NCBI RefSeq assembly: GCF_001691555.1
Contig: NZ_MAYN01000001.1
Coordinates: 310,001 to 374,000 of the forward strand
Direction of reading: 5' to 3'
Length of the DNA: 64,000 nt
Source: Pantoea eucrina
Lineage (GTDB): Bacteria; Pseudomonadota; Gammaproteobacteria; Enterobacterales; Enterobacteriaceae
The notes beneath the pieces are model-generated. The model saw only the letters and a list, made by a program, of their open reading frames with translations, was not told the DNA's origin and did no database searches. A program made the position numbers and the translations under genes. Below, in pieces: positions 1 to 64,000 of this stretch. Positions within the stretch are counted from its first letter, which is position 1; each line of letters starts with the position of its first letter.

Positions 1-426
1 AATGCCTGCCGCAATGAACAGCAGACCAAAAGCGTTCCAGACAAGGTCGTACAGCCACAGGTTATCGACATAGCGGATCTGATGCAGCCTGAGCAGCTTA
101 TGGTCGACAATGCCGTCAAACAGCTGAAAAGCGCCCAGACCCAGAATGAAGCCCGCCCATGCCGCAGTGAGATCAAGTCGTTTTCGGCTGCGTAGATCGA
201 TAAACATAAAAAAGCCGAGCACAAAAAAGATCAGCTCGCCCGAATGCAGCAGACCGTCCGAAAACAGGCTGAACGCTAGCGTGCCCCAGTCAAAAAAGTG
301 ATGCCAGGCAAGGATTTGATGAAAAATGATTTCATCAACAGCCGCCATTAGTCCGATACCGAGAGGGACTGCAGCCTTTAATGAACGCTTCAGGTCTGGT
401 TTGAGACATGGTTTTGCATGTGTCAC
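1..426 (-). CDS. DUF2243 family membrane protein (partial)
   Basis: The reading frame on the minus strand runs off the left window edge, so the C-terminus is missing. The visible 142 codons start with GTG, placed 6 nt after an AGGAG ribosome site. The protein has hydrophobic helices and the family hallmarks VDEIIFHQILAWHHFFD near the N-terminus and FDGIVDHKLLRLHQIRY further on, with regularly placed His and Asp residues. This matches the DUF2243 integral membrane family, whose function is unknown; the conserved His/Asp pattern suggests metal or redox cofactor binding, which is inference. A start at the internal ATG of MAAVDE is possible but lacks a comparable ribosome site. Confidence 0.75.
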   Translation of the reverse strand, partial: MTHAKPCLKPDLKRSLKAAVPLGIGLMAAVDEIIFHQILAWHHFFDWGTLAFSLFSDGLLHSGELIFFVLGFFMFIDLRSRKRLDLTAAWAGFILGLGAFQLFDGIVDHKLLRLHQIRYVDNLWLYDLVWNAFGLLFIAAGI

Positions 427-642
427 CGCTTTCTCCTGAAATAACAATATAAAAGCCAGTTGAAAGCTTAGCTGAAATAACATTTTCAAATTCAGGCATT
501 CAGGCGGGTCAATACCAGCATGACGGCTTAACCGAAGCGTCCCGAGCCTAAAATTTTTTGTACTGTTATCAAAGGCTTACTGGCACGCTGAGCAATTCCA
601 TAGCGCAATGGCCACATTTCTTTAAACGAAGGAAAATGAGCG

Positions 643-828
643 CTACTCTTCCGCCTTTGCGGAAATGATTTCTAGTCGCGAAGGCAACTCCCGTTCGATT
701 TTTTTACGATGGAAAGGAGAAAGCTTGCGCCATTCACGCGCTTCCTGCAGCGTACGACCACAGCCCTCACACCAGCCTTTTGTTTTACTGAAGATACAGA
801 TATCAGTACAGGGGGACTTTACGGACAT
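643..828 (-). CDS. DUF1289 domain protein
   Basis: A 61-residue protein with a compact cysteine cluster: CTDICIF near residues 7-13, then GWCEGCGRTLQE around 18-29 and a conserved W. This spacing is the DUF1289 signature, a family of small cytoplasmic proteins presumed to bind zinc or an Fe-S centre through the four Cys. The length matches the family. No operon partner is apparent: the gene is separated from both neighbours by more than 100 bp. The function is unknown. Confidence 0.85.
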   Translation of the reverse strand: MSVKSPCTDICIFSKTKGWCEGCGRTLQEAREWRKLSPFHRKKIERELPSRLEIISAKAEE

Positions 829-951
829 AACTACTCCTTAGACAGGGATCAGATGAGAACAGGCTGAAATTGCAGACCAGTCGCCGCCTGGTCTCTCAGG
901 ATATCGACGGCGCTATCAGCCCGTTAATAACGGTTTTTCAGCCTTCTTGCC

Positions 952-1713
952 TCAGGCGTACTGAATGTTCATCATTCCCTGTTCGGTTCGGTTGATGGAG
1001 GCATCGACCTGCCAGGTCGACCGAATGAGCGCCGGCGTAAGCACGGCAGCCGGAGCACCCGTGGCCACGATCTGTCCCTCATGCAATACCACCAAATGCT
1101 GACAATATTTTGCCGCGAGATTGAGATCGTGCAGTGCCACAAACACGGTAACGGGCAATGCGGAGATAAGTCGCATTAGTTCCAGCTGAAACTGTATATC
1201 CAGATGATTGATCGGTTCGTCCAGCAGCAGGATATCCGGCTGTTGTGTGAGGGCACGGGCTATCTGACAACGCTGACGTTCTCCGCCTGACAGGCGATGC
1301 CAGGATCGGTGCGCCAGGGCATTAAGCTTCATCAGCGAAAGCGATTGCTGCACAGCCTCCTCATCAGCCTGACGCCATGGCGCGAATGCGCTGCGATGCG
1401 GTGTACGGCCGAGACGCACAATATCAATAACGCTCATCTCCGCCTCAGACTCCGCATGCTGCGGCACAAAAGCAATCTTGCGGGAAAGCTGACGTCGGCT
1501 CAGATTACTTGTCAGCGTACCGCCAATTTTTACGCCCGCGTAAGCGCAGGCCTGTACGCCAGCCATAGCGCGAATCAGCGTGGACTTACCGGAGCCGTTC
1601 GGGCCAAGCAGCCCCACTGTTTGCGATCGTTTCGCACTAAAACTGATATCAGATAAAATGCTACGAGCCTGAAGTGTCACGCTCAGTTTCTCAACCACGA
1701 CATGCATCATCAT
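952..1713 (-). CDS. ABC importer ATP-binding protein, FecE-like
   Basis: The cytoplasmic ATPase of a metal-chelate importer, 253 residues, the normal length for FecE/BtuD proteins. Walker A GPNGSGKS is at residues 37-44, the signature LSGGERQR at 141-148, Walker B ILLLDEP at 161-167, and an H-loop HDLNLA follows near 193. It is the last gene of a three-gene operon on the minus strand. Its ATG overlaps the permease stop by 4 nt, which points to translational coupling. The substrate cannot be read from the ATPase; the Zur-box-like site upstream of the first gene suggests a zinc-related substrate, while the family as a whole also handles iron-siderophores, haem and cobalamin. Confidence 0.9.
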   Translation of the reverse strand: MMMHVVVEKLSVTLQARSILSDISFSAKRSQTVGLLGPNGSGKSTLIRAMAGVQACAYAGVKIGGTLTSNLSRRQLSRKIAFVPQHAESEAEMSVIDIVRLGRTPHRSAFAPWRQADEEAVQQSLSLMKLNALAHRSWHRLSGGERQRCQIARALTQQPDILLLDEPINHLDIQFQLELMRLISALPVTVFVALHDLNLAAKYCQHLVVLHEGQIVATGAPAAVLTPALIRSTWQVDASINRTEQGMMNIQYA

Positions 1714-2738
1714 TTCTCCCGGTTTCGGTACAGAATCAGGGCAAAAACAGGGGCGCCGACCAGAGCCGTAACCACGCCAATGGGTAAGACCTGATGGCTA
1801 ATCAGGGTGCGTGATACCAGGTCTGCAAGGATCATGAAATGACATCCGGCAAGAAAGGCGACTGGTATCGTGATAAGGTGCCGGTGCCCGGCCATCATGC
1901 GCGTTATATGCGGGATGACCAGCCCGACAAAGCCTACAGCGCCAATAGCGCTGACGATAACTGCGGTAATCAAAGCGGTAGTCAGCAGCAAAATAATGCG
2001 TACCAGCAATACCCGTGTGCCAAGCGTTGCAGAGACGTCGGTACCCACATTGAATGTATCCAGTGATCGGGCATAGCAGATCACTATCAGTAAGCCTGTC
2101 GCCACTACGACAAGGCACAGCAGTGCATCAGCCCAGCGTACACCGCTCAGGCTACCCAGCAACCAGAACATTACGCCGCGCGATTGTTCGGCGTTTGCCG
2201 CCGTACTGACAATGTAGGATGTCAGCGCATTAAACAGTTGTGTACCGGCGATACCGGCCAGGATGATGCGTGACGCGTTCTCGCGCATGCCGCCCGACAA
2301 CACTACGATCAGCGAAAAAGCAATACAGGCCCCGGTGAATGCCCCGGCTCCTGTGGTGAGTGCGCCGCTGCCAATACCAAGCAGCATGACACTGACGGCA
2401 CCGGTTGAGGCTCCGGCAGAGATGCCCAGTAAATAAGGATCAGCAAGCGGATTACGCAATAACGACTGCAAAACCAGGCCGCATAACGCCAGGCCACCAC
2501 CACTGCTGGCTGCCATCAGCGCCCGGCTCATACGGTACTGCCAGATAATTCCGGCTTCGACAGAGGGCAGATCGAAGTGGGTTAAACCAAGGCCATTAGT
2601 TATTGCACGAGCAGTAGTGGCAAAACTCACTGGTATATCGCCGGTCGCAGCAGCCAGCACCATCATTACAGGCAGACTCAGTATGCCAGTAAAAATTATC
2701 AGGCCGTTTCGCCAGTAAAAAAAAGGATGATTTGTCAT
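1710..2738 (-). CDS. ABC importer permease, FecCD family
   Basis: A polytopic inner-membrane permease of 342 residues, the usual size for FecCD/BtuC proteins. Family motifs are visible: LALCGLVLQSLLRNPLADPY at about residues 82-101, a GISAGAS glycine motif just after, and the C-terminal GAVGFVGLVIPHITRM block that contacts the ATPase. It would work as a homodimer with the downstream ATPase and take substrate from the upstream binding protein. Both ends overlap the neighbouring genes by 4 nt (ATGA type), so the three proteins are probably made in fixed ratio. Confidence 0.92.
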   Translation of the reverse strand: MTNHPFFYWRNGLIIFTGILSLPVMMVLAAATGDIPVSFATTARAITNGLGLTHFDLPSVEAGIIWQYRMSRALMAASSGGGLALCGLVLQSLLRNPLADPYLLGISAGASTGAVSVMLLGIGSGALTTGAGAFTGACIAFSLIVVLSGGMRENASRIILAGIAGTQLFNALTSYIVSTAANAEQSRGVMFWLLGSLSGVRWADALLCLVVVATGLLIVICYARSLDTFNVGTDVSATLGTRVLLVRIILLLTTALITAVIVSAIGAVGFVGLVIPHITRMMAGHRHLITIPVAFLAGCHFMILADLVSRTLISHQVLPIGVVTALVGAPVFALILYRNREK

Positions 2739-3754
2739 CTGGAGTGATCGAAAGCATGGATCTGTTGCCCAATCAGCTCCACCGCTTCTACATTACGTAA
2801 TGACGGATTGAGCGACATAGCCGGAACCACTGCAATATGGCCTTGTTTCACCGCAGGCATTTCGCGCGTGACAGGGTCAGTTTCCAGAAATCTTTTTTTT
2901 GTCATCACGTCATCTGCGGGGTAAAGACGCCTGTCCATGCTCGCGATGACGATAACATCTGGCTGAGCCTTAACAATGTATTCCCACGTCACCGCAGGCC
3001 ACTCTTCGTCTGAATCGATGGTGTTAGACAGACCAAGGGTTTTACTGATCCAGCCTGGTGCGCCTTTGTTACCGGCTACCCACGGGTCGCCTTTCAGACG
3101 AGTGCTTGAAAACCAGTACACGACTTTAAGCGGTGTTGATGGCTTTACACGACTCTGATTCTGCACGGCAGCGATGCGCTCAGACAGCGTCTGCTTCAGC
3201 GCTTCGCCACGTTCAGGTACATCAAAAATGCGCGCCAGTGCGGTAATTTCATCAAAAATAATATCAATAGAGTAAGGTTCAGAACGTGCGCCATCACTGT
3301 TCGAGGTAGCGGTGACTGTTTTTGCTGTGCAGTCAGCTGGCGATATCCAGGTTTTGATACCCAGCTGTTCAAATTGCTGGCGTGTGGCGACTTCGCCCTG
3401 CGGCCCAACGTGCCAGCTGTACTGGGCAAGTACAATCTCGGGGCGCTGAGCTGCTACTGCTTCGAATCCAGGCGCATTCTCAGCCAGCCGTTTCAGTTTT
3501 TCACCCTGCTGTTTCAGATCATCGGGGAGTGCGCCAAACCAGACGGATGTGCCTGCTATTTTCTGTTCCAGTCCCAGCGCCAGCATCAGTTCTGTTTCAT
3601 GCTGACCAATGGTCACAACACGTGAGGGTACCTGACTGAACGTCTCTTTAAACCCACAGTTTTCAACTGTGAGCGGGTAGTTAGTGGCGCCCAGGCTGAT
3701 CAGAGGGAATAGCAATATTGCAGACATAATTAGAGGGGAAATCAGTTTCATCAT
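2735..3754 (-). CDS. periplasmic ABC substrate-binding protein
   Basis: A 339-residue periplasmic binding protein with a signal peptide (start MMKL, hydrophobic core, cleavage after SLGA). It shows the TroA/FecB-type fold: VVTIGQHETELMLALGL in the N-terminal lobe and paired motifs such as KAQPDVIVIA in the C-terminal lobe. The frame is open 19 codons further upstream, but a start there would overlap the -35 element, so one of the two adjacent ATG codons at 3754 and 3751 is preferred. It is first in the operon, ahead of the permease and ATPase. The Zur-like operator 15 bp upstream suggests expression under zinc starvation. FecB-like proteins usually bind chelates, so a zinc-metallophore complex is plausible but not shown. 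Confidence 0.85.
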   Translation of the reverse strand: MMKLISPLIMSAILLFPLISLGATNYPLTVENCGFKETFSQVPSRVVTIGQHETELMLALGLEQKIAGTSVWFGALPDDLKQQGEKLKRLAENAPGFEAVAAQRPEIVLAQYSWHVGPQGEVATRQQFEQLGIKTWISPADCTAKTVTATSNSDGARSEPYSIDIIFDEITALARIFDVPERGEALKQTLSERIAAVQNQSRVKPSTPLKVVYWFSSTRLKGDPWVAGNKGAPGWISKTLGLSNTIDSDEEWPAVTWEYIVKAQPDVIVIASMDRRLYPADDVMTKKRFLETDPVTREMPAVKQGHIAVVPAMSLNPSLRNVEAVELIGQQIHAFDHSR

Positions 3755-3768
3755 TATGCTTAAAGTTA

Positions 3769-3783
3769 TGTTATAACGTAACA
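3769..3783 (-). promoter_or_regulatory. Zur-box-like operator
   Basis: The 15-mer TGTTATAACGTAACA differs at only two positions from the enterobacterial Zur core TGTTATAnTATAACA (remembered consensus). It lies immediately downstream of the predicted -10 element of the ABC operon, over the expected transcription start, the usual place for a Zur repressor site. It fits the Fur consensus much less well. Confidence 0.65.
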
Positions 3784-3811
3784 ATATGCACAGTGAAAAA
3801 TTTTCTGTCAA
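3783..3811 (-). promoter_or_regulatory. sigma70 promoter of the ABC importer operon
   Basis: Read on the minus strand, a perfect -35 TTGACA (3811-3806) and a -10-like CATATT (3788-3783) are separated by exactly 17 nt. The Zur-like palindrome begins at the end of the -10. The -35 overlaps an upstream TTG that could open the binding-protein frame, which excludes that codon as the start. Confidence 0.6.
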
Positions 3812-3994
3812 TGCGTAAAGAACGATTCAGCAAATGACGCAGTCAATCAACTCCATCAGAATCAGCATCATTGCGCACAAAACATTCTGCACTAATCAAT
3901 CGCCGATATGTCGTCTTAAAAGCACCAGCTGGTATCGGAAAAAATCACGTTAACAACGGAGCAACTCTGGCAAAGGGCCGTGCTGCATCCCAGT

Positions 3995-4073
3995 AAAATG
4001 TCCGCTTCTGGCACAAAGTGGACAATCTGACTGAGTGGAAGGTCTGCTTCGAGCGAAAAGCGGACATTGAGTG
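3995..4073. repeat. pair of TGTCCGCTT inverted-repeat elements
   Basis: Two imperfect hairpin-like elements lie in tandem. The first, 3995-4030, has a TGTCCGCTT arm facing AAGTGGACA. The second, 4039-4073, has GTCTGCTT facing AAAGCGGAC. Similar elements recur at 10456, 10639 and 11670 in this window. They sit in the 429-bp gap between the ABC operon and arsR, which holds no gene I can support. Confidence 0.6.
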
Positions 4074-4240
4074 TTCGAAGATTAATTGCATCCTTCTGGT
4101 TTACCTGTGCAGGCATACCGTAAGCGAATTGTCACAAAATGAGCCAGTACCAGACAAACACATCTGAAATAACGAATATATTATTAACTCAAGAATTGCA
4201 GGCAGTGATAATATCTTTATTTCCGGACTCAGGAGTCATC

Positions 4241-4594
4241 ATGCCTCATTTTCAGCCTCTTCAGCTTTTCAAAAATCTCTCTGATGAGACACGTCTCCGT
4301 CTGGTGCTGTTGCTGCGTGAAAAAGGGGAGCTCTGCGTCTGTGAGCTCACGTCAATCCTGAAAGAAAGTCAGCCTAAAATTTCCCGACATCTGGCCTTGC
4401 TCAGAGACGCCAGTCTGCTTATCGACAGGCGTGACGGCAAGTGGATTTATTACCGGTTGTCACCACACATGCCCGCCTGGGCTGCTGCGGTGATTGAGCA
4501 GGCTTACCTGTGTCAGCGCGATGACATTATGCAACTCAGTCAGCAGGCTGAAATGAATAACGCGACTACCAACGGCAAGCCTGTCTGTATTTAA
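4241..4594 (+). CDS. arsR: arsenic-responsive repressor ArsR
   Basis: A 117-residue winged-helix repressor of the ArsR/SmtB family. The metalloid site motif ELCVCEL is at about residues 30-36, in the DNA-binding region as in E. coli ArsR, followed by the recognition helix SQPKISRHLALL. The frame is open further upstream, but the ATG at 4241 has an AGGAG ribosome site 7 nt before it and gives the usual family length. It heads arsR-arsB-arsC and should repress that operon until arsenite or antimonite binds the cysteines. Confidence 0.93.
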   Translation: MPHFQPLQLFKNLSDETRLRLVLLLREKGELCVCELTSILKESQPKISRHLALLRDASLLIDRRDGKWIYYRLSPHMPAWAAAVIEQAYLCQRDDIMQLSQQAEMNNATTNGKPVCI

Positions 4595-4682
4595 AATTTA
4601 TCCAGACACATATGTTTTTTCATATTTGTTTGCAGGGTTATCTTGAGTTCGGTTTACAGGCTTTATATTCAAAGGAGAAAGT

Positions 4683-5966
4683 ATGATTCTGGCAGGCGCT
4701 ATATTCGTCCTGACGCTGGTGCTGGTTATCTGGCAGCCAAAGGGACTCAGTATTGGCTGGAGTGCCGTTATCGGGGCCGCGCTGGCGCTGCTGACAGGTG
4801 TGGTGCATATCGGTGACATTCCGGCCGTCTGGCAGATTGTCTGGAACGCCACGGCCACGTTTATCGCGGTGATTATCATCAGCCTGCTGCTTGATGAGTC
4901 TGGCTTTTTTGAATGGGCCGCGCTGCACGTTTCCCGCTGGGGAGGCGGTAAAGGCCGGCTGCTGTTCACGTTTAGTGTTCTGCTGGGGGCGGCAGTGGCG
5001 GCGCTGTTTGCCAATGACGGGGCGGCACTTATCCTGACCCCGATTGTCATCGCCATGCTGCTGGCGCTGGGCTTCAGCCCTGGCGCCACGCTGGCGTTTG
5101 TGATGGCGGCAGGCTTTATCGCGGATACCTCCAGCCTGCCGCTCATCGTATCGAATCTGGTCAACATCGTGACGGCAGACTTTTTTAAACTGGGGTTCAG
5201 CGAATATGCGTCTGTCATGGTGCCGGTCAATATCGCGTCCGTGACGGCCACGCTGGTTATGCTTCACCTCTTCTTCCGTAAAGACCTTCCGGCCACTTAT
5301 GACCTGGCGAAACTGAAGGTGCCACGGGAAGCCATTCGGGACATGCGAACCTTTAAAGCCGGATGGCTGGTCCTGATCCTGCTGCTGGCCGGTTTTTTTG
5401 CCCTGGAGCCGCTCGGCGTTCCGGTCAGTCTGGTAGCGGCTGTAGCCGCATTTGTTCTCTGGCTTGTTGCCCGGAAGGGGCTCATAATTGACACCCGTAA
5501 AGTGCTGAAAGGCGCCCCCTGGCAAATAGTCATCTTCTCGCTGGGGATGTATCTCGTGGTATACGGACTGCGCAACGCCGGACTGACGGATTACCTCTCT
5601 GCCATCCTGAACCGGTTTGCAGAACACGGCATCTGGGGTGCCACGCTCGGCACCGGTTTTCTGACGGCCTTTCTGTCCTCGGTGATGAACAACATGCCTA
5701 CCGTCCTGGTCGGTGCCCTTTCCATTGATGCCAGCACGGCTCAGGGCGTGGTTAAGGAAGCCATGATTTACGCCAACATCATCGGCTGTGACCTCGGCCC
5801 TAAAATCACCCCCATCGGCAGCCTGGCGACCCTGCTGTGGCTGCACGTGCTGGCGCAGAAAAACATCACCGTGAGCTGGGGCTACTACTTCCGCGTGGGA
5901 ATTGTGATGACCCTGCCGGTGCTTCTTGTGACGCTGGCCGCACTTGCCCTGCGCCTGTCTGTTTAA
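4683..5966 (+). CDS. arsB: arsenite efflux permease ArsB
   Basis: A 427-residue inner-membrane antiporter of the ArsB family, matching the standard length of about 429. It is highly hydrophobic with roughly 12 segments. Family blocks include [18 protein letters not shown] near residue 115, [20 protein letters not shown] near 142 and [11 protein letters not shown] near 336. It exports trivalent arsenic and antimony using the proton motive force, and could pair with an ArsA ATPase, though no arsA is present here. The AAAGGAGAAAGT sequence just upstream gives a good ribosome site. Confidence 0.96.
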
Positions 5967-6015
5967 CCTTAACCCCGGGGCTGCGTCTGCGCAGCTCCTT
6001 AACGGAGTACCGCTC

Positions 6016-6444
6016 ATGACTGACATTACCATTTACCACAACCCGGCCTGCGGGACGTCGCGTAACACCCTGGCGCTTATCCGCAACAGCGATGTTGAGC
6101 CCACGGTGATTTTGTATCTGGAGACGCCACCCTCCCGCGACGGGCTGAAAAAGCTGATAGCCGATATGGGTATCAGCGCACGCGACCTGCTGCGTAAAAA
6201 TACAGAGCCGTATGAGCACCTGGGTCTGGCAGAGGACCGGTTCAGCGATGACGAACTGCTCGATGCGATGCTGGAACACCCCATCCTCATCAACCGTCCG
6301 GTGGTCGTGACGCCGCTCGGCACAAAGCTCTGTCGCCCGTCTGAGGTGGTTCTGGACATCCTGCCAGACCCGCAGCAGGGACCTTTTACCAAAGAAGATG
6401 GCGAACAGGTCATTGATGAGCACGGGAACCGAATCAGCCACTGA
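6016..6444 (+). CDS. arsC: arsenate reductase ArsC (glutaredoxin type)
   Basis: A 142-residue cytoplasmic enzyme that reduces arsenate to arsenite for export by ArsB. The nucleophilic Cys12 lies in YHNPACGTSRNT, the hallmark of the glutaredoxin/glutathione-dependent class. A conserved region with NRPVVVTPLGTKLCRP holds the arginines that bind the oxyanion. The ATG at 6016 follows an ACGGAG ribosome site; an in-frame start further upstream would run back into arsB. It is the last gene of arsRBC and faces arsH. Confidence 0.96.
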   Translation: MTDITIYHNPACGTSRNTLALIRNSDVEPTVILYLETPPSRDGLKKLIADMGISARDLLRKNTEPYEHLGLAEDRFSDDELLDAMLEHPILINRPVVVTPLGTKLCRPSEVVLDILPDPQQGPFTKEDGEQVIDEHGNRISH

Positions 6445-6487
6445 ATCTGGAGCGTCCTGTCAACAGAACGTGAGATGCAAAGGCAGA

Positions 6488-6510
6488 AGCCGGTATCTGC
6501 CGGCTTTTTT
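6488..6510. terminator. terminator between arsC and arsH
   Basis: The stem AGCCGG / CCGGCT closes a 6-nt loop and is followed by a run of six T on the plus strand, ending arsRBC. It overlaps the last bases of the convergent arsH gene. Confidence 0.8.
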
Positions 6511-7222
6511 ATATGCTGCGCTGGTTTACCCGCTCTGAAAGCTGCGCGGCACTTTCTTTCCTTTCGCTGTAGCGATCGCTCAGATAATCACTGCGACCGC
6601 GCGTCAGCAGGGTGAATTTCATCAGCTCCTCCATCACGTCAACGATGCGATCATAATACGGGGAAGGCTTCATGCGGCCGTCTTCCTCAAACTCGGCCCA
6701 GGCTTTTGCAACGGATGACTGGTTCGGGATGGTGAGCATACGCATCCAGCGCACCAAAATGCGCATCTGGTTAACGGCATTGAACGACTGCGAGCCGCCG
6801 CTGACCTGCATGACCGCGAGGGTTTTCCCCTGTGACGGTCGGACCGCGCCGGACGTCAGGGGTATCCAGTCAATCTGTGTCTTCATGATGCCGGTCATTG
6901 CGCCGTGCCGTTCCGGCGAGCACCAGACCATGCCTTCAGACCAGAGCACCAGCTCGCGCAGCTCCACAACTTTCGGATGCGTCTCCGGTGCATCGTCGGG
7001 CAGCGGCAGGCCGGACGGGTTAAAAATTTGCACCTCTGCACCCATCGCGGTCAGCAGGCGGGCGGCTTCTTCCGTCGCCAGCCTGCTGTAAGAGCGTTCC
7101 CGCAGCGAGCCATAGAGCATCAGGATGCGGGGTGGATGCGCCACTTCTGTGGTACGCAGTTTCTCTTCAGTCAGCGGCGCGTCAAAAAGGCTGGGGGCAA
7201 TGTTTTTCAGGGTATCTTTCAT
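6509..7222 (-). CDS. arsH: organoarsenical NADPH:FMN oxidoreductase ArsH
   Basis: A 237-residue flavodoxin-fold protein. The FMN-binding motif [14 protein letters not shown] is near residue 35, followed by [20 protein letters not shown] around 100, both typical of ArsH. The family oxidises toxic trivalent methylated arsenicals to the pentavalent form. The frame is open upstream to 7291, but that portion overlaps the upstream regulator gene; MKDTLKN at 7222 is the normal start. It forms a two-gene unit with the ArsR2 gene, whose stop lies 5 nt upstream, convergent with arsRBC. Confidence 0.93.
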
Positions 7223-7227
7223 GTTGT

Positions 7228-7560
7228 TCACAATAGGGTCTCTTCGGGAGTCGTCACGGGTGACAGGCCGCAGCTGCCGCCTGCACAGCATTCTTCTGTC
7301 AGAAAGGCCATCAACTGTTCAAGCTTCGCATAGCAGGGTCTGCAGAACAGGGTACGGCTCTGGCGCTCCTGACTGACCAGCCCGGCGGACATTAGCGCGG
7401 AAATATGATGGCTGAGCGTGGAGGGAGGAATGCCGAGGCGCTTCTGCAAAGCACCGACCGGCAGGCCGTCATGACCCGCTTTAACCAGTTCCCGGTACAC
7501 GCTGAGACGGGTCGGGTGCCCCAGCTCACGGAGCGCACTTGCTGCGATATTTAAATCCAT
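7228..7560 (-). CDS. second ArsR-family repressor
   Basis: A 110-residue winged-helix protein with the recognition helix [19 protein letters not shown] and a C-terminal cysteine set (CRPCYAKL, then EECCAGGSC). This differs from the CVC-in-helix type of the first arsR and resembles ArsR proteins that bind As(III) through C-terminal cysteines. It is cotranscribed with arsH and has its own inverted-repeat operator just upstream. It probably autoregulates arsR2-arsH independently of arsRBC. Confidence 0.9.
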
Positions 7561-7574
7561 ACGGCCTCCTCAAT

Positions 7575-7602
7575 CTATGTTTCCAGAATAATGGAAATAT
7601 AG
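7575..7602 (-). promoter_or_regulatory. operator of arsR2-arsH
   Basis: An inverted repeat of two 11-bp arms, CTATGTTTCCA and TGGAAATATAG, with one mismatch and a 6-nt spacer, lies 14 bp upstream of the arsR2 start. Its position and symmetry fit an ArsR dimer site. Confidence 0.6.
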
Positions 7603-7608
7603 TCAGCG

Positions 7609-8835
7609 TCAAATATTTTCCCCCGGAATGGATGTCACGCTCTTAACCCGGTTCTGTCCGGCAGAGGAGGGGTGGATACGCCAGATAACTATTGAAATTG
7701 CCGTTATGAAAAGGGTAAGGATGGAAGATAAAAGCAATGTGCCGGGTATGCCGTATCGCTCCAGTAGCATGGCGTAAGCTGACGGAGCGAGCGCCGCGAG
7801 GAAAAAAGCGGGTGACAGCAGTACGCCTGTTTTACGGGCATATTGCTGCGAACCAAACAGCACAAGGGGTAGTACGGCCTTAACTACCGTACTCAGTCCG
7901 TTCACCGCACCGTAACTCAGAATAAAGATGGCTGTAGCTACAGGGGTAATATCACCCGCAAGGCCAGCCAGAAAGCAAAATGGCAGCAGAATGCCAGTCA
8001 CCAGGCTGAGACGGATCGCAGAGGTACGTGTGCCAGAAGCCACATCCAGCAGTCTGGCGCTTACCTGCCCCATGCCCCACAACATTCCCGCCACAGCAGG
8101 CAAGTCATAAGCGGCCAGTATCTGCGGAAAATGAGTGGACACGCCGGTGGAAACAAAGCTTATCAGCGCTATTAGCGTGGCGTAGCACAGGCCGCTCAAG
8201 AATGCTTTTCGGTCTTCTGCTGTTCCGATAGCCGGAAGAGCGGACTGCCCGGCAACGGGAGGTTGACTCCGACGCCCTGCCGGAACGGTGGACAGAAAAA
8301 GCAGGCTGACAATGCCCGCACAGCCGTAAACGATAACGGCATGCCGCCAGTCGGTAATGTGCAGCAGCCCAGCGCCAGCAGGCCAGAACGCGACTGAAGC
8401 GAGACCGCCAAGCTGTGTGACCAGTGCAATTGCCCGGCGGGCCCCTGCGCCTGCGGTGTCTACAAGCAGAGCAAAGGCGGCATCATACAGAGCAAGTCGC
8501 ATGCTAGCTCCTGTCAGGAGCCAGACGGCAACCCACGATGCTGTTGAATGGGTGAAAGCCATCAGAAAACAACAGATGATAATGGTGAAGGTTCCCGCCA
8601 TCATCATCGTACGTCCGCCGGTACGGGCTATAAGGGCACCGGTAAGCGGCGAAACAAGGCCCATAACAAGCATGGCAATAGTCAGGCCGGAGAATGTCAC
8701 AACCGGCGACCAGCCTGTATCCGCCATAATGGCGCTCCCGAAGACTCCTGGCATATAGAATGTGATACCCCAGTTGATAAGCTGCGTCATGCCAATGCAG
8801 AAAATGGTGCGGCCTGTTAGATGCCCGTCAGTCAC
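7609..8835 (-). CDS. MFS exporter linked to ArsN-like acetyltransferase
   Basis: A 12-segment major facilitator protein, 408 residues from the GTG at 8835. That start has a GGAG site 7 nt upstream and overlaps the stop of the acetyltransferase gene by 8 nt. The frame stays open 55 codons further upstream, but that would lie inside the acetyltransferase gene. The start of the protein reads TGRTIFCIGMTQLINWG with a typical first helix, and the A-motif-like loop GALIARTGGRTMM is near residue 73. It sits beside the arsenic genes and is coupled to a PAT/ArsN1-type enzyme, so efflux of an arsenical or of the acetylated product is a reasonable guess. The substrate is unknown. Confidence 0.8.
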   Translation of the reverse strand: MTDGHLTGRTIFCIGMTQLINWGITFYMPGVFGSAIMADTGWSPVVTFSGLTIAMLVMGLVSPLTGALIARTGGRTMMMAGTFTIIICCFLMAFTHSTASWVAVWLLTGASMRLALYDAAFALLVDTAGAGARRAIALVTQLGGLASVAFWPAGAGLLHITDWRHAVIVYGCAGIVSLLFLSTVPAGRRSQPPVAGQSALPAIGTAEDRKAFLSGLCYATLIALISFVSTGVSTHFPQILAAYDLPAVAGMLWGMGQVSARLLDVASGTRTSAIRLSLVTGILLPFCFLAGLAGDITPVATAIFILSYGAVNGLSTVVKAVLPLVLFGSQQYARKTGVLLSPAFFLAALAPSAYAMLLERYGIPGTLLLSSILTLFITAISIVIWRIHPSSAGQNRVKSVTSIPGENI

Positions 8836-9358
8836 ATCTACTCTCCGGAAATGTGGAGTCGCCCTGCCCAAGCGTACGCTGCATGATGACCGTATCAAGC
8901 CAGCGTCCGTGCTTGAAGCCCACAGATTTGAGCGTTCCGGTAATGCTGAAGCCTGCCGCACTATGCAGGGCAATAGAGGCGGTGTTTTCGCTGTTGCCAA
9001 CTACGGCCACGAGCTGGCGAAAGCTATGGGCCTCTGCCCATACGACCGCACTCGATAACAGCTTTTTTCCAATCCCCCTACCCTGAAAGTCAGGGGCAAT
9101 ATATACCGAGTCCTCCAGGGTGAATTTGTATGCACACCGCTCACGGTAGAGTGACAGGTAGCAGTACCCGCAGATATCGCCGTCCTCAACCGCCACAAAC
9201 CAGGGCAGTCCTGCTGCCTGCACCTTTTTCAGACGGGCTGTCATTTCAGCCGAATCCGGCGGTTCGGTTTCAAAGGTGGCGGTGCCATGCAATACGTGAT
9301 AAGCATAAATCTGCTGGATGGCAGGAATATGTCGTTCATCTGCTTCAGTTATTTCCAT
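8828..9358 (-). CDS. GNAT acetyltransferase, ArsN1/phosphinothricin type
   Basis: A 176-residue GNAT enzyme. The N-terminal block YAYHVLHGTATFETEPPD, the acetyl-CoA loop QGRGIGKKLL near residue 95 and the C-terminal GFKHGRWLDTVIMQ are the pattern of phosphinothricin (bialaphos) N-acetyltransferases and their ArsN1 relatives. ArsN1 acetylates the amino group of arsinothricin, an arsenic-containing glutamate mimic. The ars operons next door make the ArsN1 reading more likely than an unrelated herbicide-type acetyltransferase. It is the first gene of a two-gene unit with the MFS gene. The C-terminal extension DSTFPESRCD is poorly conserved in kind. Confidence 0.8.
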   Translation of the reverse strand: MEITEADERHIPAIQQIYAYHVLHGTATFETEPPDSAEMTARLKKVQAAGLPWFVAVEDGDICGYCYLSLYRERCAYKFTLEDSVYIAPDFQGRGIGKKLLSSAVVWAEAHSFRQLVAVVGNSENTASIALHSAAGFSITGTLKSVGFKHGRWLDTVIMQRTLGQGDSTFPESRCD

Positions 9359-9456
9359 CGATACTGCTCCTTCTGCGGTCAGAAGCAGAGACTAACCCGA
9401 ACGAAGAATTTCAGACAGGCAGCAGGACTTATCAGCGGCATAAGGAAAATTTTGGG

Positions 9457-10362
9457 ATGGCAAACCTGAATCTCGATCATCTGGCTACTTTCAGACTGGT
9501 TATCAGCCGGGGCAGTTTCTCTGGCGCGGCTGAAGCACTTGGTTTGTCGCAGCCTGCAGTGAGCCTGCAGATAAGACAACTGGAGCAGGCGCTTCAGGTC
9601 CGCCTTATCGAGCGAACCAGCCGGGGAGTAAGACCCACGTCTGCCGGTCTGACTCTGGCTGAGCACAGCTTAAAAATTGATGCCGTGGTAAGTACAGCAG
9701 TTGAATCAGTGTGTATGCATTCCGATGAGATAACCGGCACTGTTACTGTCGGCACAGGCGCAACGGCCTGTATACATCTGCTGCCTCCTTTACTGCAGCA
9801 ATTACGACAGACCCATCCCCTCCTGAAAGTGGACGTACGCACAGGTAACACTTCCGATATTGTGCGGGGCGTGGAGGAAAATCGTATCGATATTGGGCTG
9901 GTGACTCTGCCTGTCGCAGGTAAAAGCCTCAGCATCATCCCGCTGGGTACGGATGAGTTCGTTGTCATCATGGGAAAGGATGCATCAGAGCAGAGCGCGA
10001 AAATATGGACTCCGGGCGCATTGCTGCCGCTCCCGCTGATTATCTTCGAACCGGGAAGCGGGACACGCGCCCTGATTGATCAATGGTTCCGGGAGACGGG
10101 GCATATGGCCTGCCCGGTTATGGAGCTGGGCAGTATTGAGGCTATTAAGAGAATGGTCCGTGCTGGTCTTGGCTACAGCATTGTTCCCCGAATGTCTGTT
10201 GCATGTATTGGGGAAAGAGCGGGACTCGATCTTTACTCTTTGACGCCCCCTCTTCACAGGACGCTCGGGGCAGTTATGCGGGAGGACCGGATTGTAAGCA
10301 GAGCAATGAATGGAGTGCTGAAAAGCCTGCACAGCAGTTTTACAAAAAAAGAAATCATATAA
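9457..10362 (+). CDS. LysR-family transcriptional regulator
   Basis: A 301-residue LysR protein. The N-terminal winged helix reads LDHLATFRLVISRGSFSGAAEALGLSQPAVSLQIRQLE in two adjoining stretches, followed by a periplasmic-binding-like effector domain. The frame is open far upstream across the acetyltransferase gene, but MANLNLDHL at 9457 is the family start. It is transcribed divergently from the acetyltransferase-MFS pair with a gap of about 100 bp, the usual arrangement for a LysR regulator and its target. Confidence 0.88.
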   Translation: MANLNLDHLATFRLVISRGSFSGAAEALGLSQPAVSLQIRQLEQALQVRLIERTSRGVRPTSAGLTLAEHSLKIDAVVSTAVESVCMHSDEITGTVTVGTGATACIHLLPPLLQQLRQTHPLLKVDVRTGNTSDIVRGVEENRIDIGLVTLPVAGKSLSIIPLGTDEFVVIMGKDASEQSAKIWTPGALLPLPLIIFEPGSGTRALIDQWFRETGHMACPVMELGSIEAIKRMVRAGLGYSIVPRMSVACIGERAGLDLYSLTPPLHRTLGAVMREDRIVSRAMNGVLKSLHSSFTKKEII

Positions 10363-10455
10363 ATCTTGCTCGATATCTAAACCGGACAGGTCCGATCTAC
10401 TCTTTCTGGCGAAGTATAACTACAGCGCTTATCAGCAATCAATTGCCCGCTTTTC

Positions 10456-10671
10456 AATGTCCGTTTTTAGCACATAGCAGACCTTGTAATACCATCTTGC
10501 TGGCCCCCTCCGGCTCCCCGGCGTTGCCGGGTCGTCAGCCCTACTGCGCTAACCAACTGCGCCGGTAAGCTCCGCCGACTCCCTCCGGTGTTCGGGCCTT
10601 ACGGCTAGGGTCTGATGGCAACGGCTAGGTTAGCCGTCAATGTTCGCTATGAGCAAAAAGCGGACGTTATA
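10456..10671. repeat. TGTCCG-type repeats bracketing a GC-rich filler
   Basis: Element 10456-10486 (AATGTCCGTTTTTAGCACAT then AGCAGACC) and element 10639-10671 (AATGTTCGCTATGAGC then AAAAAGCGGACGTT) are related to the pairs at 3995 and 11670. The 150 bp between them are GC-rich and include CCGGCGTTGCCGG, a small hairpin. The whole 386-bp gap between LysR and the next gene has no supportable gene. It may be the remains of a small non-autonomous element. Confidence 0.45.
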
Positions 10672-10748
10672 GCTTAAGATGCCACTTGCTGTAAGAATAA
10701 AAAACAGCACAATCAAAGAGCTTAATTTGTGACCGGGAGCGATGTCAG

Positions 10749-11648
10749 ATGGATATGATGCTTAGGTTTATGCTTTCCCAATATGCAGAGCTGCCTTTTT
10801 CGCAGAAAAATCTTCATAGCTGGGTTGAAAAATGGATTTATGAGCAGGAACTAAGATGCGCAGACAGTGCTTTTGCCGCAAGGTTTCCGTGGAAAGAAAC
10901 GGGTTTGCCTCAATCCTATTTTTTACAGCGAAAGCTCTGTATCAATGGCCGATATTTTCTGACAGGCCCGCGTTATAAAGGCGGCGATATTAACTGCCCT
11001 TTTATCGATGTCGTAGCTTCGAGCGCCGGAATGGATGATTCCGTGCTTAAAGCTATCAGCCGGGAATGGAGGGAATTAAAACCACAACATATTCGCCAGC
11101 TTACGCCCGGCCACACTGCTGCCCAGGGTATAACTGATCAGCTTATATATGCATCCTGCCCGGTTAATAAACCAAAATATTATGACGATGCCCTTACCCT
11201 AAAGCCTGCTGCAAGCGCCGATTTTGATTGGTGCCGACAGGCTTTGCTGAAGGCCTACCAGCATTCATGGTCTACGATACCTGCCTTATCAGGTAGCCTG
11301 CGCTCTGTAGATAACGAAGACCTCAGTAAACATATTCTCAAGGGCCATGCGTATATAATTTACGAACAAGGCGACAGGGCCGGCTTAATCATTTGCGAGC
11401 CAGGGGAAATAGCTTTTTTAAAGGGTTGGCGGATTTCAGAAGAAGTCATCCTTCCCACGTTTCGCGGACGCGCTCTGGCTTCCCGGGCACAGCGCTTGCT
11501 GCGTAACCCCCTTTACCACTTTAGCCGGGAGGATAGCTTGATTACAGGAACTATCCTTCCGGAAAATTTTCCATCTATAAGAACAGCTGAAAAAGCGGGA
11601 CGGGCATGCGTTCTCAGATACGAGTTCTTACCGGTGCTTTTTGATTGA
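10749..11648 (+). CDS. hypothetical protein with GNAT-like C-terminus
   Basis: A 299-residue soluble protein I do not recognise as a whole. The last third resembles a GNAT domain: ILPTFRGRALASRAQRLL at about residues 235-252 looks like the acetyl-CoA-binding motif A, and TGTILPENFPSIRTAEKAGR at about 265-284 looks like motif B with its NxxSxxxxxKxG pattern. The first 140 residues carry no familiar motif. It stands alone between repeat-rich gaps, and no ribosome site stronger than GGGAGCGATG is seen. An acyltransferase acting on an unknown substrate is the best guess. Confidence 0.55.
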   Translation: MDMMLRFMLSQYAELPFSQKNLHSWVEKWIYEQELRCADSAFAARFPWKETGLPQSYFLQRKLCINGRYFLTGPRYKGGDINCPFIDVVASSAGMDDSVLKAISREWRELKPQHIRQLTPGHTAAQGITDQLIYASCPVNKPKYYDDALTLKPAASADFDWCRQALLKAYQHSWSTIPALSGSLRSVDNEDLSKHILKGHAYIIYEQGDRAGLIICEPGEIAFLKGWRISEEVILPTFRGRALASRAQRLLRNPLYHFSREDSLITGTILPENFPSIRTAEKAGRACVLRYEFLPVLFD

Positions 11649-11669
11649 ACGGCACATCGCCATAACGTA

Positions 11670-11704
11670 TTAATGTCCGCTTCTGGCACACAACGGACGG
11701 TGAC
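11670..11704. repeat. TGTCCGCTTCTGGCACA repeat copy
   Basis: It shares TGTCCGCTTCTGGCACA exactly with the copy at 3995-4030, followed by a degraded opposite arm AACGGACGG. It lies between the GNAT-like gene and the umuC remnant. Confidence 0.55.
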
Positions 11705-11862
11705 TGATCATTTCCTTTTGAAGATGCTTCTCATAGGATTCGCTCTAAAATTTGCTAACTGAAGTAGCCCTCCGAGTCTTAACACACAGAAAAAGTTAGT
11801 AATTCAATACGCATAAAAATCATGTCGTTACATATTACTAACTGTTAGGGCCATTCAGATAT

Positions 11863-12643
11863 AATGATGGCTGCGTGATTGCCCGTTCAGCTGAAGCAAA
11901 GCGCATGGGTATCAAAATGGCGGCTCCCTGGTTTAAGCATGAACGCTATTTTCGCGATAACGGCGTACACGTTTTTAGTTCTAACTATGAACTCTATGGC
12001 GATATGTCGGCGCGGATGATGGCAATACTTGACGAGATGCCTGCCGGGCAGGAGGTGTACTCTATCGATGAAAGCTTTCTCGATGTCACCGGCATCAGCA
12101 GTTATATGCCGCTGGAACGCTTCGGTCAGCAGATGCGCGAGCGCGTTCGCCGGGAAACCGGCCTGACCATTGGTGTAGGTTTTGGCCCGACCAAAACGCT
12201 GGCCAGTCTTGCGAATCAGGCGGCAAAGCAGTGGACGAAAACACACGGCGTGGTCGATCTCTCGGAGACACGGCGCCAGCAAAAATAGCTGCAGCTGACG
12301 CCCATTGGCGATATCTGAGGTATTGGCTGGCGCATCGCCCAGCGTCTGGAAGAGATGGGGCTCCCGCTGCCGGCATCTCACCGTCTCTGTGACGACCGGG
12401 CGCTATGGCGATGAACCCAGATACTCGGCTACGGCACCCGTCAGCTGGCAATATCCGACGGCGGACACGCGTGACATTGTAGCCTTTGCGCTGATGACGG
12501 CGCTGGACGCCATCAACCGTTCAGGGAAGGGGAAAATCGGTTTTGCCAGTCAGACCACAGGAAACCAGGCGTGGCAGATGAAACGTAACATGCTGCCGCC
12601 TCGTTACACTACGCGCCTGGCTGATATCCCTGTCATCAAATAG
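11863..12643 (+). pseudogene. umuC: decayed umuC (DNA polymerase V subunit)
   Basis: The translation is recognisable as UmuC from NDGCVIARSAEAKRMG onward, with SSNYELYGDMSARMM, the catalytic-region YSIDESFLDVTG and GPTKTLASLANQAAKQW. The first 30-odd codons are absent; homology starts abruptly at 11863. An in-frame TAG ends the first part at 12286, more stops follow within the GIGWRIAQRLEEMG stretch, and the middle of the gene is deleted. The C-terminal end WQMKRNMLPPRYTTR is still visible up to 12643. Without a start, with stops and with an internal deletion it cannot make a working translesion polymerase. No umuD is nearby. Confidence 0.9.
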
Positions 12644-12797
12644 TGAGCATAATCTGCTGGCGTTATTTAGCGCCGGCATAGTCCTGACTGCCCGTCTTAT
12701 CGCTTACTATTTACCATCCTGCTTAATTTTTGCTTAAGCATACTCCGTTAATCTGGTCGCTCTGTCAGCCCATGCCGGGCTTTTCCGGAGCACTTTC

Positions 12798-13571
12798 ATG
12801 CAAAATAATAACACACAGCCTCTCGCTTTAAGCAAAGTACCCACAGTCACCGCAACGTTCTGGTTAGTGAAAATTCTTGCCACAACGCTTGGTGAAACCG
12901 GGGGTGATGCAGTCACAATGTCGATGAATCTCGGCTATTTCACCGGCACCCTGATTTTTGCCCTGATTTTTCTTGTTGCCGTTGTTGTTCAGATAAGACA
13001 CAGCAGCTTCAATAAGTGGATCTACTGGATCACTGTGGTGGCAACCACCACAATGGGAACCACGCTGGCCGATTTTGCCGATCGCTCACTCGGGATAGGC
13101 TATCCGGGCGGAACGCTGCTGCTGAGCACGCTGTTAATACTCACGCTGTTTCTCTGGCGCGTGACCTGCGGTACCGTTGCGGTAAGCTCAGTCAATACCG
13201 GCGTGACGGAGATTTTTTACTGGGTGACAATTATGTTTTCGCAAACCCTGGGTACGGCACTCGGCGACTGGACGGCAGACACGGAAGGACTGGGTTATGA
13301 GGGCAGCATGATGTTGTTTGCCGGCGCACTCGCTGTTGTCTGGGCTGGCAGCCGCTTTACGACCTTCTCACGCACCGCACTTTTCTGGACCGCCTTTATT
13401 CTTACCCGGCCGCTGGGTGCAGTTGTCGGGGATTTCCTCGATAAGCCGCTAGCGGCGGGCGGGATGGCGCTGAGTCGCTATAGTGCGTCCCTGACCCTGA
13501 CGCTACTTATCGTGACGCTGCTCTGGCTATTACCACAGCGACCAGCCATCCACTCAGCCCCGGCGCATTAA
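12798..13571 (+). CDS. COG4705-like four-repeat membrane protein
   Basis: A 257-residue integral membrane protein made of four similar units, each with a T(L/M)G..xxD core: KILATTLGETGGDAV, ATTTMGTTLADFADRS, SQTLGTALGDWTAD and TRPLGAVVGDFLDK. Each is followed by a hydrophobic helix pair. This matches the uncharacterised COG4705 family. The repeated acidic residues next to membrane segments suggest cation handling, which is inference. The gene stands alone, with a GGAGCACTTTC ribosome region, and converges with the next regulator gene. Confidence 0.7.
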   Translation: MQNNNTQPLALSKVPTVTATFWLVKILATTLGETGGDAVTMSMNLGYFTGTLIFALIFLVAVVVQIRHSSFNKWIYWITVVATTTMGTTLADFADRSLGIGYPGGTLLLSTLLILTLFLWRVTCGTVAVSSVNTGVTEIFYWVTIMFSQTLGTALGDWTADTEGLGYEGSMMLFAGALAVVWAGSRFTTFSRTALFWTAFILTRPLGAVVGDFLDKPLAAGGMALSRYSASLTLTLLIVTLLWLLPQRPAIHSAPAH

Positions 13572-13580
13572 CCGCGTACT

Positions 13581-14252
13581 TTATTCAGGCGCGAGGTTTG
13601 TCAGCGGCGTGATGCGGTATGCACAGCGTCGCGCCTGCTGCAGAATATGTTCAACGCGCTCTACTTTCGCCTCCAGTACCTCACTGAACAGCATCAGTTC
13701 AGCGCGGCAGAACCCCTGGCAGGCAGCGGCAGCGGCACAGATGGGACAGTGGTTCTCAATCAGCAGGAGCGTGCCGTCGGCCTGCTCCTCATACTCCGCC
13801 ATATAGCCCTCCAGCGACCGCAGGGCTGCCAGGCGCGCAACCCGCTCCCGCAAGCTGGCAGCATCCTGTAGCTCACGCAGGTAGGCGGCGCGGCTGCTCT
13901 GTTCGCGCAAATCTATCAGGCGATCAATCGCCTGTTCACCAAAAGCGTGCCGCACCGTATCCAGCAGCTGCACTGTCAGCGTTGCATGCGCATCCGGAAA
14001 GCGACCGTGTCCCGCCTGCGTCAGCATCCAGAACTGTCCCGGACGCCCTACTCCTTTGCTCCGCGAGAAAGACTCTACCAGTGCTGATGACGCAAGTTTG
14101 CTGAGTTGCTGACGAGCCGCTTCAGCCGTCATGCCCAGCAGGTCTCCCGCCTCAGCAGACTGCAGCGGCCCGCGCGTTTTCAGCAGGTAAAGCAAACGTT
14201 CTGGTGTTGCCTGTGCGCTTTCACCCGAATTTAACAAGCGATTGCTTGACAA
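13581..14252 (-). CDS. SufR-like winged-helix regulator with cysteine cluster
   Basis: A 223-residue regulator. The N-terminal winged helix (TPERLLYLLKTRGPLQSAEAGDLLGMTAEAARQQLSKL in two stretches) belongs to the COG2345 group. The C-terminal half holds CPICAAAAACQGFC at about residues 170-183, the cysteine pattern that binds an Fe-S cluster in SufR-type regulators. It is divergent from the MFS pump gene starting at 14363, which is its probable target. A redox or Fe-S signal is inferred from the cysteines. Confidence 0.78.
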   Translation of the reverse strand: MSSNRLLNSGESAQATPERLLYLLKTRGPLQSAEAGDLLGMTAEAARQQLSKLASSALVESFSRSKGVGRPGQFWMLTQAGHGRFPDAHATLTVQLLDTVRHAFGEQAIDRLIDLREQSSRAAYLRELQDAASLRERVARLAALRSLEGYMAEYEEQADGTLLLIENHCPICAAAAACQGFCRAELMLFSEVLEAKVERVEHILQQARRCAYRITPLTNLAPE

Positions 14253-14362
14253 AATATTTTACCCTCTTTAATAATCCAAGCGTTTTCTTGTTTTATTAAT
14301 GTAACGGATCCCGCTGCGCTCAGCAACGGGGCAAATGACGCAACGCATGCCGGGAGGCTTAT

Positions 14363-15787
14363 ATGTCGTCAGGACAGGAAGGAAGCTGGAGTGAGTTACT
14401 GGGAGGCAAAAATCTGTTTTTTGCCGTTGCGCTTTCAGGCGGCGTCGCACTGCACGCCATTAATATCTACATTGCCACCACGGTGCTTCCCTCCGTTATC
14501 AGGGAAATTGGCGGACTGCATCTCTACGCATGGAACACGACGTTATTTGTCGTCGCCTCAATACTGGGTTCTGCGCTGACCGCACGCCTGCTGGCCGTAA
14601 CCGGCGCGCGGCAGGCTTATCTGGTGGCGGCACTGCTGTTTATAGCGGGCAGTCTGGTCTGTGCGCTGGCACCCGACATGCCGGTAATGCTGGCAGGCCG
14701 TGCACTACAGGGGCTGGGCGGTGGTTTTCTGTTCGCACTCTGCTATGCCATGATCTATGCCGTTTTTGAGGAGAAGCTCTGGCCACGGGCGATGGCGCTG
14801 ATCTCCGGCATGTGGGGCGTGGCGACGCTTTTGGGTCCGGCGGCGGGCGGAATATTTGCCGAAATGGATGCGTGGCGCATGGCATTTGGCATACTGATAC
14901 CGGTTACGCTGAGTTATATGCTGCTGGTCTGGCTGATTTTCCCGGCGCGTAAACGGGCAGAGGCCTCTCACACCGGTAAGCTCCCCTGGGTACAGTTAAT
15001 ATTCCTGGTCACAGCCGTTTTGGCTGTGAGCGCAGGGAGTATGTCCTCTGCCATCACGGTGAATATAGCCGGAATAAGCGCAGCGGCTTTACTGATACTG
15101 CTGCTGATCCGCCAGGAATTTATCAGTGAAACCCGCCTGTTACCGCGTAATGCGCTGCGTCTGAATTCGCCTCTGCTGGCGCTCTACATCACAATGGCTC
15201 TGCTCATTATCGGCATGACCAGTGAAACCTTTGTGCCCTATTTTCTTCAAATCCTGCATGGCCAGACGCCGCTGATTTCCGGTTATCTGGCGGCGCTGAT
15301 GGCGGCAGGCTGGACGGTATCAGAAATATGGAGTTCCGGCTGGCAGATGCGAGGCATTAAGCGCGCGATTGCCGCAGGGCCCGCGCTGGTTCTGGCTGGC
15401 ATGGTGCTGCTGGCGTTTGTAACTCCACGCTCAGCCAGTAGCGACGGGCAGATACTCGTGCTGATCGGGACGGGGCTGGCTCTGATTGGGTTTGGCATCG
15501 GACTGGGCTGGCCACATTTGCTGACGCGCATCCTGCAGGTGGTTCCCGCAGACGATCAGGACGCTGCCGCAACGTCTATCACCACGGTTCAGCTGTTTGC
15601 TACCGCACTGGGCTCCGCCATAGCCGGTATGCTTGCCAACGCCGGTGGCCTGTCCGCGCCGGGGGGGATCGCTGGCGCCTCCTCTGCGGCCTGGCTGCTT
15701 TTTGCCGTCATGGCAGGTGCCCCGATGCTCTCTCTGCTGAGCGCTAAAAAGGTCATCGCCGGATTTAAGCAGCAGAAAGTCAGCTAA
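14363..15787 (+). CDS. MFS drug exporter, DHA2-like
   Basis: A 474-residue major facilitator protein with about 14 hydrophobic segments. The N-terminal domain shows IYIATTVLPSVIREIGGL (as in DHA2/EmrB pumps, where this loop carries acidic residues), then AGRALQGLGGGFLFALCYAM and WGVATLLGPAAGGIFAE near motif C. It is a proton-driven exporter of drug-like compounds by family, substrate unknown. It is divergent from the SufR-like regulator and alone in its transcript. Confidence 0.85.
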   Translation: MSSGQEGSWSELLGGKNLFFAVALSGGVALHAINIYIATTVLPSVIREIGGLHLYAWNTTLFVVASILGSALTARLLAVTGARQAYLVAALLFIAGSLVCALAPDMPVMLAGRALQGLGGGFLFALCYAMIYAVFEEKLWPRAMALISGMWGVATLLGPAAGGIFAEMDAWRMAFGILIPVTLSYMLLVWLIFPARKRAEASHTGKLPWVQLIFLVTAVLAVSAGSMSSAITVNIAGISAAALLILLLIRQEFISETRLLPRNALRLNSPLLALYITMALLIIGMTSETFVPYFLQILHGQTPLISGYLAALMAAGWTVSEIWSSGWQMRGIKRAIAAGPALVLAGMVLLAFVTPRSASSDGQILVLIGTGLALIGFGIGLGWPHLLTRILQVVPADDQDAAATSITTVQLFATALGSAIAGMLANAGGLSAPGGIAGASSAAWLLFAVMAGAPMLSLLSAKKVIAGFKQQKVS

Positions 15788-15795
15788 AACCGGAA

Positions 15796-15820
15796 CGCCT
15801 CTGTTGAGCTGTCAGAGGCG
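15796..15820. terminator. hairpin after MFS gene
   Basis: The 8-bp stem CGCCTCTG / CAGAGGCG with a 9-nt loop begins 9 bp after the MFS stop. There is no strong T run, so termination efficiency is uncertain. Confidence 0.5.
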
Positions 15821-15893
15821 CTCTGGCTTGCGCAAAGCGTTGTGTGGGGATCCAGAGAACTCACCGGCTGGCCGGACGACGTAACAGACAGGA

Positions 15894-16292
15894 TCAGTTC
15901 TGCTGTAGTGCGCGCTGTTCGCTCTCGTTCATCGCGCGGTGCAGGGTATCAAGCAGCGGTTCAATATCCAGCGGCTTGGTAAAAACGTCAAATACACCCT
16001 CCTGAAACGTACTGCGGCAGACATCAAGGGTGCCATATCCGGTCATAAGAATGACCGGCAGCAGAGGATGACGGGCGCGCTGTGCTGTCAGCCACTCCAG
16101 CCCACTGATGCCGGATAGCCGGACATCCACCAGCAAACAGCCGCGCAGCGGCAGCGGTTCTGCAGTGGCCGCGGCATCAAACGCAGCCAGCTCGCCGAAA
16201 TCGGCCACCTCATAATCCACAGTTTTCAGCAGAAATCCCAGCGACTCCCTTACTGACAAATCATCATCCACTAACCACACTTTCGCGCTCAT
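15894..16292 (-). CDS. receiver-only response regulator, FixJ/TtrR-like
   Basis: A 132-residue receiver domain. DD at residues 9-10, the phosphoacceptor Asp in LLVDVRLSGISGLEWL (about residue 56), the Thr of LMTGYG and the Lys of FTKPLD are all present, so phosphorylation should be possible. FixJ/TtrR proteins have a LuxR-type DNA-binding domain after the receiver. Here the frame ends at LQQN and no HTH follows, so the protein cannot bind DNA as usual. The sensor kinase gene just upstream is degraded. This looks like a decaying two-component system whose receiver has survived. Confidence 0.75.
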   Translation of the reverse strand: MSAKVWLVDDDLSVRESLGFLLKTVDYEVADFGELAAFDAAATAEPLPLRGCLLVDVRLSGISGLEWLTAQRARHPLLPVILMTGYGTLDVCRSTFQEGVFDVFTKPLDIEPLLDTLHRAMNESEQRALQQN

Positions 16293-16296
16293 TCCA

Positions 16297-16431
16297 TTAC
16301 TCCGCTGCCGGAAAAATTAACGTTATCTCTGCGCCATATGTGGCGCTGTTTACCCGTTGCCGCCGGGCGCTCGTGCGCAAAACCAGGGTTGCTATCAGCG
16401 CTTGCCCGGCCCGGAACTGTCCGGAAGAAAG
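16297..16431 (-). pseudogene. C-terminal remnant of a histidine kinase
   Basis: Just upstream of the response regulator the minus strand encodes VNSATYGAEITLIFPAAE and a stop at 16297-16299. This is the typical last strand of a HATPase domain, and it ends 4 nt before the regulator's ATG, as in a kinase-regulator operon. Upstream the frame loses kinase similarity: no GLGL or N-box could be read, and stops appear in all frames. The remaining 500 bp up to aroQ contain no supportable gene and probably hold degraded kinase sequence. Confidence 0.5.
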
Positions 16432-16948
16432 CAACAAAATGACGTACAGGCTTCAGTCGGGCTGTCAGCAGGAAAGCCCTGTTGTTATCGTTCAGTCCTG
16501 TCCGCGCACGCTGTGCGATGCTGATGTCCGCTCTGCTCCGAACAAACATCTGGTACTGATTTATGAGCAGTCGCCACCCCTGCATGCGCGTATTTTCAGA
16601 AAAGTTCGCTGCCTGCCGCAGCGGATCCCGCTGTTCAGCTCGATGCCATAAGCGTGATATCCGGCCTGCTGCACAGGATACGTCTGTCAGGCCTGCTACT
16701 CTCCTGCAAACCATCGGCATAGTGTGAACAGAATCAACAATAGTCAGCAAAAATAATTGCTTATCTTTCACAGGCAATGCATCTGCGGCATAGTGCTTTG
16801 TTAAGACACTGAATTATTCAGCGTTTACCGGGTGTGATCTTTCCACAATCGTTTTCAGAACACTATCAGCAGTAGTCTGGATAGCGCAGCCTGCAGTACC
16901 ACTCTAAACTCATGCCGCAGGCGGAATAACGTATAAAGAGGTGTAACG

Positions 16949-17476
16949 ATGCTCCATAAGAAATTGCATTTTGCCCTGCTTTTTGCCGGGATCTGTTTTT
17001 CCGGCAGCATAATGGCATCTGCCACTGACGTAGCAGAAAACGTTAATCAGCGACTCAGCTGGATGAAAGATGTTGCCGGTTATAAAGCTGTCAGGCATTT
17101 GCCCATAGAGGATTTACAGCAGGAGGCGAATGTGCTGGCGAAGTCCGTAGCGGAAGCGGAAAAGCTGGGGCTGGATGGCCATTCTGTCAGACCCTTTATT
17201 CAGGCGCAGATGGATGCGGCGAAAGCGATTCAGTACCGTTATCGCGCAGACTGGCTGACAGCGCCTGAAGCCGGATGGCAGCCTCAGCCACTTGATGTCA
17301 TCAGGACACGGCTGAGCCAGCTCAACACAACGATTCTGAAGGATATTAATGAAAATCTGCAGCATAAAAAGTTGCCCGATCGTGACACCTTTATACAGAC
17401 GGTAAAGCAGCCTAATCTCAGTGAGAAAGAGGTGCTGCGCCTGTGGCAGACGCTGAACGAAATAAAACGCCAGTAA
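16949..17476 (+). CDS. aroQ: secreted chorismate mutase, AroQ gamma class
   Basis: A 175-residue protein with a signal peptide (MLHKKLHFALLFAGICFSGS, cleavage near ASA-TD). The mature part starts VAENVNQRLSWMKDVAGYKAV and continues with IEDLQQEANVLAKSV and FIQAQMDAAKAIQYRYRADWL. These are the hallmarks of periplasmic chorismate mutases (AroQ gamma), which convert chorismate to prephenate outside the cytoplasm; a similar enzyme is known from Erwinia herbicola. The conserved Arg and two Lys of the active site are present in RLSWMKDVAGYK. The gene is monocistronic; its role outside the cell is unclear. Confidence 0.88.
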   Translation: MLHKKLHFALLFAGICFSGSIMASATDVAENVNQRLSWMKDVAGYKAVRHLPIEDLQQEANVLAKSVAEAEKLGLDGHSVRPFIQAQMDAAKAIQYRYRADWLTAPEAGWQPQPLDVIRTRLSQLNTTILKDINENLQHKKLPDRDTFIQTVKQPNLSEKEVLRLWQTLNEIKRQ

Positions 17477-17538
17477 GCCGCTGCCTGTGACGGGTCAGCA
17501 TCATGGGCAAGGTGTTGAAAGCCTTCAATGCTGTCAGA

Positions 17539-18456
17539 TCAGAAAAGCTCACCGGACCCTGCTGACTGCAGCCGGAATGCCTGTTTCATTATGCGCGCCT
17601 CTTCTGCCGGGCTACGGCCAAACAGGCGCTTAAATTCACGGCTGAACTGTGAATCACTCTCGTAGCCTGTGCGTGCCGCCGCTCCGGCAGCCGTCATGTT
17701 CTGCTGGATCAGCATCAGTCGGGCGCGATGTAAGCGCAGGGATTTAAGATATTGAATAGGTGAAGTGTGCGTAACGGTTTTGAAATGCAGGTGAAAGCGC
17801 GGCACGCTCATCCCCGCCTCCCGGGCAAGTTGCGTGACGTTTATGGGCTGCTGCCAGTTGTCATGAAGTTGCTGCAGGGCGCGGGCAATGCGGCCAAAAT
17901 GGCCCTGATAAGCCAGCGCCGCGCGTACAGCAGCACCCTGCTGCCCCATCAGGATACGAAAGCAGATCTCTTCCACACGGCCCGGCCCCAGTATCCGGGC
18001 TTCGAGTGGATCCCGTAATACCTGAAGCAGCGCCAGCGTGCTCTGTAACAGTGCGCTATCCAGCGGCGTAGAGATAATAGCGGCGGCTGCCTTTTCTTCA
18101 CCCGCGGGCTTTTCCGGCACCTGCGCAATGAGTTTCGCCAGGACATTCACGTCAAAACGAATGGCCAGGCCCAGTAGCGGTTCAGCAGACGTTGCTTCCG
18201 TTTCCGCTGAGAAAGGCAAAGGCACCGATAACACCAGATAGTGTTGCGCATCATAGCGATAGACGTTATCCGCCAGAAAGGCACGCTTGGCTCCCTGACA
18301 AATAATGATGATGCCCGGTTCATAGAGCACCGGTGTGCGGGCCCACTGCTGATTAGCGCGCATAAATAACACGCTATCCAGCAGAGAGGTTGTATATCCC
18401 TCCTGTCGCGCCAGCTGGTTCAGCAAGGTGCAAATTTGCTGCTGCACGTCATACAT
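17539..18456 (-). CDS. AraC-family regulator
   Basis: A 305-residue protein from MYDVQQQIC at 18456, preceded by a GGGAGA ribosome site; the frame is open to 18627, but that part lacks a ribosome site and overlaps the divergent gene. The N-terminal half matches the AraC_N family (YEPGIIIICQGAKRAF, DAQHYLVLSVPLP). The C-terminal double HTH shows ITLs-type helices INVTQLAREAGMSVPRFHLHF and AARTGYESDSQFSREFKRLFG. It is divergent from an SDR gene with about 158 bp between starts, which is the likely target. Confidence 0.85.
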   Translation of the reverse strand: MYDVQQQICTLLNQLARQEGYTTSLLDSVLFMRANQQWARTPVLYEPGIIIICQGAKRAFLADNVYRYDAQHYLVLSVPLPFSAETEATSAEPLLGLAIRFDVNVLAKLIAQVPEKPAGEEKAAAAIISTPLDSALLQSTLALLQVLRDPLEARILGPGRVEEICFRILMGQQGAAVRAALAYQGHFGRIARALQQLHDNWQQPINVTQLAREAGMSVPRFHLHFKTVTHTSPIQYLKSLRLHRARLMLIQQNMTAAGAAARTGYESDSQFSREFKRLFGRSPAEEARIMKQAFRLQSAGSGELF

Positions 18457-18614
18457 CACACGTTCTCCCGGATAGTTAAGACTCAGCATCGTCATGAGGC
18501 GCAGCGCCCGCCCCTCACGCGAGAGGATTGGGCAAAGATGCGCCGTGAATAGGTCTGTTGACGGTTGCGGTATTTTCCAACAATAGCAGGGCGACTTCAC
18601 ATGAGGAAAAAAAG

Positions 18615-19349
18615 ATGACTGATGCAAAAGCGAAAGTAATTATCCTGACCGGTGCGAGCAGCGGGATTGGGGAGGCCATCGCCCGCTACCTGGCCAGACA
18701 GGGTCACAGGCTGATCCTGGGGGCTCGTCGGGCCACACGGCTGGCATCGTTGTGTGATGAGCTGCAGCAGCAGGGTGCCCGGATAGATTACCTGACCACA
18801 GATGTGACACAGCGTGCGGACACTCAGGCATTAGCGCGTCTGGCCCTGGAAAAATATGGGCGGATCGATGTCATGATCAACAATGCAGGCGTAATGCCAC
18901 TCTCTCCCATGCGTTCCCTGAAAGTTGAGGAGTGGGACCAGATGCTGGATGTCAATGTACGCGGCGTGCTGTATGGCATTGCTGCGGTTCTGCCGGCTAT
19001 GGAACAGCAGCAGGCAGGGCATATTATCAATATCGCCTCTATTGGTGCACTTACGGTATCGCCTACCGCGGCGGTTTACTGCGCCACGAAATTTGCGGTG
19101 CGCGCGGTGTCTGAAGGGCTGCGGCAGGAGTCACCCGCCCTGCGCGTCACCGTTATTAATCCGGGCGTCGTGGAGTCTGAGCTGGCTGACAGCATCACTG
19201 ATGAAGTGGCACAGGAAGCGATGCGCAGCTTTCGGGCTATTGCCCTTAAACCGGAATCGATAGCGCAGGCGGTCGGTTGGGCGATCGACCAGCCTGGCGA
19301 AGTTGACGTCAGTGAAATCACGCTGCGCCCTACTGCCAGCCCGTTTTAA
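18615..19349 (+). CDS. SDR-family oxidoreductase
   Basis: A 244-residue classical short-chain dehydrogenase. The NADP(H)-type glycine motif TGASSGIGEAIARYL is at about residues 11-25, NNAG at 90, Ser in IASIGAL, and the catalytic YCATK at about 155-159. The ATG at 18615 follows GAGGAAAAAAAG; a longer frame starts at 18558 but lacks support. AraC-type regulators next to such an SDR are common in enterobacteria and typically respond to an aldehyde or ketone. The substrate is unknown. Confidence 0.88.
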   Translation: MTDAKAKVIILTGASSGIGEAIARYLARQGHRLILGARRATRLASLCDELQQQGARIDYLTTDVTQRADTQALARLALEKYGRIDVMINNAGVMPLSPMRSLKVEEWDQMLDVNVRGVLYGIAAVLPAMEQQQAGHIINIASIGALTVSPTAAVYCATKFAVRAVSEGLRQESPALRVTVINPGVVESELADSITDEVAQEAMRSFRAIALKPESIAQAVGWAIDQPGEVDVSEITLRPTASPF

Positions 19350-19362
19350 GCCATAAAAATCC

Positions 19363-19387
19363 TGGCGATTTCAGGCTGAAATTTCAG
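19363..19387. other. parS-like partition site 1
   Basis: The palindrome ATTTCAGGCTGAAAT (19368-19382) is preceded by the hexamer TGGCGA (19363-19368) and overlapped by another ATTTCAG (19381-19387). In P1 parS, ParB binds heptamer A boxes (ATTTCAA/C) and hexamer B boxes (TCGCCA), as I recall. The same composite occurs after parB at 30365 and again at 34411. It lies between the SDR gene and corA. Confidence 0.6.
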
Positions 19388-19407
19388 GTATCCGCGCGCG
19401 GGCGCCG

Positions 19408-20412
19408 TTACAGCCAGCCCGCGCGTTTCAGTCGCCACCACATAATGCAGCAGATAAGCAGCGTTGATCCCAGCGCAACCGGATAACCAAAATGACTGTG
19501 CAGCTCCGGCATATCGGAGAAGTTCATGCCATACATACTGAACACTATGGTCGGCACAATCAAAATAGCGCCCCAGCCAGCCAGCTTTTTATTCACTTCA
19601 CTCTGCTGTACAGAAACCAGCGCCAGATTGACCTGCATAGCACTGGCCAGCGTTTCGCGCATATCTTCTGCATCAATCATGACATGATGCGCATGATCCT
19701 GCACATCGCGCAGGTAGGCTCGCAGGTTCTTTGGAATAATATCTTCATGAAAACGAACCAGCTGCGGGCAGATTTCAGTGACCGGCATCGCGGCATTGCG
19801 CAGCGCCAGCAGCTGACGTCGCAGATGATAAACCTGCTCCAGCGCGTGGTTATCAAAGCGCGTGGAGAACATGTTATCTTCGAGATTACCGATGCGCTCG
19901 CTGAGCGTTTGCGTAATTTTACTGTAGTTGTCCACGATAAAATCGAGAATACAGTAGAGCGCATAGCCTGGCCCCTGGCACAGCATGGCATGATTCTTTT
20001 CCGCTTTTTCCCGGATAGCAGCATATCCTTCGCGCGAACCGTGGCGTACAGTGATGAGAAAATTTTTGCCCAGGAAGAAGTGCGTCTCGCCAAACGTGAT
20101 GTGCTGCTGCGCCTGCATATACGCTGTCTTAACCACAATGAATACGGATTCGCCATACTGTTCAATCTTGGGACGCTGATGCGCCAGCAGAGCATCCTCA
20201 ATCGCCAGCTCGTGCAGTCCGAACTCTTCCTGCAGTTTTTGCATGAATGCAGGTTCGGGCTGATACAGCCCAAGCCAGACGAACGATTTATCTTCTTTCA
20301 GGATATCGCTGATCTCTGCAACATTGACATGCTCTTCCCGCTCGCCATGACGGTACACCACGCAGTTGACGATCTCATCGGCGTGATTGCTGTTTTGTTC
20401 CTGATTTTCCAT
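19408..20412 (-). CDS. CorA-family divalent metal channel
   Basis: A 334-residue CorA-like protein. A long acidic cytoplasmic domain with coiled helices is followed by two C-terminal membrane helices, the first ending in YGMNF (about residue 282), the selectivity motif of Mg2+/Co2+/Ni2+ channels. The terminal SLR-type basic tail is WWRLKRAGWL. The start MENQEQ at 20412 has a GAGG site; the frame is open 15 codons further with a TTG start. ZntB-like zinc exporters share this layout, so the ion is not certain. Confidence 0.9.
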   Translation of the reverse strand: MENQEQNSNHADEIVNCVVYRHGEREEHVNVAEISDILKEDKSFVWLGLYQPEPAFMQKLQEEFGLHELAIEDALLAHQRPKIEQYGESVFIVVKTAYMQAQQHITFGETHFFLGKNFLITVRHGSREGYAAIREKAEKNHAMLCQGPGYALYCILDFIVDNYSKITQTLSERIGNLEDNMFSTRFDNHALEQVYHLRRQLLALRNAAMPVTEICPQLVRFHEDIIPKNLRAYLRDVQDHAHHVMIDAEDMRETLASAMQVNLALVSVQQSEVNKKLAGWGAILIVPTIVFSMYGMNFSDMPELHSHFGYPVALGSTLLICCIMWWRLKRAGWL

Positions 20413-20533
20413 CTTTGCCTCAATCCTGCTCTGGCTTACTCTGCCGCTCTGTGACAAGGGTTCGGGAGCGACGCTTTATAGTGTTAAGGTAGCAAAAGTC
20501 GTGAAGAGCGGATATTGCCAGCCAGAGAAATCG

Positions 20534-20854
20534 TTACGATACGCCCAGATAGCGCAGTAATCCTGTCATTACTGCAGCACCGACTATGACCAGAATCAGC
20601 GGCGTACGTCGCCACGCCAGAAAAACGGCAAACAGTACGCCGGCTACCCGGGCGATACCGGCAAAATGTGTTCCTTCAAACAGGGCAGTTGTTACCGCCA
20701 CCGCCAGCAGCAGCACCGTGGCAGCATCTGACAGCATATTGCGCGTTTTTTCTGACATCGGCAGCCGGCTGCCCAGGCGGTATCCGGCAAAACGAATAGC
20801 GTACGTTCCGACGGCCAGCAGTACGATACCCGCAATGACCAGACTATTGTCCAT
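20534..20854 (-). CDS. azlD: AzlD-family branched-chain amino acid exporter subunit
   Basis: A 106-residue protein with four hydrophobic helices and the AzlD pattern YAIRFAGYRLGSRLP near residue 18. With AzlC (YgaZ in E. coli, partner YgaH) it forms an inner-membrane exporter of valine and related amino acids or analogues. Its ATG lies inside the end of azlC, overlapping by 11 nt, so the two are coupled. Confidence 0.88.
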   Translation of the reverse strand: MDNSLVIAGIVLLAVGTYAIRFAGYRLGSRLPMSEKTRNMLSDAATVLLLAVAVTTALFEGTHFAGIARVAGVLFAVFLAWRRTPLILVIVGAAVMTGLLRYLGVS

Positions 20855-21521
20855 CTTTACGCTCCCGCCAGCTCAGCAGCCCAAGCAGTGAAAACAGCAC
20901 CGGCATTCCTGCCGGCACAAAAGGCGTGACCGCCACCGAGAGCGCTGTCCCCGCCAGCGCCGGAATGCGTGTTCGCCGCTTGCGCAGCGCCGGAAAAATC
21001 AGCGCAATCAAAATTGCCGGGAAAACGGCATCCAGTCCGATTGCGGAAACATCAGGAATAAAGCGGCCAATCAAGGCGCCGCCGATAACGGTGAGCGGCC
21101 AGACTGCAAAAATACCCAGCCCGCACAGCCAGTAGGCCACCCGGCGCTGCTGTAACGCTGGTTGAGAGATACCAAATACCACACTTTCATCGTTCATGAT
21201 GTGGCAGCCAAGCAGGCTGCGGCCTCCCTGACCCACCAGATCTTTTACCGCAATACCAAACGGCAGATGACGCGCATTGACCAGCAGCCCTGCCGCTGCG
21301 GCAGTGAGCGGGCTTCCTCCACCGGCCACAATGCCGATAAACAGAAATTCTGATGCCCCCGCCAGCACCAGGGTTGAGAGCGCTATCGGCACCCACAGCG
21401 GGAAGCCCTGCGCAGCCGCCAGTGAGCCATAGGAAAGGCCGACAATACCATCAGCCAGACAGACCAGAACAATCGCTTTTATTACGCCGCGATCAAGCAC
21501 GTTAATCCCTGCACGCATCAC
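20844..21521 (-). CDS. azlC: AzlC-family branched-chain amino acid exporter subunit
   Basis: A 225-residue polytopic protein. Family blocks include LADGIVGLSYGSLAAAQGFPLWVPI, LAGASEFLFIGIVAGGGSP and LLVNARHLPFGIAVKDL, all typical of AzlC/YgaZ. The start is GTG at 21521 or ATG three bases later. It is the first gene of azlC-azlD and is divergent from an XRE-cupin regulator, the common arrangement for this exporter. Confidence 0.9.
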   Translation of the reverse strand: MMRAGINVLDRGVIKAIVLVCLADGIVGLSYGSLAAAQGFPLWVPIALSTLVLAGASEFLFIGIVAGGGSPLTAAAAGLLVNARHLPFGIAVKDLVGQGGRSLLGCHIMNDESVVFGISQPALQQRRVAYWLCGLGIFAVWPLTVIGGALIGRFIPDVSAIGLDAVFPAILIALIFPALRKRRTRIPALAGTALSVAVTPFVPAGMPVLFSLLGLLSWRERKDGQ

Positions 21522-21535
21522 ATATTGATCTCATA

Positions 21536-21609
21536 TCGAACAATAAAGACAGTATAATGAACGCGCAGGAGATGTTTTACAAGATGAACAAACGTTCGAT
21601 AAAACGAAC
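21536..21609. promoter_or_regulatory. azlC / XRE-cupin divergent control region
   Basis: A TATAAT -10 for the regulator lies at 21553-21558. An inverted repeat GTTCG-ATAAAA-CGAAC spans 21594-21609, directly before the ribosome site of the regulator, and a half site TCGAAC lies at 21536-21541. These fit an operator recognised by the XRE protein. The TATAAT overlaps an upstream ATG at 21557, so that codon is not the start of the regulator. Confidence 0.45.
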
Positions 21610-21619
21610 AGGAGCCGCT

Positions 21620-22168
21620 GTGACACCACCGATTGATATTATTGCCGCTGGGCTGATCCGCGAGCGGCAGCGTGCCGGACTTTCACTGACCGAAGTGGCT
21701 CGCCGCGCAGGGGTGGCAAAATCAACGCTCTCTCAGCTGGAGGCGGGCAACGGCAATCCCAGCATTGAAACCCTTTGGGCGCTCTGTGTGGCGTTAAATA
21801 TTCCCTTTGCTCGCCTGCTGGAGCCAGAGGTGCAACGCCTGCAGGTTATTCGTAAGGGTGAAGGGATGATTGTCTCTGCTGAACTGGCTGATTACCAGGC
21901 GGCCCTGCTGGCCAGCTGCCCGCCTGGCGGGCGACGCGATCTCTATCTGGTGACCAGTCAGCCAGGCGCGCCACGCGCTTCAAAGCCGCATCCGCCGGGT
22001 TCGGTTGAACACGTTATTATTGCCCGCGGACGTGCCCGCGTAGGGCCCAGCGATGCGCCGGTAGAGCTGAATCCGGGCGATTACATCTGCTATCCCGCTG
22101 ATGAACCCCACGTGTTTGAAGCTCTGGAAGCTGACACCATGGCGGTGCAACTTTCCGAGCAGAACTGA
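21620..22168 (+). CDS. XRE-cupin regulator
   Basis: A 182-residue protein: an N-terminal HTH (LIRERQRAGLSLTEVARRAG and VAKSTLSQLEAGNGNPSIETL) joined to a C-terminal cupin (HVIIARGRARVG, LNPGDYICYPADEPHVF). Such XRE-cupin proteins sense small ligands. The GTG at 21620 is chosen because AGGAG precedes it by 5 nt and the -10 TATAAT lies too close to the upstream ATG codons. It is divergent from azlCD and presumably represses it. Confidence 0.85.
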   Translation: MTPPIDIIAAGLIRERQRAGLSLTEVARRAGVAKSTLSQLEAGNGNPSIETLWALCVALNIPFARLLEPEVQRLQVIRKGEGMIVSAELADYQAALLASCPPGGRRDLYLVTSQPGAPRASKPHPPGSVEHVIIARGRARVGPSDAPVELNPGDYICYPADEPHVFEALEADTMAVQLSEQN

Positions 22169-22203
22169 TTCTCACCTGAGCCTGACTAACTGTGTGAGCA
22201 ACG

Positions 22204-22220
22204 TTCACTGTAATCAGTAA
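22204..22220 (+). repeat. isolated copy of the origin iteron
   Basis: TTCACTGTAATCAGTAA is an exact match to the RepA iteron consensus seen around repA, 3.7 kb away from the origin array. It lies in a short intergenic gap, touching the terminator stem at 22220. Confidence 0.7.
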
Positions 22221-22244
22221 AGCGCGCCCGCAACAGGCGCGCTT
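22220..22244. terminator. bidirectional terminator between XRE-cupin and MFS genes
   Basis: The 9-bp perfect stem AAGCGCGCC / GGCGCGCTT with a 7-nt loop lies between two convergent genes. T/A flanks are short, so the call rests on the stem and position. Confidence 0.65.
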
Positions 22245-22252
22245 AAAGGCGA

Positions 22253-23566
22253 TTACCGGTTAACTAGTTTTGCCGGCAGAGCCAGCACCAGCAGACAGCT
22301 TAGCAATAAACAGGCAGCAAACAGCCACAACGCCCCGTCGCTGCTGCCGGTCATATCCAGCGCAATCCCCATAACGGAATTACTGACCAGGCCCGCGATA
22401 TTGGCAATGGAGCAGGCGAGCGCAAAACCAGCGGCGGCGGCAGTACCGGTCAGGAAAGTCGCAGGCAGGCTGAAAAAAACCGGCACGGCACCAATGATCA
22501 TCGCCTGTGCAATAGAAAAGAGCAGCACCGTCACAGCCACATTGCTGCTCCAGAACGGGCTGCAGGCCATTGCGGCTGCACCGATGATAAAAGGGACAAT
22601 GATATGCCAGCGGCGTTCACGCAGCCGATCTGAGCTGGCACCAATCAGCAGCATGCCAGCCAGCGCGGCCAGACTTGGTATCGCTGTGAGATACCCAATC
22701 GTGGTGAGATCGGTTGAGCCTGCTTTTTTCAGCAGCGTGGGTAACCAGAAGCCCATGGCGTAAGCGCTGAGCAGTATGGAAAAATCAATCCCGCCCAGCA
22801 TCACCACCCGCAGATTAAGCAGGCCATCCCGTAACCGGTGTTTCGCTTCAGCCGCTTCGCCCGCATCATTGCGGAGCTCATCAGCAATGACCTGTTTTTC
22901 ATGCGTGCTCAGCCAGGATGCCTGCACCGGGCCATCCGGCAGCATGCGCAGCGTCATCAGCCCCAGTAAGATGCTCGGCAGGCCCTCCAGCAGAAACAGC
23001 CACTGCCAGCCATGCAGCCCGTGCAGTGTGTCGAAGTGCGTCATGATCCAGCCAGAAAGCGGCCCGCCAATGATGCTGGAAAGTGGCAGTCCCAGCATAA
23101 ACAGCGCAATAATGCGGCCACGCCGCCATGAGGGAAACCAGCGGGTCAGATAAAACAGCACGCCCGGCAGAAACCCTGCTTCTGCCACCCCCAGTAAAAA
23201 GCGGATCGTATAGAACTGGCCCGGCGTTTTCACCAGCAGGGTTAACGCGGAGAGCACTCCCCAGCTGATCATGATCCGCGCGATCCAGATCCGGGCGCCG
23301 GTGCGTTGCAGGAACAGGTTGCTCGGCACTTCAAACAGAATGTAACCCACAAAAAACAGCCCCGCCCCCAGGCCAAATGCTGTTTCGCTTAGCGTTAAGT
23401 CGCTTGCCATCTGCAGTTTGGCAAAGCCAATATTGATGCGATCAAGATAAGCTGCCAGATAACACAGGCAGAGAAAGGGGATCAGTTTTAACGTTATTTT
23501 TCGATAGATAGCGGCACTCTCCCGCCGCGACTGAATTACTGAAGGATCGGATACTGCGCTCATCAC
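22253..23566 (-). CDS. MFS anion:cation symporter family carrier
   Basis: A 437-residue, 12-helix transporter. The block YLAAYLDRINIGFAKLQMASDL and the motif FEVPSNLFLQRTGARIWIARIMISWG mark the ACS family (phthalate, tartrate, hexuronate and similar acid carriers). The cytoplasmic loop between helices 6 and 7 is long and charged, as usual. It is not obviously cotranscribed with a catabolic gene, though the MobA-like and dehydrogenase genes follow on the same strand upstream. The substrate is unknown. Confidence 0.85.
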   Translation of the reverse strand: MMSAVSDPSVIQSRRESAAIYRKITLKLIPFLCLCYLAAYLDRINIGFAKLQMASDLTLSETAFGLGAGLFFVGYILFEVPSNLFLQRTGARIWIARIMISWGVLSALTLLVKTPGQFYTIRFLLGVAEAGFLPGVLFYLTRWFPSWRRGRIIALFMLGLPLSSIIGGPLSGWIMTHFDTLHGLHGWQWLFLLEGLPSILLGLMTLRMLPDGPVQASWLSTHEKQVIADELRNDAGEAAEAKHRLRDGLLNLRVVMLGGIDFSILLSAYAMGFWLPTLLKKAGSTDLTTIGYLTAIPSLAALAGMLLIGASSDRLRERRWHIIVPFIIGAAAMACSPFWSSNVAVTVLLFSIAQAMIIGAVPVFFSLPATFLTGTAAAAGFALACSIANIAGLVSNSVMGIALDMTGSSDGALWLFAACLLLSCLLVLALPAKLVNR

Positions 23567-23673
23567 TCTCTCCGCATATCATGACTCTGAACAGGAACTG
23601 TCAACCGGGTTTATGTTACCCGATCGCATAAATATGACCGCGCGAGAGTAGCGGTAATTATCACCCTGCGCCA

Positions 23674-24273
23674 CTATTTCCTGTGGGGAGCGAACGGAGT
23701 ACCGGTAACGGGGAGATCGGCATCGCGGACAACGCCAGCGTGCGCCGGCAAACGTAACAGGCGGGCGGGATCAAGCAGCGAGCGGGCGCCGCTGTCCCCT
23801 TTTAACTGACCCAGTGCCGGGCCATATTCTGCTGCAAAGCCGACCGGATGGCCGGGTTTGTCCTGCCAGCAAAGACGGACCTGGCAGGCGCCTTCAGAGA
23901 GCGCGCTGGCGATACGCTGATGATCGTCTGCAGTGACCCAGCCCATATCGCCAGGCTGGATCAGCCAGCCAGACCAGTGCGGAGTGGCGTGAACGGCAGC
24001 AGCAATAGTTTCACCGCTGCCTGCACTGCTGACACACAGCACCGGTATCGCCTGCACCGCAGCCAGCGCCTGTATTGCGGTATATTCAGGTCGTGTTACC
24101 AGCAGAAACGGCAGGCCGCTGCGCTGCGCTGCACGCAGCGTCATACTGAGCAGAGGATGAAGTGCACCGGTGTTGTCAGGACAGATGGCAAGCAGCTTGT
24201 TGCCCTTTCCTCCCGCCTGCTGAAAACGAGTTCCCCGCCCTGCTGCAAGGATAATAATGCCCGGACTCTTCAT
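23674..24273 (-). CDS. MobA/MocA-like nucleotidyltransferase
   Basis: A 199-residue protein with the NTP-transferase start IIILAAGRGTRFQQAGGKGNK, the acidic QPGDMGWVTADD motif (metal and nucleotide binding, about residue 107) and GHPVGFAAEYG near 140. These match the MobA-like family that includes MocA, which makes molybdopterin cytosine dinucleotide for xanthine-oxidase-type enzymes. No molybdoenzyme gene is in the window, so the target is open. Spacing to neighbours is over 50 bp on each side. Confidence 0.78.
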   Translation of the reverse strand: MKSPGIIILAAGRGTRFQQAGGKGNKLLAICPDNTGALHPLLSMTLRAAQRSGLPFLLVTRPEYTAIQALAAVQAIPVLCVSSAGSGETIAAAVHATPHWSGWLIQPGDMGWVTADDHQRIASALSEGACQVRLCWQDKPGHPVGFAAEYGPALGQLKGDSGARSLLDPARLLRLPAHAGVVRDADLPVTGTPFAPHRK

Positions 24274-24327
24274 ATTAGTGGCTGCCTGAAAATCGTGAGG
24301 CGCACAGTATTGCGCGCCTCAGGGCAG

Positions 24328-25704
24328 TTAGCGACGGTTTTTCCATACTGTCTGGATATTGCAGAACTCATGCACGCCAAAACTGGAAAGCTCACGGCCA
24401 TAACCACTCTTTTTTACGCCGCCAATTGCGACGCGCGGATCGGATGCGCCGTTACCGTTGATAAACACTGCTCCCGTTTCCAGGCGTTCTGCCAGCCAGC
24501 CGGTCACTGTTTCATTGCGGCTCCAGACCGTGGCACTCAGGCCAAAATCGCTGTTGTTAGCCAGGGCAAGCGCGTGTTCAGCATTACGTGCCGTGGTGAT
24601 TGCCGCTACCGGGCCAAAAATTTCCTGCTGAAATGCTGTCATCTCCGGCGTGACGTCAGCCAGAATGGTAGGGGCATAGTAATTCCCTTCACCATCAATT
24701 TTATGGCCACCCTGTACCAGGCGGGCGCCCTCTTTAAGCGTTTGCTGTACCTGTGCATCCAGCTCATCGCGCAGATCGTAACGTGCCATCGGACCGATAA
24801 AGGTCTGCTCATCAAGCGGGTCGCCTATCTTCAGCGCGGATACAGCCTGGCTGAAGCGTGCTTCAAACTCAGCCGCGATACTCTCTTCGATAATAAAGCG
24901 CTTCGCTGCCATGCAGACCTGTCCGGTATTCTGATAACGGCCGATAACGGCTGAAGCGACGGCAGCGTCAAGATCGGCGTCGGCCAGTACAATGAAGGGA
25001 TCGGCCCCTCCCAGCTCCAGCACTGTTTTCTTAAGTACTGCGCCGGCCTGTGCTGCGATAGCGGCGCCTGCGCGTACGCTCCCGGTGACTGCAACGGCTG
25101 CAACGCGCGGATCGTTTATCGCCGCAGAAACGCCTTCATTGTCCGTATTGATAACGGTGAAAGCACCCTGCGGCAGCTCTGTTGCCTCAAACAGTTCAGC
25201 CATCAGATAAGCTGACCCCATTACGCTCGGTGCATGTTTTAACAGATAAGTATTGCCGGCAAGAAGCATGCTGACAGCGCCACGAAGAACCTGCCAGTAA
25301 GGAAAATTCCACGGCATAACAGCCAGTATGACGCCCAGGGGTCTGAATGACTGCCACGCCTGCTCACCTTCTACCGGAGCCGGTTTGTCGGCAATCATGG
25401 CCGGACCATTTTCAGCATACCAGTCACATAAGCTGGCACATTTCAGCACTTCTGCCCGTGCCTGAGCGAGCGGTTTTCCCATCTCCTGTGTGGCCATGGC
25501 TGCCAGCTCATCCTGACGCTGACGCAGCTGTTCACCCAACTGGCGCAGTACCTTTACACGCTGTTCAATCGGTGTATTACGCCACAGCTCAGCAGCCTTA
25601 GCACTCTGTGCAAGGGAGTGATCAAGTTCCCCGGGGGTCTGAAGCGGATACGTTGCGAGAATGGCACCCGTTGCAGGATTGCGTGAAATCACATGGTCAG
25701 TCAT
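24328..25704 (-). CDS. succinate-semialdehyde-type aldehyde dehydrogenase
   Basis: A 458-residue NAD(P)-dependent aldehyde dehydrogenase close in length and sequence to E. coli Sad/YneI (about 462). The cofactor region VMPWNFPYWQVLRG, the general base Glu in LELGGADPF (about residue 232) and the catalytic Cys in NTGQVCMAAKRF (about 264) are present. Sad oxidises succinate semialdehyde to succinate; related enzymes take other semialdehydes. The gene is the first upstream of the origin region and reads away from it. Confidence 0.88.
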   Translation of the reverse strand: MTDHVISRNPATGAILATYPLQTPGELDHSLAQSAKAAELWRNTPIEQRVKVLRQLGEQLRQRQDELAAMATQEMGKPLAQARAEVLKCASLCDWYAENGPAMIADKPAPVEGEQAWQSFRPLGVILAVMPWNFPYWQVLRGAVSMLLAGNTYLLKHAPSVMGSAYLMAELFEATELPQGAFTVINTDNEGVSAAINDPRVAAVAVTGSVRAGAAIAAQAGAVLKKTVLELGGADPFIVLADADLDAAVASAVIGRYQNTGQVCMAAKRFIIEESIAAEFEARFSQAVSALKIGDPLDEQTFIGPMARYDLRDELDAQVQQTLKEGARLVQGGHKIDGEGNYYAPTILADVTPEMTAFQQEIFGPVAAITTARNAEHALALANNSDFGLSATVWSRNETVTGWLAERLETGAVFINGNGASDPRVAIGGVKKSGYGRELSSFGVHEFCNIQTVWKNRR

Positions 25705-25835
25705 CAGAATTCCTCAGTACATTGCTGTTGATTATGTGTATCACGATACGCCCGATTATTATTGATATAAAATGAATAATATTGAGCAAGTTATTCTTAT
25801 ATTGAAAGCAACTGCACAGAGACGATGTATCGCCG

Positions 25836-26065
25836 GATCCTGAGTTATCCACTTATACATAAACCAGATCCTAATAAGAGATCATAAAGAGATCAAAGAT
25901 AGATCCTAAGAGATCCCCGATCGCCGCAGGCCGCGCCACACAAGGCTTCAAAGGGTGATGCTGTTCACTATAATCAGTAAAGCATTCACTGTAATCAGTG
26001 CTATATTCACTATACTCTGTGGAATGTTCACTATAATCAGTGCTAATGTTCACTGTAGTCAGAAA
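25836..26065. other. plasmid replication origin (oriV)
   Basis: The 400-bp gap before repA holds three origin parts. A DnaA-box-like TTATCCACT lies at 25845-25853 (one mismatch to TTATCCACA). GATC occurs at 25836, 25867, 25880, 25891, 25902, 25912 and 25919, four of these steps being 10-13 bp, within an AT-rich stretch of AGATCC-like repeats; this recalls the Dam-methylated melting region of P1 oriR. Five RepA iterons follow. The upstream part 25705-25835 is AT-rich without a gene. Confidence 0.8.
25964..26065 (+). repeat. five direct 17-bp iterons upstream of repA
   Basis: Copies related to TTCACTATAATCAGTAA start at 25964, 25985, 26006, 26027 and 26049, all in the same orientation and spaced 21, 21, 21 and 22 bp, two helical turns. 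The third copy (TTCACTATACTCTGTGG) is the most degenerate. They should be RepA binding sites and lie just before the repA promoter and start. Confidence 0.9.
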
Positions 26066-26102
26066 ACGATCCCTTTCATCCACAAAATGAAGATCTCATG
26101 CC

Positions 26103-27032
26103 ATGGCAGACAACGAGAGTAAAAACAAGGCGTTACTGGAACCTTTTCTGTCGGTGACAAAAAACAGCGGTGAAGTTATCCAGCTTCATCCTAACAAGAA
26201 TAATACGGTTCAGCCTGTGGCACTGATGCGTCTGGGATTGTTTGTTCCTACTCTTAAATCCACTGCTCGTGGCAAATCAGGGGCTATGGCGTCTACTGAT
26301 GCGACAAAAGAGCTGAAAAACCTGTCACTGGTGAAAGCCGAAGGATATGAAAAGATCACTATAACCGGCGCGAGGCTGGATATGGATAACGATTTCAAAA
26401 CCTGGGCAGGTATTATTCAGTCTTTCTCACGCTATCCGACGAAAGGCGACACGGTTACGCTGCCTTTTATCGATTTTGTTAAGATGTGTGGTATTCCGTC
26501 AGCTAACTCCTCTGCAGCTTTGCGCAGGCGCCTGGATGCCTCTTTACGGCGTATTGCAACCAATACGCTCTCCTTTGAAGGCAACGGCAAGGCTTATCAC
26601 ACGCACCTTGTGCAATCTGCCTATTACGATCGGGAAAAGGATCTGGTTCGTATTCAGGCCGATCCGAAGCTGTTTGAGTTATATAACTTTGATCACAAAG
26701 TTCTGCTTCAGCTGCGGGCCATTTCGCGTCTGAAACGTAAAGAGTCTGCGCAGGCGCTTTATACCTATCTGGAAAGCCTTCCTGTCAATCCGGCGCCTAT
26801 TTCGCTGGCACGACTGCGTATGCGTCTTAATCTGGGTTCAAAGACCACCACGCAGAACCATGTGGTGCGTCGTGCCATGGAGCAGCTGAAAGAGATAGGC
26901 TATCTTGATTACTCTGAGGTTAAGCGCGGACGTTCAGTGTTTTTCATCATCCACAGCAGGACGCCCAAGCTGGATGGCATCGGAAATCTGGAGAGCATCG
27001 ATGTGCTGGACGAGATAGATTTTGATGAATAG
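26103..27032 (+). CDS. repA: replication initiator RepA, RepFIB type
   Basis: A 309-residue initiator of the RepFIB/Rep_3 superfamily. It has two winged-helix domains; visible family stretches are [60 protein letters not shown] and [20 protein letters not shown]. It binds the 17-bp iterons on both sides of its gene to start replication and limit copy number. It is preceded by five direct iterons and followed by a large mixed array. The gene order repA-parA-parB on one strand fits the large Pantoea plasmids. Confidence 0.92.
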
Positions 27033-27040
27033 TGGTGGCA

Positions 27041-27985
27041 TTCACTGTAATCAGTAAAACGTCTTCCCGCTGCTGCGCTGCGCCTGCCGTGCAGCGCTAA
27101 TCAGTATCTCAACTCTGCATTGTCCTCGCCTGTTCACTGTAGTCAGTAACGTTCACTATAAGCAGTAGATTTATGTTGATCTGGCTAAACAGCCGGTTAC
27201 GTTTTGCGTTTGCTGCGGGCTATATTGATAGTAAGTACTAACATACATCATTGGGCAGCGTCTTTCGATCGCGGCTGCTGATTACAGTGAATGTCTAACC
27301 ATACCCCCTGCCCTGCCCGCACCAGTGAAAAGAGTGCAATGCTGCTGTTCACTGTAATCAGTACGAGAGCAAGAACGGCTACGGTATCCAAACATAACAG
27401 GGCATAAAGCCCGGTATACCGCTGTCACGCAGGTCGCCCGGGGCGGATTCTGGCCAGTCTCCTGATTACAGTGAATGCTAATAGCAGAAGGATAGTGTGC
27501 CGTTACTGATTACAGTGAATAGTCACTCCTTTATGGCAAAACTGACCGCCCGGCTACTGACTACAGTGAATGTGCTGACGGTATGCGGTTAAGGTGTCTC
27601 TGGTTTTACCGGAAGCGGCATCGCGTTCTCCCGATTACAGTGAACGTTTTTGCCTGAAGGATTAACTCGTCGGGATCGGCTGACTACAGTGAATGCTGAA
27701 GAAAAGGCTCTTCTCTTCCTGCAGTCAGCTGCTGATTATAGTGAACATGCCGGATTATTCAGGCTCACTACGCTGACGCAGAACGCTCTTCTCTCTTGCA
27801 TACGGTATGCGAGGCAAACCGTTATCGGTCATTTTACTGATTACAGTGAACGCCAGCATCGCCATTTACTGATTACAGTGAATGTTCAGGCGTGTGCTTC
27901 CCGCCCGGACTGGCCGCAGCCCTGCTTTTACTGATTACAGTGAACGCTATTGCCCGTGCGGAGAGCGGTTACTGATCACAGTGAA
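27041..27985. repeat. downstream iteron field (15 copies)
   Basis: Direct copies of the TTCACTGTAATCAGTAA type start at 27041, 27133, 27152 and 27348. Inverted copies (TTACTGATTACAGTGAA type) lie at 27275, 27459, 27503, 27554, 27628, 27677, 27729, 27834, 27866, 27928 and 27969. Spacing is irregular, 19-123 bp. Such fields behave as incompatibility and copy-control regions that titrate RepA. The 1,070 bp between repA and parA otherwise contain no convincing gene. Confidence 0.9.
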
Positions 27986-28057
27986 TGCTGCGAGCAACTC
28001 ACTCTGTACCTATAATTGAGCAATCTGGTTTACAGGATAATTAATTGCCTTATGTGC

Positions 28058-28085
28058 AGGATTTAAGTATAAAGTCATAAATCCT
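28058..28085 (+). promoter_or_regulatory. parAB operator
   Basis: An 8-bp inverted repeat AGGATTTA / TAAATCCT with a 12-nt spacer containing AGTATAAAG lies just upstream of parA. P1-type ParA represses its own operon at a dyad in this position. Confidence 0.6.
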
Positions 28086-28102
28086 ACATGTGTGGAGCAG
28101 GT

Positions 28103-29302
28103 ATGGCTAATGATGAGAAGCAGATTCTGAAGGTTGCTCAACGTTCAGAACGAATGCTGATGAGTCTCACCGAACAGATTCAGGCGCAAAAAGAAGAACT
28201 CAAAGAAAACACGTTTTATCAGGTCTATGCGAAAGCCGCACTGGCCAAACTGCCTAAGCTGACGCGCGCCAGCGTTGATTATGCGGTCAATGAGATGGAA
28301 GAAAACGGCTACGTGTTTGATAAACGCGCTGCCGGCAGTTCCACCAAATATGCAATGTCGATTGAAAATATTGTCGATATCTACCATCACCGGGGCGTGC
28401 CTAAATATCGCGATCGTCACGCTGAAGCGTATACCCTCTTCGTAGGCAATCTGAAAGGCGGCGTCTCTAAAACGGTTTCAACCGTCTCCCTGGCGCATGC
28501 GTTGCGGGCCCATCCGCACCTGCTGTTTGAAGATTTACGCATTCTGGTCATCGATCTCGATCCGCAATCCTCTGCCACCATGTTTTTGAATCATGAACGT
28601 TCTGTTGGACTGGTTGAGGCTACCGCCGCGCAGGCGATGCTACAAAATGTCAGCGGAGAAGAGCTGAAAAGCGATTTCATCGTGCCTTCTATCATCCCGG
28701 GCGTAGATGTGCTGCCGGCCTCCATTGATGATGCGTTTATTGCTTCACGCTGGGAGGAGCTCTGTCACGAGCATCTGCCTGGTCAGAACGTGCACGCCGT
28801 GCTGTATCAAAACGTTGTAGCGAAGCTGAAAAAAGATTATGACTTTATTTTTATCGACAGTGGTCCGCATCTGGATGCCTTTCTCAAAAATGCGATTGCT
28901 GCCTCTGATTTGCTGATGACGCCCGTTCCCCCGGCACAGGTCGATTTTCATTCAACGCTCAAATATCTCACCCGACTGCCTGAGCTGGTCGGGATTATTG
29001 AAGCCTCAGGGGCTGAGTGCCGGCTGCAGGGCAATATTGGTTTTATGTCAAAGCTCTCCAATAAAGCCGATCATAAGATGTGCCACAGCCTGGCTAAAGA
29101 GATTTTCGGCGGTGATATGCTGGATGCCGCCCTGCCGCGGCTTGATGGGTTTGAGCGCTGTGGTGAGTCGTTTGATACGGTCATTTCAGCGAATCCTTCT
29201 ACCTATGTAGGCAGCAGTGAGGCCCTGAAAAACGCCCGTTCAGCTGCGGAGGATTTTGCCAAAGCCGTATTTGACCGTATTGAATTTATTCGTTTGAACT
29301 GA
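28103..29302 (+). CDS. parA: partition ATPase ParA (P1 type Ia)
   Basis: A 399-residue protein of the long ParA class: about 105 N-terminal residues with an HTH used for autorepression (TRASVDYAVNEMEENGYVF), then the deviant Walker A KGGVSKT at 118-124 and a Walker B-like LVIDLDPQSSATMF. A second motif FIFIDSGPHLD follows. It moves plasmid copies on the nucleoid together with ParB. The ATG at 28103 is preferred over 28088 because GGAG lies 6 nt before it. parB follows after 7 bp. Confidence 0.95.
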   Translation: MANDEKQILKVAQRSERMLMSLTEQIQAQKEELKENTFYQVYAKAALAKLPKLTRASVDYAVNEMEENGYVFDKRAAGSSTKYAMSIENIVDIYHHRGVPKYRDRHAEAYTLFVGNLKGGVSKTVSTVSLAHALRAHPHLLFEDLRILVIDLDPQSSATMFLNHERSVGLVEATAAQAMLQNVSGEELKSDFIVPSIIPGVDVLPASIDDAFIASRWEELCHEHLPGQNVHAVLYQNVVAKLKKDYDFIFIDSGPHLDAFLKNAIAASDLLMTPVPPAQVDFHSTLKYLTRLPELVGIIEASGAECRLQGNIGFMSKLSNKADHKMCHSLAKEIFGGDMLDAALPRLDGFERCGESFDTVISANPSTYVGSSEALKNARSAAEDFAKAVFDRIEFIRLN

Positions 29303-29309
29303 GGTTAAG

Positions 29310-30281
29310 ATGAGCGCAAAACGCATTACTATTGGCCGTACTTTCAGCCAGTCACCTCTGCAAAATGAAGATAAGGCTGCAGAACATACGCAAACGTTTG
29401 TGCTGAATACCGGCAAGCGTGCGTTGTTCTCACTTCAGCACGTTTCTGCTCGCGATGTGGAAACAAAGACATTTGTTGTGCAGGAGACGAATGGGCGTGA
29501 CCAGTCGGGCCTGACGCCAGAATCTCTGCGTGACATTATTCGTACAATTAAACTGCAGCAGTTTTTTCCCGCTATTGGGGTAAAGCGCGGTGACCGTATC
29601 GAGGTGCTTGATGGATCGCGCCGTCGTGCAGCCGCGCTTTTATGCAAAACGGGCCTGAGCATACTGGTGACTGATGAAGATATCTCTGCCGAAGAGGCGC
29701 GTCGTCTGGCTCAGGATATTCAGACCGCGCGTGAGCACAATCTGCGCGAAGTCGGCCTGCGTCTGCTTGCGTTAAAGCAGAGTGGTCTGTCGCAAAAAGA
29801 GATTGCTGAACAACAGGGGCTGTCACAAGCGAAAGTGACGCGCGCTTTACAGGCAGCGAGCGTGCCAGCTGAACTGATTATGCTGTTTCCTAACCATGCT
29901 GAACTCGCCTATCCGGACTATAAGCTGCTGCTTCAGGCGTATGAAAAGCTGCAGGAGAAACAACAGAGCATAACAACGCTGGTTGAGACGATCAGTGCAG
30001 ATATTGATGATGTTGCCTCTGAAGAGGGACTGGCTGAGGATGAAATCAAAAATGCGATTCTACGTCTGGTGCGCAATGGCAGTAATGCCCTGCTTGAGGC
30101 GCCTGGAAAAGAGAAAATCGTCACGACGCCGCTCTGGAACTTTGCCGATAAAGATCGGTATGCCCGGAAAAAATCCAAAGGGCGAACCTTCAGTTATGAA
30201 TTCAGTCGCCAGCCTAAAGAGCTTCAGGATGAACTGGACAAGGTGATCAGCAGCACGCTTGCTAAATACCTGGAGCAGTAA
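29310..30281 (+). CDS. parB: partition protein ParB (P1 type)
   Basis: A 323-residue centromere-binding protein close in layout to P1 ParB (333 residues). The N-terminus ITIGRTF interacts with ParA, the box FPAIGVKRGDRIEVLDGSRR is the ParB core, and the HTH QKEIAEQQGLSQAKVTRALQ recognises heptameric A boxes. The C-terminal dimer domain with RKKSKGRTFSYEF recognises hexameric B boxes. A site with both boxes lies 84 bp downstream of its stop, exactly where P1 has parS. Confidence 0.95.
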   Translation: MSAKRITIGRTFSQSPLQNEDKAAEHTQTFVLNTGKRALFSLQHVSARDVETKTFVVQETNGRDQSGLTPESLRDIIRTIKLQQFFPAIGVKRGDRIEVLDGSRRRAAALLCKTGLSILVTDEDISAEEARRLAQDIQTAREHNLREVGLRLLALKQSGLSQKEIAEQQGLSQAKVTRALQAASVPAELIMLFPNHAELAYPDYKLLLQAYEKLQEKQQSITTLVETISADIDDVASEEGLAEDEIKNAILRLVRNGSNALLEAPGKEKIVTTPLWNFADKDRYARKKSKGRTFSYEFSRQPKELQDELDKVISSTLAKYLEQ

Positions 30282-30285
30282 CCAT

Positions 30286-30305
30286 GCCGCCTGCGGGCGG
30301 CTTTT
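30286..30305 (+). terminator. terminator after parB
   Basis: Stem GCCGCC / GGCGGC with loop TGCG is followed by TTTT, 5 bp after the parB stop. Confidence 0.75.
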
Positions 30306-30364
30306 AACGTTCTCCACTGCAATTTCATGTCTAAGTCATTGTCCCGTCTGGAGTTCTGCTAATA

Positions 30365-30393
30365 ATTTCAGCCTGAAATCGCCACTGTTTCAG
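30365..30393. other. parS-like partition site 2 (parB-proximal)
   Basis: ATTTCAG-C-CTGAAAT at 30365-30379 overlaps TCGCCA at 30379-30384, followed by another TTTCAG at 30388-30393. This combines P1-type A and B boxes, in the position of P1 parS downstream of parB. It is the strongest candidate centromere. Confidence 0.75.
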
Positions 30394-30594
30394 GTTATAC
30401 GATAGTAAACTCTGCCAGCGCGCATTGCGGATTTACAGATTTGTGAACCCCTCTCAACAATCAACGTCCTGATTCATTCTTCTGGTCTCCCCTTTATGCG
30501 CAAGAAGGCAAACAGAGATACCGGAAGATGACGCATTCCGTTACAACCGCAGCCATACGTAACCTGCCTGAGCCTTCAGAGTTATGATAAATTA

Positions 30595-30613
30595 GATGAT
30601 AATAATTACTATT
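30595..30613 (+). promoter_or_regulatory. Fur-box-like operator
   Basis: GATGATAATAATTACTATT contains TGATAATAATTACTA, two mismatches from the 15-mer TGATAATnATTATCA of Fur sites. It lies about 20 bp before the start of a periplasmic binding protein gene, next to its GAAGGGAG ribosome site. Confidence 0.65.
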
Positions 30614-30633
30614 CAGTAAAGAAGGGAGTTCAA

Positions 30634-31740
30634 ATGAAAGTTCTGTGCGGCATGGTGTTGACTCTGGGTGTAGCAGTATCAGCGTCAGCCACCACCTATC
30701 CATTGACCATCACCGATCTGGATGGACAGCAACATACGTTTTCTAAAGAGCCCCGGCATATTATTTTACAGGATGGGCGTGATGTACTGACGCTTGCCCT
30801 GCTCGATCGTGACAATCCTTTTGAACGCGTTGTGGCCTGGAATAACCTGCCCAAAAAGCAGGATACGCAAACCTGGCAAATGCTGAAGACACGCTGGCCG
30901 CAGGCGGAAAAAATTGTTGATATGGGATTCAACGATCAGGGACAGGTTAATCTTGAAAGCGTGCTGGCGCAGCACCCTGATGTCATGATTGCACAGTTAC
31001 GTGCAAAACCGGCGTTGATTCAGTCTGGCGTGATCAGGACGCTCGAAAACCTGCATATACCGGTTGTGTTTGTTGACTATGAACTCCATCCGGCACAGAA
31101 CACGGCCAAAAGCGTCTCACTGCTTGGAGAGATCCTCAATCGTGAAGATGAAGCCCGTGACTATACAACCTTCTATCAGCAAAAAATGTCGGCCATTACA
31201 AACACTGTAAAAAGCGTTGAAACAAAACCGACCGTGTTTATTGAGCCCATTGCCGGTAACAGTGACAACTGCTGTTTTACGCACAGTCATAATGGCTGGG
31301 GCGGCCTGATTGAAGCAGTAGGGGGCAAAAACATTGGCTCTGCACTTTTACCGGGTAATTCAGGATTTGTCTCGCTGGAAAAAATCATCGCGATGAAGCC
31401 AGACGTCTATATCATGACTGGCTCAAAGCGCCCGAACAGTAATGTCCTGCCGTTTGGCTACGACATTAAGCCTCAGGACGTTACCGCGACCTTCCAGACG
31501 CTGACGCACCGTACCGGCGTGGCACAGATTGAACCGGTTAAGCAGGACCGGGTTTATGGCATCTATCACCATTTCTACAATCACCCCTGGAATATCATCG
31601 GCATGGAAATTCTGGCGAAGGATCTCTATCCGCAACAGTTTGCAGCGCTTAATCCGGTAGCCGATTATCATCAGCTGGTTAAGACCTTTACGCATCTGCC
31701 TGATGATGCAATTACGCTAAGCTATCCTGATAATCACTGA
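30634..31740 (+). CDS. iron-regulated periplasmic ABC binding protein
   Basis: A 368-residue FecB/FhuD-like binding protein with a signal peptide cleaved after SASA (about residue 19) and mature start TTYPLTITDLDGQQHTFSKEP. N- and C-lobe motifs are seen in ILQDGRDVLTLALL and MKPDVYIMTGSK. The insert IAGNSDNCCFTHSHNGWGGLIEAVGG with paired Cys and His is distinctive. A Fur-like box precedes it, so iron starvation should induce it. No permease or ATPase adjoins it, so it must use another transporter, possibly encoded elsewhere. The FecCD-like operon at 1-3.8 kb is Zur-like rather than Fur-like. Confidence 0.8.
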   Translation: MKVLCGMVLTLGVAVSASATTYPLTITDLDGQQHTFSKEPRHIILQDGRDVLTLALLDRDNPFERVVAWNNLPKKQDTQTWQMLKTRWPQAEKIVDMGFNDQGQVNLESVLAQHPDVMIAQLRAKPALIQSGVIRTLENLHIPVVFVDYELHPAQNTAKSVSLLGEILNREDEARDYTTFYQQKMSAITNTVKSVETKPTVFIEPIAGNSDNCCFTHSHNGWGGLIEAVGGKNIGSALLPGNSGFVSLEKIIAMKPDVYIMTGSKRPNSNVLPFGYDIKPQDVTATFQTLTHRTGVAQIEPVKQDRVYGIYHHFYNHPWNIIGMEILAKDLYPQQFAALNPVADYHQLVKTFTHLPDDAITLSYPDNH

Positions 31741-31813
31741 TTCAGTCCGGCGGCCGTAACGCGCCGCCGGCATCCTTTTCTGCCTGTCTCGCACTGCTGC
31801 ATCACTCGTCTCA

Positions 31814-31830
31814 TTCACTGTAATCAGTAA
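31814..31830 (+). repeat. isolated copy of the origin iteron
   Basis: TTCACTGTAATCAGTAA, an exact copy of the RepA iteron, lies in the 240-bp gap between the binding protein and the HAD gene, 3.8 kb beyond the main field. Confidence 0.7.
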
Positions 31831-31982
31831 AGAGTGAAGGTACTCCACTTTCACCAGCGAGAAATCTCTGAAAGCAGTGAGCATCCTCACTATTAACATT
31901 CTCATTAATCCATGTCGCGAGTAAGCTTATACTTTATGACAGGCCGGACGCGCTGACGACAGATTCAATACGGGAGAGAATA

Positions 31983-32804
31983 ATGGCAGTTAAGATGATT
32001 GCAGTAGATATGGATGGCACCTTCCTTGATGACAACAAGCACTATAATCAGCAGCGTTTTGCCCGCCAGTATGCACTGCTTAAAGATAAAGGGATCCGCT
32101 TTGTTGTGGCCAGCGGCAATCAGTATTATCAGCTGCAGCACTATTTTCCTGACATCAAGGATGAGATCGCTTTCGTCGCGGAAAACGGGGCCTGGGTTTC
32201 AGACTGCAATGAAGAGCTGTTTTGCGGAGAGCTGGCCCCTGAGCGGGTAGAGCAGATCCTCACTATTCTGGCAAAAGAGCCTGATATCAGCGTCGTGGTC
32301 TGCGGTCGTAACAGCGCCTATGTGCATACTTCGATGCCTGAACATATCGTCAATAAGCTCAGCAATCATTATCGCCGGCTGGAAAAGCGCGACGATCTGA
32401 GCAGCATCGATGACACCATATTTAAATTTTCACTGAATCTGGAGCATGAAGGTGTTGAGGCGCTGATGACGCGTTTGCATCACGAGCTGAGTGCAATTGA
32501 GAACATCATGCATCCGGTCTCCAGCGGATTTGGCTTTATTGATCTGATCATTCCGGGCTGTCATAAAGCGCATGGCATTGCAATGCTGCAGCAAAAGTGG
32601 GGCATTGATGATTGTGAAGTGCTGGCGATAGGCGACAGTGCAAACGATATAGAGATGTTGCGGCAGGCCTGCTACAGCTTTGCCATGGATAACGCCGCCC
32701 CGTCAGTTTCGGCAGTCGCACGTTATCGTACGCAGAATAATAATGAAGAGGGCGCGCTTAACGTCATTGCGCGCCTGCTGGCCCGGGAAACGCCGTTTAA
32801 CTAA
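31983..32804 (+). CDS. HAD-family phosphatase, Cof/YbjI-like
   Basis: A 273-residue Cof-type HAD hydrolase. Motif I is DMDGTFLDD at residues 9-17 (both Asp present), motif II VVASGN, motif III Lys in GCHKAHG, and motif IV GDSANDIEMLRQA near residue 220. The family dephosphorylates sugar phosphates and nucleotide cofactors such as FMN or erythrose-4-phosphate; the substrate cannot be told. An exact ribosome site AGGGAGAGAATA precedes the ATG. It ends at a hairpin shared with the convergent HxlR gene. Confidence 0.88.
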   Translation: MAVKMIAVDMDGTFLDDNKHYNQQRFARQYALLKDKGIRFVVASGNQYYQLQHYFPDIKDEIAFVAENGAWVSDCNEELFCGELAPERVEQILTILAKEPDISVVVCGRNSAYVHTSMPEHIVNKLSNHYRRLEKRDDLSSIDDTIFKFSLNLEHEGVEALMTRLHHELSAIENIMHPVSSGFGFIDLIIPGCHKAHGIAMLQQKWGIDDCEVLAIGDSANDIEMLRQACYSFAMDNAAPSVSAVARYRTQNNNEEGALNVIARLLARETPFN

Positions 32805-32813
32805 CTCTGTCAG

Positions 32814-32838
32814 ACAGAGTCGCCGGCAGCGACTCTGT
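32814..32838. terminator. bidirectional hairpin between HAD and HxlR genes
   Basis: A perfect 10-bp stem ACAGAGTCGC / GCGACTCTGT with a 5-nt loop between two convergent genes. T tracts are short on both sides. Confidence 0.65.
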
Positions 32839-33239
32839 TACTCCTCTGACTCTGCGTTAAGCTGTGCTGCGTGCAGATTGGCTTCCATACTGTCCAGCGC
32901 GGCCTGGTTCTCAAGCCCCCACGCGTACATCTCCTCTACCGGTCGGGCAAAGGTCATTCCCAGCGGGGTAAGCCGGTAGTCGACTTTAGCTGGCGTAACC
33001 GCATATTCCCGTCGTTCAACCAGCCCGCGCTGTTCCAGCGCCTTTAGCGTCTGAAACAGCATTTTTTTCGATATGCCCTGCAGACTGCGCTGCAATTCGC
33101 CGGTTCTGGCACAGTGATCCGGCCAGTGATAAAGCGCATGCAGCACCATTGTGCTCCATTTGACAGAGAACAGTTCCAGCAGTCTGCGCGGGGGTGAATC
33201 CGCATAAAAGACCAGTTTACCCTCTTCCCAGGCTGGCAT
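32838..33239 (-). CDS. HxlR-family regulator
   Basis: A 133-residue winged-helix protein of the HxlR/MarR-like group: LLELFSVKWSTMVLHALYHWP, then LQGISKKMLFQTLKALEQRGLVERREY and VDYRLTPLGMTF. These regulators sense reactive electrophiles or aldehydes. It is divergent from the alcohol dehydrogenase at 33349, its likely target, with about 110 bp between starts. The usual N-terminal Cys of HxlR proteins is not seen; a later Cys lies in DHCARTGELQ. Confidence 0.87.
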   Translation of the reverse strand: MPAWEEGKLVFYADSPPRRLLELFSVKWSTMVLHALYHWPDHCARTGELQRSLQGISKKMLFQTLKALEQRGLVERREYAVTPAKVDYRLTPLGMTFARPVEEMYAWGLENQAALDSMEANLHAAQLNAESEE

Positions 33240-33348
33240 TACCTGACTCCTTATAAGGTCACCGTTTGGTGCCTACTGTTAATTTTTTTTCGCATTCACT
33301 ATAGTCTGCCGCCTCTTAACTTATTAAGCCATCTTTGCCGGAGGCACA

Positions 33349-34398
33349 ATGAAAATCAATGCACTGGTTGCGCATAATGCAACCGCTCCCCTGACATCTG
33401 ACAATGTTGCTCTGCGTCCGTTACAACACCAGGATGTGAAAATCGAGGTGCTTTATTGCGGCGTTTGCCATTCTGATTTGCATATGGCGCGCAATGAATG
33501 GGGCGTCAGCCAGTATCCGCTGGTACCGGGCCATGAGATCGTTGGCCGGGTAATAGAGACCGGCAATGACGTCAGCAAATTCAGGCCCGGCGATCTGGTT
33601 GGCGTTGGCGTAATGGTCGATTCCTGCCGGACCTGTCATTTCTGCCAGCAGCATGAAGAGCAATACTGCGAAGCAGGTTTTACTGCGACCTATAACGGAA
33701 CCGACAAATATACCGGCGGTACCACATGGGGAGGGTATGCTGAAAACGTAATTGTCGATCAACACTTCGTGGTCGCTGTTCCGCAAAACCTGTCACCAGC
33801 AGGCGTTGCACCGCTCCTTTGCGCTGGTGTTACGGTCTGGTCGCCATTGCGCCACTTTAACGTCAAAGCAGGAGACCGCGTGGGCGTGGTCGGGCTGGGC
33901 GGACTTGGACACATGGCGGTTAAGCTGGCCTGTGCAATGGGAGCAGATGTCACCCTGTTTACTACCTCTGCAGCCAAGCGCGACGACGCACTGCGTCTGG
34001 GGGCCAGTCGGGTAGTGGTATCACGAGATGCGGAGGAGATGGCGGCCTGTCAGACTTCACTGGATATCATTATCAATTGCGTGGCAGCGCCACACGATCT
34101 TAATCCTTATCTCGCCACGCTGAAAACCAATGGACGCATGGTGCTGGTAGGCATTCCGGATCGGCCTCATATCTCACCTGATATAACGCCAATGGTTTTC
34201 CGCAGGCTGAGCATCACTGGCTCTTCGATAGGTAGCGTACAGGAAACGCAGGAAATGCTCGATTTTTGTGGTCAGCATAATATTGTGGCGGATATTGAGA
34301 TCATTACAGGATGCGACATAGAACAGGCATTTGCCCGTATGCTGCGCGGCGATGTGCATTATCGTTTCGTCATTGATATGCAGGCGACTCAGTGGTAA
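33349..34398 (+). CDS. zinc alcohol dehydrogenase, YahK-like
   Basis: A 349-residue medium-chain dehydrogenase. Catalytic zinc ligands are Cys in YCGVCHSDLH and His-Glu in PGHEIVG; the structural zinc site is CRTCHFCQQHEEQYC. The Rossmann motif GLGGLGHMAV is near residue 184. It belongs with cinnamyl-alcohol/YahK-type aldehyde reductases that use NADPH. The divergent HxlR gene suggests induction by toxic aldehydes. SD GGAGGCACA precedes the ATG. Confidence 0.92.
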   Translation: MKINALVAHNATAPLTSDNVALRPLQHQDVKIEVLYCGVCHSDLHMARNEWGVSQYPLVPGHEIVGRVIETGNDVSKFRPGDLVGVGVMVDSCRTCHFCQQHEEQYCEAGFTATYNGTDKYTGGTTWGGYAENVIVDQHFVVAVPQNLSPAGVAPLLCAGVTVWSPLRHFNVKAGDRVGVVGLGGLGHMAVKLACAMGADVTLFTTSAAKRDDALRLGASRVVVSRDAEEMAACQTSLDIIINCVAAPHDLNPYLATLKTNGRMVLVGIPDRPHISPDITPMVFRRLSITGSSIGSVQETQEMLDFCGQHNIVADIEIITGCDIEQAFARMLRGDVHYRFVIDMQATQW

Positions 34399-34410
34399 GT
34401 CTATGATTAA

Positions 34411-34435
34411 CGGCGATTTCAGCCTGAAATCGCCA
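34411..34435. other. parS-like partition site 3
   Basis: The most symmetrical of the three sites: ATTTCAG-C-CTGAAAT (34416-34430) is flanked by CGGCGA on the left and TCGCCA on the right, so nearly the whole 23 bp from 34412 to 34434 is one perfect palindrome. It lies 13 bp after the alcohol dehydrogenase stop and could also act as a hairpin. The following 300 bp to the next gene hold no feature I can name. Confidence 0.6.
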
Positions 34436-34742
34436 ACAGGTACTGTTCAGATAGCGTGGTAAGCGCGCCATCTGAAAAAAAAGAGCTTTCTTAAGCCAGG
34501 CTGTACCGGCGGCCTGAACACTGCAATGTTTATCGCACGTATACAGGTTCGCCTTATTTATGCCTCTGATAATTATCACTATTTTTTTGATGAAAGAGTG
34601 ATACTAAAATGCGCAGCAAGGTACAGGCTTAATTACATAAGCGCAGTAACTTCAATCGACAAAGTCGCAGCGTCAAAATAATTGGCCGCCTGCGCTTATT
34701 TCCCGATAAACTGCGGTTCCTGTTGATCAGACTTTTCTTAGA

Positions 34743-35798
34743 ATGAACTATTATACCCCTGATGATGATCATCTGAAAAAACGGTCGAGACGTTTTGTCC
34801 GGCGCATGTTTTTTATGCGGCAGCTCGGCACTGTGCTCTGTTTTTTCCCTGTTCTTTCTGTGCTGCTCGATATGCAGCGTGAGCTGTTTTACAGCGGTTT
34901 GCTGTTCATTAATGCGTTTGCCTGGCCATGGCTCGCCTGCCAGCGTGCATTGCGCGCTGAAGACCCGACCAGCGCTGAACGTAGTAATCTCACGCTAGAC
35001 GCCGCTTTTGGCGGGATCTGGGTGGCGCTGATGTCGCTCAGTCCGGTGCCTTCCGTCATTATCATGGCAGTGCTGGCTTCCGATCGCTATGCGGCGGGCG
35101 GCAGCACGTTGCTGATATCAGCCGTTAAAGCATTTATCGTTTCTTTTTTACCGGTATGGATACTTGATGGCGCACGGGCAGAGAGTGCATTTACCATGCA
35201 AACAGTGTGGCTGACGCTGCCGCTGGCCAGCTGCTATATGCTGGCGCTGAGTATTGCGTCCTATAATCTCACCTGGCAACTGCGTAAGCGTAATCGTGAA
35301 CTGGAGCGCGTGGCCCTGATGGATCCGGGCCTGCAGATCCCTAACCGACGGCTGTTTGAGCGACGTCTGGAGAGTGAGTTTTTAAGTACGCGGCGCGGTG
35401 ACAGTAACGGCTATCTGCTGCTGCTGGATCTGGATCATTTCAAGGCCGTTAATGACACATGGGGACATGAAGCAGGCGATTTTCTGCTGGCTGAGATCTC
35501 GGCTCTGCTGCGTAATTATGTTGGTATTCAGGATATTCCTGCGCGCCTGGGTGGTGATGAACTTAGCGTTATCGTTCACCATGCCAGTGATGACACCGTA
35601 GTGGCTCTGGCGATGCGACTCCGTGAAAAAATCGCGCAGGTGGTTTTACCGGCCGCTCCCGATTATCACTGCACGGTGAGCATCGGTATCGCTCCGGCAA
35701 GCAGCGCTGATTCTCTGCGCGACTGGCTACGCCATGCGGATGAAGCGCTTTATCAGGTCAAGCGGGCAGGGCGTAACAACGTCCTGCTCTGGAGCTGA
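34743..35798 (+). CDS. MASE2-GGDEF diguanylate cyclase, DgcC/AdrA-like
   Basis: A 351-residue membrane enzyme. An N-terminal basic segment and about five hydrophobic helices (residues 25-175) form a MASE2-type sensor as in AdrA/DgcC. The GGDEF domain covers about 190-345. The signature is GGDEL at 270-274, which is usually active, with DLDHFKAVNDTWGH upstream. The allosteric I-site RxxD is replaced by GIQD at 261-264, so product inhibition should be lost. It would raise cyclic di-GMP and favour cellulose or biofilm formation. It stands alone. Confidence 0.9.
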   Translation: MNYYTPDDDHLKKRSRRFVRRMFFMRQLGTVLCFFPVLSVLLDMQRELFYSGLLFINAFAWPWLACQRALRAEDPTSAERSNLTLDAAFGGIWVALMSLSPVPSVIIMAVLASDRYAAGGSTLLISAVKAFIVSFLPVWILDGARAESAFTMQTVWLTLPLASCYMLALSIASYNLTWQLRKRNRELERVALMDPGLQIPNRRLFERRLESEFLSTRRGDSNGYLLLLDLDHFKAVNDTWGHEAGDFLLAEISALLRNYVGIQDIPARLGGDELSVIVHHASDDTVVALAMRLREKIAQVVLPAAPDYHCTVSIGIAPASSADSLRDWLRHADEALYQVKRAGRNNVLLWS

Positions 35799-35818
35799 GT
35801 CACAACATCCTCAGCCAG

Positions 35819-36085
35819 CTAACGTAGCTGGCTATCTTTACTGCCCCGGCGATTATACCCGCTACTGCTGGCCTCTTTCTTATCCAGTTCAGACTGACAC
35901 TGGATACAGTAGCGTACGCCGGGCAGTGCCGCGCGACGCGCTTCGGGTATGGGTTCTCCACACTCATCGCAGAAGCGGGCACTTTCACCCTGCTTCAGAT
36001 GACTTCGTGCCCGGGCAATAGCATCATCTACCGTTGCATCAATCTGTTTCTGGACTGCGCCATCTTCGGACCAGCCACCAGCCAT
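35819..36085 (-). CDS. ybiI: DksA/TraR-type zinc finger protein YbiI
   Basis: An 88-residue protein that matches E. coli YbiI from end to end: MAGGWSEDGAVQKQI, the finger CDECGEPIPEARRAALPGVRYCIQC and the terminus GYNRRGSKDSQLR. Four Cys bind zinc. YbiI belongs to the DksA/TraR family but lacks the coiled-coil tip of DksA, so its role at RNA polymerase is uncertain. The ATG at 36085 has an AAGGGGGA ribosome site. The frame extends nine codons upstream without support. Confidence 0.92.
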   Translation of the reverse strand: MAGGWSEDGAVQKQIDATVDDAIARARSHLKQGESARFCDECGEPIPEARRAALPGVRYCIQCQSELDKKEASSSGYNRRGSKDSQLR

Positions 36086-36492
36086 AAAGTCCCCCTTATC
36101 ATCGCTGAACATTAACTATAGTCAGCAGCAATGCGCACGTCACACTTTGCGTGCGGTTGCACTCATACCTCATTGCTGCTTCCTCAAACGAAATACCTGA
36201 CATTCGCGCAGGTAACGATAAGATGCATCAAAAATGCAATTTTTCTTTATTAAATATAGAGTTATGTCGTTTCTTATTTTAAATACGTTGAAGTATGAAT
36301 TTATATCTTTAATAAAAGTGTACAAAGGGGTGTGCGTTGTACAAATATATTCAGTCATGTTGCTGGCTAATAAAAAAGCCATTTCCAAATCAGCCAGGAA
36401 ATATAGGGTGTTTGTTTTGTTAATAAAGCGAAGCGGTAAAGAAATTCCATCGATCAACTTTTAATCGAAAATTTTTCTCCGGATGAAAAATA
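36086..36492. other. AT-rich gap without a supported gene
   Basis: About 400 bp, strongly AT-rich from 36230 to 36480. Short open frames exist on both strands but they overlap each other, lack ribosome sites and show no family motif. The low GC suggests acquired or non-coding DNA. Confidence 0.5.
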
Positions 36493-36550
36493 ACTCTCCT
36501 GACAGGTCGATTCTTTCGCTTAAGCGAAGCGTAAACGATGTCAGGAGAGT
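36493..36550 (-). terminator. nested inverted repeat after the KGG gene
   Basis: A 12-bp perfect outer stem ACTCTCCTGACA (36493-36504) / TGTCAGGAGAGT (36539-36550) encloses a second perfect palindrome TTCGCTTAAGCGAA (36515-36528). On the minus strand it is followed by TTATTTTTC, so it could end the KGG transcript. The nested shape is unusual for a simple terminator. Confidence 0.5.
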
Positions 36551-36601
36551 GTCATTTATAGGATTAAATGAAGTGCAGGGGGTATCAGATGCTGTATAAG
36601 T

Positions 36602-36805
36602 TTACTTACGACGACTAATTTTTCCTCCTTTTCTGCCCGCTTCAATAGCCCGTTCAGGATCGTTTCTGAAGTTGCCGCCGCTGACCTGACCGCCCTTACG
36701 GCCTGCCTCAGCAGCACGTTCTTTGTTAGCAGCAAAGTTACCTGCACCACCGCGGCGTGGTTTGGTTTTTTCAGCTTCTTCCGGGTTATTGCTGGAATCC
36801 TGCAT
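36602..36805 (-). CDS. YciG-like KGG-repeat stress protein
   Basis: A 67-residue hydrophilic protein with two KGG units: GGAGNFAANKERAAEAGRKGG and GGNFRNDPERAIEAGRKGG (each about 20 residues), as in E. coli YciG and Bacillus GsiB. These are RpoS-type general stress or desiccation proteins. The ATG at 36805 follows GAGAGG by 5-6 nt and is chosen over upstream ATGs. The 420 bp upstream, to the oxidoreductase gene, hold its promoter and no other gene. Confidence 0.9.
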   Translation of the reverse strand: MQDSSNNPEEAEKTKPRRGGAGNFAANKERAAEAGRKGGQVSGGNFRNDPERAIEAGRKGGKISRRK

Positions 36806-37194
36806 TTTTTCCTCTCTGTTCATGCTGACTTGTGGCAAAAATAAATGTAGCGCTGTTTTTACCATATTCAAGCCAGAATTTATCCTGACTTTTAATTTAC
36901 GACGGGTCGTTTGTTTAAGTAAGAATCGATTTTAAACGATCCTGTTATCTTAATCTTACGCAGGAGAATAGTTAGCATTTTACTCCGATAAAGGAAAGCG
37001 TTCTTTGCGTCCTGAAAAGGTTTGATGAAAAGTTGTGACAATTAGCCATGCACAGCATGACATCACACAATAAAAGAGTGCAGGCATTCTATTACGCTTC
37101 GTTTATTTTTTTCAGTCCTGGTATGAATGGGCAGAACAGAAATAAGGTCTGAAAATGTCGGGTTATCGCAGGTGCTTTTACCCGGGCAGGGGAG

Positions 37195-37224
37195 GCCTGG
37201 CTGCTGGCCGGGTCAGCAGCAGGC
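37195..37224. terminator. hairpin after the VanB-like gene
   Basis: GCCTG-g-CTGCTG pairs with CAGCAG-CAGGC, 11 bp with one bulge, 4 bp after the oxidoreductase stop. No T run follows on the minus strand. Confidence 0.45.
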
Positions 37225-37227
37225 TAT

Positions 37228-38196
37228 TCAGAGATCGATAATCAGGCTGGCGGTATGACTGCGGGAGCAGCAGAGGGCGACACACTGGGCGGGCGACGCT
37301 TTTTCGTTGTCAGACTGAACCGTGTCGCGATGGTCTGGCTGACCTTCAATAACGGGTGTCAGGCAGGCGCCGCACATGCCCATTTCACACGACAGTGCAA
37401 CCTCCACGCCCTGCTCAGTCAGCACGGCTGCAATTGACCGATCTGGCGGAACCAGCCAGCTTCTGCCCGAGCGCGCCAGCGTTATCGTGAACGCCGCGCC
37501 CCGCCCGGTAACCTGCTGTGGTGCAGCAGCTTTAAATGCCTCTGTATGAATCGCTCCGGAGGGCCAGCCACAGGCTTCAGCCTGAAGCCGCAGATGTGAC
37601 ATGAAAGGCAGCGGACCACACAGATAGATATGTGCGTCGGGCTGATAATGTGCGACACCGGCAGGCAGATGATTGCGTGCGCTGACTCCCTCACTGCTGT
37701 ACCAGAAATGACAAACGCCATGCGCAAATTTCTGGCTCAGCGTTGCTGCAAGCGCCTCATCGCCCCGCTGTCTGAGATAATAGTGCAGTTCAAAAGCGAT
37801 GCCTGTTGCTTCCAGCGCCTGCGCCATCGCTGAGAGGGGGGTGATGCCGATGCCTGCGGCCAGCAAGATGACTTTCTTTGCTGCAACCAGCGGGAAAAGA
37901 TTACGTGGTGCAGAAATAGCAAGCTGCATACCCGGGCGGAGCGTTTCATGTACATAGCGCGAACCTCCCCGTGAATCTGCGTCAAGTGCCACACAAATTT
38001 CATAGCAGTCGCGTCTGTTTTCCGGTCCGGTCAGTGAATATTGCCGGATTATTCCCGACGGCAGGTGCACATCGATGTGCGCCCCTGCCTGCCATGCGGG
38101 CAACAATTGCCCATCTGCCGTCATTAGCCTGACGCCAAGATTGCGGCGGCCCTGACGCCAGATGCCGTCCGTGATCACAGTAATCAGTTCGTTCAT
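37228..38196 (-). CDS. VanB-like oxygenase reductase
   Basis: A 322-residue reductase of the phthalate dioxygenase reductase class. An FNR-like FMN/NAD part (RQYSLTGPENR, LLAAGIGITPLSAMAQAL, YLCGPLPFM) is followed by a C-terminal plant-type [2Fe-2S] ferredoxin with CEMGMCGACLTPVIEG and a later Cys. It passes electrons from NADH to the Rieske oxygenase encoded just upstream (9-bp gap). VanAB demethylates vanillate; other methoxy- or sulfo-aromatics are handled by relatives. Confidence 0.9.
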   Translation of the reverse strand: MNELITVITDGIWRQGRRNLGVRLMTADGQLLPAWQAGAHIDVHLPSGIIRQYSLTGPENRRDCYEICVALDADSRGGSRYVHETLRPGMQLAISAPRNLFPLVAAKKVILLAAGIGITPLSAMAQALEATGIAFELHYYLRQRGDEALAATLSQKFAHGVCHFWYSSEGVSARNHLPAGVAHYQPDAHIYLCGPLPFMSHLRLQAEACGWPSGAIHTEAFKAAAPQQVTGRGAAFTITLARSGRSWLVPPDRSIAAVLTEQGVEVALSCEMGMCGACLTPVIEGQPDHRDTVQSDNEKASPAQCVALCCSRSHTASLIIDL

Positions 38197-38205
38197 CGCA
38201 GACCC

Positions 38206-39243
38206 TCAGACCAGAAAAAATTCACCAAATCCCATGCGCTTCAGACCACGCCGGTACGCGACCGAGCTGCGATCGGCCGGAATATGCGCCTCGAGCGTAA
38301 GATCCAGCGGCAGGCGTTCAGGGCGCTGGGTCTCCACCATCAGCCGATCCTCTTCAAACACGCGCAGGTTAAAAGCGTGCACCTCTTCCGGAGGAATGTG
38401 CAGATCAAAGTTGCGTGCTATAGGCGCAAACATGCGCGTCTGACGGGCTGAAACCGGAGAAGCCGCATTCATGATCACCAGGCGGGCATCGTCCGGGAAA
38501 AAAATCGTTAATGTGGCCGTAAAGGGCAGATGCATCTCAAAGCGCCGCAGCCATTCAAAGCCAGCGGGCGCCTGGCAGGGGCTGTCGGCAGCGAAATTGC
38601 TCACGGAGCTCCAGTAATCGACGCTAAAGCCGTAGTCGGTTTCAACCGGATTATAAGCGGGCACCAGCTGGTTGGCCGGATCGGCAAATGTATCCGTATG
38701 TACCCAGGCAAAGTGCGCGACGTCCAGAAAGCCTTCTACCTGCCGGCCAGCAAATCCTGCGACGTCAAACCCGGGACAGTTGATTTGCTGGAATCCGCTC
38801 TCATCCCAGTGCGGCATCGTCGGCAGTGCTGCAGGCTGTTCACTGTCAGGCGCAAGACAAACCCAGATCAAGCCAAAACGTTCTGCAACGGCATACGAGG
38901 TAAGGTGCAGTTTGGCAGGTACCGGCTGGTCCGGACTCGACGGAATGCGGTTACACCGGCCATTTTCCCCAAAGCGCAGGCCGTGATAAGGACAGATAAT
39001 GCCCTCTTCGTCGTGAAAACCCAGCGTCAGCGGTACGCCACGATGTGGACAGATATCACGGGCGGCTACAACGTTTCCTTTGATCCGGTACAGCACCAGC
39101 TGTTCATCCAGCAGCGTCGCTTTTACCGGGGCGCTGCTGATATCACCACTGCGCGCAACAGGATGCCAGTGGCGCGCCAGGCGCAGCCAGTCTTCAGGGT
39201 CAAAAGTGCAGTGGGCAGGCGGTGTCGGGCCGGGCATAGTCAT
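38206..39243 (-). CDS. VanA-like Rieske oxygenase
   Basis: A 345-residue terminal oxygenase. The Rieske cluster ligands are CPHRGVPLTLGFHD and then CPYHGLRF (C-x-H and C-x2-H), about residues 63-85. The mononuclear iron site is DVAHFAWVHTDTF near residue 175. It fits the vanillate O-demethylase / aryl ether monooxygenase group. It is the first gene of the two-gene unit and divergent from a LysR gene, its likely activator; the intergenic distance is 127 bp. Exact substrate unknown. Confidence 0.9.
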   Translation of the reverse strand: MTMPGPTPPAHCTFDPEDWLRLARHWHPVARSGDISSAPVKATLLDEQLVLYRIKGNVVAARDICPHRGVPLTLGFHDEEGIICPYHGLRFGENGRCNRIPSSPDQPVPAKLHLTSYAVAERFGLIWVCLAPDSEQPAALPTMPHWDESGFQQINCPGFDVAGFAGRQVEGFLDVAHFAWVHTDTFADPANQLVPAYNPVETDYGFSVDYWSSVSNFAADSPCQAPAGFEWLRRFEMHLPFTATLTIFFPDDARLVIMNAASPVSARQTRMFAPIARNFDLHIPPEEVHAFNLRVFEEDRLMVETQRPERLPLDLTLEAHIPADRSSVAYRRGLKRMGFGEFFLV

Positions 39244-39370
39244 CTCCTGATAATCAGTTCACAGACCGTGATAAACGTACTCTTTCTCAGGACATTGTTA
39301 TTACGCTTCTGTGTTACGATCCATCGCTAAGATTACAGTCTGCTGTTGCAAAAAAGTGTACAGGTACACG

Positions 39371-40285
39371 ATGAGCCCATTTTCCCGTTTTGCACTCTAT
39401 TTTACTGAGGTCGTCCGCAGCGGCAGTCTGCGTAAGGCGGCAGAAAAGCTGCACGTGTCGGCGTCTGCGATCAACAGGCAAATTTTACAGGCAGAAGCCT
39501 CCTTTAATACGCCGCTGTTTGAGCGTCTGCCGGAAGGGCTGCGCATGACCACTGCCGGCGAATTGCTCTACAGCGATCTCACTCGCTGGCAGCGTGAATT
39601 TCGCGTTACGCGCCAGCGGTTCGATGACATTCAGGGGCTAAAACGCGGCACTGTTACCCTGGGAATGGTGCAGTCTCTGACCCGGGGCCGGATAGCCGAA
39701 CGGATAGCGGTCATGGCGCAGACGCATCTCTGGCTGAATCTGACGCTTACCGTCGATAACAGCCATCGTATCAGCCAGCTGATCAGACAATCTGAAATCG
39801 ATTTTGGTCTTATCCTCGACCCGGCTGGCCAGAGCGGCCTTGATGTGCTGGCTTTTGCTGAACTGGAAATGGGCGTGGTCATGAATAACCAGCATCCGCT
39901 CAGAACCCGTGATGCTATTTCACTCAGTGAACTGAGTCATGAGCGACATATTCTGCCGGGTGACTCACTGGTTGTTCATGAGCGGGTCGCTGCGCTCTAC
40001 CACCGGCAGGGATTCCGCCCTGACAATGTGATTGGCTGTAATGATATTCGTCTTATCCATACGCTGGTGGCGCAGAACAGCGGGATCTGCGTGCTGAGCC
40101 TGCTGGATGTAATGACTGAGGTTGAAAAAGGGGAGTTGAGCTTTGTACCGCTCCGGCACAACGTCATGCGCCCTCTGACGCTGGCATTATGCACTGCACC
40201 GTCGCGGCAGCTTTCGCGCGCGGCACAGATGCTGATTCAGCAGATGACGGAGGTGATTGAGTCGATGAACCTTCTTCAGCGCTGA
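39371..40285 (+). CDS. LysR-family regulator of the VanAB-like genes
   Basis: A 304-residue LysR protein. MSPFSRFALYFTEVVRSGSL and RKAAEKLHVSASAINRQILQ form the winged helix, followed by an effector domain with VTLGMVQSLTRGRIAERI. The start at 39371 gives the normal family length. It is divergent from the Rieske oxygenase gene. Its 3' end overlaps the convergent map gene by 10 bp. Confidence 0.87.
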   Translation: MSPFSRFALYFTEVVRSGSLRKAAEKLHVSASAINRQILQAEASFNTPLFERLPEGLRMTTAGELLYSDLTRWQREFRVTRQRFDDIQGLKRGTVTLGMVQSLTRGRIAERIAVMAQTHLWLNLTLTVDNSHRISQLIRQSEIDFGLILDPAGQSGLDVLAFAELEMGVVMNNQHPLRTRDAISLSELSHERHILPGDSLVVHERVAALYHRQGFRPDNVIGCNDIRLIHTLVAQNSGICVLSLLDVMTEVEKGELSFVPLRHNVMRPLTLALCTAPSRQLSRAAQMLIQQMTEVIESMNLLQR

Positions 40286-41064
40286 ACCGGAGAGTCGCTG
40301 CCGGTGCCATCCGGCCACGGCGTGAGGAGATCAAAGCCGTTATCTGTGACGGCAACGGTATGTTCCCACTGCGCAGAGAGTGAGCGATCTCTTGTAACCA
40401 CCGTCCAGCCGTCATTCAATACGCTGGTCGCTGCTTTGCCGGCATTGATCATCGGTTCAATAGTAAAGATCATGCCCGGTTCCAGCATCAGGCCTTTACC
40501 GGGCGTACCATAATGAAGCACCTGTGGTTCATCATGATAGATCCGTCCGATGCCATGACCGCAGTATTCGCGTACGACAGAGAACCCTGCGCCTTCAGCT
40601 ACCCGCTGGATGGCTGCGCCGATATCGCCCAGCCGGGCACCGGGTTTCACCACGCTGATACCCGCCATCATTGCATCGTAAGTGATATCCACCAGTCGCC
40701 TGGCGCGAACTGAAGGCTGGCCGACAAAGTACATGCGACTGGTATCGCCATACCAGCCCTCTTTGATAACCGCGACATCAATATTAATGATATCGCCCTC
40801 TTTAAGTCGTTTCGGACCCGGGATACCGTGGCAGACTACGTGATTGACTGACGTGCAGAGCGTACGGGTATAGCCATGATAGCCAATATTTGCCGGCGTG
40901 ATTTTCAGGACATCAACGATGTAATCGTGACAGAGACGATCCAGCTCGTCGGTGCTGATACCTGGCTTTACATAAGGTCCAATCATGGCCAGCACGGCAG
41001 CAGCAGCATTACCCGCGGCGCGCGCCTGTTCAATTTCCGCGGCATTATGGAACGAAATATTCAT
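40276..41064 (-). CDS. map: type I methionine aminopeptidase
   Basis: A 262-residue pita-bread metallopeptidase, the usual size for bacterial MetAP type Ia. Metal ligands appear in order: INIDVAVIKEGWYGDTSRMY (two Asp), the His of CGHGIGRIYHDEPQVLHY, the Glu of MIFTIEPMINAG, and the Glu in SAQWEHTVAVTDNGFDLL. It removes the N-terminal Met from nascent proteins. A chromosomal map is essential, so this is presumably a second copy. Its start overlaps the ParD-like gene by 4 nt, so the two are translated together, which is unlike the chromosomal map-rpsB arrangement. Confidence 0.92.
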   Translation of the reverse strand: MNISFHNAAEIEQARAAGNAAAAVLAMIGPYVKPGISTDELDRLCHDYIVDVLKITPANIGYHGYTRTLCTSVNHVVCHGIPGPKRLKEGDIINIDVAVIKEGWYGDTSRMYFVGQPSVRARRLVDITYDAMMAGISVVKPGARLGDIGAAIQRVAEGAGFSVVREYCGHGIGRIYHDEPQVLHYGTPGKGLMLEPGMIFTIEPMINAGKAATSVLNDGWTVVTRDRSLSAQWEHTVAVTDNGFDLLTPWPDGTGSDSPVQR

Positions 41065-41306
41065 GATGCCTTCTCCTGAGTCAGAAATGCAGGATGATTT
41101 AAGAGTGCTGCCAGGTCACTCCCTCCGTCGCGTTCAACGCGCATCAGCAGCCGGACCAGCGCCTGATGGTCTTTGTCGGGATAAAGCTCTGCCAGCATGC
41201 CCATCTTCATCCAGTGCTCCGCCTGAGCATTAACTGAGCGGCTCAATGCTCCGCTGGCGATACGCAGATTTTCATGCATCAGATCGGAGATTTTCACAAT
41301 GCCCAT
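41061..41306 (-). CDS. ParD-like antitoxin-family protein
   Basis: An 81-residue protein of the ParD_like family. MGIVKISDLMHENLRIAS resembles a ribbon-helix-helix start, and SVNAQAEHWMKMGMLAEL the following helix, typical of plasmid antitoxins. It precedes map with a 4-nt overlap. A perfect dyad in its promoter suggests autoregulation. No ParE-like toxin is nearby; the only coupled partner is the aminopeptidase. Confidence 0.8.
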   Translation of the reverse strand: MGIVKISDLMHENLRIASGALSRSVNAQAEHWMKMGMLAELYPDKDHQALVRLLMRVERDGGSDLAALLNHPAFLTQEKAS

Positions 41307-41326
41307 GACTGTGCCTTATATGTTGT

Positions 41327-41343
41327 GTATATGGTTCATATAC
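41327..41343 (-). promoter_or_regulatory. operator of the ParD-like/map pair
   Basis: GTATATG-GTT-CATATAC is a perfect 7-bp dyad 21 bp upstream of the ParD-like start; a further TATATG lies beside it. The position fits autorepression by a ribbon-helix-helix protein. The rest of 41344-41641 shows no gene. Confidence 0.55.
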
Positions 41344-41641
41344 TACCTGTAATGAAGGGAGATACAAGGTTGCCTGCGATAAAGGCAGTAATGGTGCAGG
41401 GTTAAACGCAAACCGGGTCCGATAATCGCTTACGCTTTATCCTGAAACGAACCTGTTTAACATGCAGTAAAATATTTCACGTATCAGGTTAACTGGATAT
41501 TAATCAGCAGGTTAAATCGAATATACAGGCCTGGCCCGACGTTGCTTGCGGATTGTTTCTGAATGGACATAAATTTTGTAGTATCTTTTTAGCGGTATTA
41601 AAAGCTTTTTTCCAGATGTACACTGACCCGGCGACCGCAGA

Positions 41642-41878
41642 ATGAACAAAGCAGATGATGATGAATGGGTGGATAGAGTAATAGGCGAGGCGGTAATGGC
41701 GCTGTTTGAAGAGGCGTTACCTGTTTCTTATGATGCTCTGCTCAGCAGACTGCAGGAGATGCTGGCAACGGAAAAGAGTGAAGCAAAAATCCGTTCGCTC
41801 TACTTTGCCATCCGGGAAATCCAGGGGGCAGACTGCCCGATAATCGATGCGGCCTCTCATGATCAGACGTTACACTGA
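41642..41878 (+). CDS. YmgA-like small regulatory protein
   Basis: A 78-residue acidic helical protein. The core VIGEAVMALFEEALPVSYDALLSRLQEML resembles E. coli YmgA (ITGQAVLQILRMKINFSLQTLIKQL) and, more closely, the proteins at 48944, 49996 and 51833 in this window. YmgA and relatives act on the Rcs phosphorelay in E. coli under BluR/BluF control. The gene lies 6 kb before bluF and is convergent with an AriR-like gene 30 bp away. Confidence 0.65.
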   Translation: MNKADDDEWVDRVIGEAVMALFEEALPVSYDALLSRLQEMLATEKSEAKIRSLYFAIREIQGADCPIIDAASHDQTLH

Positions 41879-41908
41879 GTGTCGGGGCACATAGCACATT
41901 GTAATGGC

Positions 41909-42109
41909 TTATTGCTCTCTGGCTGTCAGAGCGCGTACAGCGCTTGTATAGGTCTCTTTCATCCCATCAAGCGCCTCACTTTCCTGCTGCCGCAAATGCA
42001 CAAGAATGTTGTCAATACTTAAAGGCTGTCCGGATTTGCGTAAAAACGACACGGTACGCCCGATGGCGGCATGAATGGCACTGTTGTTATCCAAAACGCT
42101 GAGTTTCAC
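41909..42109 (-). CDS. AriR/YmgB-like small protein
   Basis: A 66-residue protein: IHAAIGRTVSFLRKSGQPLSIDNILVHLRQQESEA. The pattern of an IG.x.V helix followed by a hinge and a second helix resembles AriR (YmgB) and the proteins at 49310 and 55401. It is convergent with the YmgA-like gene at 41642. AriR is linked to biofilm and acid resistance in E. coli; here the function is inferred from similarity only. Confidence 0.6.
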   Translation of the reverse strand: MKLSVLDNNSAIHAAIGRTVSFLRKSGQPLSIDNILVHLRQQESEALDGMKETYTSAVRALTAREQ

Positions 42110-42203
42110 GCGGTATCCCTCTGCATATTAATCGGGTATTTATGGCTGCCATTATACGACCTGCACACGTTTTGGCCTGATGAGACGGGGTCGGGTCAGG
42201 CGT

Positions 42204-42692
42204 TCAGGGCAGTGCCTGATGCAGTTTTTCCCGCAGGGCTGCAACCCTTACGGTAAGATCATGCAGTTCTTCATAAGGGGTATCCATCACCGAAATCATA
42301 TCGGCGGGCACCCCGGCGGCTTTGCTTTTAAGCTGCTGCCCTTCATCAGTCAGGAAAATAAGTACCCGGCGTTCATCGCCGCCTGAATCGCGTTTACGCA
42401 CAATAAGACCGGCTGCTTCAAGTCTTTTCAATAACTGGCTGAGCGTGCCGGAATCGAGCCGCACGCGTGCACCCACCTCCGAGACGGTCACCTCATCTTT
42501 TTCCCACAGCGCCAGTAATACCAGATACTGGGGATAAGTAAGTCCAAGCGGTTTAAGCCGGGACTGATAAAGCTTGGTCATGGCGAGTGATGCAGAGTAG
42601 AGCGCAAAACAGAGGAACTGGTCGACGGTTACCGGTGCGTCAGACAGCGGACGCTCGTTGTTACCGCTTTGATCATTTATATCAGTACACAT
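42204..42692 (-). CDS. OhrR-family peroxide-sensing regulator
   Basis: A 162-residue MarR protein of the OhrR branch: QFLCFALYSASLAMTKLYQSRL carries the redox Cys, and LTYPQYLVLLALWE and LDSGTLSQLLKRLEAAGLI follow. OhrR represses an organic hydroperoxide reductase (ohr) and is oxidised by organic peroxides. No ohr gene is in the window, so its target must be elsewhere or lost. Confidence 0.88.
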   Translation of the reverse strand: MCTDINDQSGNNERPLSDAPVTVDQFLCFALYSASLAMTKLYQSRLKPLGLTYPQYLVLLALWEKDEVTVSEVGARVRLDSGTLSQLLKRLEAAGLIVRKRDSGGDERRVLIFLTDEGQQLKSKAAGVPADMISVMDTPYEELHDLTVRVAALREKLHQALP

Positions 42693-42856
42693 TCACGATC
42701 CATTTAACTGATGCTGGCCGACAGGGAAAACGCATGCTGCGCCCGGACAGCGACAAGTATTGAACCAAATTAAATTGATGTCAATGTAACTCGGCGCAAT
42801 CGCAGTAGCTGTCGCGGGTGTGACAAACTGGCCTATGCTTACAGCCGGAGGTCAAT

Positions 42857-43534
42857 ATGTGTGGACGATTCGCGCAGTACAGCAGCAGAGATGACTATTT
42901 TATGGCGCTCGGTATTGCGCCGGACGAGATCCAGTACGATCCATTGCCCATCGGGCGCTACAATGTCGCGCCAGGTACCCGCGTATTACTGCTCAGCGAG
43001 CGCGAAGAGGCGCTGCGGCTGGATCCTGTCTACTGGGGATATGGGCCGGAATGGTGGCATAAGCAGCCTCTGATTAATGCCCGCAGCGAAACCGCTGCCA
43101 GCGGGCGGATGTTTAAACCTCTCTGGGAACAGGGGCGGGCGATAGTACCGGCTGATGGCTGGTTCGAGTGGAAAAGAGAGAAAGGGAAAAAGCAGCCGTT
43201 TTTCATCTATCATCAGCGCAAAACGCCGCTGTTTTTTGCTGCCATCGGCAAAGCACCGTTTAATCACGCTCAGGGGCACGAAGGTTTTGTCATAGTGACG
43301 GCTTCCAGCAATAAAGGCATGGTCGATATTCACGATCGCCGCCCGCTGGTCCTGACTGCAGAAGGCGTTCATGAATGGCTGAGCAACAGCACATCCGCAC
43401 GTCGTGCCCAGGAGATCGCGCATGAAGCCGCTGAATCCGAAGACGCCTTTTGCTGGCATGCGGTGACCACGCGGGTAGGCAGCGTACGTCAGCAGGATGC
43501 TGAGTTAATTGAAGAGATCGAGCCGGAAAAGTAG
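42857..43534 (+). CDS. yedK: SRAP-domain DNA-protein crosslink protein YedK
   Basis: A 225-residue SRAP protein. It starts MCGRFAQY, so after Met removal Cys2 can form the thiazolidine link to abasic sites in single-stranded DNA. Other family positions are YNVAPGT, LINARSETAA (the Asn and Glu), DGWFEWKRE and VDIHDRRPLVL (the His). It protects abasic sites at stalled forks. The gene is monocistronic with GGAGGTCAAT before the ATG. Confidence 0.95.
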   Translation: MCGRFAQYSSRDDYFMALGIAPDEIQYDPLPIGRYNVAPGTRVLLLSEREEALRLDPVYWGYGPEWWHKQPLINARSETAASGRMFKPLWEQGRAIVPADGWFEWKREKGKKQPFFIYHQRKTPLFFAAIGKAPFNHAQGHEGFVIVTASSNKGMVDIHDRRPLVLTAEGVHEWLSNSTSARRAQEIAHEAAESEDAFCWHAVTTRVGSVRQQDAELIEEIEPEK

Positions 43535-43612
43535 CGACTGATACATTTTAGCTATCGAAATGAAAACCGGTGTCCGGTTGCAGCCAGCGGTAAGTCATTC
43601 AATAATCGAAGC

Positions 43613-43873
43613 ATGACAACTTATCGCGTAAGAGTCGGGTACCACAACCCGTCAGCCCTGACTTTCAGGCAACTTGATGAACTGCTGGAGCCGCAGCGTT
43701 TCTGGCGTACTGCTACTCACACCAGTCGCTTTCGATACTATATGGAGTATGAGTATGAATCCGACGTATGCGACCTGTGCGCAGTCTGCGCGCTGGCCTA
43801 TTCTCAGGCCTGCCGGGTGCGGCGGTGCCCGCTGGTATTAGTTGAGGAAGTGCCTGCCGCTGTGACGCAATAA
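43613..43873 (+). CDS. small cysteine-rich hypothetical protein
   Basis: An 86-residue protein not recognised. It is rich in Tyr and Arg at the N-terminus (RFRYYMEYEYES) and has a cysteine cluster CDLCAVCALAYSQACRVRRC near residues 53-72, suggesting a metal site. It follows yedK by about 80 bp on the same strand. No ribosome site is convincing, so the start and even coding status remain uncertain. Confidence 0.4.
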   Translation: MTTYRVRVGYHNPSALTFRQLDELLEPQRFWRTATHTSRFRYYMEYEYESDVCDLCAVCALAYSQACRVRRCPLVLVEEVPAAVTQ

Positions 43874-43994
43874 GTTATGCGTGCGGGTGTGCTCTGCATC
43901 ATAACAGGCGCAGCGGCATTCAGAATTGGCTCAGTGAGCCAGGCCGGTTTTTCACCTACGCTTTTCTCTGTATTTACTTACAGAGGAAGCATAA

Positions 43995-44843
43995 ATGACG
44001 AACGAACTCAGCCGGAAACCCGTTGCCGATCGTGCCGAGGCAGACGCATTTTTCCCCTCAGACTACTCGCGCAATCAATTTACCAGCCCGGTATCCGATC
44101 TGGACGGCACTGACTATCCGGTGCCCGGTGACGGAAGCAAAAAAATTCTGGTCCTGTGTACTGATGAACGTTATCTGTCTTTGGCTAACGATACGCTGTT
44201 TTCAACCGGCAATCATCCGGTAGAAACGCTACTGCCAATGTATCACCTGCACCAGGCGGGCTTTGGCCTCGACATTGCGACGCTCTCCGGTCAGATGGCA
44301 AAGTTTGAACACTGGGCCATGCCGGAGCAGGATGAAGCGGTAATACAATTTTATCAGCGCTACCAGCCAGCCTTTCGCTCCCCGCTCAGGTTAGCCGATG
44401 TGTTGGCGACCCTCTCGCCCCATAGCGACTACGCGGCTGTTTTTATACCGGGCGGGCACGGTGCGCTGATTGGCTTACCGGAGAGTCAAGAGGTGGCGTC
44501 GTTATTACGCTGGACGCTGGAAAATGACCGTTATCTGATCTCACTCTGTCACGGCCCGGCGGCATTTCTTTCATTAACAGAGTCCGATAATCCGCTGACG
44601 GGCTATGAAATCTGTGCTTTCCCTGATGCGATTGACAAGCAGACGCCGGAAATAGGCTATATGCCAGGTCATCTTGCCTGGTACTTTGGTGAAAAGCTGC
44701 GCGCTATGGGTATTCATATTATCAATGAAGACATCAAGGGTACGGTACATCGCGATCGCAATGTCATAACCGGCGACAGCCCTTATGCCGCGAATGCATT
44801 AGGCAAACTCGCTGCAGAAACGTTGCTAAAGGCATACGGTTAA
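43995..44843 (+). CDS. hchA: HchA (Hsp31) glyoxalase III / deglycase
   Basis: A 282-residue DJ-1 superfamily protein that aligns with HchA over its whole length. The catalytic Cys is in LISLCHGPAAFL near residue 184; the His and Asp/Glu partners lie in FIPGGHGALIGLPES. It turns methylglyoxal into lactate without glutathione and has holdase activity. The ATG at 43995 follows AGAGGAAGC. It ends at a hairpin terminator. Confidence 0.95.
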   Translation: MTNELSRKPVADRAEADAFFPSDYSRNQFTSPVSDLDGTDYPVPGDGSKKILVLCTDERYLSLANDTLFSTGNHPVETLLPMYHLHQAGFGLDIATLSGQMAKFEHWAMPEQDEAVIQFYQRYQPAFRSPLRLADVLATLSPHSDYAAVFIPGGHGALIGLPESQEVASLLRWTLENDRYLISLCHGPAAFLSLTESDNPLTGYEICAFPDAIDKQTPEIGYMPGHLAWYFGEKLRAMGIHIINEDIKGTVHRDRNVITGDSPYAANALGKLAAETLLKAYG

Positions 44844-44857
44844 CACACCTGTAATTT

Positions 44858-44897
44858 CCAGTCCTGATGGCTCTGTTTGTCAGGGCTGGTATTTTAA
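44858..44897 (+). terminator. terminator after hchA
   Basis: CCAGTCCTGA (44858-44867) pairs with TCAGGGCTGG (44880-44889) through 10 bp including one G-T pair, and is followed by TATTTTAAT. Confidence 0.65.
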
Positions 44898-45302
44898 TGA
44901 GACGCCATTTTAATTGAGGGCAGAGTGCGCCACTTTCCCTGCCGAAGAAGAAATCGCTGATTATCGGCGCAGGTAGCTAAAACTTTAACGCTTTATTCTG
45001 AGATAAGTTTTTTCGATAGATAACGGGGTTTTGGCTTTTTATGGAACCCGTGCTTATTTTATAACATTATGTTTTTTATAGTTTTTAACTTATTTGACTT
45101 TGGGTGTTACGCAAGAATATATCGTCAATATATCCTCTGTAAAATAACCGTTAGCAATCTATAATTTTTGAATTCACGCCTTGCGGTAATAGCTTGCAGC
45201 CCCGGATGCAACGTTTATAACGCATGGGTGATTAAATTGAAGCGTTTAATAAAAAATATTTCATTCGGAATTTATCTCTTTAGGCTCACCCAGGAATAGT
45301 GC
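44898..45302. other. AT-rich leader of the chemotaxis receptor gene
   Basis: A gap of about 400 bp, AT-rich from 45000 to 45250, with no open frame worth naming. It presumably holds the promoter of the receptor gene; no single strong promoter could be chosen. Confidence 0.4.
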
Positions 45303-47231
45303 ATGAAAAAGATACTAAACACGATCAATCTGCCAGCGAAGTTTATTTTGCTGGGGTTGTTTGCGCTCGGATTATTTATATTTCCTACCTGCCTGTTTAT
45401 TCAAAGCGGGAATCAGGCGATCGATGCTAAAAAAATTGAGCTTACGGGCATACCGGTTGAAAAAAAGATGCTATCACTGGTTAACCTGGTCCAGCGTCAT
45501 CGGGCAGAAAGTGCTATCGCTATTGCCAGCAACGATTCAGTTCGTGCTTCGCGTGTGGCGCTGGCAGAGGAGATCGATTCGCTCTATAGCAGTGTTGTCA
45601 CTGAACTCGGCCAAAACGTGGAGGCTGCACAGCCGCTGGCGCGTTTAAATAAAGCCGACGGGGAGTGGAAAAAACTGCAGACAGAGATTGGTGATAAACA
45701 CCTTTCACTGGAAGAGAGCCTCAGCCGTCATGCCAGTCTGATCCAGACATTGTTAATAGCAAACCAGGACATCCTGGATTTTTACGGCTTGTCACTGGAC
45801 GGTGACTTAAATACCTATCAGCTGATTATCAGCATTTTCAACCGGTTGCCGTTATTAACAGAAACCCTTGGGCAGATCAGGGCAAGTGGCACATCCCTGA
45901 TTGCGTCAGGCACAGGTACATCAGAGGTCGCGCTCAGTCAGATGGATTTCCGGCTGCAAAATGGCAATGTAGCGCTGGAGCAATTTAGCAATAATATGGA
46001 TAAAGTTTTTGCTATTGAACCAGCATTAAAACAGCTGTTTGCCAGCGCGGATACAACCGCCGTGCAGCAGGCACAGGATGCACTGGCGCTGGCCAATGCC
46101 ATTTTTGTATCCAAAACCAAAACCGTCACGCCGGCAGAGTATGTCCGGGTATTCACTGAGGCGATCAATAACTTTTCCACGCTGGGAAAACAGAGCGCCG
46201 ATCAGCTGTCGATCATGCTGAATCAGCAAATTGATGCACGCCGTAATGCGCAATACAGCCTGCTGGGGGTACTTTTCGCGGTGGCGTTACTGGCTGTCTG
46301 GGTCGCCGTTATGATATCCCGCTCGGTGACGCGTCCGGTGGAGGAGGCGGTTAACGCTGCCCGCCATGTTGCAGCCGGCGACCTGACCTGTCCGATTCAT
46401 GTCACTGGCAGCAATGAGATGGGGCAACTGCTGCAATCATTGCAGCATATGCAACAGCATCTTGCCGGTCTGGTATCAGATATCAAGGAGAGTGCGCTGA
46501 CTATAGCGTCATCGTCTGAAGAGATCGCAAACGGTAATGGAAATCTTTCTGCCCGCACTGAAGAGCAGGCCGCATCCCTGGCAGAAACCGCTGCCAGTAT
46601 GGAACAGATGGCATCCATTATCAGCCAGAACGCTGAAAATACTCACCATGCTACAACTATGGCTGAAGCAGCAACGCAGGCTTCATCACTCAGCGGACAG
46701 GCGATGTCCTCGGTAATGGAAACCATGGGACGTATCCGGGGCAGCTCGGCAAAAATTGAAGAGATAACCAGCGTCATTGACAGCATTGCTTTTCAGACAA
46801 ATATTCTGGCGCTGAATGCCGCAGTAGAAGCAGCCAGAGCGGGTGAGTCGGGCAAAGGGTTTGCTGTCGTCGCATCTGAAGTGCGCTCGCTGGCACAACG
46901 TTCTGCTTCTGCTGCGAAAGAGATTAAAGAACTGATTGCGCAATCTGTTGGTCACGCTGAAGAGGGGATAGTGATGGCCAGAGATGCAGGTGACAAGGTG
47001 AAACAGAGCGTAGAGGCCATCGGTCAGACAGCGCAGCTCATCCGGGATATCTCTGCCTCTTCTCATGAGCAGAGCAGCGGGATTTCGCAAATTAATATTG
47101 CAGTAAACCAGATGGATCAGGTTACACAGCAAAACGCAGCGCTGGTTGAGGAGTCAGCTTCTTCGGCTGGCGACCTTGCAGAACGAGCCTCACGTTTACG
47201 TCAGCTGGTGGCTGTTTTCCATACGGTCTGA
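45303..47231 (+). CDS. methyl-accepting chemotaxis protein
   Basis: A 642-residue receptor. One N-terminal membrane helix (residues 13-35) and a second (about 318-340) frame a 280-residue periplasmic domain, nearly twice the usual four-helix bundle. A HAMP domain follows with [19 protein letters not shown]. The signalling hairpin tip is [39 protein letters not shown], given here in its two known halves. It ends LVAVFHTV without the NWETF-type CheR/CheB tether. The ligand is unknown. Confidence 0.93.
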
Positions 47232-47241
47232 TCTTTTCAAG

Positions 47242-47262
47242 GATGCGGGCGCGTCCCGCATC
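47242..47262 (+). terminator. hairpin after the chemotaxis receptor gene
   Basis: Stem GATGCGGG / CCCGCATC with loop CGCGT, 10 bp after the stop. The T tract is weak. The rest of the 308-bp gap to bluF shows no gene. Confidence 0.55.
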
Positions 47263-47539
47263 TGTTTACAGAGAAAAAACGCAAACAAACGTCGTGAACC
47301 AACACCATTTGCCAAAAAAATTTCCGGCAGCAGACTACAATCCCACCCCGTTTCGCTTATTTACTATGCTTCTCTATGATTCTGAAAAGAGGCAATTTTG
47401 TGCATTTTCTGCTGGTTTTTTCTGGAATCATGGATTTAATATTTACAGTAATTCAGCCAGATAATTTCAGACAGCATTATACGTAGCTGCCGCCGGCTGA
47501 TAAAGTAGACAGGTACACTCACGTAAACTGGAGTATTTA

Positions 47540-48700
47540 ATGCTAACCACAATCATTTACCGTAGTCACATCTCCGCTGATGTGCCTGTCAAAATTTTGC
47601 CGGGTATGGTTGAGAAGGCGAGTCTCCTGAATGCGTCGCACCAGATTACCGGTATTCTGCTCTTTAACGGTACGCATTTCTTTCAGATCCTTGAGGGACC
47701 TGAAGAGGGTGTTATGACGATCTACAATCGCATCTGTGCTGACCGCCGTCATCACAATGTGGTTGAACTTATGCGTGACTACTCACCTTATCGCCGTTTC
47801 GGTAATTCCGGAATGGAACTGTTTGACCTGCGCGAACATGACCAGTCAACCGTACTTCAGGCGGTACTGGATCGCGGTACGTCACGCTTCCAGCTGACCT
47901 ATGACGACCGGGGCCTGCAGTTCCTGCGCACCTTTGTGGAATCGCGGGAAAAAGAGAACTATTTTGAAGTGCTGCCAGCCGATCTGTGGGACTTTATCCC
48001 CGATATGACAGGGTCGCTTCAGGAAGAGCACGGCATCCATTTCCGCCCGGTGGTCGATCCACTTGGCCGTGAAATTACCGCGCTGGAGGCCATCTCCGAC
48101 AGTCAGGAGAGTGCAGGTGAAGATGAAGATAAATACAGTGCAAATCTGAACGCTGTACGTATGGCGCTGATGAAAGCGGGTAAAGCCTGTCCGGATGGCA
48201 TGACGCTCTATTTAAGTATTCTGCCGATGACACTGGTTGCGGTGCCAAACGCGGTCGATACCATTACGGATGCGATTAAAAGCGCCGGGCTGGTGCCAGA
48301 GCAGATTATTTTGGGCGTCAGTGAAACAGAAGTTATCCCGGGCCTGAATGACTTTACTGAAGCGGTCAAGCAGCTCAAGCAGGCGGGCATCAGCCTGTCG
48401 ATTGATAATTTCGGTGATGGCTCTGCCGGACTTTCACTGCTGACACATGTACAGCCCGATCGCGTGCGTATTGCATCCGGGATTATTCGTGATGTACACC
48501 GTAGCGGTCCTAAGCAGGCCGTCGTGCAGGCTATTATCAAATGTTGTTCAGCCCTTGAAATTAATGTCATTGCATCTGGCATTGAACAGCCTGAAGAGTG
48601 GATGTGGCTTGAGGCTGCAGGCGTCATTGATTTCCAGGGGGCGCTCTTTACGCCCCAGGGTACAGCCGTGTCGTGGCCGGAATATCGCGAAGCGATGTAG
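47540..48700 (+). CDS. bluF: BLUF-EAL blue-light receptor BluF
   Basis: A 386-residue protein similar to E. coli BluF (YcgF). The BLUF domain (residues 1-95) has the flavin residues Tyr7 (TIIYRS), Asn31 and Gln49 (FFQILEG). The EAL domain (about 160-385) is degenerate: ALEAISD in place of EALLR, SETE in place of ELTE, IDNFGDG in place of DDFGTG and RVRIA in place of the catalytic Lys. It should not hydrolyse cyclic di-GMP. E. coli BluF instead binds and removes the MerR-type repressor BluR when illuminated. No bluR lies in this window. Confidence 0.93.
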   Translation: MLTTIIYRSHISADVPVKILPGMVEKASLLNASHQITGILLFNGTHFFQILEGPEEGVMTIYNRICADRRHHNVVELMRDYSPYRRFGNSGMELFDLREHDQSTVLQAVLDRGTSRFQLTYDDRGLQFLRTFVESREKENYFEVLPADLWDFIPDMTGSLQEEHGIHFRPVVDPLGREITALEAISDSQESAGEDEDKYSANLNAVRMALMKAGKACPDGMTLYLSILPMTLVAVPNAVDTITDAIKSAGLVPEQIILGVSETEVIPGLNDFTEAVKQLKQAGISLSIDNFGDGSAGLSLLTHVQPDRVRIASGIIRDVHRSGPKQAVVQAIIKCCSALEINVIASGIEQPEEWMWLEAAGVIDFQGALFTPQGTAVSWPEYREAM

Positions 48701-48731
48701 CGCCATTCTCTGCATCTGCATCACTCTGACC

Positions 48732-48768
48732 GACCGGCGCATCATCAATGCAGCCGGTCATTTTTTTT
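48732..48768 (+). terminator. terminator after bluF
   Basis: GACCGGC (48732-48738) pairs with GCCGGTC (48753-48759), with an inner GCAT/ATGC pairing, followed by A and eight T. Confidence 0.85.
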
Positions 48769-48943
48769 AGCCAGGCTTCTTTCGGTCAGACTTTCATCTC
48801 CGCCAGTAAGGGCGTTTTCTGGCATCATGAATACGGTAAATCAGTGAAATTTATACGAAACGCTCAGGCTCATTGCGGTACAGGGTTACACACGAAAATT
48901 CTGTGTTAAACTTTGCGACCCCGAACCTGCAGGCGGACACATC

Positions 48944-49207
48944 ATGAAAAAAGAATTTGAAGAAAAACTGACTGAAATTTTAATCGGTGAGGCCGTGACT
49001 GATTTACTTGATGCCAATGCGGCTATTTCATGGACTGCTTTACTTGATCGCCTGCGTGTTGGCCTGGATAAAGAGACCGATGAGGATCGCATCCGTGCCG
49101 CATTGCGCGCTATCGATGAAGTCAGACGTGAAATGCAGGTAAGGGCATCTGAAAAAGCGATTATCACTGAATCTGACAGACGACCTGCGCGTGACAAAAT
49201 GCATTAA
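48944..49207 (+). CDS. YmgA-like small regulatory protein
   Basis: An 87-residue charged helical protein: LTEILIGEAVTDLLDANAAISWTALLDRLRVGLDK. It is close in pattern to the proteins at 41642, 49996 and 51833 and resembles E. coli YmgA. A TGTTAAACT -10-like motif lies about 40 bp upstream, shared with the next gene. It is the first of the small-protein genes after bluF. Confidence 0.68.
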   Translation: MKKEFEEKLTEILIGEAVTDLLDANAAISWTALLDRLRVGLDKETDEDRIRAALRAIDEVRREMQVRASEKAIITESDRRPARDKMH

Positions 49208-49245
49208 AATTGACCACAATCAAAGATTTCCCACAGTCTGACGCT

Positions 49246-49268
49246 AAATTGTTCCCCGGGAACAATTT
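49246..49268 (+). promoter_or_regulatory. perfect 23-bp palindrome upstream of an AriR-like gene
   Basis: AAATTGTTCCC and GGGAACAATTT flank one central C. A TTAAACT -10-like motif follows directly. This placement, a dyad just before the -10, is that of MerR-family operators, so a BluR-like site is a reasonable hypothesis. It could also act as a hairpin ending the upstream gene. Confidence 0.5.
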
Positions 49269-49309
49269 CTGTTAAACTGTATGCTTATCCACCTACGGAC
49301 GGAGGTCAT

Positions 49310-49507
49310 GTGAAAAATGACGCAACCGCCGAAGATATCTACGCCGTTATCGGAACGGTCGTAGCGCGCCTTCTTAAGCCGGATGAGCATCTGAATCTGC
49401 ATGATATTACTACTGCGCTGCATCAGATGGGTGAGACAGCGACAGGGCAGGATGTTCGTGAGGCCTGCCGCAAAGCGGTAATCATGCTTGCCCGCCAGAT
49501 GCACTAA
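49310..49507 (+). CDS. AriR/YmgB-like small protein
   Basis: A 65-residue protein: DIYAVIGTVVARLLKPDEHLNLHDITTALHQMGETATG and a second helix ending VIMLARQMH. It resembles AriR and the protein at 55401 (ALLGDVITQILKPGEALSLQEIIGAL). The start is GTG at 49310, four bases after a GGAGG ribosome site; the ATG that overlaps it is followed by a stop. Confidence 0.68.
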   Translation: MKNDATAEDIYAVIGTVVARLLKPDEHLNLHDITTALHQMGETATGQDVREACRKAVIMLARQMH

Positions 49508-49524
49508 CTCATATTTACGCAATA

Positions 49525-49767
49525 TTAACGATCAAACAACAATCCAATCAGTGCCTGATAATGCTGCTCTTCTTCAGCGCTGGTTGCTGCTTCAAGACGA
49601 CCAAGCAGCTTTGTACATAGCGCTTTGCGATTGAGGTTTTTACCTGAGGTCAGAATTTCAACAACCAGTTGTCCCAGCGTTTCCTGCTGGCTCAGAGTGG
49701 ATGCTTTACTAAAATAGTTAGCGATATCACTAGCGGATGATGGGTGCTGTACCATATTCTGACGCAT
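49525..49767 (-). CDS. ycgZ: YcgZ-like small connector protein
   Basis: An 80-residue protein that aligns with E. coli YcgZ over most of its length: DIANYFSKASTLSQQETLGQ, then LVVEILTSGKNLNRKALCTK and LGRLEAATSAEEEQHYQALIG. In E. coli ycgZ heads the ycgZ-ymgA-ariR-ymgC operon released by BluF, and YcgZ acts on the Rcs phosphorelay. Here it is on the opposite strand and convergent with the AriR-like gene at 49310, so the operon has been rearranged. Confidence 0.82.
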   Translation of the reverse strand: MRQNMVQHPSSASDIANYFSKASTLSQQETLGQLVVEILTSGKNLNRKALCTKLLGRLEAATSAEEEQHYQALIGLLFDR

Positions 49768-49995
49768 AGTTAGCCTCTTTGAGATAAGTAAGTTGTGCTG
49801 ACAGGGGTAAAGTTATACAACTAACTTTTACTTGTACAGCTTTTTCTGCCCTTCTTTTGTCAGCTTTACCACGATATTTGTTTTTTATGTTACAAATCAA
49901 TGGTTTGAGCCGGTTCCTGCCAGAACAAAAATCTCACTCTATCTTTGTACAGGTTCAGCGTATGGGTCTGTATAAGGTTGTTCCGATAAAATGTG

Positions 49996-50322
49996 TTAAT
50001 TGTCGTCATCGTCGCCCGTGGTGAAAGGCGTCGGTTTAGCTGGCAAGGTTGTTTGCTCATGACGCTTTGCCTGAAGCTGCCATTGTGTATGCGTTTTGTG
50101 TAGTCGCTCAGGCTGTACAAAATTTTTCAGCCAGCTTCTGGCATCTGCAATTTGTGCCAGACGCTCATCATTCTCTTCTGTCTCTGCCATGCGAACCAGC
50201 TCAGCGATCAGAGCCTGAACGCTGATATCCCCATCGCCCAGTGCCAGATTCAACGTTGCTTCGCCAATAATGACATGACCTATTACCTTTTCATGAAACA
50301 ACACTTCATCTCTCCTCATCAT
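49996..50322 (-). CDS. YmgA-like small protein with extended C-terminus
   Basis: A 108-residue protein: HVIIGEATLNLALGDGDISVQALIAELVRMAETEENDERL, then ARSWLKNF. It is nearly identical in design to the protein at 51833 but carries a longer, polar tail rich in Lys, Thr and Asp (HKTHTQWQLQAKRHEQ and a DDDDN end). The repeated design within 2 kb suggests duplication. Confidence 0.68.
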   Translation of the reverse strand: MMRRDEVLFHEKVIGHVIIGEATLNLALGDGDISVQALIAELVRMAETEENDERLAQIADARSWLKNFVQPERLHKTHTQWQLQAKRHEQTTLPAKPTPFTTGDDDDN

Positions 50323-50946
50323 GGTTTGTAATGGTTTTAAAGTGTAATGAGCAGCAATATTTCTACAATACGTTATAAATAATCAGCTAAGCTCAGGGGC
50401 GAAACATATTTAATGACTATGAAATGCAGGTTTGTAACGCACTGATAGCGTGCAACATCATTCTGATGCCGCAGTGTAAACTGACTGAAGGCAGAATAAT
50501 CTTAAAAAAAATTAATGTTATTTATTTTCTTCTTGTTCAACTTTTGCAGCGGCTCACGCGTTGCACGCCATTTCCGGAATAGATTGATCGGTCATCATTA
50601 CACGCTGGTCAGCGTGATAAAAAACCAAACACGGTTAACACAAGCTCGCTTTTAAGACTATGCGCCTTTTTTGATCGGGCCTGAGCATTGTATTAACTCT
50701 CTGAATACTGACCGTTATTGCCGCTTTTCCGTAAGGTAATAATCTGAGCCAGAATTACATCAGCTGAGGATTTCACTTTTGCGGCCCGTATCGGGCAGTG
50801 CCGGGATAGGCTTTGCTGCACGGCCACGCTGAAAGTACCTGTATATCGCTGCTGCGATTTTATACCCATGTTAAGCCTGGCACGCTTACGACATACCCGC
50901 TCTGCGTTAGCAGGCAAAATTTTACGCGGCTCACAGAGAAGGGGAG
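50323..50946. other. gap without a supported gene
   Basis: 624 bp; the first half is AT-rich. Short minus-strand frames near 50693-50917 have no ribosome site or family pattern. It separates a YmgA-like gene from an unknown gene on the same strand. Confidence 0.4.
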
Positions 50947-51597
50947 TTACTGTTCGGGGTCTTCGGGAGCGAGAGAAACCGTGCTGATGATAATTCTGCG
51001 CTGTAAATGGCTGTCAGGCTGGCTGCCCCAGCAAAATGTTACCCAGTGTTCGCAAAATTCCTGCCAGTCAGAGACGGGTACCAGCAGCCTGTCGTGGCGG
51101 GTGCCATCCCATACATAGACATAATGATCCGGATCGCGCAATGCCCAGGCAATCATGCTTTCCCACATAACCTTTGCCGCATTAGTCTGGGCACTGTCAG
51201 TGATAATAATTGAACGTGTATGCAGGAAATAACAAAAAAAACGGCGTGCCAGTCCATGCACAGCCTGTTCATGTTGAGGCTGACGCGTGCGCCAGACCAT
51301 AATCTGAATGCAGGCGCGCAGAGGAGAAGTATAATCCCTGGTTTCTTCCAGCCTTACCGCATAGACCGTTTCCGGTCTCTTTTCCTGGGTAACCAGCCGG
51401 TATTGTTTATCTTCCGGACAGACATACAGAGCATAACCAAACGGCACAATAAAGCCTGGCAGTGTGAATGCACGGGGATCGTCTGCCAGAAAAGCGCTGG
51501 TATCATCCCGATTTGGCGCTTCACGACTCAGAATCTGGTTAAAGTGCGTATCAGGCAGAGTAATGGGCATAAGGTTATCCGCTGTATTTCGTTCCAA
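50947..51597 (-). CDS. hypothetical protein in the BluF small-protein region
   Basis: A 216-residue soluble protein, not recognised. It contains YALYVCPEDKQYRLVTQEKR, then a C-terminal half rich in aromatic residues (RRFFCYFLHTRSIIITDSAQ, MWESMIAWALRD, YVYVWDGTRHDRLL). No signal peptide or membrane segment is seen. The TTG at 51597 is chosen because GGGAGGT precedes it by 4-5 nt; an ATG at 51570 has no such site, and the frame stays open to 51660. It lies between two YmgA-like genes on the same strand. Confidence 0.6.
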   Translation of the reverse strand: MERNTADNLMPITLPDTHFNQILSREAPNRDDTSAFLADDPRAFTLPGFIVPFGYALYVCPEDKQYRLVTQEKRPETVYAVRLEETRDYTSPLRACIQIMVWRTRQPQHEQAVHGLARRFFCYFLHTRSIIITDSAQTNAAKVMWESMIAWALRDPDHYVYVWDGTRHDRLLVPVSDWQEFCEHWVTFCWGSQPDSHLQRRIIISTVSLAPEDPEQ

Positions 51598-51832
51598 AAG
51601 ACCTCCCTGAAAACCGGAGTGGGTGTGATGATAAATTAGCGAAGAATGATAAGCTGGCACAGCAGGAAAGCGTGTAACCGGAAATGATGCTGTATGCGCC
51701 TGCCTATATGCAGGGTAGCAGAGCGGAGGTGTCGTCCCTGACAGTTTCTCCGGCCGGTAAACACTTGCGCGTAACCGATAAGGTTATCTTTATCGTCGTC
51801 TTCCAGCCGGAGCCGGACTACGTCCATAGGCG

Positions 51833-52093
51833 TCAGTTCTTTTCGTCGTTCAGGCTTGTCAGTGTCTGCAAATAGGGCACGTACGGTACAGCGTGCTCAG
51901 GTTTATCAAAACTTCTCAGCCAGCTTCTGGCCTCTGAGATCTCAATAAGACGGGCATCGCTGCCACCCGCATTCGCCATTAATTCGAGCTCATTAATCAG
52001 TGAACGAACGCTGATCTTTTTTTCGCTCAACGCAAGGCTGAGTGCCGCTTCGCCGATAATGACATGACCTATCTCGTCGTGTTGAATAGACAA
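51833..52093 (-). CDS. YmgA-like small protein
   Basis: An 86-residue protein: IGHVIIGEAALSLALSEKKISVRSLINELELM, then EISEARSWLRSF. It shares with the protein at 49996 the same GHVIIGEA start and ARSWL(K/R)(N/S)F end of the core, so the two are paralogs. A ribosome site AAAGGAGG lies a few bases upstream. Confidence 0.68.
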   Translation of the reverse strand: MSIQHDEIGHVIIGEAALSLALSEKKISVRSLINELELMANAGGSDARLIEISEARSWLRSFDKPEHAVPYVPYLQTLTSLNDEKN

Positions 52094-52270
52094 ACAAACC
52101 TCCTTTACGATTGCGTGATAACCTCAACACTTACTGTAGGCGTAACGGCAGAATTTGCCGGATATATTTTGAAATTTTCCAAATCAGGTAGCAGAATTTT
52201 TTGATCGAATGCTTTTTAGCCAATGAAAATTCTGCAGACTATTACCACCAGGCTGACTCTCACATGCTGC

Positions 52271-52366
52271 AAAAAAAAACCCGCGCAGGGCGGGCTAACA
52301 AAATGTTGAATAGGATTTCTCTCGCTGAAAACGCATCCTGTGTGTTGTTTGCCAGAATAAGCTGGC
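52271..52366 (-). ncRNA. possible small RNA with strong terminator
   Basis: On the minus strand a TATAAT (52378-52373) is followed about 75-100 bp later by a stem CCCGC / GCGGG and nine T (52296-52271). This would give an RNA of roughly 95 nt. A frame MSQLILANNTQDAFSARE starts 6 nt after the -10 but runs through the terminator, so coding is unlikely. A -35 is not clear. Confidence 0.35.
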
Positions 52367-52398
52367 TCATAAATTATAGATGACAAGTCAGCGGAAAA

Positions 52399-52419
52399 CG
52401 GGTTTCAGCGCGAAACCCG
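52399..52419 (-). terminator. hairpin upstream of the possible small RNA
   Basis: Perfect 8-bp stem CGGGTTTC / GAAACCCG with loop AGCGC, followed on the minus strand by TTTTCC. Confidence 0.45.
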
Positions 52420-52545
52420 ATGAAAAACTGCCATGCTCATCGGACCAGCATAAAATAGTGTGGTAAACCAATTGCGCCGCGTTTAAGCGATTTACAGAAA
52501 TGTATTACCTGGTCAGAGGCGGGGGAGGCCTGCGCCTTAACAGGC

Positions 52546-52572
52546 AAAAAAAAATGCCTCCGCGAGGAGGCA
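52546..52572 (-). terminator. minus-strand terminator
   Basis: Stem TGCCTCC / GGAGGCA with a 4-nt loop is followed on the minus strand by a run of nine T. It directly follows a 19-codon open frame and ends transcription from the acetyltransferase gene side. Confidence 0.8.
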
Positions 52573-52585
52573 AGGTAGGAGTTAC

Positions 52586-52645
52586 TCAGCTCAGTGCGTA
52601 GTTGGATTTCTCACTGAACATGTTAATGATAGAGAAATTTGTCAT
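52586..52645 (-). CDS. possible 19-residue peptide before a terminator
   Basis: ATG at 52645 opens MTNFSIINMFSEKSNYALS and stops 14 bp before a strong terminator. A GGA-type ribosome site (CCGGAAAAAA) is weak. The layout of a tiny frame, then a terminator, recalls a leader peptide or stand-alone small protein. No family is recognised, and there is no biosynthetic operon after it. Confidence 0.3.
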   Translation of the reverse strand: MTNFSIINMFSEKSNYALS

Positions 52646-52812
52646 TTTTTTCCGGCTCGCTTAGTAAAAAAATTTACATGCCAGGTATATAGTTAGCTTG
52701 CTAATTATTTAAGGTGTTGAATTATGACTGTTTTTTGAGGTATGAAATCGTTTCCTAAGAATTGGCTTATATTTACATTTCCTGTTTACATCACTTTTTT
52801 TAATCATATTTT

Positions 52813-53343
52813 TCAGGTGATCTTCATTGTTGCAGATGCCTTATCAACCTGGCTCAGAACAATGAACTGTTGATTGTCATAACTAAATTGCGCTACCGGC
52901 TGCAGGCCAAGGCGTATGTGCGCTTTAAGAGAGGCGATATTGTCATGCCTGACAAAAAGCACGGGCTTACGCGAACCATAGTGACGACATGCGCGCGCGA
53001 AAAGCGCTTCTGAGAGGCCTTTTCCGCGAGACTGCGTAGCGATACAGATCGGACCGTAAATCCAGCAATGTCTGCCTGCAGGCCAGGCGCTAAGCATGGC
53101 AGTGATAATGTCAGGCGTATTTGCTGCATTGTCCTGAGTAAACAATACGCCCTGCAGTCGTGATTTTTGCCTTACCAGCAGCGCCCAGGTTGCACTATTA
53201 CTGAGCAGCTCGCATACCCTTTCCTGACTAAATATTCCCTGTAATAACGCGATGTTTTGCTGTAAGAGCTGGCTGATTTCTGCACTATCGTTTTTCTGTG
53301 CCAGGTGAAATGTACTCTGCTGATTGTTCAAATGTCGCTCCAT
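52813..53343 (-). CDS. GNAT-family acetyltransferase
   Basis: A 176-residue protein with the GNAT acetyl-CoA loop RGKGLSEALFARACRHYGSR near residue 110-129 and the following strand VLFVRHDNIASLKAHIRLGLQ, the usual HN..s...y.k.Gf pattern. The N-terminal 60 residues are helical and variable. It is divergent from the SDR gene at 53486. The substrate is unknown. Confidence 0.75.
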   Translation of the reverse strand: MERHLNNQQSTFHLAQKNDSAEISQLLQQNIALLQGIFSQERVCELLSNSATWALLVRQKSRLQGVLFTQDNAANTPDIITAMLSAWPAGRHCWIYGPICIATQSRGKGLSEALFARACRHYGSRKPVLFVRHDNIASLKAHIRLGLQPVAQFSYDNQQFIVLSQVDKASATMKIT

Positions 53344-53485
53344 CTCACTGTTGGCATTGTTATAAGTTTTGTCTGTTTTTCGTGCTTTCTCCGTTGAGAG
53401 TCATCCTAAAACGTAGGTTTTGCTTGATGACTGACGAGAGCTTGCCAGGCTTAGGAAGGTCATTTCCATCAGATAAGGAGAAATC

Positions 53486-54250
53486 ATGTCACGGTTTGCA
53501 GATAAAGTTGTCGTTATCACTGGTGCAGGATCAGGTATTGGCGCTGCGTCAGCACAACGTTTTGCTGCTGAGGGCGCGTCAGTTGTACTGGTGGGAAGAA
53601 CAGAAGAGAAGCTGCGAAAAGTCAAAGAGGCTTTACCTGCTGGCAAACATCTTGTTGTTCCATGCGATGTCTCAGATGCAGAGCAGGTCAGGCAGCTGAG
53701 TGAAAAGGTTAGCCAGCACTACGGGCGTGCGGATGTACTGGTAAACAATGCGGGCAGTATTGTTCAGGGTAAGATCCACGAAGTTTCGCCTGAAGACTGG
53801 AAGACGCTCATGGGCACCGATCTGGATGGCGTCTACTACTGTACGCACTACTTTATGCCAGCCCTGCTGAAAACTAAAGGCAACGTCGTTAACATCTCTT
53901 CCGTTTCCGGACTTGGCGGAGACTGGGGTATGAGTGTATATAACGCGGCTAAAGGCGCCGTAACCAACTTTACGCGCGCGCTGGCAATGGATTACGGTTC
54001 AGACGGCGTAAGAGTCAATGCTATCTGTCCCGGTTTTACATTTACCGATTTAACTGAAAATGCAAAACAGGATGAAGCGTTACTGGCGCGCTTTTACGAT
54101 CGTATTCCACTGCGTCGTGCGGGAGAAGCTGATGACATTGCGAGCGCGATTGCCTTTATTGCCAGCGATGATGCCCGCTATATAACGGGCGCTAACCTGC
54201 CGGTTGATGGCGGTTTAACGGCATCAAACGGTCAGCCAAAACAAGCCTGA
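53486..54250 (+). CDS. SDR-family oxidoreductase
   Basis: A 254-residue classical short-chain dehydrogenase of the FabG/glucose-1-dehydrogenase kind. TGAGSGIGAASAQRF is at about residues 11-25, NNAG near 89, catalytic Ser in ISSVSGLGG and YNAAK at about 152-156, and the C-terminal ITGANLPVDGG. A GGAG ribosome site lies before the ATG. The substrate is unknown. It ends at a terminator shared with the convergent lipoprotein gene. Confidence 0.9.
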   Translation: MSRFADKVVVITGAGSGIGAASAQRFAAEGASVVLVGRTEEKLRKVKEALPAGKHLVVPCDVSDAEQVRQLSEKVSQHYGRADVLVNNAGSIVQGKIHEVSPEDWKTLMGTDLDGVYYCTHYFMPALLKTKGNVVNISSVSGLGGDWGMSVYNAAKGAVTNFTRALAMDYGSDGVRVNAICPGFTFTDLTENAKQDEALLARFYDRIPLRRAGEADDIASAIAFIASDDARYITGANLPVDGGLTASNGQPKQA

Positions 54251-54262
54251 TAGCAATAAAAA

Positions 54263-54287
54263 AAGCCCGCGGCAGTTGCGCGGGCTT
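54263..54287. terminator. terminator between SDR and lipoprotein genes
   Basis: Stem AAGCCCGCG / CGCGGGCTT, 9 bp, loop 7 nt. On the minus strand a run of seven T follows, a good intrinsic terminator for the lipoprotein gene. Confidence 0.88.
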
Positions 54288-54306
54288 ATCGGTGATATTA
54301 CGCGAA

Positions 54307-54537
54307 TTATGAGCGTGGGATCTCGGAAACTTCTTTCACATCAGCTTTGTTAATTTGTTGTTTAACGCCGTTAGCATCAACATAGCCCAGCAGTCCTGAC
54401 TCTGCTTCTTTCGGTTTGCCGTCGCTGACAATTGTACGACCATCATTGGTATGAATAGCGTAGCTGGTACGGGTACAGCCGGTAAGGGCGGACAGGGCAA
54501 TAACCGCTGCTACAGGAAGTAAAATAACTTTCTTCAT
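54307..54537 (-). CDS. YgdI/YgdR family lipoprotein
   Basis: A 76-residue lipoprotein. The signal peptide ends in the lipobox LTGC (Cys21). The mature part has the family pattern YAIHTNDGRTIVSDGKPKEA and then GLLGYVDANGVKQQINKADV. Such proteins are small outer- or inner-membrane lipoproteins of unknown role. A paralog lies 22 bp upstream on the same strand. Confidence 0.92.
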   Translation of the reverse strand: MKKVILLPVAAVIALSALTGCTRTSYAIHTNDGRTIVSDGKPKEAESGLLGYVDANGVKQQINKADVKEVSEIPRS

Positions 54538-54559
54538 TGTGCTCTCCTTGATAGATGGA

Positions 54560-54790
54560 TCAGTTATTCAGTTCGCTCATGTTCGTGATCTGATCACGAT
54601 TGATCTGCTCAGTTTTGCCGGTTTGCGCGTTCTCATACGATACCAGTCCGGTATCGCTGTCTACCTGTGGTTTGCCACTGGTAATAATGGTGCGGCCATC
54701 AGTCGTTTTAATCGCCTGGTTAGACGAGCAGCCGGTTACGGCTAAAAGTGAAGTCAGGACTGCAGCAGCAACAACCATTTTTTTCATCAT
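54560..54790 (-). CDS. YgdI/YgdR family lipoprotein, paralog
   Basis: A 76-residue lipoprotein with lipobox VTGC (Cys21) and AIKTTDGRTIITSGKPQVDS followed by GLVSYENAQTGKTEQINRDQ. It and the downstream gene are a tandem pair with about half their positions identical. The start may be the second ATG at 54787. Upstream, 54791-55098 holds no other gene. Confidence 0.92.
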   Translation of the reverse strand: MMKKMVVAAAVLTSLLAVTGCSSNQAIKTTDGRTIITSGKPQVDSDTGLVSYENAQTGKTEQINRDQITNMSELNN

Positions 54791-55098
54791 ATTTCCCTAT
54801 TTCTGGACACGTTATAAGAGGAGCATAGTCCATAATTTCCGGGAGTGGTCTGACCTTGATGATTTTTTTGTGCAATTAATGCGGCGAAAAGCAGAAGCCT
54901 GTGTTCTGCCAAAGCGCGCGGTTTGGCATCAGGCCGTTAATGCCTGAGAAACAGATAAACGCAGACATATCGAAAGAAAACGATCGAAATACGTGAAAAC
55001 ATCTTTAGCGAAAGCGATATCACGCCATACAGATGTATCAGTGTGAGTACAAAAAAGAAGATTCGGTAAGTGATGATCGGCGAGGGCAATGACTAACG

Positions 55099-55350
55099 TC
55101 AGGCTGCCTGAATCCGCCCTAACAGCAAACTAAAAAGATTATCGTAATGCATTTTTTCTGCTGGATCGGTACAGTGATCAAGCCGCGAAAGCAAAGAAAT
55201 ACACAAGGCCTTACGGTTGAGCGTTTTATCAGAACATAAAATCTCTTTAACCATTTCACCGAGTAATTTGAATTCTGCAGATTGCTGTATTCTGGTCTGC
55301 TCTTCTGCGCTGATTTTATCCGCTGCAGGAAAATATGGATTCTGGCACAT
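55099..55350 (-). CDS. second YcgZ-like small protein
   Basis: An 83-residue protein: SAEFKLLGEMVKEILCSDKT, then LNRKALCISLLSRLDHCTDP and MHYDNLFSLLLGRIQ. It is a clear paralog of the YcgZ-like protein at 49525 (shared GxxVxEIL, LNRKALC, LLxRL, HY..L..LL). It probably forms a unit with the AriR-like gene 50 bp upstream. Confidence 0.78.
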   Translation of the reverse strand: MCQNPYFPAADKISAEEQTRIQQSAEFKLLGEMVKEILCSDKTLNRKALCISLLSRLDHCTDPAEKMHYDNLFSLLLGRIQAA

Positions 55351-55400
55351 AACTCTCTCTTCTTAATTAAACAGGCTTAATCAACCTTCACCGGGCACTA

Positions 55401-55619
55401 TTAGTTCATTTTCTTTGCCAGCAACCGAATAACCTTTTCACACGCCTGCTGTACTTCAGGGCTGTCACTCCGCAAACCGGTACGGTATAACGCACCAATA
55501 ATCTCCTGCAAAGAAAGCGCTTCGCCTGGTTTTAATATTTGCGTAATGACGTCACCCAGTAACGCGTGCATCGCTTCTGCATCTTCTGAATCATCTTGCC
55601 GCACATAACCCTCATCCAT
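55401..55619 (-). CDS. AriR/YmgB-like small protein
   Basis: A 72-residue protein: MHALLGDVITQILKPGEALS, then LQEIIGALYRTGLRSDSPEV and VIRLLAKKMN. It resembles AriR and the protein at 49310. The ATG at 55619 is preferred; the frame is open to a TTG at 55679, which would add 20 residues of no clear pattern. The downstream gene is YcgZ-like, so the order matches part of the E. coli operon in reverse. Confidence 0.7.
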   Translation of the reverse strand: MDEGYVRQDDSEDAEAMHALLGDVITQILKPGEALSLQEIIGALYRTGLRSDSPEVQQACEKVIRLLAKKMN

Positions 55620-55730
55620 TTTTAAATTGCTTAACGTTTTTAATATGTCAGAGACGCCTGTAACGTAAAGTCGCGACAACAGTAAAATAACTTAGTTAGG
55701 AAATGCGTATTTCCTAATAGCGCAGCAGCA

Positions 55731-56348
55731 TTAATCCAGCAGGCGCAGCGCCATCTTAATAGTTTCTTCGCCATTAGTCACATCCTGAATTTTACCCACT
55801 ACACGCATACCAAATGCAATACAGAGTAGCAAGCCGGCAGTGGTATCGGCATCCAGGTGGCTGGCTATTGAGCCATCATCCTGACCCTGCTGAATCAGCG
55901 ATATAAGAAAAGCCCGGTTGCGCAGCACGGCCTGGCGCACCAGATGAGATAACTCTTCATCAAGCGTCTGCAGTTCAACGGTGCTGCCTACAACCAGACA
56001 GCCGCGCCGTCCCTCAATTTCGCTGGCGGAATCTAGATAGAACTGAAGCAGCTCAGCAACCCGCTCGCGGCCAGTAGCGAATGCGCTCAGACGTTCGCGC
56101 AAATCGGTATTTCGAATTGCAATATAGCGCTCAAACACGCGCAAAAAAAGCGAGCGCTTGTCCTGAAAAGCTTTGTAGATGCTACCTGCAGTAAGCTGCA
56201 TGGCTTCACCAAGGTCGGCAATAGAGGCGGCGTGGAACCCTTTCTGGCGAAAAACGATCATGGCATTATCAAGCGCAACATCGATATCAAAATTGCGCGG
56301 TCTGCCGCGTTCACGGGGAGCAGCGGCAGAAGATTTTACTGTTGGCAT
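55731..56348 (-). CDS. TetR-family regulator
   Basis: A 205-residue TetR protein. The N-terminal HTH reads ALDNAMIVFRQKGFHAASIA and DLGEAMQLTAGSIYKAFQDK, with a helical ligand domain after it. It is divergent from the NAD(P)-binding protein at 56491, the probable target. The ligand is unknown. Confidence 0.9.
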   Translation of the reverse strand: MPTVKSSAAAPRERGRPRNFDIDVALDNAMIVFRQKGFHAASIADLGEAMQLTAGSIYKAFQDKRSLFLRVFERYIAIRNTDLRERLSAFATGRERVAELLQFYLDSASEIEGRRGCLVVGSTVELQTLDEELSHLVRQAVLRNRAFLISLIQQGQDDGSIASHLDADTTAGLLLCIAFGMRVVGKIQDVTNGEETIKMALRLLD

Positions 56349-56490
56349 TCACAGCCCTTCTGAAGCGATTGTTTCCAAAGTATCCCGTTTGCGCCTGAAC
56401 CGGTCAACGCCGGAGATTTACGCTAGAGTTAAGTGGTTAAATTACATCGTATTGTGATAAATATTTCAGCCTTTGCAACAGGGGAACAGC

Positions 56491-57150
56491 ATGAAAGACG
56501 TCTTTATTGTGGGTGGTGCAGGAAATATCGGACGTCAATTGGGTCAGCAGCTGAGCCAGGACGGTGTGACGGCACGTGCATTGTGCCGCACCGCTGAACA
56601 GGAAGCCAGCTTGCAGCAACAGGGTATTCAGACTGTCAGGGGAGATCTGGTTGCCCTGGATGAACAGCAACTTACCGGGCTGATGCAGGGATGCGGGCTG
56701 GTGGTTTTCGCGGCGGGCGCCGGAGGGAAAGGCGGAGAGGAGATGACGAAGGCCGTTGATGGTGAGGGGCTGATTAAGTCCGTTGCCGCCGCGCAGCGCG
56801 CCGGGATAAAACGCTTTATTCTGGTCTCTGCTTTTCCCGAAGCCGGACGCGGCAGGCAGCTGTCTGACACTTTTGAAAACTATATGCGCGTAAAAAAACA
56901 GGCCGACGTGATCCTTGCCGCAAGCGCGCTTGACTGGGTGATTGTGCGCCCCGGCACGTTAACCGATGAGCCGGCAACCGGCAGAATCAGCGCAGGGCCG
57001 GCAATCGCCTATGGCACTATCGGACGTGCAGATGTTGCCGCCACGCTGGCGGCGCTGGTCCATCAGCCGGCCGTGTCCCGCGTCATCATTGAGCTGACGG
57101 CGGGAGAGAGACCCGTTACAGAAGCGATAGACGCGCTTATTACACCTTAA
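56491..57150 (+). CDS. NAD(P)H-binding atypical SDR
   Basis: A 219-residue Rossmann protein: MKDVFIVGGAGNIGRQLGQQ is the NAD(P) motif, GDLVALDEQQL and VFAAGAGGKGG follow, and YMRVKKQADVILAASALDW carries a YxxxK. It belongs with NAD(P)H-binding SDR_a5-type proteins such as those acting on flavins or quinones. The ATG at 56491 follows GGGGAACAGC. It is followed by a PNPOx-like gene 24 bp downstream, and both are likely under the TetR regulator. Confidence 0.85.
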   Translation: MKDVFIVGGAGNIGRQLGQQLSQDGVTARALCRTAEQEASLQQQGIQTVRGDLVALDEQQLTGLMQGCGLVVFAAGAGGKGGEEMTKAVDGEGLIKSVAAAQRAGIKRFILVSAFPEAGRGRQLSDTFENYMRVKKQADVILAASALDWVIVRPGTLTDEPATGRISAGPAIAYGTIGRADVAATLAALVHQPAVSRVIIELTAGERPVTEAIDALITP

Positions 57151-57174
57151 CCCATTCAGCAGTAAGGAGAGGCT

Positions 57175-57750
57175 ATGGCACTTTCACTGGATGCGCATCT
57201 GCAGACAATCTGGCAGAAGTTAACGCATGCGGTGAGCACGCGCTCACCTTTTACCCTGATGCAGCTGGCGAGCGTAACAGGAAACGCGCAGCCTAAACTC
57301 AGAACAATCGTGCTGCGCGATTTCAGTCCTGCGCCAGCCTCATTACTGTTTACCACTGACGCACGCAGCGCAAAAGTGCAGGAGATGAGGGCTAATCCGC
57401 ATGTCTCGCTGCTGGGCTGGGATGCAGAGAACAGCCTCCAGCTGCGACTGGAAGGTGAAGCGTGTCGCGTTGATGAGCGCGAGTTGCGCCATGCTATCTG
57501 GCAAACGCTGCGGCCCTCTGCGCAGCAGCTTTTTCACTCACCTTATTCACCCGGCACGATCCTTGACGCTCCGGAGGCGGCATGTGCCGGACACGCTTCT
57601 GCCTCGTTAACTGATCCTCCGGAAAATTTTGCGCTGATACGCATCATGGTGAAGCGTATAGAGCTGCTTGATGTCAGTGCCGATCCGCATCAACGCTGTG
57701 AGTTCTTACTGCAGGCGCACGGATGGGCGGGACGGTGGCTGGCACCTTAG
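57175..57750 (+). CDS. pyridoxamine 5'-phosphate oxidase-like flavoprotein
   Basis: A 191-residue split-barrel protein: MQLASVTGNAQPKLRTIVLR, FTTDARSAKVQEMRANPHVS and LLGWDAENSLQLRLEGEACR are the FMN-binding core of PNPOx-like proteins. It is not PdxH itself by pattern; related proteins act on flavins or haem or are uncharacterised. A strong AAGGAGAGGCT ribosome site precedes it and couples it to the SDR-like gene. Confidence 0.82.
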   Translation: MALSLDAHLQTIWQKLTHAVSTRSPFTLMQLASVTGNAQPKLRTIVLRDFSPAPASLLFTTDARSAKVQEMRANPHVSLLGWDAENSLQLRLEGEACRVDERELRHAIWQTLRPSAQQLFHSPYSPGTILDAPEAACAGHASASLTDPPENFALIRIMVKRIELLDVSADPHQRCEFLLQAHGWAGRWLAP

Positions 57751-57812
57751 TTTCTCTCTCAGCCGCGCAAACGACAGGATCAGGTTCCGGCAGATAAAAG
57801 ATCCAGATTTAC

Positions 57813-57818
57813 TATAAT
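57813..57818 (+). promoter_or_regulatory. -10 element of the CigR-like gene
   Basis: TATAAT overlaps the region of an upstream ATG at 57820, so that codon would lie before the transcription start. This supports the ATG at 57853 as the start. A -35 is not clear. Confidence 0.5.
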
Positions 57819-57852
57819 TATGTTCAACATTTTTAACCTGAGAGCAGAGGCG

Positions 57853-58371
57853 ATGAGCAAATCTTTCACTCCAGCGGCTACGCTGGCAGCTCTATTTGCA
57901 TTAAGTCTGATAGCCGGACCAGCAGCAGCGGCTACGCTGGCAGCTCTATTTGCATTAAGTCTGATAGCCGGACCAGCAGCAGCGGATCCGGGGAAGGGCC
58001 ATGGTCAGGGACCACACGGAGCAGGTGAAAAACATGCCGGTCAAGGAAATCCGCATGCTGACAAGCACTCCCATCAGGGCCAAAACAGCGCGGAACAGGC
58101 GGGATCAGCGCTGAGCTATGCAACGGCACGCGCGCTGGCAGAGCGCTATGGCGCCACAGGCTATCGGGCTCTGCCGCCAGGCATTGCTAAAAATGTTGCA
58201 CGGGGTAAGCCGCTGCCGCCCGGGATCGCAAAGAAAACGTTACCGGCTGCGCTGGTAAAAGAGCTGCCTTACTATCCTGGCTATGAATGGCGGGCCGTGG
58301 GGGATAACCTGGTCCTGATTGCACTAAGTACCGCCGTAGTCACGGCGGTACTCAACGGTGTCTTTGACTAG
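57853..58371 (+). CDS. CigR/RcnB-like exported protein with duplicated signal core
   Basis: A 172-residue exported protein. After MSKSFTP the 18-residue unit AATLAALFALSLIAGPAA occurs twice in a row, so two signal-peptide cores with two AxA cleavage sites are present, ahead of DPGKGHGQGPHGAGEKHAG. A His/Gly-rich spacer (residues 47-75) follows, then LPPGIAKNVARGKPLPPGIA and a C-terminal YPGYEWRAVGDNLVLIALST. The PPGIAK and YxGYxWRxVGxxLVLI pattern is that of CigR/RcnB-type proteins. CigR is an anti-virulence protein in Salmonella; here the role is unknown. Confidence 0.8.
   Translation: MSKSFTPAATLAALFALSLIAGPAAAATLAALFALSLIAGPAAADPGKGHGQGPHGAGEKHAGQGNPHADKHSHQGQNSAEQAGSALSYATARALAERYGATGYRALPPGIAKNVARGKPLPPGIAKKTLPAALVKELPYYPGYEWRAVGDNLVLIALSTAVVTAVLNGVFD
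57872..57985 (+). repeat. exact 54-bp tandem duplication
   Basis: Position n equals position n+54 from 57872 to 57931, giving two perfect copies of a 54-bp unit plus a 6-bp tail. It encodes the repeated 18-residue signal core. No mismatch is seen, so it is recent. Confidence 0.92.
58327..58352 (+). repeat. perfect 11-bp inverted repeat inside the CigR-like gene
   Basis: AGTACCGCCGT and ACGGCGGTACT flank AGTC, near the end of the coding region. It encodes STAVVTAVL. It may only reflect the codons, or act as an early hairpin; no T run follows. Confidence 0.6.
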
Positions 58372-58400
58372 ATAACCCGGCTGAACGGGCTAAAAAGCTG

Positions 58401-59348
58401 TCAGGCCAGAGTTCGCTGTTTTGTTTCACTCAGTACGCTGACAATATTTGCAGCAGAGACTGTGCCCATCTTGATGTAAGAGGCGTCGCTGACACCGCCA
58501 ATATGCGGTGAAAGAATAACGTTCGGCAGCGACTGCCAGCAGTGAGGCACGGTCAGCGGCTCTGCGCAAAAGCTGTCGAGTGCGGCGGCACGCAGTCTGC
58601 CGTCAGCGAGCGCTGCGGCAAGCGCTGGCTCATCGACCAGGCCGCCGCGGGCAGTGTTAATAAAAATGGCGTCGCGTCTGAAATAGCGTAGCGCGGCGTC
58701 ATTGATCATTGCGCGGTTATCCTCAGTCAGCGGGCAGTGCAGGGATACTACGTCAGCCTGTTGATAAAGCGCTTCCAGCGTGTTTACCTGCTCGCATCCT
58801 TCAGGTACGAAAGTAGCGTAAGGATCGTAAGCCAGCACGCGCATGCCAAACGCGTAGCCAGCTCTTGCGACCCGGCGACCGATTTCGCCCAGCCCGACCA
58901 GCCCCAGCGTACGGCCTTCCAGTTCAAGAGATTTATGCACCGATTTGTCCCAGTGCCCGGCGCGCATACGCGCATCGAGCGGCACAACAGATTTTGCGCA
59001 GGCCAGCAGCAGCGCCCACGTATGTTCTGCGACCGCTGCAGCGTTGGCGCCTGGCGCTGAGCAGACGCGTATGTTCCTTTTCGCTGCTGCTTTTTGATCG
59101 ATGACATCAATCCCGCTGCCGTGTTTGGAGATCACCCGTAAGGCCGGGGCGGCGTCCATGATCGCTGCGGTAATTTTTCCATACCGTACCAGGATAGCGA
59201 CCGGGTTATGCTGGTGGCAGAGATCGATAAGTTGCGTCTCCGTGGGCTGTTTGCCGGCAAAAATAACGTCATAGCCGGTCAGAAGCTGCAGGGCCTCCTC
59301 CGCCAGATCGCAGCCGGTTACCAGAATAACGCTGCGTGCTTCGCTCAT
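58401..59348 (-). CDS. D-2-hydroxyacid dehydrogenase
   Basis: A 315-residue NAD-dependent dehydrogenase of the SerA/GhrB kind. KHGSGIDVID is near residue 80, the nucleotide motif LGLVGLGEIGRRVARAGYAF near 147, INTARGGLVDEPAL with the catalytic Arg near 235, and LSPHIGGVSD with the His near 284. The ATG at 59348 has a GGAGACGCT site and overlaps the RraA-like stop (ATGA). It is the last gene of a two-gene unit with the aldolase. Confidence 0.9.
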   Translation of the reverse strand: MSEARSVILVTGCDLAEEALQLLTGYDVIFAGKQPTETQLIDLCHQHNPVAILVRYGKITAAIMDAAPALRVISKHGSGIDVIDQKAAAKRNIRVCSAPGANAAAVAEHTWALLLACAKSVVPLDARMRAGHWDKSVHKSLELEGRTLGLVGLGEIGRRVARAGYAFGMRVLAYDPYATFVPEGCEQVNTLEALYQQADVVSLHCPLTEDNRAMINDAALRYFRRDAIFINTARGGLVDEPALAAALADGRLRAAALDSFCAEPLTVPHCWQSLPNVILSPHIGGVSDASYIKMGTVSAANIVSVLSETKQRTLA

Positions 59349-60037
59349 AGCGTCTCCTCCGCAGCAAGCATGCCAGCCTGGCGCAGCGCCTGCTCCAGCC
59401 ACGGCGCACGCGTGTCGCCCGCTGCGATAGCCGCAATACGCTGGGTTTCGGCCGCCAGCTTCTTTTTCGCCAGCGCAATGACCGTTTTTACCTCCTCTCG
59501 CGGGATCACCACTACGCCGTCAACATCACCCACAATCAGGTCACCGGCCTGCACCTGCGCTCCTGCTACAGAGATGGGGTGATTAACACGACCCGGGATC
59601 AGTTTTGTGGGTCCGCTGGGATTCAGACCAGCAGCGAAAACCGGGTAGGGCTGGCTGGCGAGCGCGTCCGCATCACGTACCGCTCCATCAATAACGATAC
59701 CGGCAATGCCTGAGGCTTTCGCCTGCGTGGCCATAATTTCTCCCAGCAGTGCGCAACTGATATCACCCTTGCCATCCACAATGATGACATCACCGGGCCG
59801 GGCAATAGCGAGCGCAGCATGGATAGCCAGATTGTCACCCGGTCTGACCTCAACGGTAATCGCCGGACCCGCTACTTTCATGTGCGCCGCAAGGGGTTTA
59901 ATTCTGCCATGCAACGTGCCACGGCGGCCGGCAACATCAGCAAGGATAGCCGCCTGATACTCTGCGGCCTGGCGCGTATCTTCATCAGATACGCGGGTGA
60001 TATTGCGATTGATCATCGGAAGTGTCGGAGAAGTCAT
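59345..60037 (-). CDS. RraA-like aldolase / oxaloacetate decarboxylase
   Basis: A 230-residue RraA-fold protein: AIHAALAIARPGDVIIVDGK, LLGEIMATQAKASGIAGIVIDGAVRDADAL in two stretches, and GDVDGVVVIPREEV. The catalytic-type GxxxR/D pattern of 4-hydroxy-4-methyl-2-oxoglutarate (HMG/CHA) aldolases is present in VIDGAVRD. With the downstream dehydrogenase and the MFS carrier it suggests breakdown of a hydroxy- or oxo-acid. A role as an RNase E inhibitor is less likely given this context. Confidence 0.85.
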   Translation of the reverse strand: MTSPTLPMINRNITRVSDEDTRQAAEYQAAILADVAGRRGTLHGRIKPLAAHMKVAGPAITVEVRPGDNLAIHAALAIARPGDVIIVDGKGDISCALLGEIMATQAKASGIAGIVIDGAVRDADALASQPYPVFAAGLNPSGPTKLIPGRVNHPISVAGAQVQAGDLIVGDVDGVVVIPREEVKTVIALAKKKLAAETQRIAAIAAGDTRAPWLEQALRQAGMLAAEETL

Positions 60038-60201
60038 ACTGCCTCGCTGTTTTACCAGGTGAAATAGATATGTACAATATAAAACTACTATAGCGAGCTT
60101 GTCGGAAGATTAGCCAGCGCCGGACGGCAGTTTGTGACGTAAATACGAGGTGACTCACAAATATTCAGGTACACTCGCAGTCGTCATAAAAGGAGAAAAC
60201 A

Positions 60202-60933
60202 ATGGGTAATGAAGGCGTTATTGCAGTTGAAAAGGCGCTGGCGCTGCTTGACTGTTTCCGTCCGGGCGATAACAGCCTGACGCTGACGGCGCTGGCACAG
60301 GCATCGGGCTACCATAAAACCACGGTATACCGCCTGATGAATTCGCTGGAACGCATGCACTACGCCGTGCGACATGACGACGGGACCTATGGACTTGGAC
60401 CGCGCCTGCTGTATCTCGGAAAGCTTTATGAGCAGTCATTTCATCTTGCAAGCGTCGTGCAGCCGGAATTGCATCAGCTGGCACAGGAGACTGGCGAGAG
60501 CGCCAGCTGGTATGTCATTGAGGGCGGGCAGCGGCTCTGTCTGTTCCGTGCGGAAGCAACAGAGGGTTTGCGCCACAGCCGGCTGCCGGGAACAACCTAT
60601 CCGCTGGATCACTCTGCTATTGGTCAGGTTTTACGCTACTGGGGACTGAATGAGCCCCTGTTTAGTGAAGAGCCACTGCTGCCTCTCTATACCTCCGGAG
60701 CCCGCGACCCGCACACGGCAGCCTATGCTCTGCCGGTATTTGGCGTGAGCGACAAGCTGGTCGCCGCGCTGGCGCTGACCGGTCCCTCCTCGCGGCTCAC
60801 AGAAGCGCGCCGAAAAGAAGGCGTAGCCAGTGCAATGTATCATGCTGCCGCGCGGCTCTCGGTGCGGCTGGGGGCTTCGCCGCAGTTTTGCACTGCCCGT
60901 TATGGCGAGGGGATAGCAGCCGCTGGCGAATAA
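60202..60933 (+). CDS. IclR-family regulator
   Basis: A 243-residue IclR protein: VIAVEKALALLDCFRPGDNS, LTLTALAQASGYHKTTVYRL and MNSLERMHYAV form the winged helix, and the effector domain includes WYVIEGGQRLCLFRAEATEG. It is divergent from the RraA/dehydrogenase unit (164 bp apart) and convergent with an MFS gene. It probably controls the hydroxyacid genes on both sides. Confidence 0.9.
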   Translation: MGNEGVIAVEKALALLDCFRPGDNSLTLTALAQASGYHKTTVYRLMNSLERMHYAVRHDDGTYGLGPRLLYLGKLYEQSFHLASVVQPELHQLAQETGESASWYVIEGGQRLCLFRAEATEGLRHSRLPGTTYPLDHSAIGQVLRYWGLNEPLFSEEPLLPLYTSGARDPHTAAYALPVFGVSDKLVAALALTGPSSRLTEARRKEGVASAMYHAAARLSVRLGASPQFCTARYGEGIAAAGE

Positions 60934-60978
60934 CAGGAAGCCGGCCTGCAGCACCGGCTCCCTCAGCGTGGCCCGCTG

Positions 60979-62313
60979 TTAGTGTGTTGTCGCGCGCGCT
61001 TTATTTTCTGTGTGGCGCGCCATCTTTCTGCCCATGATCACAACAGCGATGCCTCCTGCCAGACAGAGTACAGCAAGCGGCAGAAGCGCCAGCGTATGGC
61101 TGCCGGTTTTCTGATTAATAATGCCGTACACGTTTACCATCAGGCCACCGCCAATCAGATTAGCAATAGCGCCAATGGCTGCCAGCCCGGCCGCTGCTGA
61201 AGAGCTACTCATCCACCCGGACGCCAGCGCCCAGAACGGACCTTTCATTGAGTAAGCGCCTACCAGAATCAGACTCAGAATAATAATCGTTGCCGGCAGC
61301 GAGAGGTTAATAAAGGCAGCGGCAATACCGCCTGCAATCATGAATAGCGTCAGCGCAGTGTGCCAGCGCCGTTCGCCGGTGCGATCGGAGTTACGGCCCC
61401 AGACAATCATCAACACGGAAGCCAGGCCATAAGGAATGGCATTAAGCAGGCCGGTAGTGAGGTTATCCAGCTGGAAAGACTTGAGTAGCTGCGGTGACCA
61501 GACGCTGAGCGTTGTACCGGCTGCTGACGCACCGGAGTAGATCAGGGCAAAAAGCCAGATCTGACGATGTTTCAGCAGCTGCCAGGTAGAGATGTGACCA
61601 ATATTTTTACGTTCGCTGCGCTCTTTCTCCAGCGTCTCTTCCAGCCACTGCTTCTGCTCATGGTTCAGCCAGCGCGCCTCATGCGGGCGATTACTCAGGA
61701 CAAAGTAAGCCGCGATGCCCAGCAATACAGCGGGCAGCCCTTCGATAATAAACAGTAAGTGCCAGCCGCGCAGGCCGAACCAGCCATCCAGCGTCAGGAT
61801 CAGTCCCGACAGCGGAGAGCCGATAAAATTGGCCAGCGGGATCGCCACCATAAACGAGGCGATGATGCGTGCACGGTAGCGGGAAGGGATCCACCAGGTC
61901 AGATACAGTACTACGCCGGGAAAAAAGCCCGCTTCTGCTGCACCCAGTAAAAAACGCAGCACGTAGAGCGAGGTTGAGGTCTCAACCAGCGCCATACACA
62001 TACTTACGATCCCCCAGCTGATCATAATGCGCGGGATCCAGAGCCGTGCTCCCACTTTCTGCATGGCGAGATTGCTCGGAACCTCAAACAGAAAATAGGC
62101 CACAAAATAGAGGCTGCTGGCAAAGCCAAACGCCGCTTTTGTCAGACCTAAATCCTCGTTCATCTGCAAAGCCGCCATGCCGATGTTTCCGCGGTCAATA
62201 ATGGAAACCAGATAACTGACGACGAGGAAGGGCAGAATCCGCCAGATCACCCGGCGCATCGTTTCACGCTCCAGCGCGGTCACAGGCGCCTGGTTAAGTA
62301 GAGATTGAGTCAT
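60979..62313 (-). CDS. MFS anion:cation symporter family carrier
   Basis: A 444-residue, 12-helix transporter of the ACS family: YLVSIIDRGNIGMAALQMNE, then FEVPSNLAMQKVGARLWIPR and AAEAGFFPGVVLYLTWWIPS. Relatives carry tartrate, glucarate, phthalate or galactonate. It lies 45 bp from the end of the IclR gene and close to the RraA-dehydrogenase genes, so import of their substrate is likely. It resembles the carrier at 22253 in type. Confidence 0.88.
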   Translation of the reverse strand: MTQSLLNQAPVTALERETMRRVIWRILPFLVVSYLVSIIDRGNIGMAALQMNEDLGLTKAAFGFASSLYFVAYFLFEVPSNLAMQKVGARLWIPRIMISWGIVSMCMALVETSTSLYVLRFLLGAAEAGFFPGVVLYLTWWIPSRYRARIIASFMVAIPLANFIGSPLSGLILTLDGWFGLRGWHLLFIIEGLPAVLLGIAAYFVLSNRPHEARWLNHEQKQWLEETLEKERSERKNIGHISTWQLLKHRQIWLFALIYSGASAAGTTLSVWSPQLLKSFQLDNLTTGLLNAIPYGLASVLMIVWGRNSDRTGERRWHTALTLFMIAGGIAAAFINLSLPATIIILSLILVGAYSMKGPFWALASGWMSSSSAAAGLAAIGAIANLIGGGLMVNVYGIINQKTGSHTLALLPLAVLCLAGGIAVVIMGRKMARHTENKARATTH

Positions 62314-62910
62314 TGTGTCCTCGCAGAGTTCAGATTAGATAACATCGCTGTTGTTTCACTCTATAAAACCCGGTTGTACAAAATAAACTATCAGACTCTC
62401 CGCGTGCGTCGTGTGCAGGATAGTGGGATTGCGGTTCAGCTCACAGATTAACCGTGGCCCGGATGCGGATTTGTGATCGATAACGCTGCAGAAAGTTCAT
62501 CTCTGGCATCTGCAGGCTCCTGCGCCTGCGTTGTATCACCCCTTTGCTCTTACCCTTCGCACTGATACCACAAATATTTTCAGCTAAGTGAAAAAGTCGA
62601 TGTTGAGATTTATTCATCCTGACAGCGTTGAATGAATATAAATTATGTATATAAAACAGCACGTTGAAAACAGAACGATTCGCAACTTCTATCACGTTGA
62701 ATCCAGACGGCACTGACTGACGCGTCTAGGCGTTGCAACATGAAAAAGCTTCAGGTTCGGTGAAATTTAATCACTTTTTTTCAGCAGGGGAGTAAGGCAT
62801 AAAAGAGTCAGCCCATTGAGGAAATGGTTATATCAAATCAGCATTCAGCGTCGGTTTTACAGGCAGACAGAGAAGCAGGTTTACATCAGAAATTGAGGTG
62901 AGAAATTACG
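62314..62910. other. gap before mesX without a supported gene
   Basis: About 600 bp. A minus-strand frame at 62441-62713 has no family pattern. The last 180 bp contain a T-rich stretch and the likely mesX promoter; a weak GAGGTGAGA ribosome site precedes the ATG. No convincing MetJ or riboswitch site was found by eye. Confidence 0.4.
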
Positions 62911-63894
62911 ATGAACAAAGAATTTACCTTTTCAATTAAAAGCCTTCGTTTTGACGAAAACTATAATCCTTCTGCAAACACGCGTATCACCACTAACTTT
63001 GCTAACCTGGCAAGGGGTGAAATGCGTCAGGAAAACCTGCGCAACGCACTGAAGATGATTGATAACCGCTTTAACTCACTTGCGCACTGGGACAATCCGA
63101 AAGCTGACCGCTATGCCGTTGAGCTTGATATCATCTCCGTTGAGCTGAATATCGACCCGGCTGGAAATGAAAAGCCGTTCCCGGTCATCGAAGTCCTGAA
63201 AACAGGCATCGTGGATAAAAAAACCGGTCAGCGCATTGAAGGCGTCGTCGGGAACAATTTCTCCTCCTGGGTACGCGATTACGATTTCAGCGTGGTGTTG
63301 TCTGAGCATAATAAAAACCAGTCCGGTTTCAGCACCCCGGCAAACTTTGGTGACCTGCACGGCAATATCTTCAAAGGGTTTGTCAGCTCAGATATCTATA
63401 AAGCCAGCTTCAGCAAACGTCCGATCATTTGCCTGAGTGTCTCAAGTAAAAATACCTATTATCGTACCGGTAACCATCATCCGGTTCTGGGGATTGAATA
63501 TCGGCAGGACGCGGATTCGCTGACCGATCACTACTTTGCCAAAATGGGCCTGCAGGCGCGCTACTTTATGCCGCAGGGCAGCGTTGCGCCGCTGGCTTTC
63601 TATTTTGCCGGCGATCTGCTGCGCGATTACAGCGATCTGGAGCTCATCAGCACCATCAGCACGATGGAAACGTTTCAGAAAATCTATCGTCCGGAGATCT
63701 ACAACGCGAACTCAGCGGCCGGACAGGAGTATCAGCCGAGCCTGTCACACAAGGATTATTCACTGACACGCATCGTATATGACCGTGAAGAGCGCACGCA
63801 TCTGGCGGTTGAGCAGGGTAAATTTACCGAACAGCATTTTATCAAGCCTTACCAGACTCGTCTGGAGCAATGGTCTGCTGAGTTTGCGCACTGA
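62911..63894 (+). CDS. mesX: MesX (DUF1852), partner of core methionine synthase
   Basis: A 327-residue DUF1852 protein: FTFSIKSLRFDENYNPSANT, ELDIISVELNIDPAGNEKPF, and FVSSDIYKASFSKRPIICLS are typical. DUF1852 (MesX) always accompanies a short MetE-like methionine synthase (MesD) and is needed for its activity in an oxygen-dependent route that does not use methyl-folate. Here the mesD gene starts 23 bp downstream. The C-terminus is complete in the window. Confidence 0.9.
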   Translation: MNKEFTFSIKSLRFDENYNPSANTRITTNFANLARGEMRQENLRNALKMIDNRFNSLAHWDNPKADRYAVELDIISVELNIDPAGNEKPFPVIEVLKTGIVDKKTGQRIEGVVGNNFSSWVRDYDFSVVLSEHNKNQSGFSTPANFGDLHGNIFKGFVSSDIYKASFSKRPIICLSVSSKNTYYRTGNHHPVLGIEYRQDADSLTDHYFAKMGLQARYFMPQGSVAPLAFYFAGDLLRDYSDLELISTISTMETFQKIYRPEIYNANSAAGQEYQPSLSHKDYSLTRIVYDREERTHLAVEQGKFTEQHFIKPYQTRLEQWSAEFAH

Positions 63895-63917
63895 TTAATG
63901 GAAAAAGGTTATCTATA

Positions 63918-64000
63918 GTGAAAAAGTTATTACCGACATCGACGTCTGGCAGTTTACCTAAACCTTCCTGGCTGGCGCAGCCGGAAACATTATGGTCCCC
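63918..64000 (+). CDS. mesD: MesD core methionine synthase (partial)
   Basis: Only 27 codons are inside the window. The GTG at 63918 begins VKKLLPTSTSGSLPKPSWLA, where GSLPKPSWL is the start of the MetE catalytic-core type without the N-terminal domain. It follows mesX by 23 bp with AAAGG as ribosome site. The protein would convert homocysteine to methionine with MesX. Confidence 0.85.
   Translation, partial: MKKLLPTSTSGSLPKPSWLAQPETLWS

What the first reader, a model, noticed from the sequence alone, without database searches (positions are those of the whole stretch)
41642..55679. Expanded BluF region: one BLUF-EAL receptor with nine YmgA/AriR/YcgZ-like small proteins
E. coli has one bluF and one ycgZ-ymgA-ariR-ymgC operon. 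Here a BluF with a clearly degenerate EAL domain is surrounded within 14 kb by four YmgA-like (41642, 48944, 49996, 51833), three AriR-like (41909, 49310, 55401) and two YcgZ-like (49525, 55099) genes, in at least five separate units on both strands. The repeated designs (for example IIGEA and ARSWL in 49996 and 51833) show local duplication. Such a set on a plasmid could give graded light or temperature control of the Rcs system, capsule and biofilm. The nearby diguanylate cyclase with a lost I-site fits the theme. No bluR is in the window.
Basis: partly seen in the sequence, partly recalled or inferred. Interest (0 to 1): 0.78.

Follow-up and report, generated by a model that had tools for sequence, protein, structure and literature searches.

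The report
Plasmid island of light-linked small regulators
A large Pantoea plasmid carries a blue-light sensor that has lost most of its enzyme residues, set among nine small proteins of one family whose E. coli members act on a capsule and biofilm control system; other Pantoea plasmids carry similar islands, and they look like an enlarged version of the E. coli light switch.

Summary

It is not a one-off: this genome has about 22 members; 60 Pantoea genomes have 0-45 (median 13.5). The plasmid BluF belongs to a clade (class III) that keeps the BLUF residues but has lost most scored EAL residues. BluR lies beside E. coli-type bluF in 14 of 14 loci but beside class III in 0 of 31; here it is on another contig, presumably the chromosome. 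A BluR-type operator precedes 20 of 21 YcgZ genes of class III loci, but none of the other eight window genes.

Best reading: a light-gated anti-repressor circuit spread over replicons, with YcgZ the light-gated member among connectors under other control. Whether BluF's partner is BluR or a second, plasmid MerR is open; light response and Rcs output are inferred.

The parts
47540..48700 (+). class III bluF: BLUF photoreceptor domain plus a shortened EAL domain that lacks most of the scored catalytic residues
   Evidence: Pfam BLUF and EAL; BLUF Y7/N31/Q49/M92 kept, 3 of 9 scored EAL residues kept; 97% identical in P. eucrina XL123 with dN/dS 0.02
49525..49767 (-). ycgZ, first gene of the E. 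coli-type operon; here without the ymgA and ariR that follow it in most related islands
   Evidence: NCBIfam NF040640 129 bits, cut-off 80; dN/dS 0.01; gene order
49813..49839 (-). BluR-type operator/promoter of ycgZ, CTGTACAAGTAAAAGTTAGTTGTATAA
   Evidence: same 27 bases in P. eucrina; sites of this kind upstream of 38 of 47 YcgZ genes
48944..49207 (+). YmgA-type connector
   Evidence: cluster 1 with E. coli YmgA; dN/dS 0.08
49310..49507 (+). connector of new subfamily g4 (GTG start)
49996..50322 (-). connector of new subfamily g3 (P. eucrina annotation starts 18 nt later)
   Evidence: cluster 3; dN/dS 0.25
51833..52093 (-). connector of new subfamily g3 (TTG start)
55099..55350 (-). second YcgZ-type gene, no BluR-type operator found
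   Evidence: NCBIfam YcgZ 63 bits, below the cut-off of 80; clusters with YcgZ
55401..55679 (-). connector of subfamily g4, downstream of a TetR gene; the TTG start is uncertain, the conserved part is the last 73 codons
   Evidence: cluster 4
41642..41878 (+). YmgA-type connector
   Evidence: cluster 1; dN/dS 0.19
41909..42109 (-). orphan connector, nearest to g4; GTG start; downstream of a MarR gene; not annotated in the XL123 record
   Evidence: hhalign to g4 probability 85.7, to the other families 13 or less; dN/dS 0.17
36318..36344 (.). further BluR-type operator-like site, about 230 bp upstream of a DksA/TraR-type zinc-finger gene (35819-36085, minus)
   Evidence: 1 mismatch of 16; conserved in P. 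eucrina XL123; zf-dskA_traR

Best explanation
This is a plasmid-borne, enlarged relative of the E. coli BluF-BluR-YcgZ/YmgA/AriR blue-light circuit. The class III BluF should sense blue light with its intact BLUF domain but should no longer bind or cut c-di-GMP; like E. coli BluF it most likely works by binding and disabling a MerR-type repressor. The repressor that fits the conserved operator at the plasmid ycgZ promoter is BluR, encoded on C8 (presumably the chromosome), so the circuit would run across replicons: sensor on C1, repressor on C8, operators at ycgZ on C1 and C6, at an ariR-type gene on C8, at bluR itself and, with changed spacing, at the C8 ycgZ. Light would release YcgZ. The other connectors in the island lack the operator, so they would be made under other stimuli. 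They share the YmgB superfamily and would meet in mixed complexes on RcsC (capsule, biofilm) or SpoT. Shown here: gene family, predicted fold of two members, loss of EAL residues, operator conservation, layout over contigs, recurrence of the island. Inferred: light response, BluF-repressor contact, effect on Rcs or SpoT, complexes, control of the non-operator genes.
For: BLUF residues Y, N, Q, M kept in the window protein and in every class III protein scored except L085, whose frame is cut short; the EAL replacements are nearly the same across class III; class III is one branch in the tree bar one row. Operator with 3 or fewer mismatches of 16 upstream of 38 of 47 YcgZ genes, against 7 of 213 other connectors and 19 of 2000 random stretches; 20 of 21 YcgZ genes of class III loci. 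BluR in 59 of 60 Pantoea genomes, with two perfect half-sites upstream of its own gene here. The E. coli BluR site has GTACA half-sites (PMC3509220, passages). Superfamily: hhalign links against 30 controls, folds. RcsC gene present. E. [quoted passage not shown] YmgB acts on SpoT (PMC10704370, passages). Genomes with the shorter class III BluF hold more connectors (median 21.5, n=20) than those with the longer type (13, n=19) or none (6, n=21) (classes set by hand, relatedness not corrected).
Against: BluR is not near class III bluF in any of 31 loci. A second MlrA-like MerR lies near it in 9 of 31 loci and in 0 of 49 others, and is on C6 here, so BluR may not be the partner. The pI of the EAL domain does not set anti-repressors apart. 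The 12 class III loci of the ananatis/agglomerans type have no connectors in the fetched flanks. Only one of nine window genes has the operator. The C8 ycgZ and the E. coli ycgZ have other half-site spacings. The operator pattern was read off this genome's own sites before it was scored. Not every subfamily pair links directly in hhalign (YcgZ-g3 0.8, AriR-g3 1.5). No expression or binding data.
Confidence: 0.55

Rival explanations
1. Class III BluF no longer acts on BluR. Its partner is the second, plasmid-borne MlrA-like MerR regulator (MerR2; here at C6:146532), which would bind other DNA and control other genes, perhaps the connectors without a BluR operator. BluR would control ycgZ without light, or under the other BLUF-EAL protein of this genome.
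For: MerR2 proteins compared here are 46-79% identical to each other and 22-25% to E. coli BluR, with a differing DNA-binding region; within the fetched flanks of class III bluF in 9 of 31 loci and of 0 of 49 others, directly upstream of bluF on the same strand in L065, L066 and L068 and about 1.6 kb away in P. soli; 108 of 113 plasmid records that match at E 1e-30 are Pantoea.
Against: In 22 of 31 class III loci it was not found near (some flanks are cut). The BluR-type operator is retained in class III islands.
Confidence: 0.27
2. The small genes are a lineage-specific family expansion of stress connectors on Pantoea replicons that merely neighbour bluF; there is no common light circuit, and the copies are largely redundant passengers.
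For: About 22 members over three contigs, 13 of the 22 outside the window; genome counts vary 0-45; most connectors have no operator; 51833 is broken in one P. eucrina strain.
Against: Shared gene order bluF, YmgA-type, g4, then YcgZ in reverse in many class III loci; purifying selection on all nine; loci with class I BLUF-EAL proteins only have 0-2 connectors in 25 of 25.
Confidence: 0.15
3. The plasmid BluF is still a c-di-GMP phosphodiesterase or c-di-GMP receptor with unusual residues.
For: EAL domain still scores 124.5 bits; first EAL glutamate, one DD aspartate and the late glutamine remain.
Against: Six of nine scored positions changed, and a segment after the EAL motif is deleted; E. 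coli BluF, which keeps six of nine, does not bind or cut c-di-GMP (PMC3509220, passages; section 11).
Confidence: 0.03

Closest known systems
E. coli K-12 bluR-bluF-ycgZ-ymgABC (Tschowri et al. 2012, PMC3509220)
   Same: BLUF-EAL protein with degenerate EAL; YcgZ and YmgA-type genes; GTACA half-site operator upstream of ycgZ
   Different: Here BluR is on another contig, ycgZ stands without ymgA and ariR, there are nine connectors in 14 kb with two unnamed subfamilies, and the EAL domain keeps three of nine scored residues against six in E. coli
Cronobacter plasmid pESA3 bluR-bluF-ycgZ-ymgA-ariR (L056)
   Same: Plasmid-borne circuit with the same gene families
   Different: Compact E. coli layout, class II BluF, BluR adjacent, three connectors
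Klebsiella BlrP1, a blue-light phosphodiesterase (as described in PMC3509220, section 5)
   Same: Domain layout; this genome's other BLUF-EAL protein (C8:892260) keeps all nine scored EAL residues
   Different: The plasmid protein keeps three of nine
E. coli YmgB/AriR, PDB 2OXL
   Different: Sequence identity 23% and 14%; no valid Pfam or NCBIfam match; no AriR-type cluster membership

Membership tests
YcgZ/YmgA/AriR (YmgB) superfamily, all nine ORFs | Sequence-profile relationship to E. coli YcgZ, YmgA or AriR | tested here: met
   hhalign: YmgA-g3 97.9, YmgA-g4 97.0, YcgZ-AriR 97.7, YcgZ-YmgA 77.9, g4-41909 85.7; low for some pairs (YcgZ-g3 0.8, AriR-g3 1.5, AriR-41909 0.4), which join only through YmgA or g4; 30 control families at most 1.5. 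41909 rests on two sequences
YcgZ/YmgA/AriR (YmgB) superfamily, all nine ORFs | Three-helix YmgB fold | tested here: met
   2 of 9 modelled (49310, 51833); 2OXL ranked first, well apart from the next row (Foldseek E 0.1); the other seven not modelled
AriR proper (41909, 49310, 55401) | Membership in the AriR subfamily cluster | tested here: not met
   AriR cluster holds no window protein; AriR-g4 probability 23.4, AriR-41909 0.4
YcgZ (49525) | NCBIfam NF040640 above the curated cut-off | tested here: met
   129.3 bits, cut-off 80
YcgZ (55099) | NCBIfam NF040640 above the curated cut-off | tested here: not met
   63 bits, cut-off 80; called YcgZ-type only
BluF of E. coli type (anti-repressor) | BLUF domain with flavin-site residues | tested here: met
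   Y7, N31, Q49, M92 (roles recalled)
BluF of E. coli type (anti-repressor) | EAL domain lacking c-di-GMP-binding and catalytic residues | tested here: met
   3 of 9 kept (residue roles recalled)
BluF of E. coli type (anti-repressor) | bluR adjacent | tested here: not met
   none in the window; 0 of 31 class III loci
BluF of E. coli type (anti-repressor) | Light-dependent release of BluR from DNA | not testable with these tools
   needs purified proteins or reporters
Rcs connectors | Contact with RcsC and activation of RcsB targets | not testable with these tools
   RcsC gene present

The most novel reading that the evidence does not exclude
Pantoea plasmids carry a third functional kind of BLUF-EAL protein, neither phosphodiesterase nor the bluR-linked E. 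coli type, that gates a circuit spread over chromosome and plasmids. Around it evolved a bank of connector proteins, including two undescribed subfamilies, under separate promoters, so that many stimuli feed into one output (RcsC and/or SpoT) by mixing of small subunits, with YcgZ as the light-gated subunit.
Probability: 0.35. Interest if true: 0.85.

Novelty: new variant of a known kind. Interest (0 to 1): 0.7.

Why it matters
The E. coli light circuit is known with one sensor, one repressor and one four-gene operon, and its authors wrote that degenerate bluF is usually located next to a bluR-like gene (PMC3509220, section 5). Here is a large clade with more degraded EAL domains and no bluR nearby, yet with the operator retained. 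It gives a natural series (intact, E. coli-type, class III, with Siccibacter-type intermediates) for how an enzyme may turn into a regulator. It also offers a test case for why one genus multiplied a family of small signalling proteins to as many as 45 per sampled genome, and it marks two subfamilies that Pfam and NCBIfam do not cover.

Tried and rejected
Scored but uninformative or negative: EAL-domain pI as a sign of anti-repressor function (class III median 4.61, class I 4.73, class II 4.79). A common origin of the chemotaxis gene beside bluF here and in pESA3: only the signalling half aligns, 46% over 323 residues. The perfect inverted repeat upstream of 49310 (AAATTGTTCCC-C-GGGAACAATTT): the strict pattern was found in no other held locus over 5 kb, XL123 has it with one change, L051 and L052 lack it, so it was dropped as a shared regulator site. 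Conserved dyads upstream of class III bluF: only a promoter-like stretch near the start is shared. Pfam alone as a census: nine matches genome-wide at E 0.001, eight over the cut-off, against 24 at E 0.1 with my profile. The g3 profile finds no YmgB among solved sequences, its one match being a designed protein; the g4 profile finds 2OXL first but only at E 0.01. Spearman correlation of kept EAL residues with connector number is -0.45 over 91 proteins, but it mixes clades and counts some loci twice; I rely on the class table. A review on Erwinia amylovora (PMC12910134, passages) held nothing on this circuit.

Rows left out or moved: L085 (frame cut short) from the tree; four incomplete or odd proteins from the pI test; L099 (Serratia) was put in class III by the count rule but has other residues, and was taken out of class III. 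YcgZ-type genes under 60 bits to the window YcgZ (such as 55099) count among the 'other connectors' and are not in the 20 of 21.
Full report
Setting. The window is C1:310001-374000 of a 3.94 Mb genome in 8 contigs. The stretch 46000-56400 matches three plasmid records (two Pantoea, one labelled Acinetobacter) at 87% identity over 90%, and most of 40010-57490 aligns with the 343 kb circular plasmid of P. eucrina XL123 in three blocks. So C1 (424 kb) is taken to be a large Pantoea plasmid. C6 (162 kb) is taken to be a second one: its MerR-type gene is 89% identical to one on a 107 kb plasmid of Pantoea sp. PSNIH1. C8 (2.63 Mb) is taken to be the chromosome from its size. These three are inference.

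Real genes. dN/dS is 0.01-0.25: seven genes against P. eucrina XL123; 55401 on its last 73 codons; 51833 against P. eucrina LMG 5346 (10 differences only), because XL123 has an internal stop there. The paralogues are old: 51833 is 78% identical to an L066 gene and 41% to 49996; 49310 is 74% identical to an L059 gene and 34% to 55401.

Genome-wide and genus-wide. The profile finds 24 matches at E 0.1 and 22 at 1e-5 in this genome: nine in the window, one more on C1, five on C6 and nine on C8, of which the three weakest (535684, 920611, 2089308) are unproven. In 60 Pantoea (GTDB genus) genomes, this one included, 59 have matches, range 0-45, median 13.5. In a sample of 246 genomes of the family, 83 have matches; outside the genus the highest count is 13. 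In 148 genomes of the order, 6 have matches, all within the family. The profile is built mostly from this genome, so the comparison leans its way.

The BLUF-EAL proteins. This genome has two. The one on C8 keeps nine of nine scored EAL residues; the window one keeps three (residue roles recalled; PMC3509220 was read in its abstract, sections 5 and 11 and passages). The tool found 220 relatives in genome contigs and kept the best 80 loci. Of these 80, 31 carry class III proteins (2-4 of 9 residues kept, nearly the same replacements, BLUF residues kept except in L085, whose frame is cut short); seven of the 31 also hold a class I protein; 14 carry E. coli-type (class II), 25 class I only, and 10 others. 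BluR above 200 bits lies in 14 of 14 class II loci, 0 of 31 class III, 0 of 25 class I and 0 of 10 others. Connector counts: class II 2-3, one with 9; class I 0-2; others 0-10; class III 0-12. Within class III, the 12 loci of the ananatis/agglomerans type (L073-L084) have none; of the other 19, one has none, one two, sixteen three to eleven and one twelve. A tree on the first 160 residues only (BLUF part and linker) places 35 of 36 rows labelled class III on one side of a branch (support 81), joined by three intermediates from Siccibacter and [Erwinia] mediterraneensis (97, starred); class II is one branch (99, starred) and II, III and the intermediates group at 83 (quick method). The intermediates keep eight of nine residues but have 3-10 connectors and no BluR nearby, which suggests that the link to connectors came before most of the decay.

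The island. Many class III loci share an order: bluF, YmgA-type, g4, then on the other strand AriR, YmgA, YcgZ, often with g3 next (g4 or YmgA is missing in some). In this window and in P. eucrina LMG 5346, AriR and YmgA are missing from it, so ycgZ stands alone; ycgZ-ymgA-ariR sets are on C6 and C8. Similar islands lie on plasmids of Pantoea At-9b and P. dispersa that PLSDB types as conjugative.

The operator. E. coli BluR protects GTACA half-sites in the ycgZ promoter (PMC3509220, passages). Here the ycgZ promoter has CTGTACAAGTAAAAGTTAGTTGTATAA, beginning 72 nt upstream of the start. The pattern TTGTACAA-N11-TTGTACAA, chosen after seeing this genome's sites, occurs with up to one mismatch at five places genome-wide, among them the bluR promoter and the C8 ariR-type gene; with up to three there are 16 places against 7 for the pattern read backwards. 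Upstream of YcgZ (60 bits or more to the window YcgZ) it occurs with three or fewer mismatches in 38 of 47 genes, against 7 of 213 other connectors (five of these AriR-type genes beside class I bluF) and 19 of 2000 random stretches (Fisher p 7e-30 and 9e-58, not corrected for relatedness). In class III loci it is 20 of 21 YcgZ genes, one of them (L060) at an odd distance. BluR itself is in 59 of 60 Pantoea genomes, one match each. So the operator has been kept where bluR is not near, which fits control in trans.

Rival partner. A second MlrA-like MerR (C6:146532 here; Pfam MlrA domains) is 46-57% identical to the relatives compared and 25% to E. coli BluR. Its family lies within the fetched flanks of class III bluF in 9 of 31 loci and of 0 of 49 others. 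I cannot decide between BluR and this protein.

Mechanism. E. [quoted passage not shown] YmgB induction of Rcs does not need RcsF or the RcsC periplasmic domain (PMC11709261, passages), and YmgB also acts on SpoT (PMC10704370, passages). An RcsC gene is present here. I infer that the Pantoea connectors are interchangeable or competing subunits of such complexes. Several orphans follow one-component regulator genes: 41909 after MarR, 55401/55099 after TetR, C1:391057 after HxlR; that would give other inputs, but I made no statistical test of it.

Prior work. PMC3509220 compared E. coli, Klebsiella, Enterobacter and others and states that degenerate bluF is usually next to a bluR-like gene (section 5); a term search of its text found no Pantoea or Erwinia. 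The open-access searches (listings only) showed no study of this expansion in Pantoea.

Noticed in passing
window 36318-36344: BluR-type operator-like site, conserved in P. eucrina XL123, about 230 bp upstream of a DksA/TraR-type zinc-finger gene and downstream of a KGG stress-protein gene.
   Followed up: partly
G000:C7:206410-206436 (L045): Perfect TTGTACAA-N11-TTGTACAA site upstream of a KGG (YciG-type) stress gene, followed by a gene whose product I take for YciF-type (name recalled); a possible further BluR target.
   Followed up: partly
window 41909/42204, 55401/55731; L041 1435/1808: Connector genes directly downstream of MarR, TetR and HxlR regulator genes; possible separate inputs.
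   Followed up: partly
window 49246-49268 and upstream of 55401 (TTAGGAAATACGCATTTCCTAA): Strong inverted repeats upstream of both g4 genes, different in sequence; the first was not found by strict pattern in the other loci held here.
   Followed up: partly
G000:C6:146532: Divergent MlrA/BluR-like MerR regulator family found mostly on Pantoea plasmids (113 plasmid records at E 1e-30, 108 labelled Pantoea).
   Followed up: partly
L066, L067, L069; L070, L071: Three class III bluF loci on contigs of one genome (Candidatus Pantoea formicae); L070 and L071 are two neighbouring class III bluF copies on one contig of Pantoea sp. A4.
   Followed up: no
L128; record CP060162: Records labelled Chryseobacterium and Acinetobacter venetianus carry enterobacterial-looking DNA and may be mislabelled or contaminated.
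   Followed up: no
window 50947-51660: 237-residue ORF inside the island with no Pfam match, conserved in P. eucrina.
   Followed up: no
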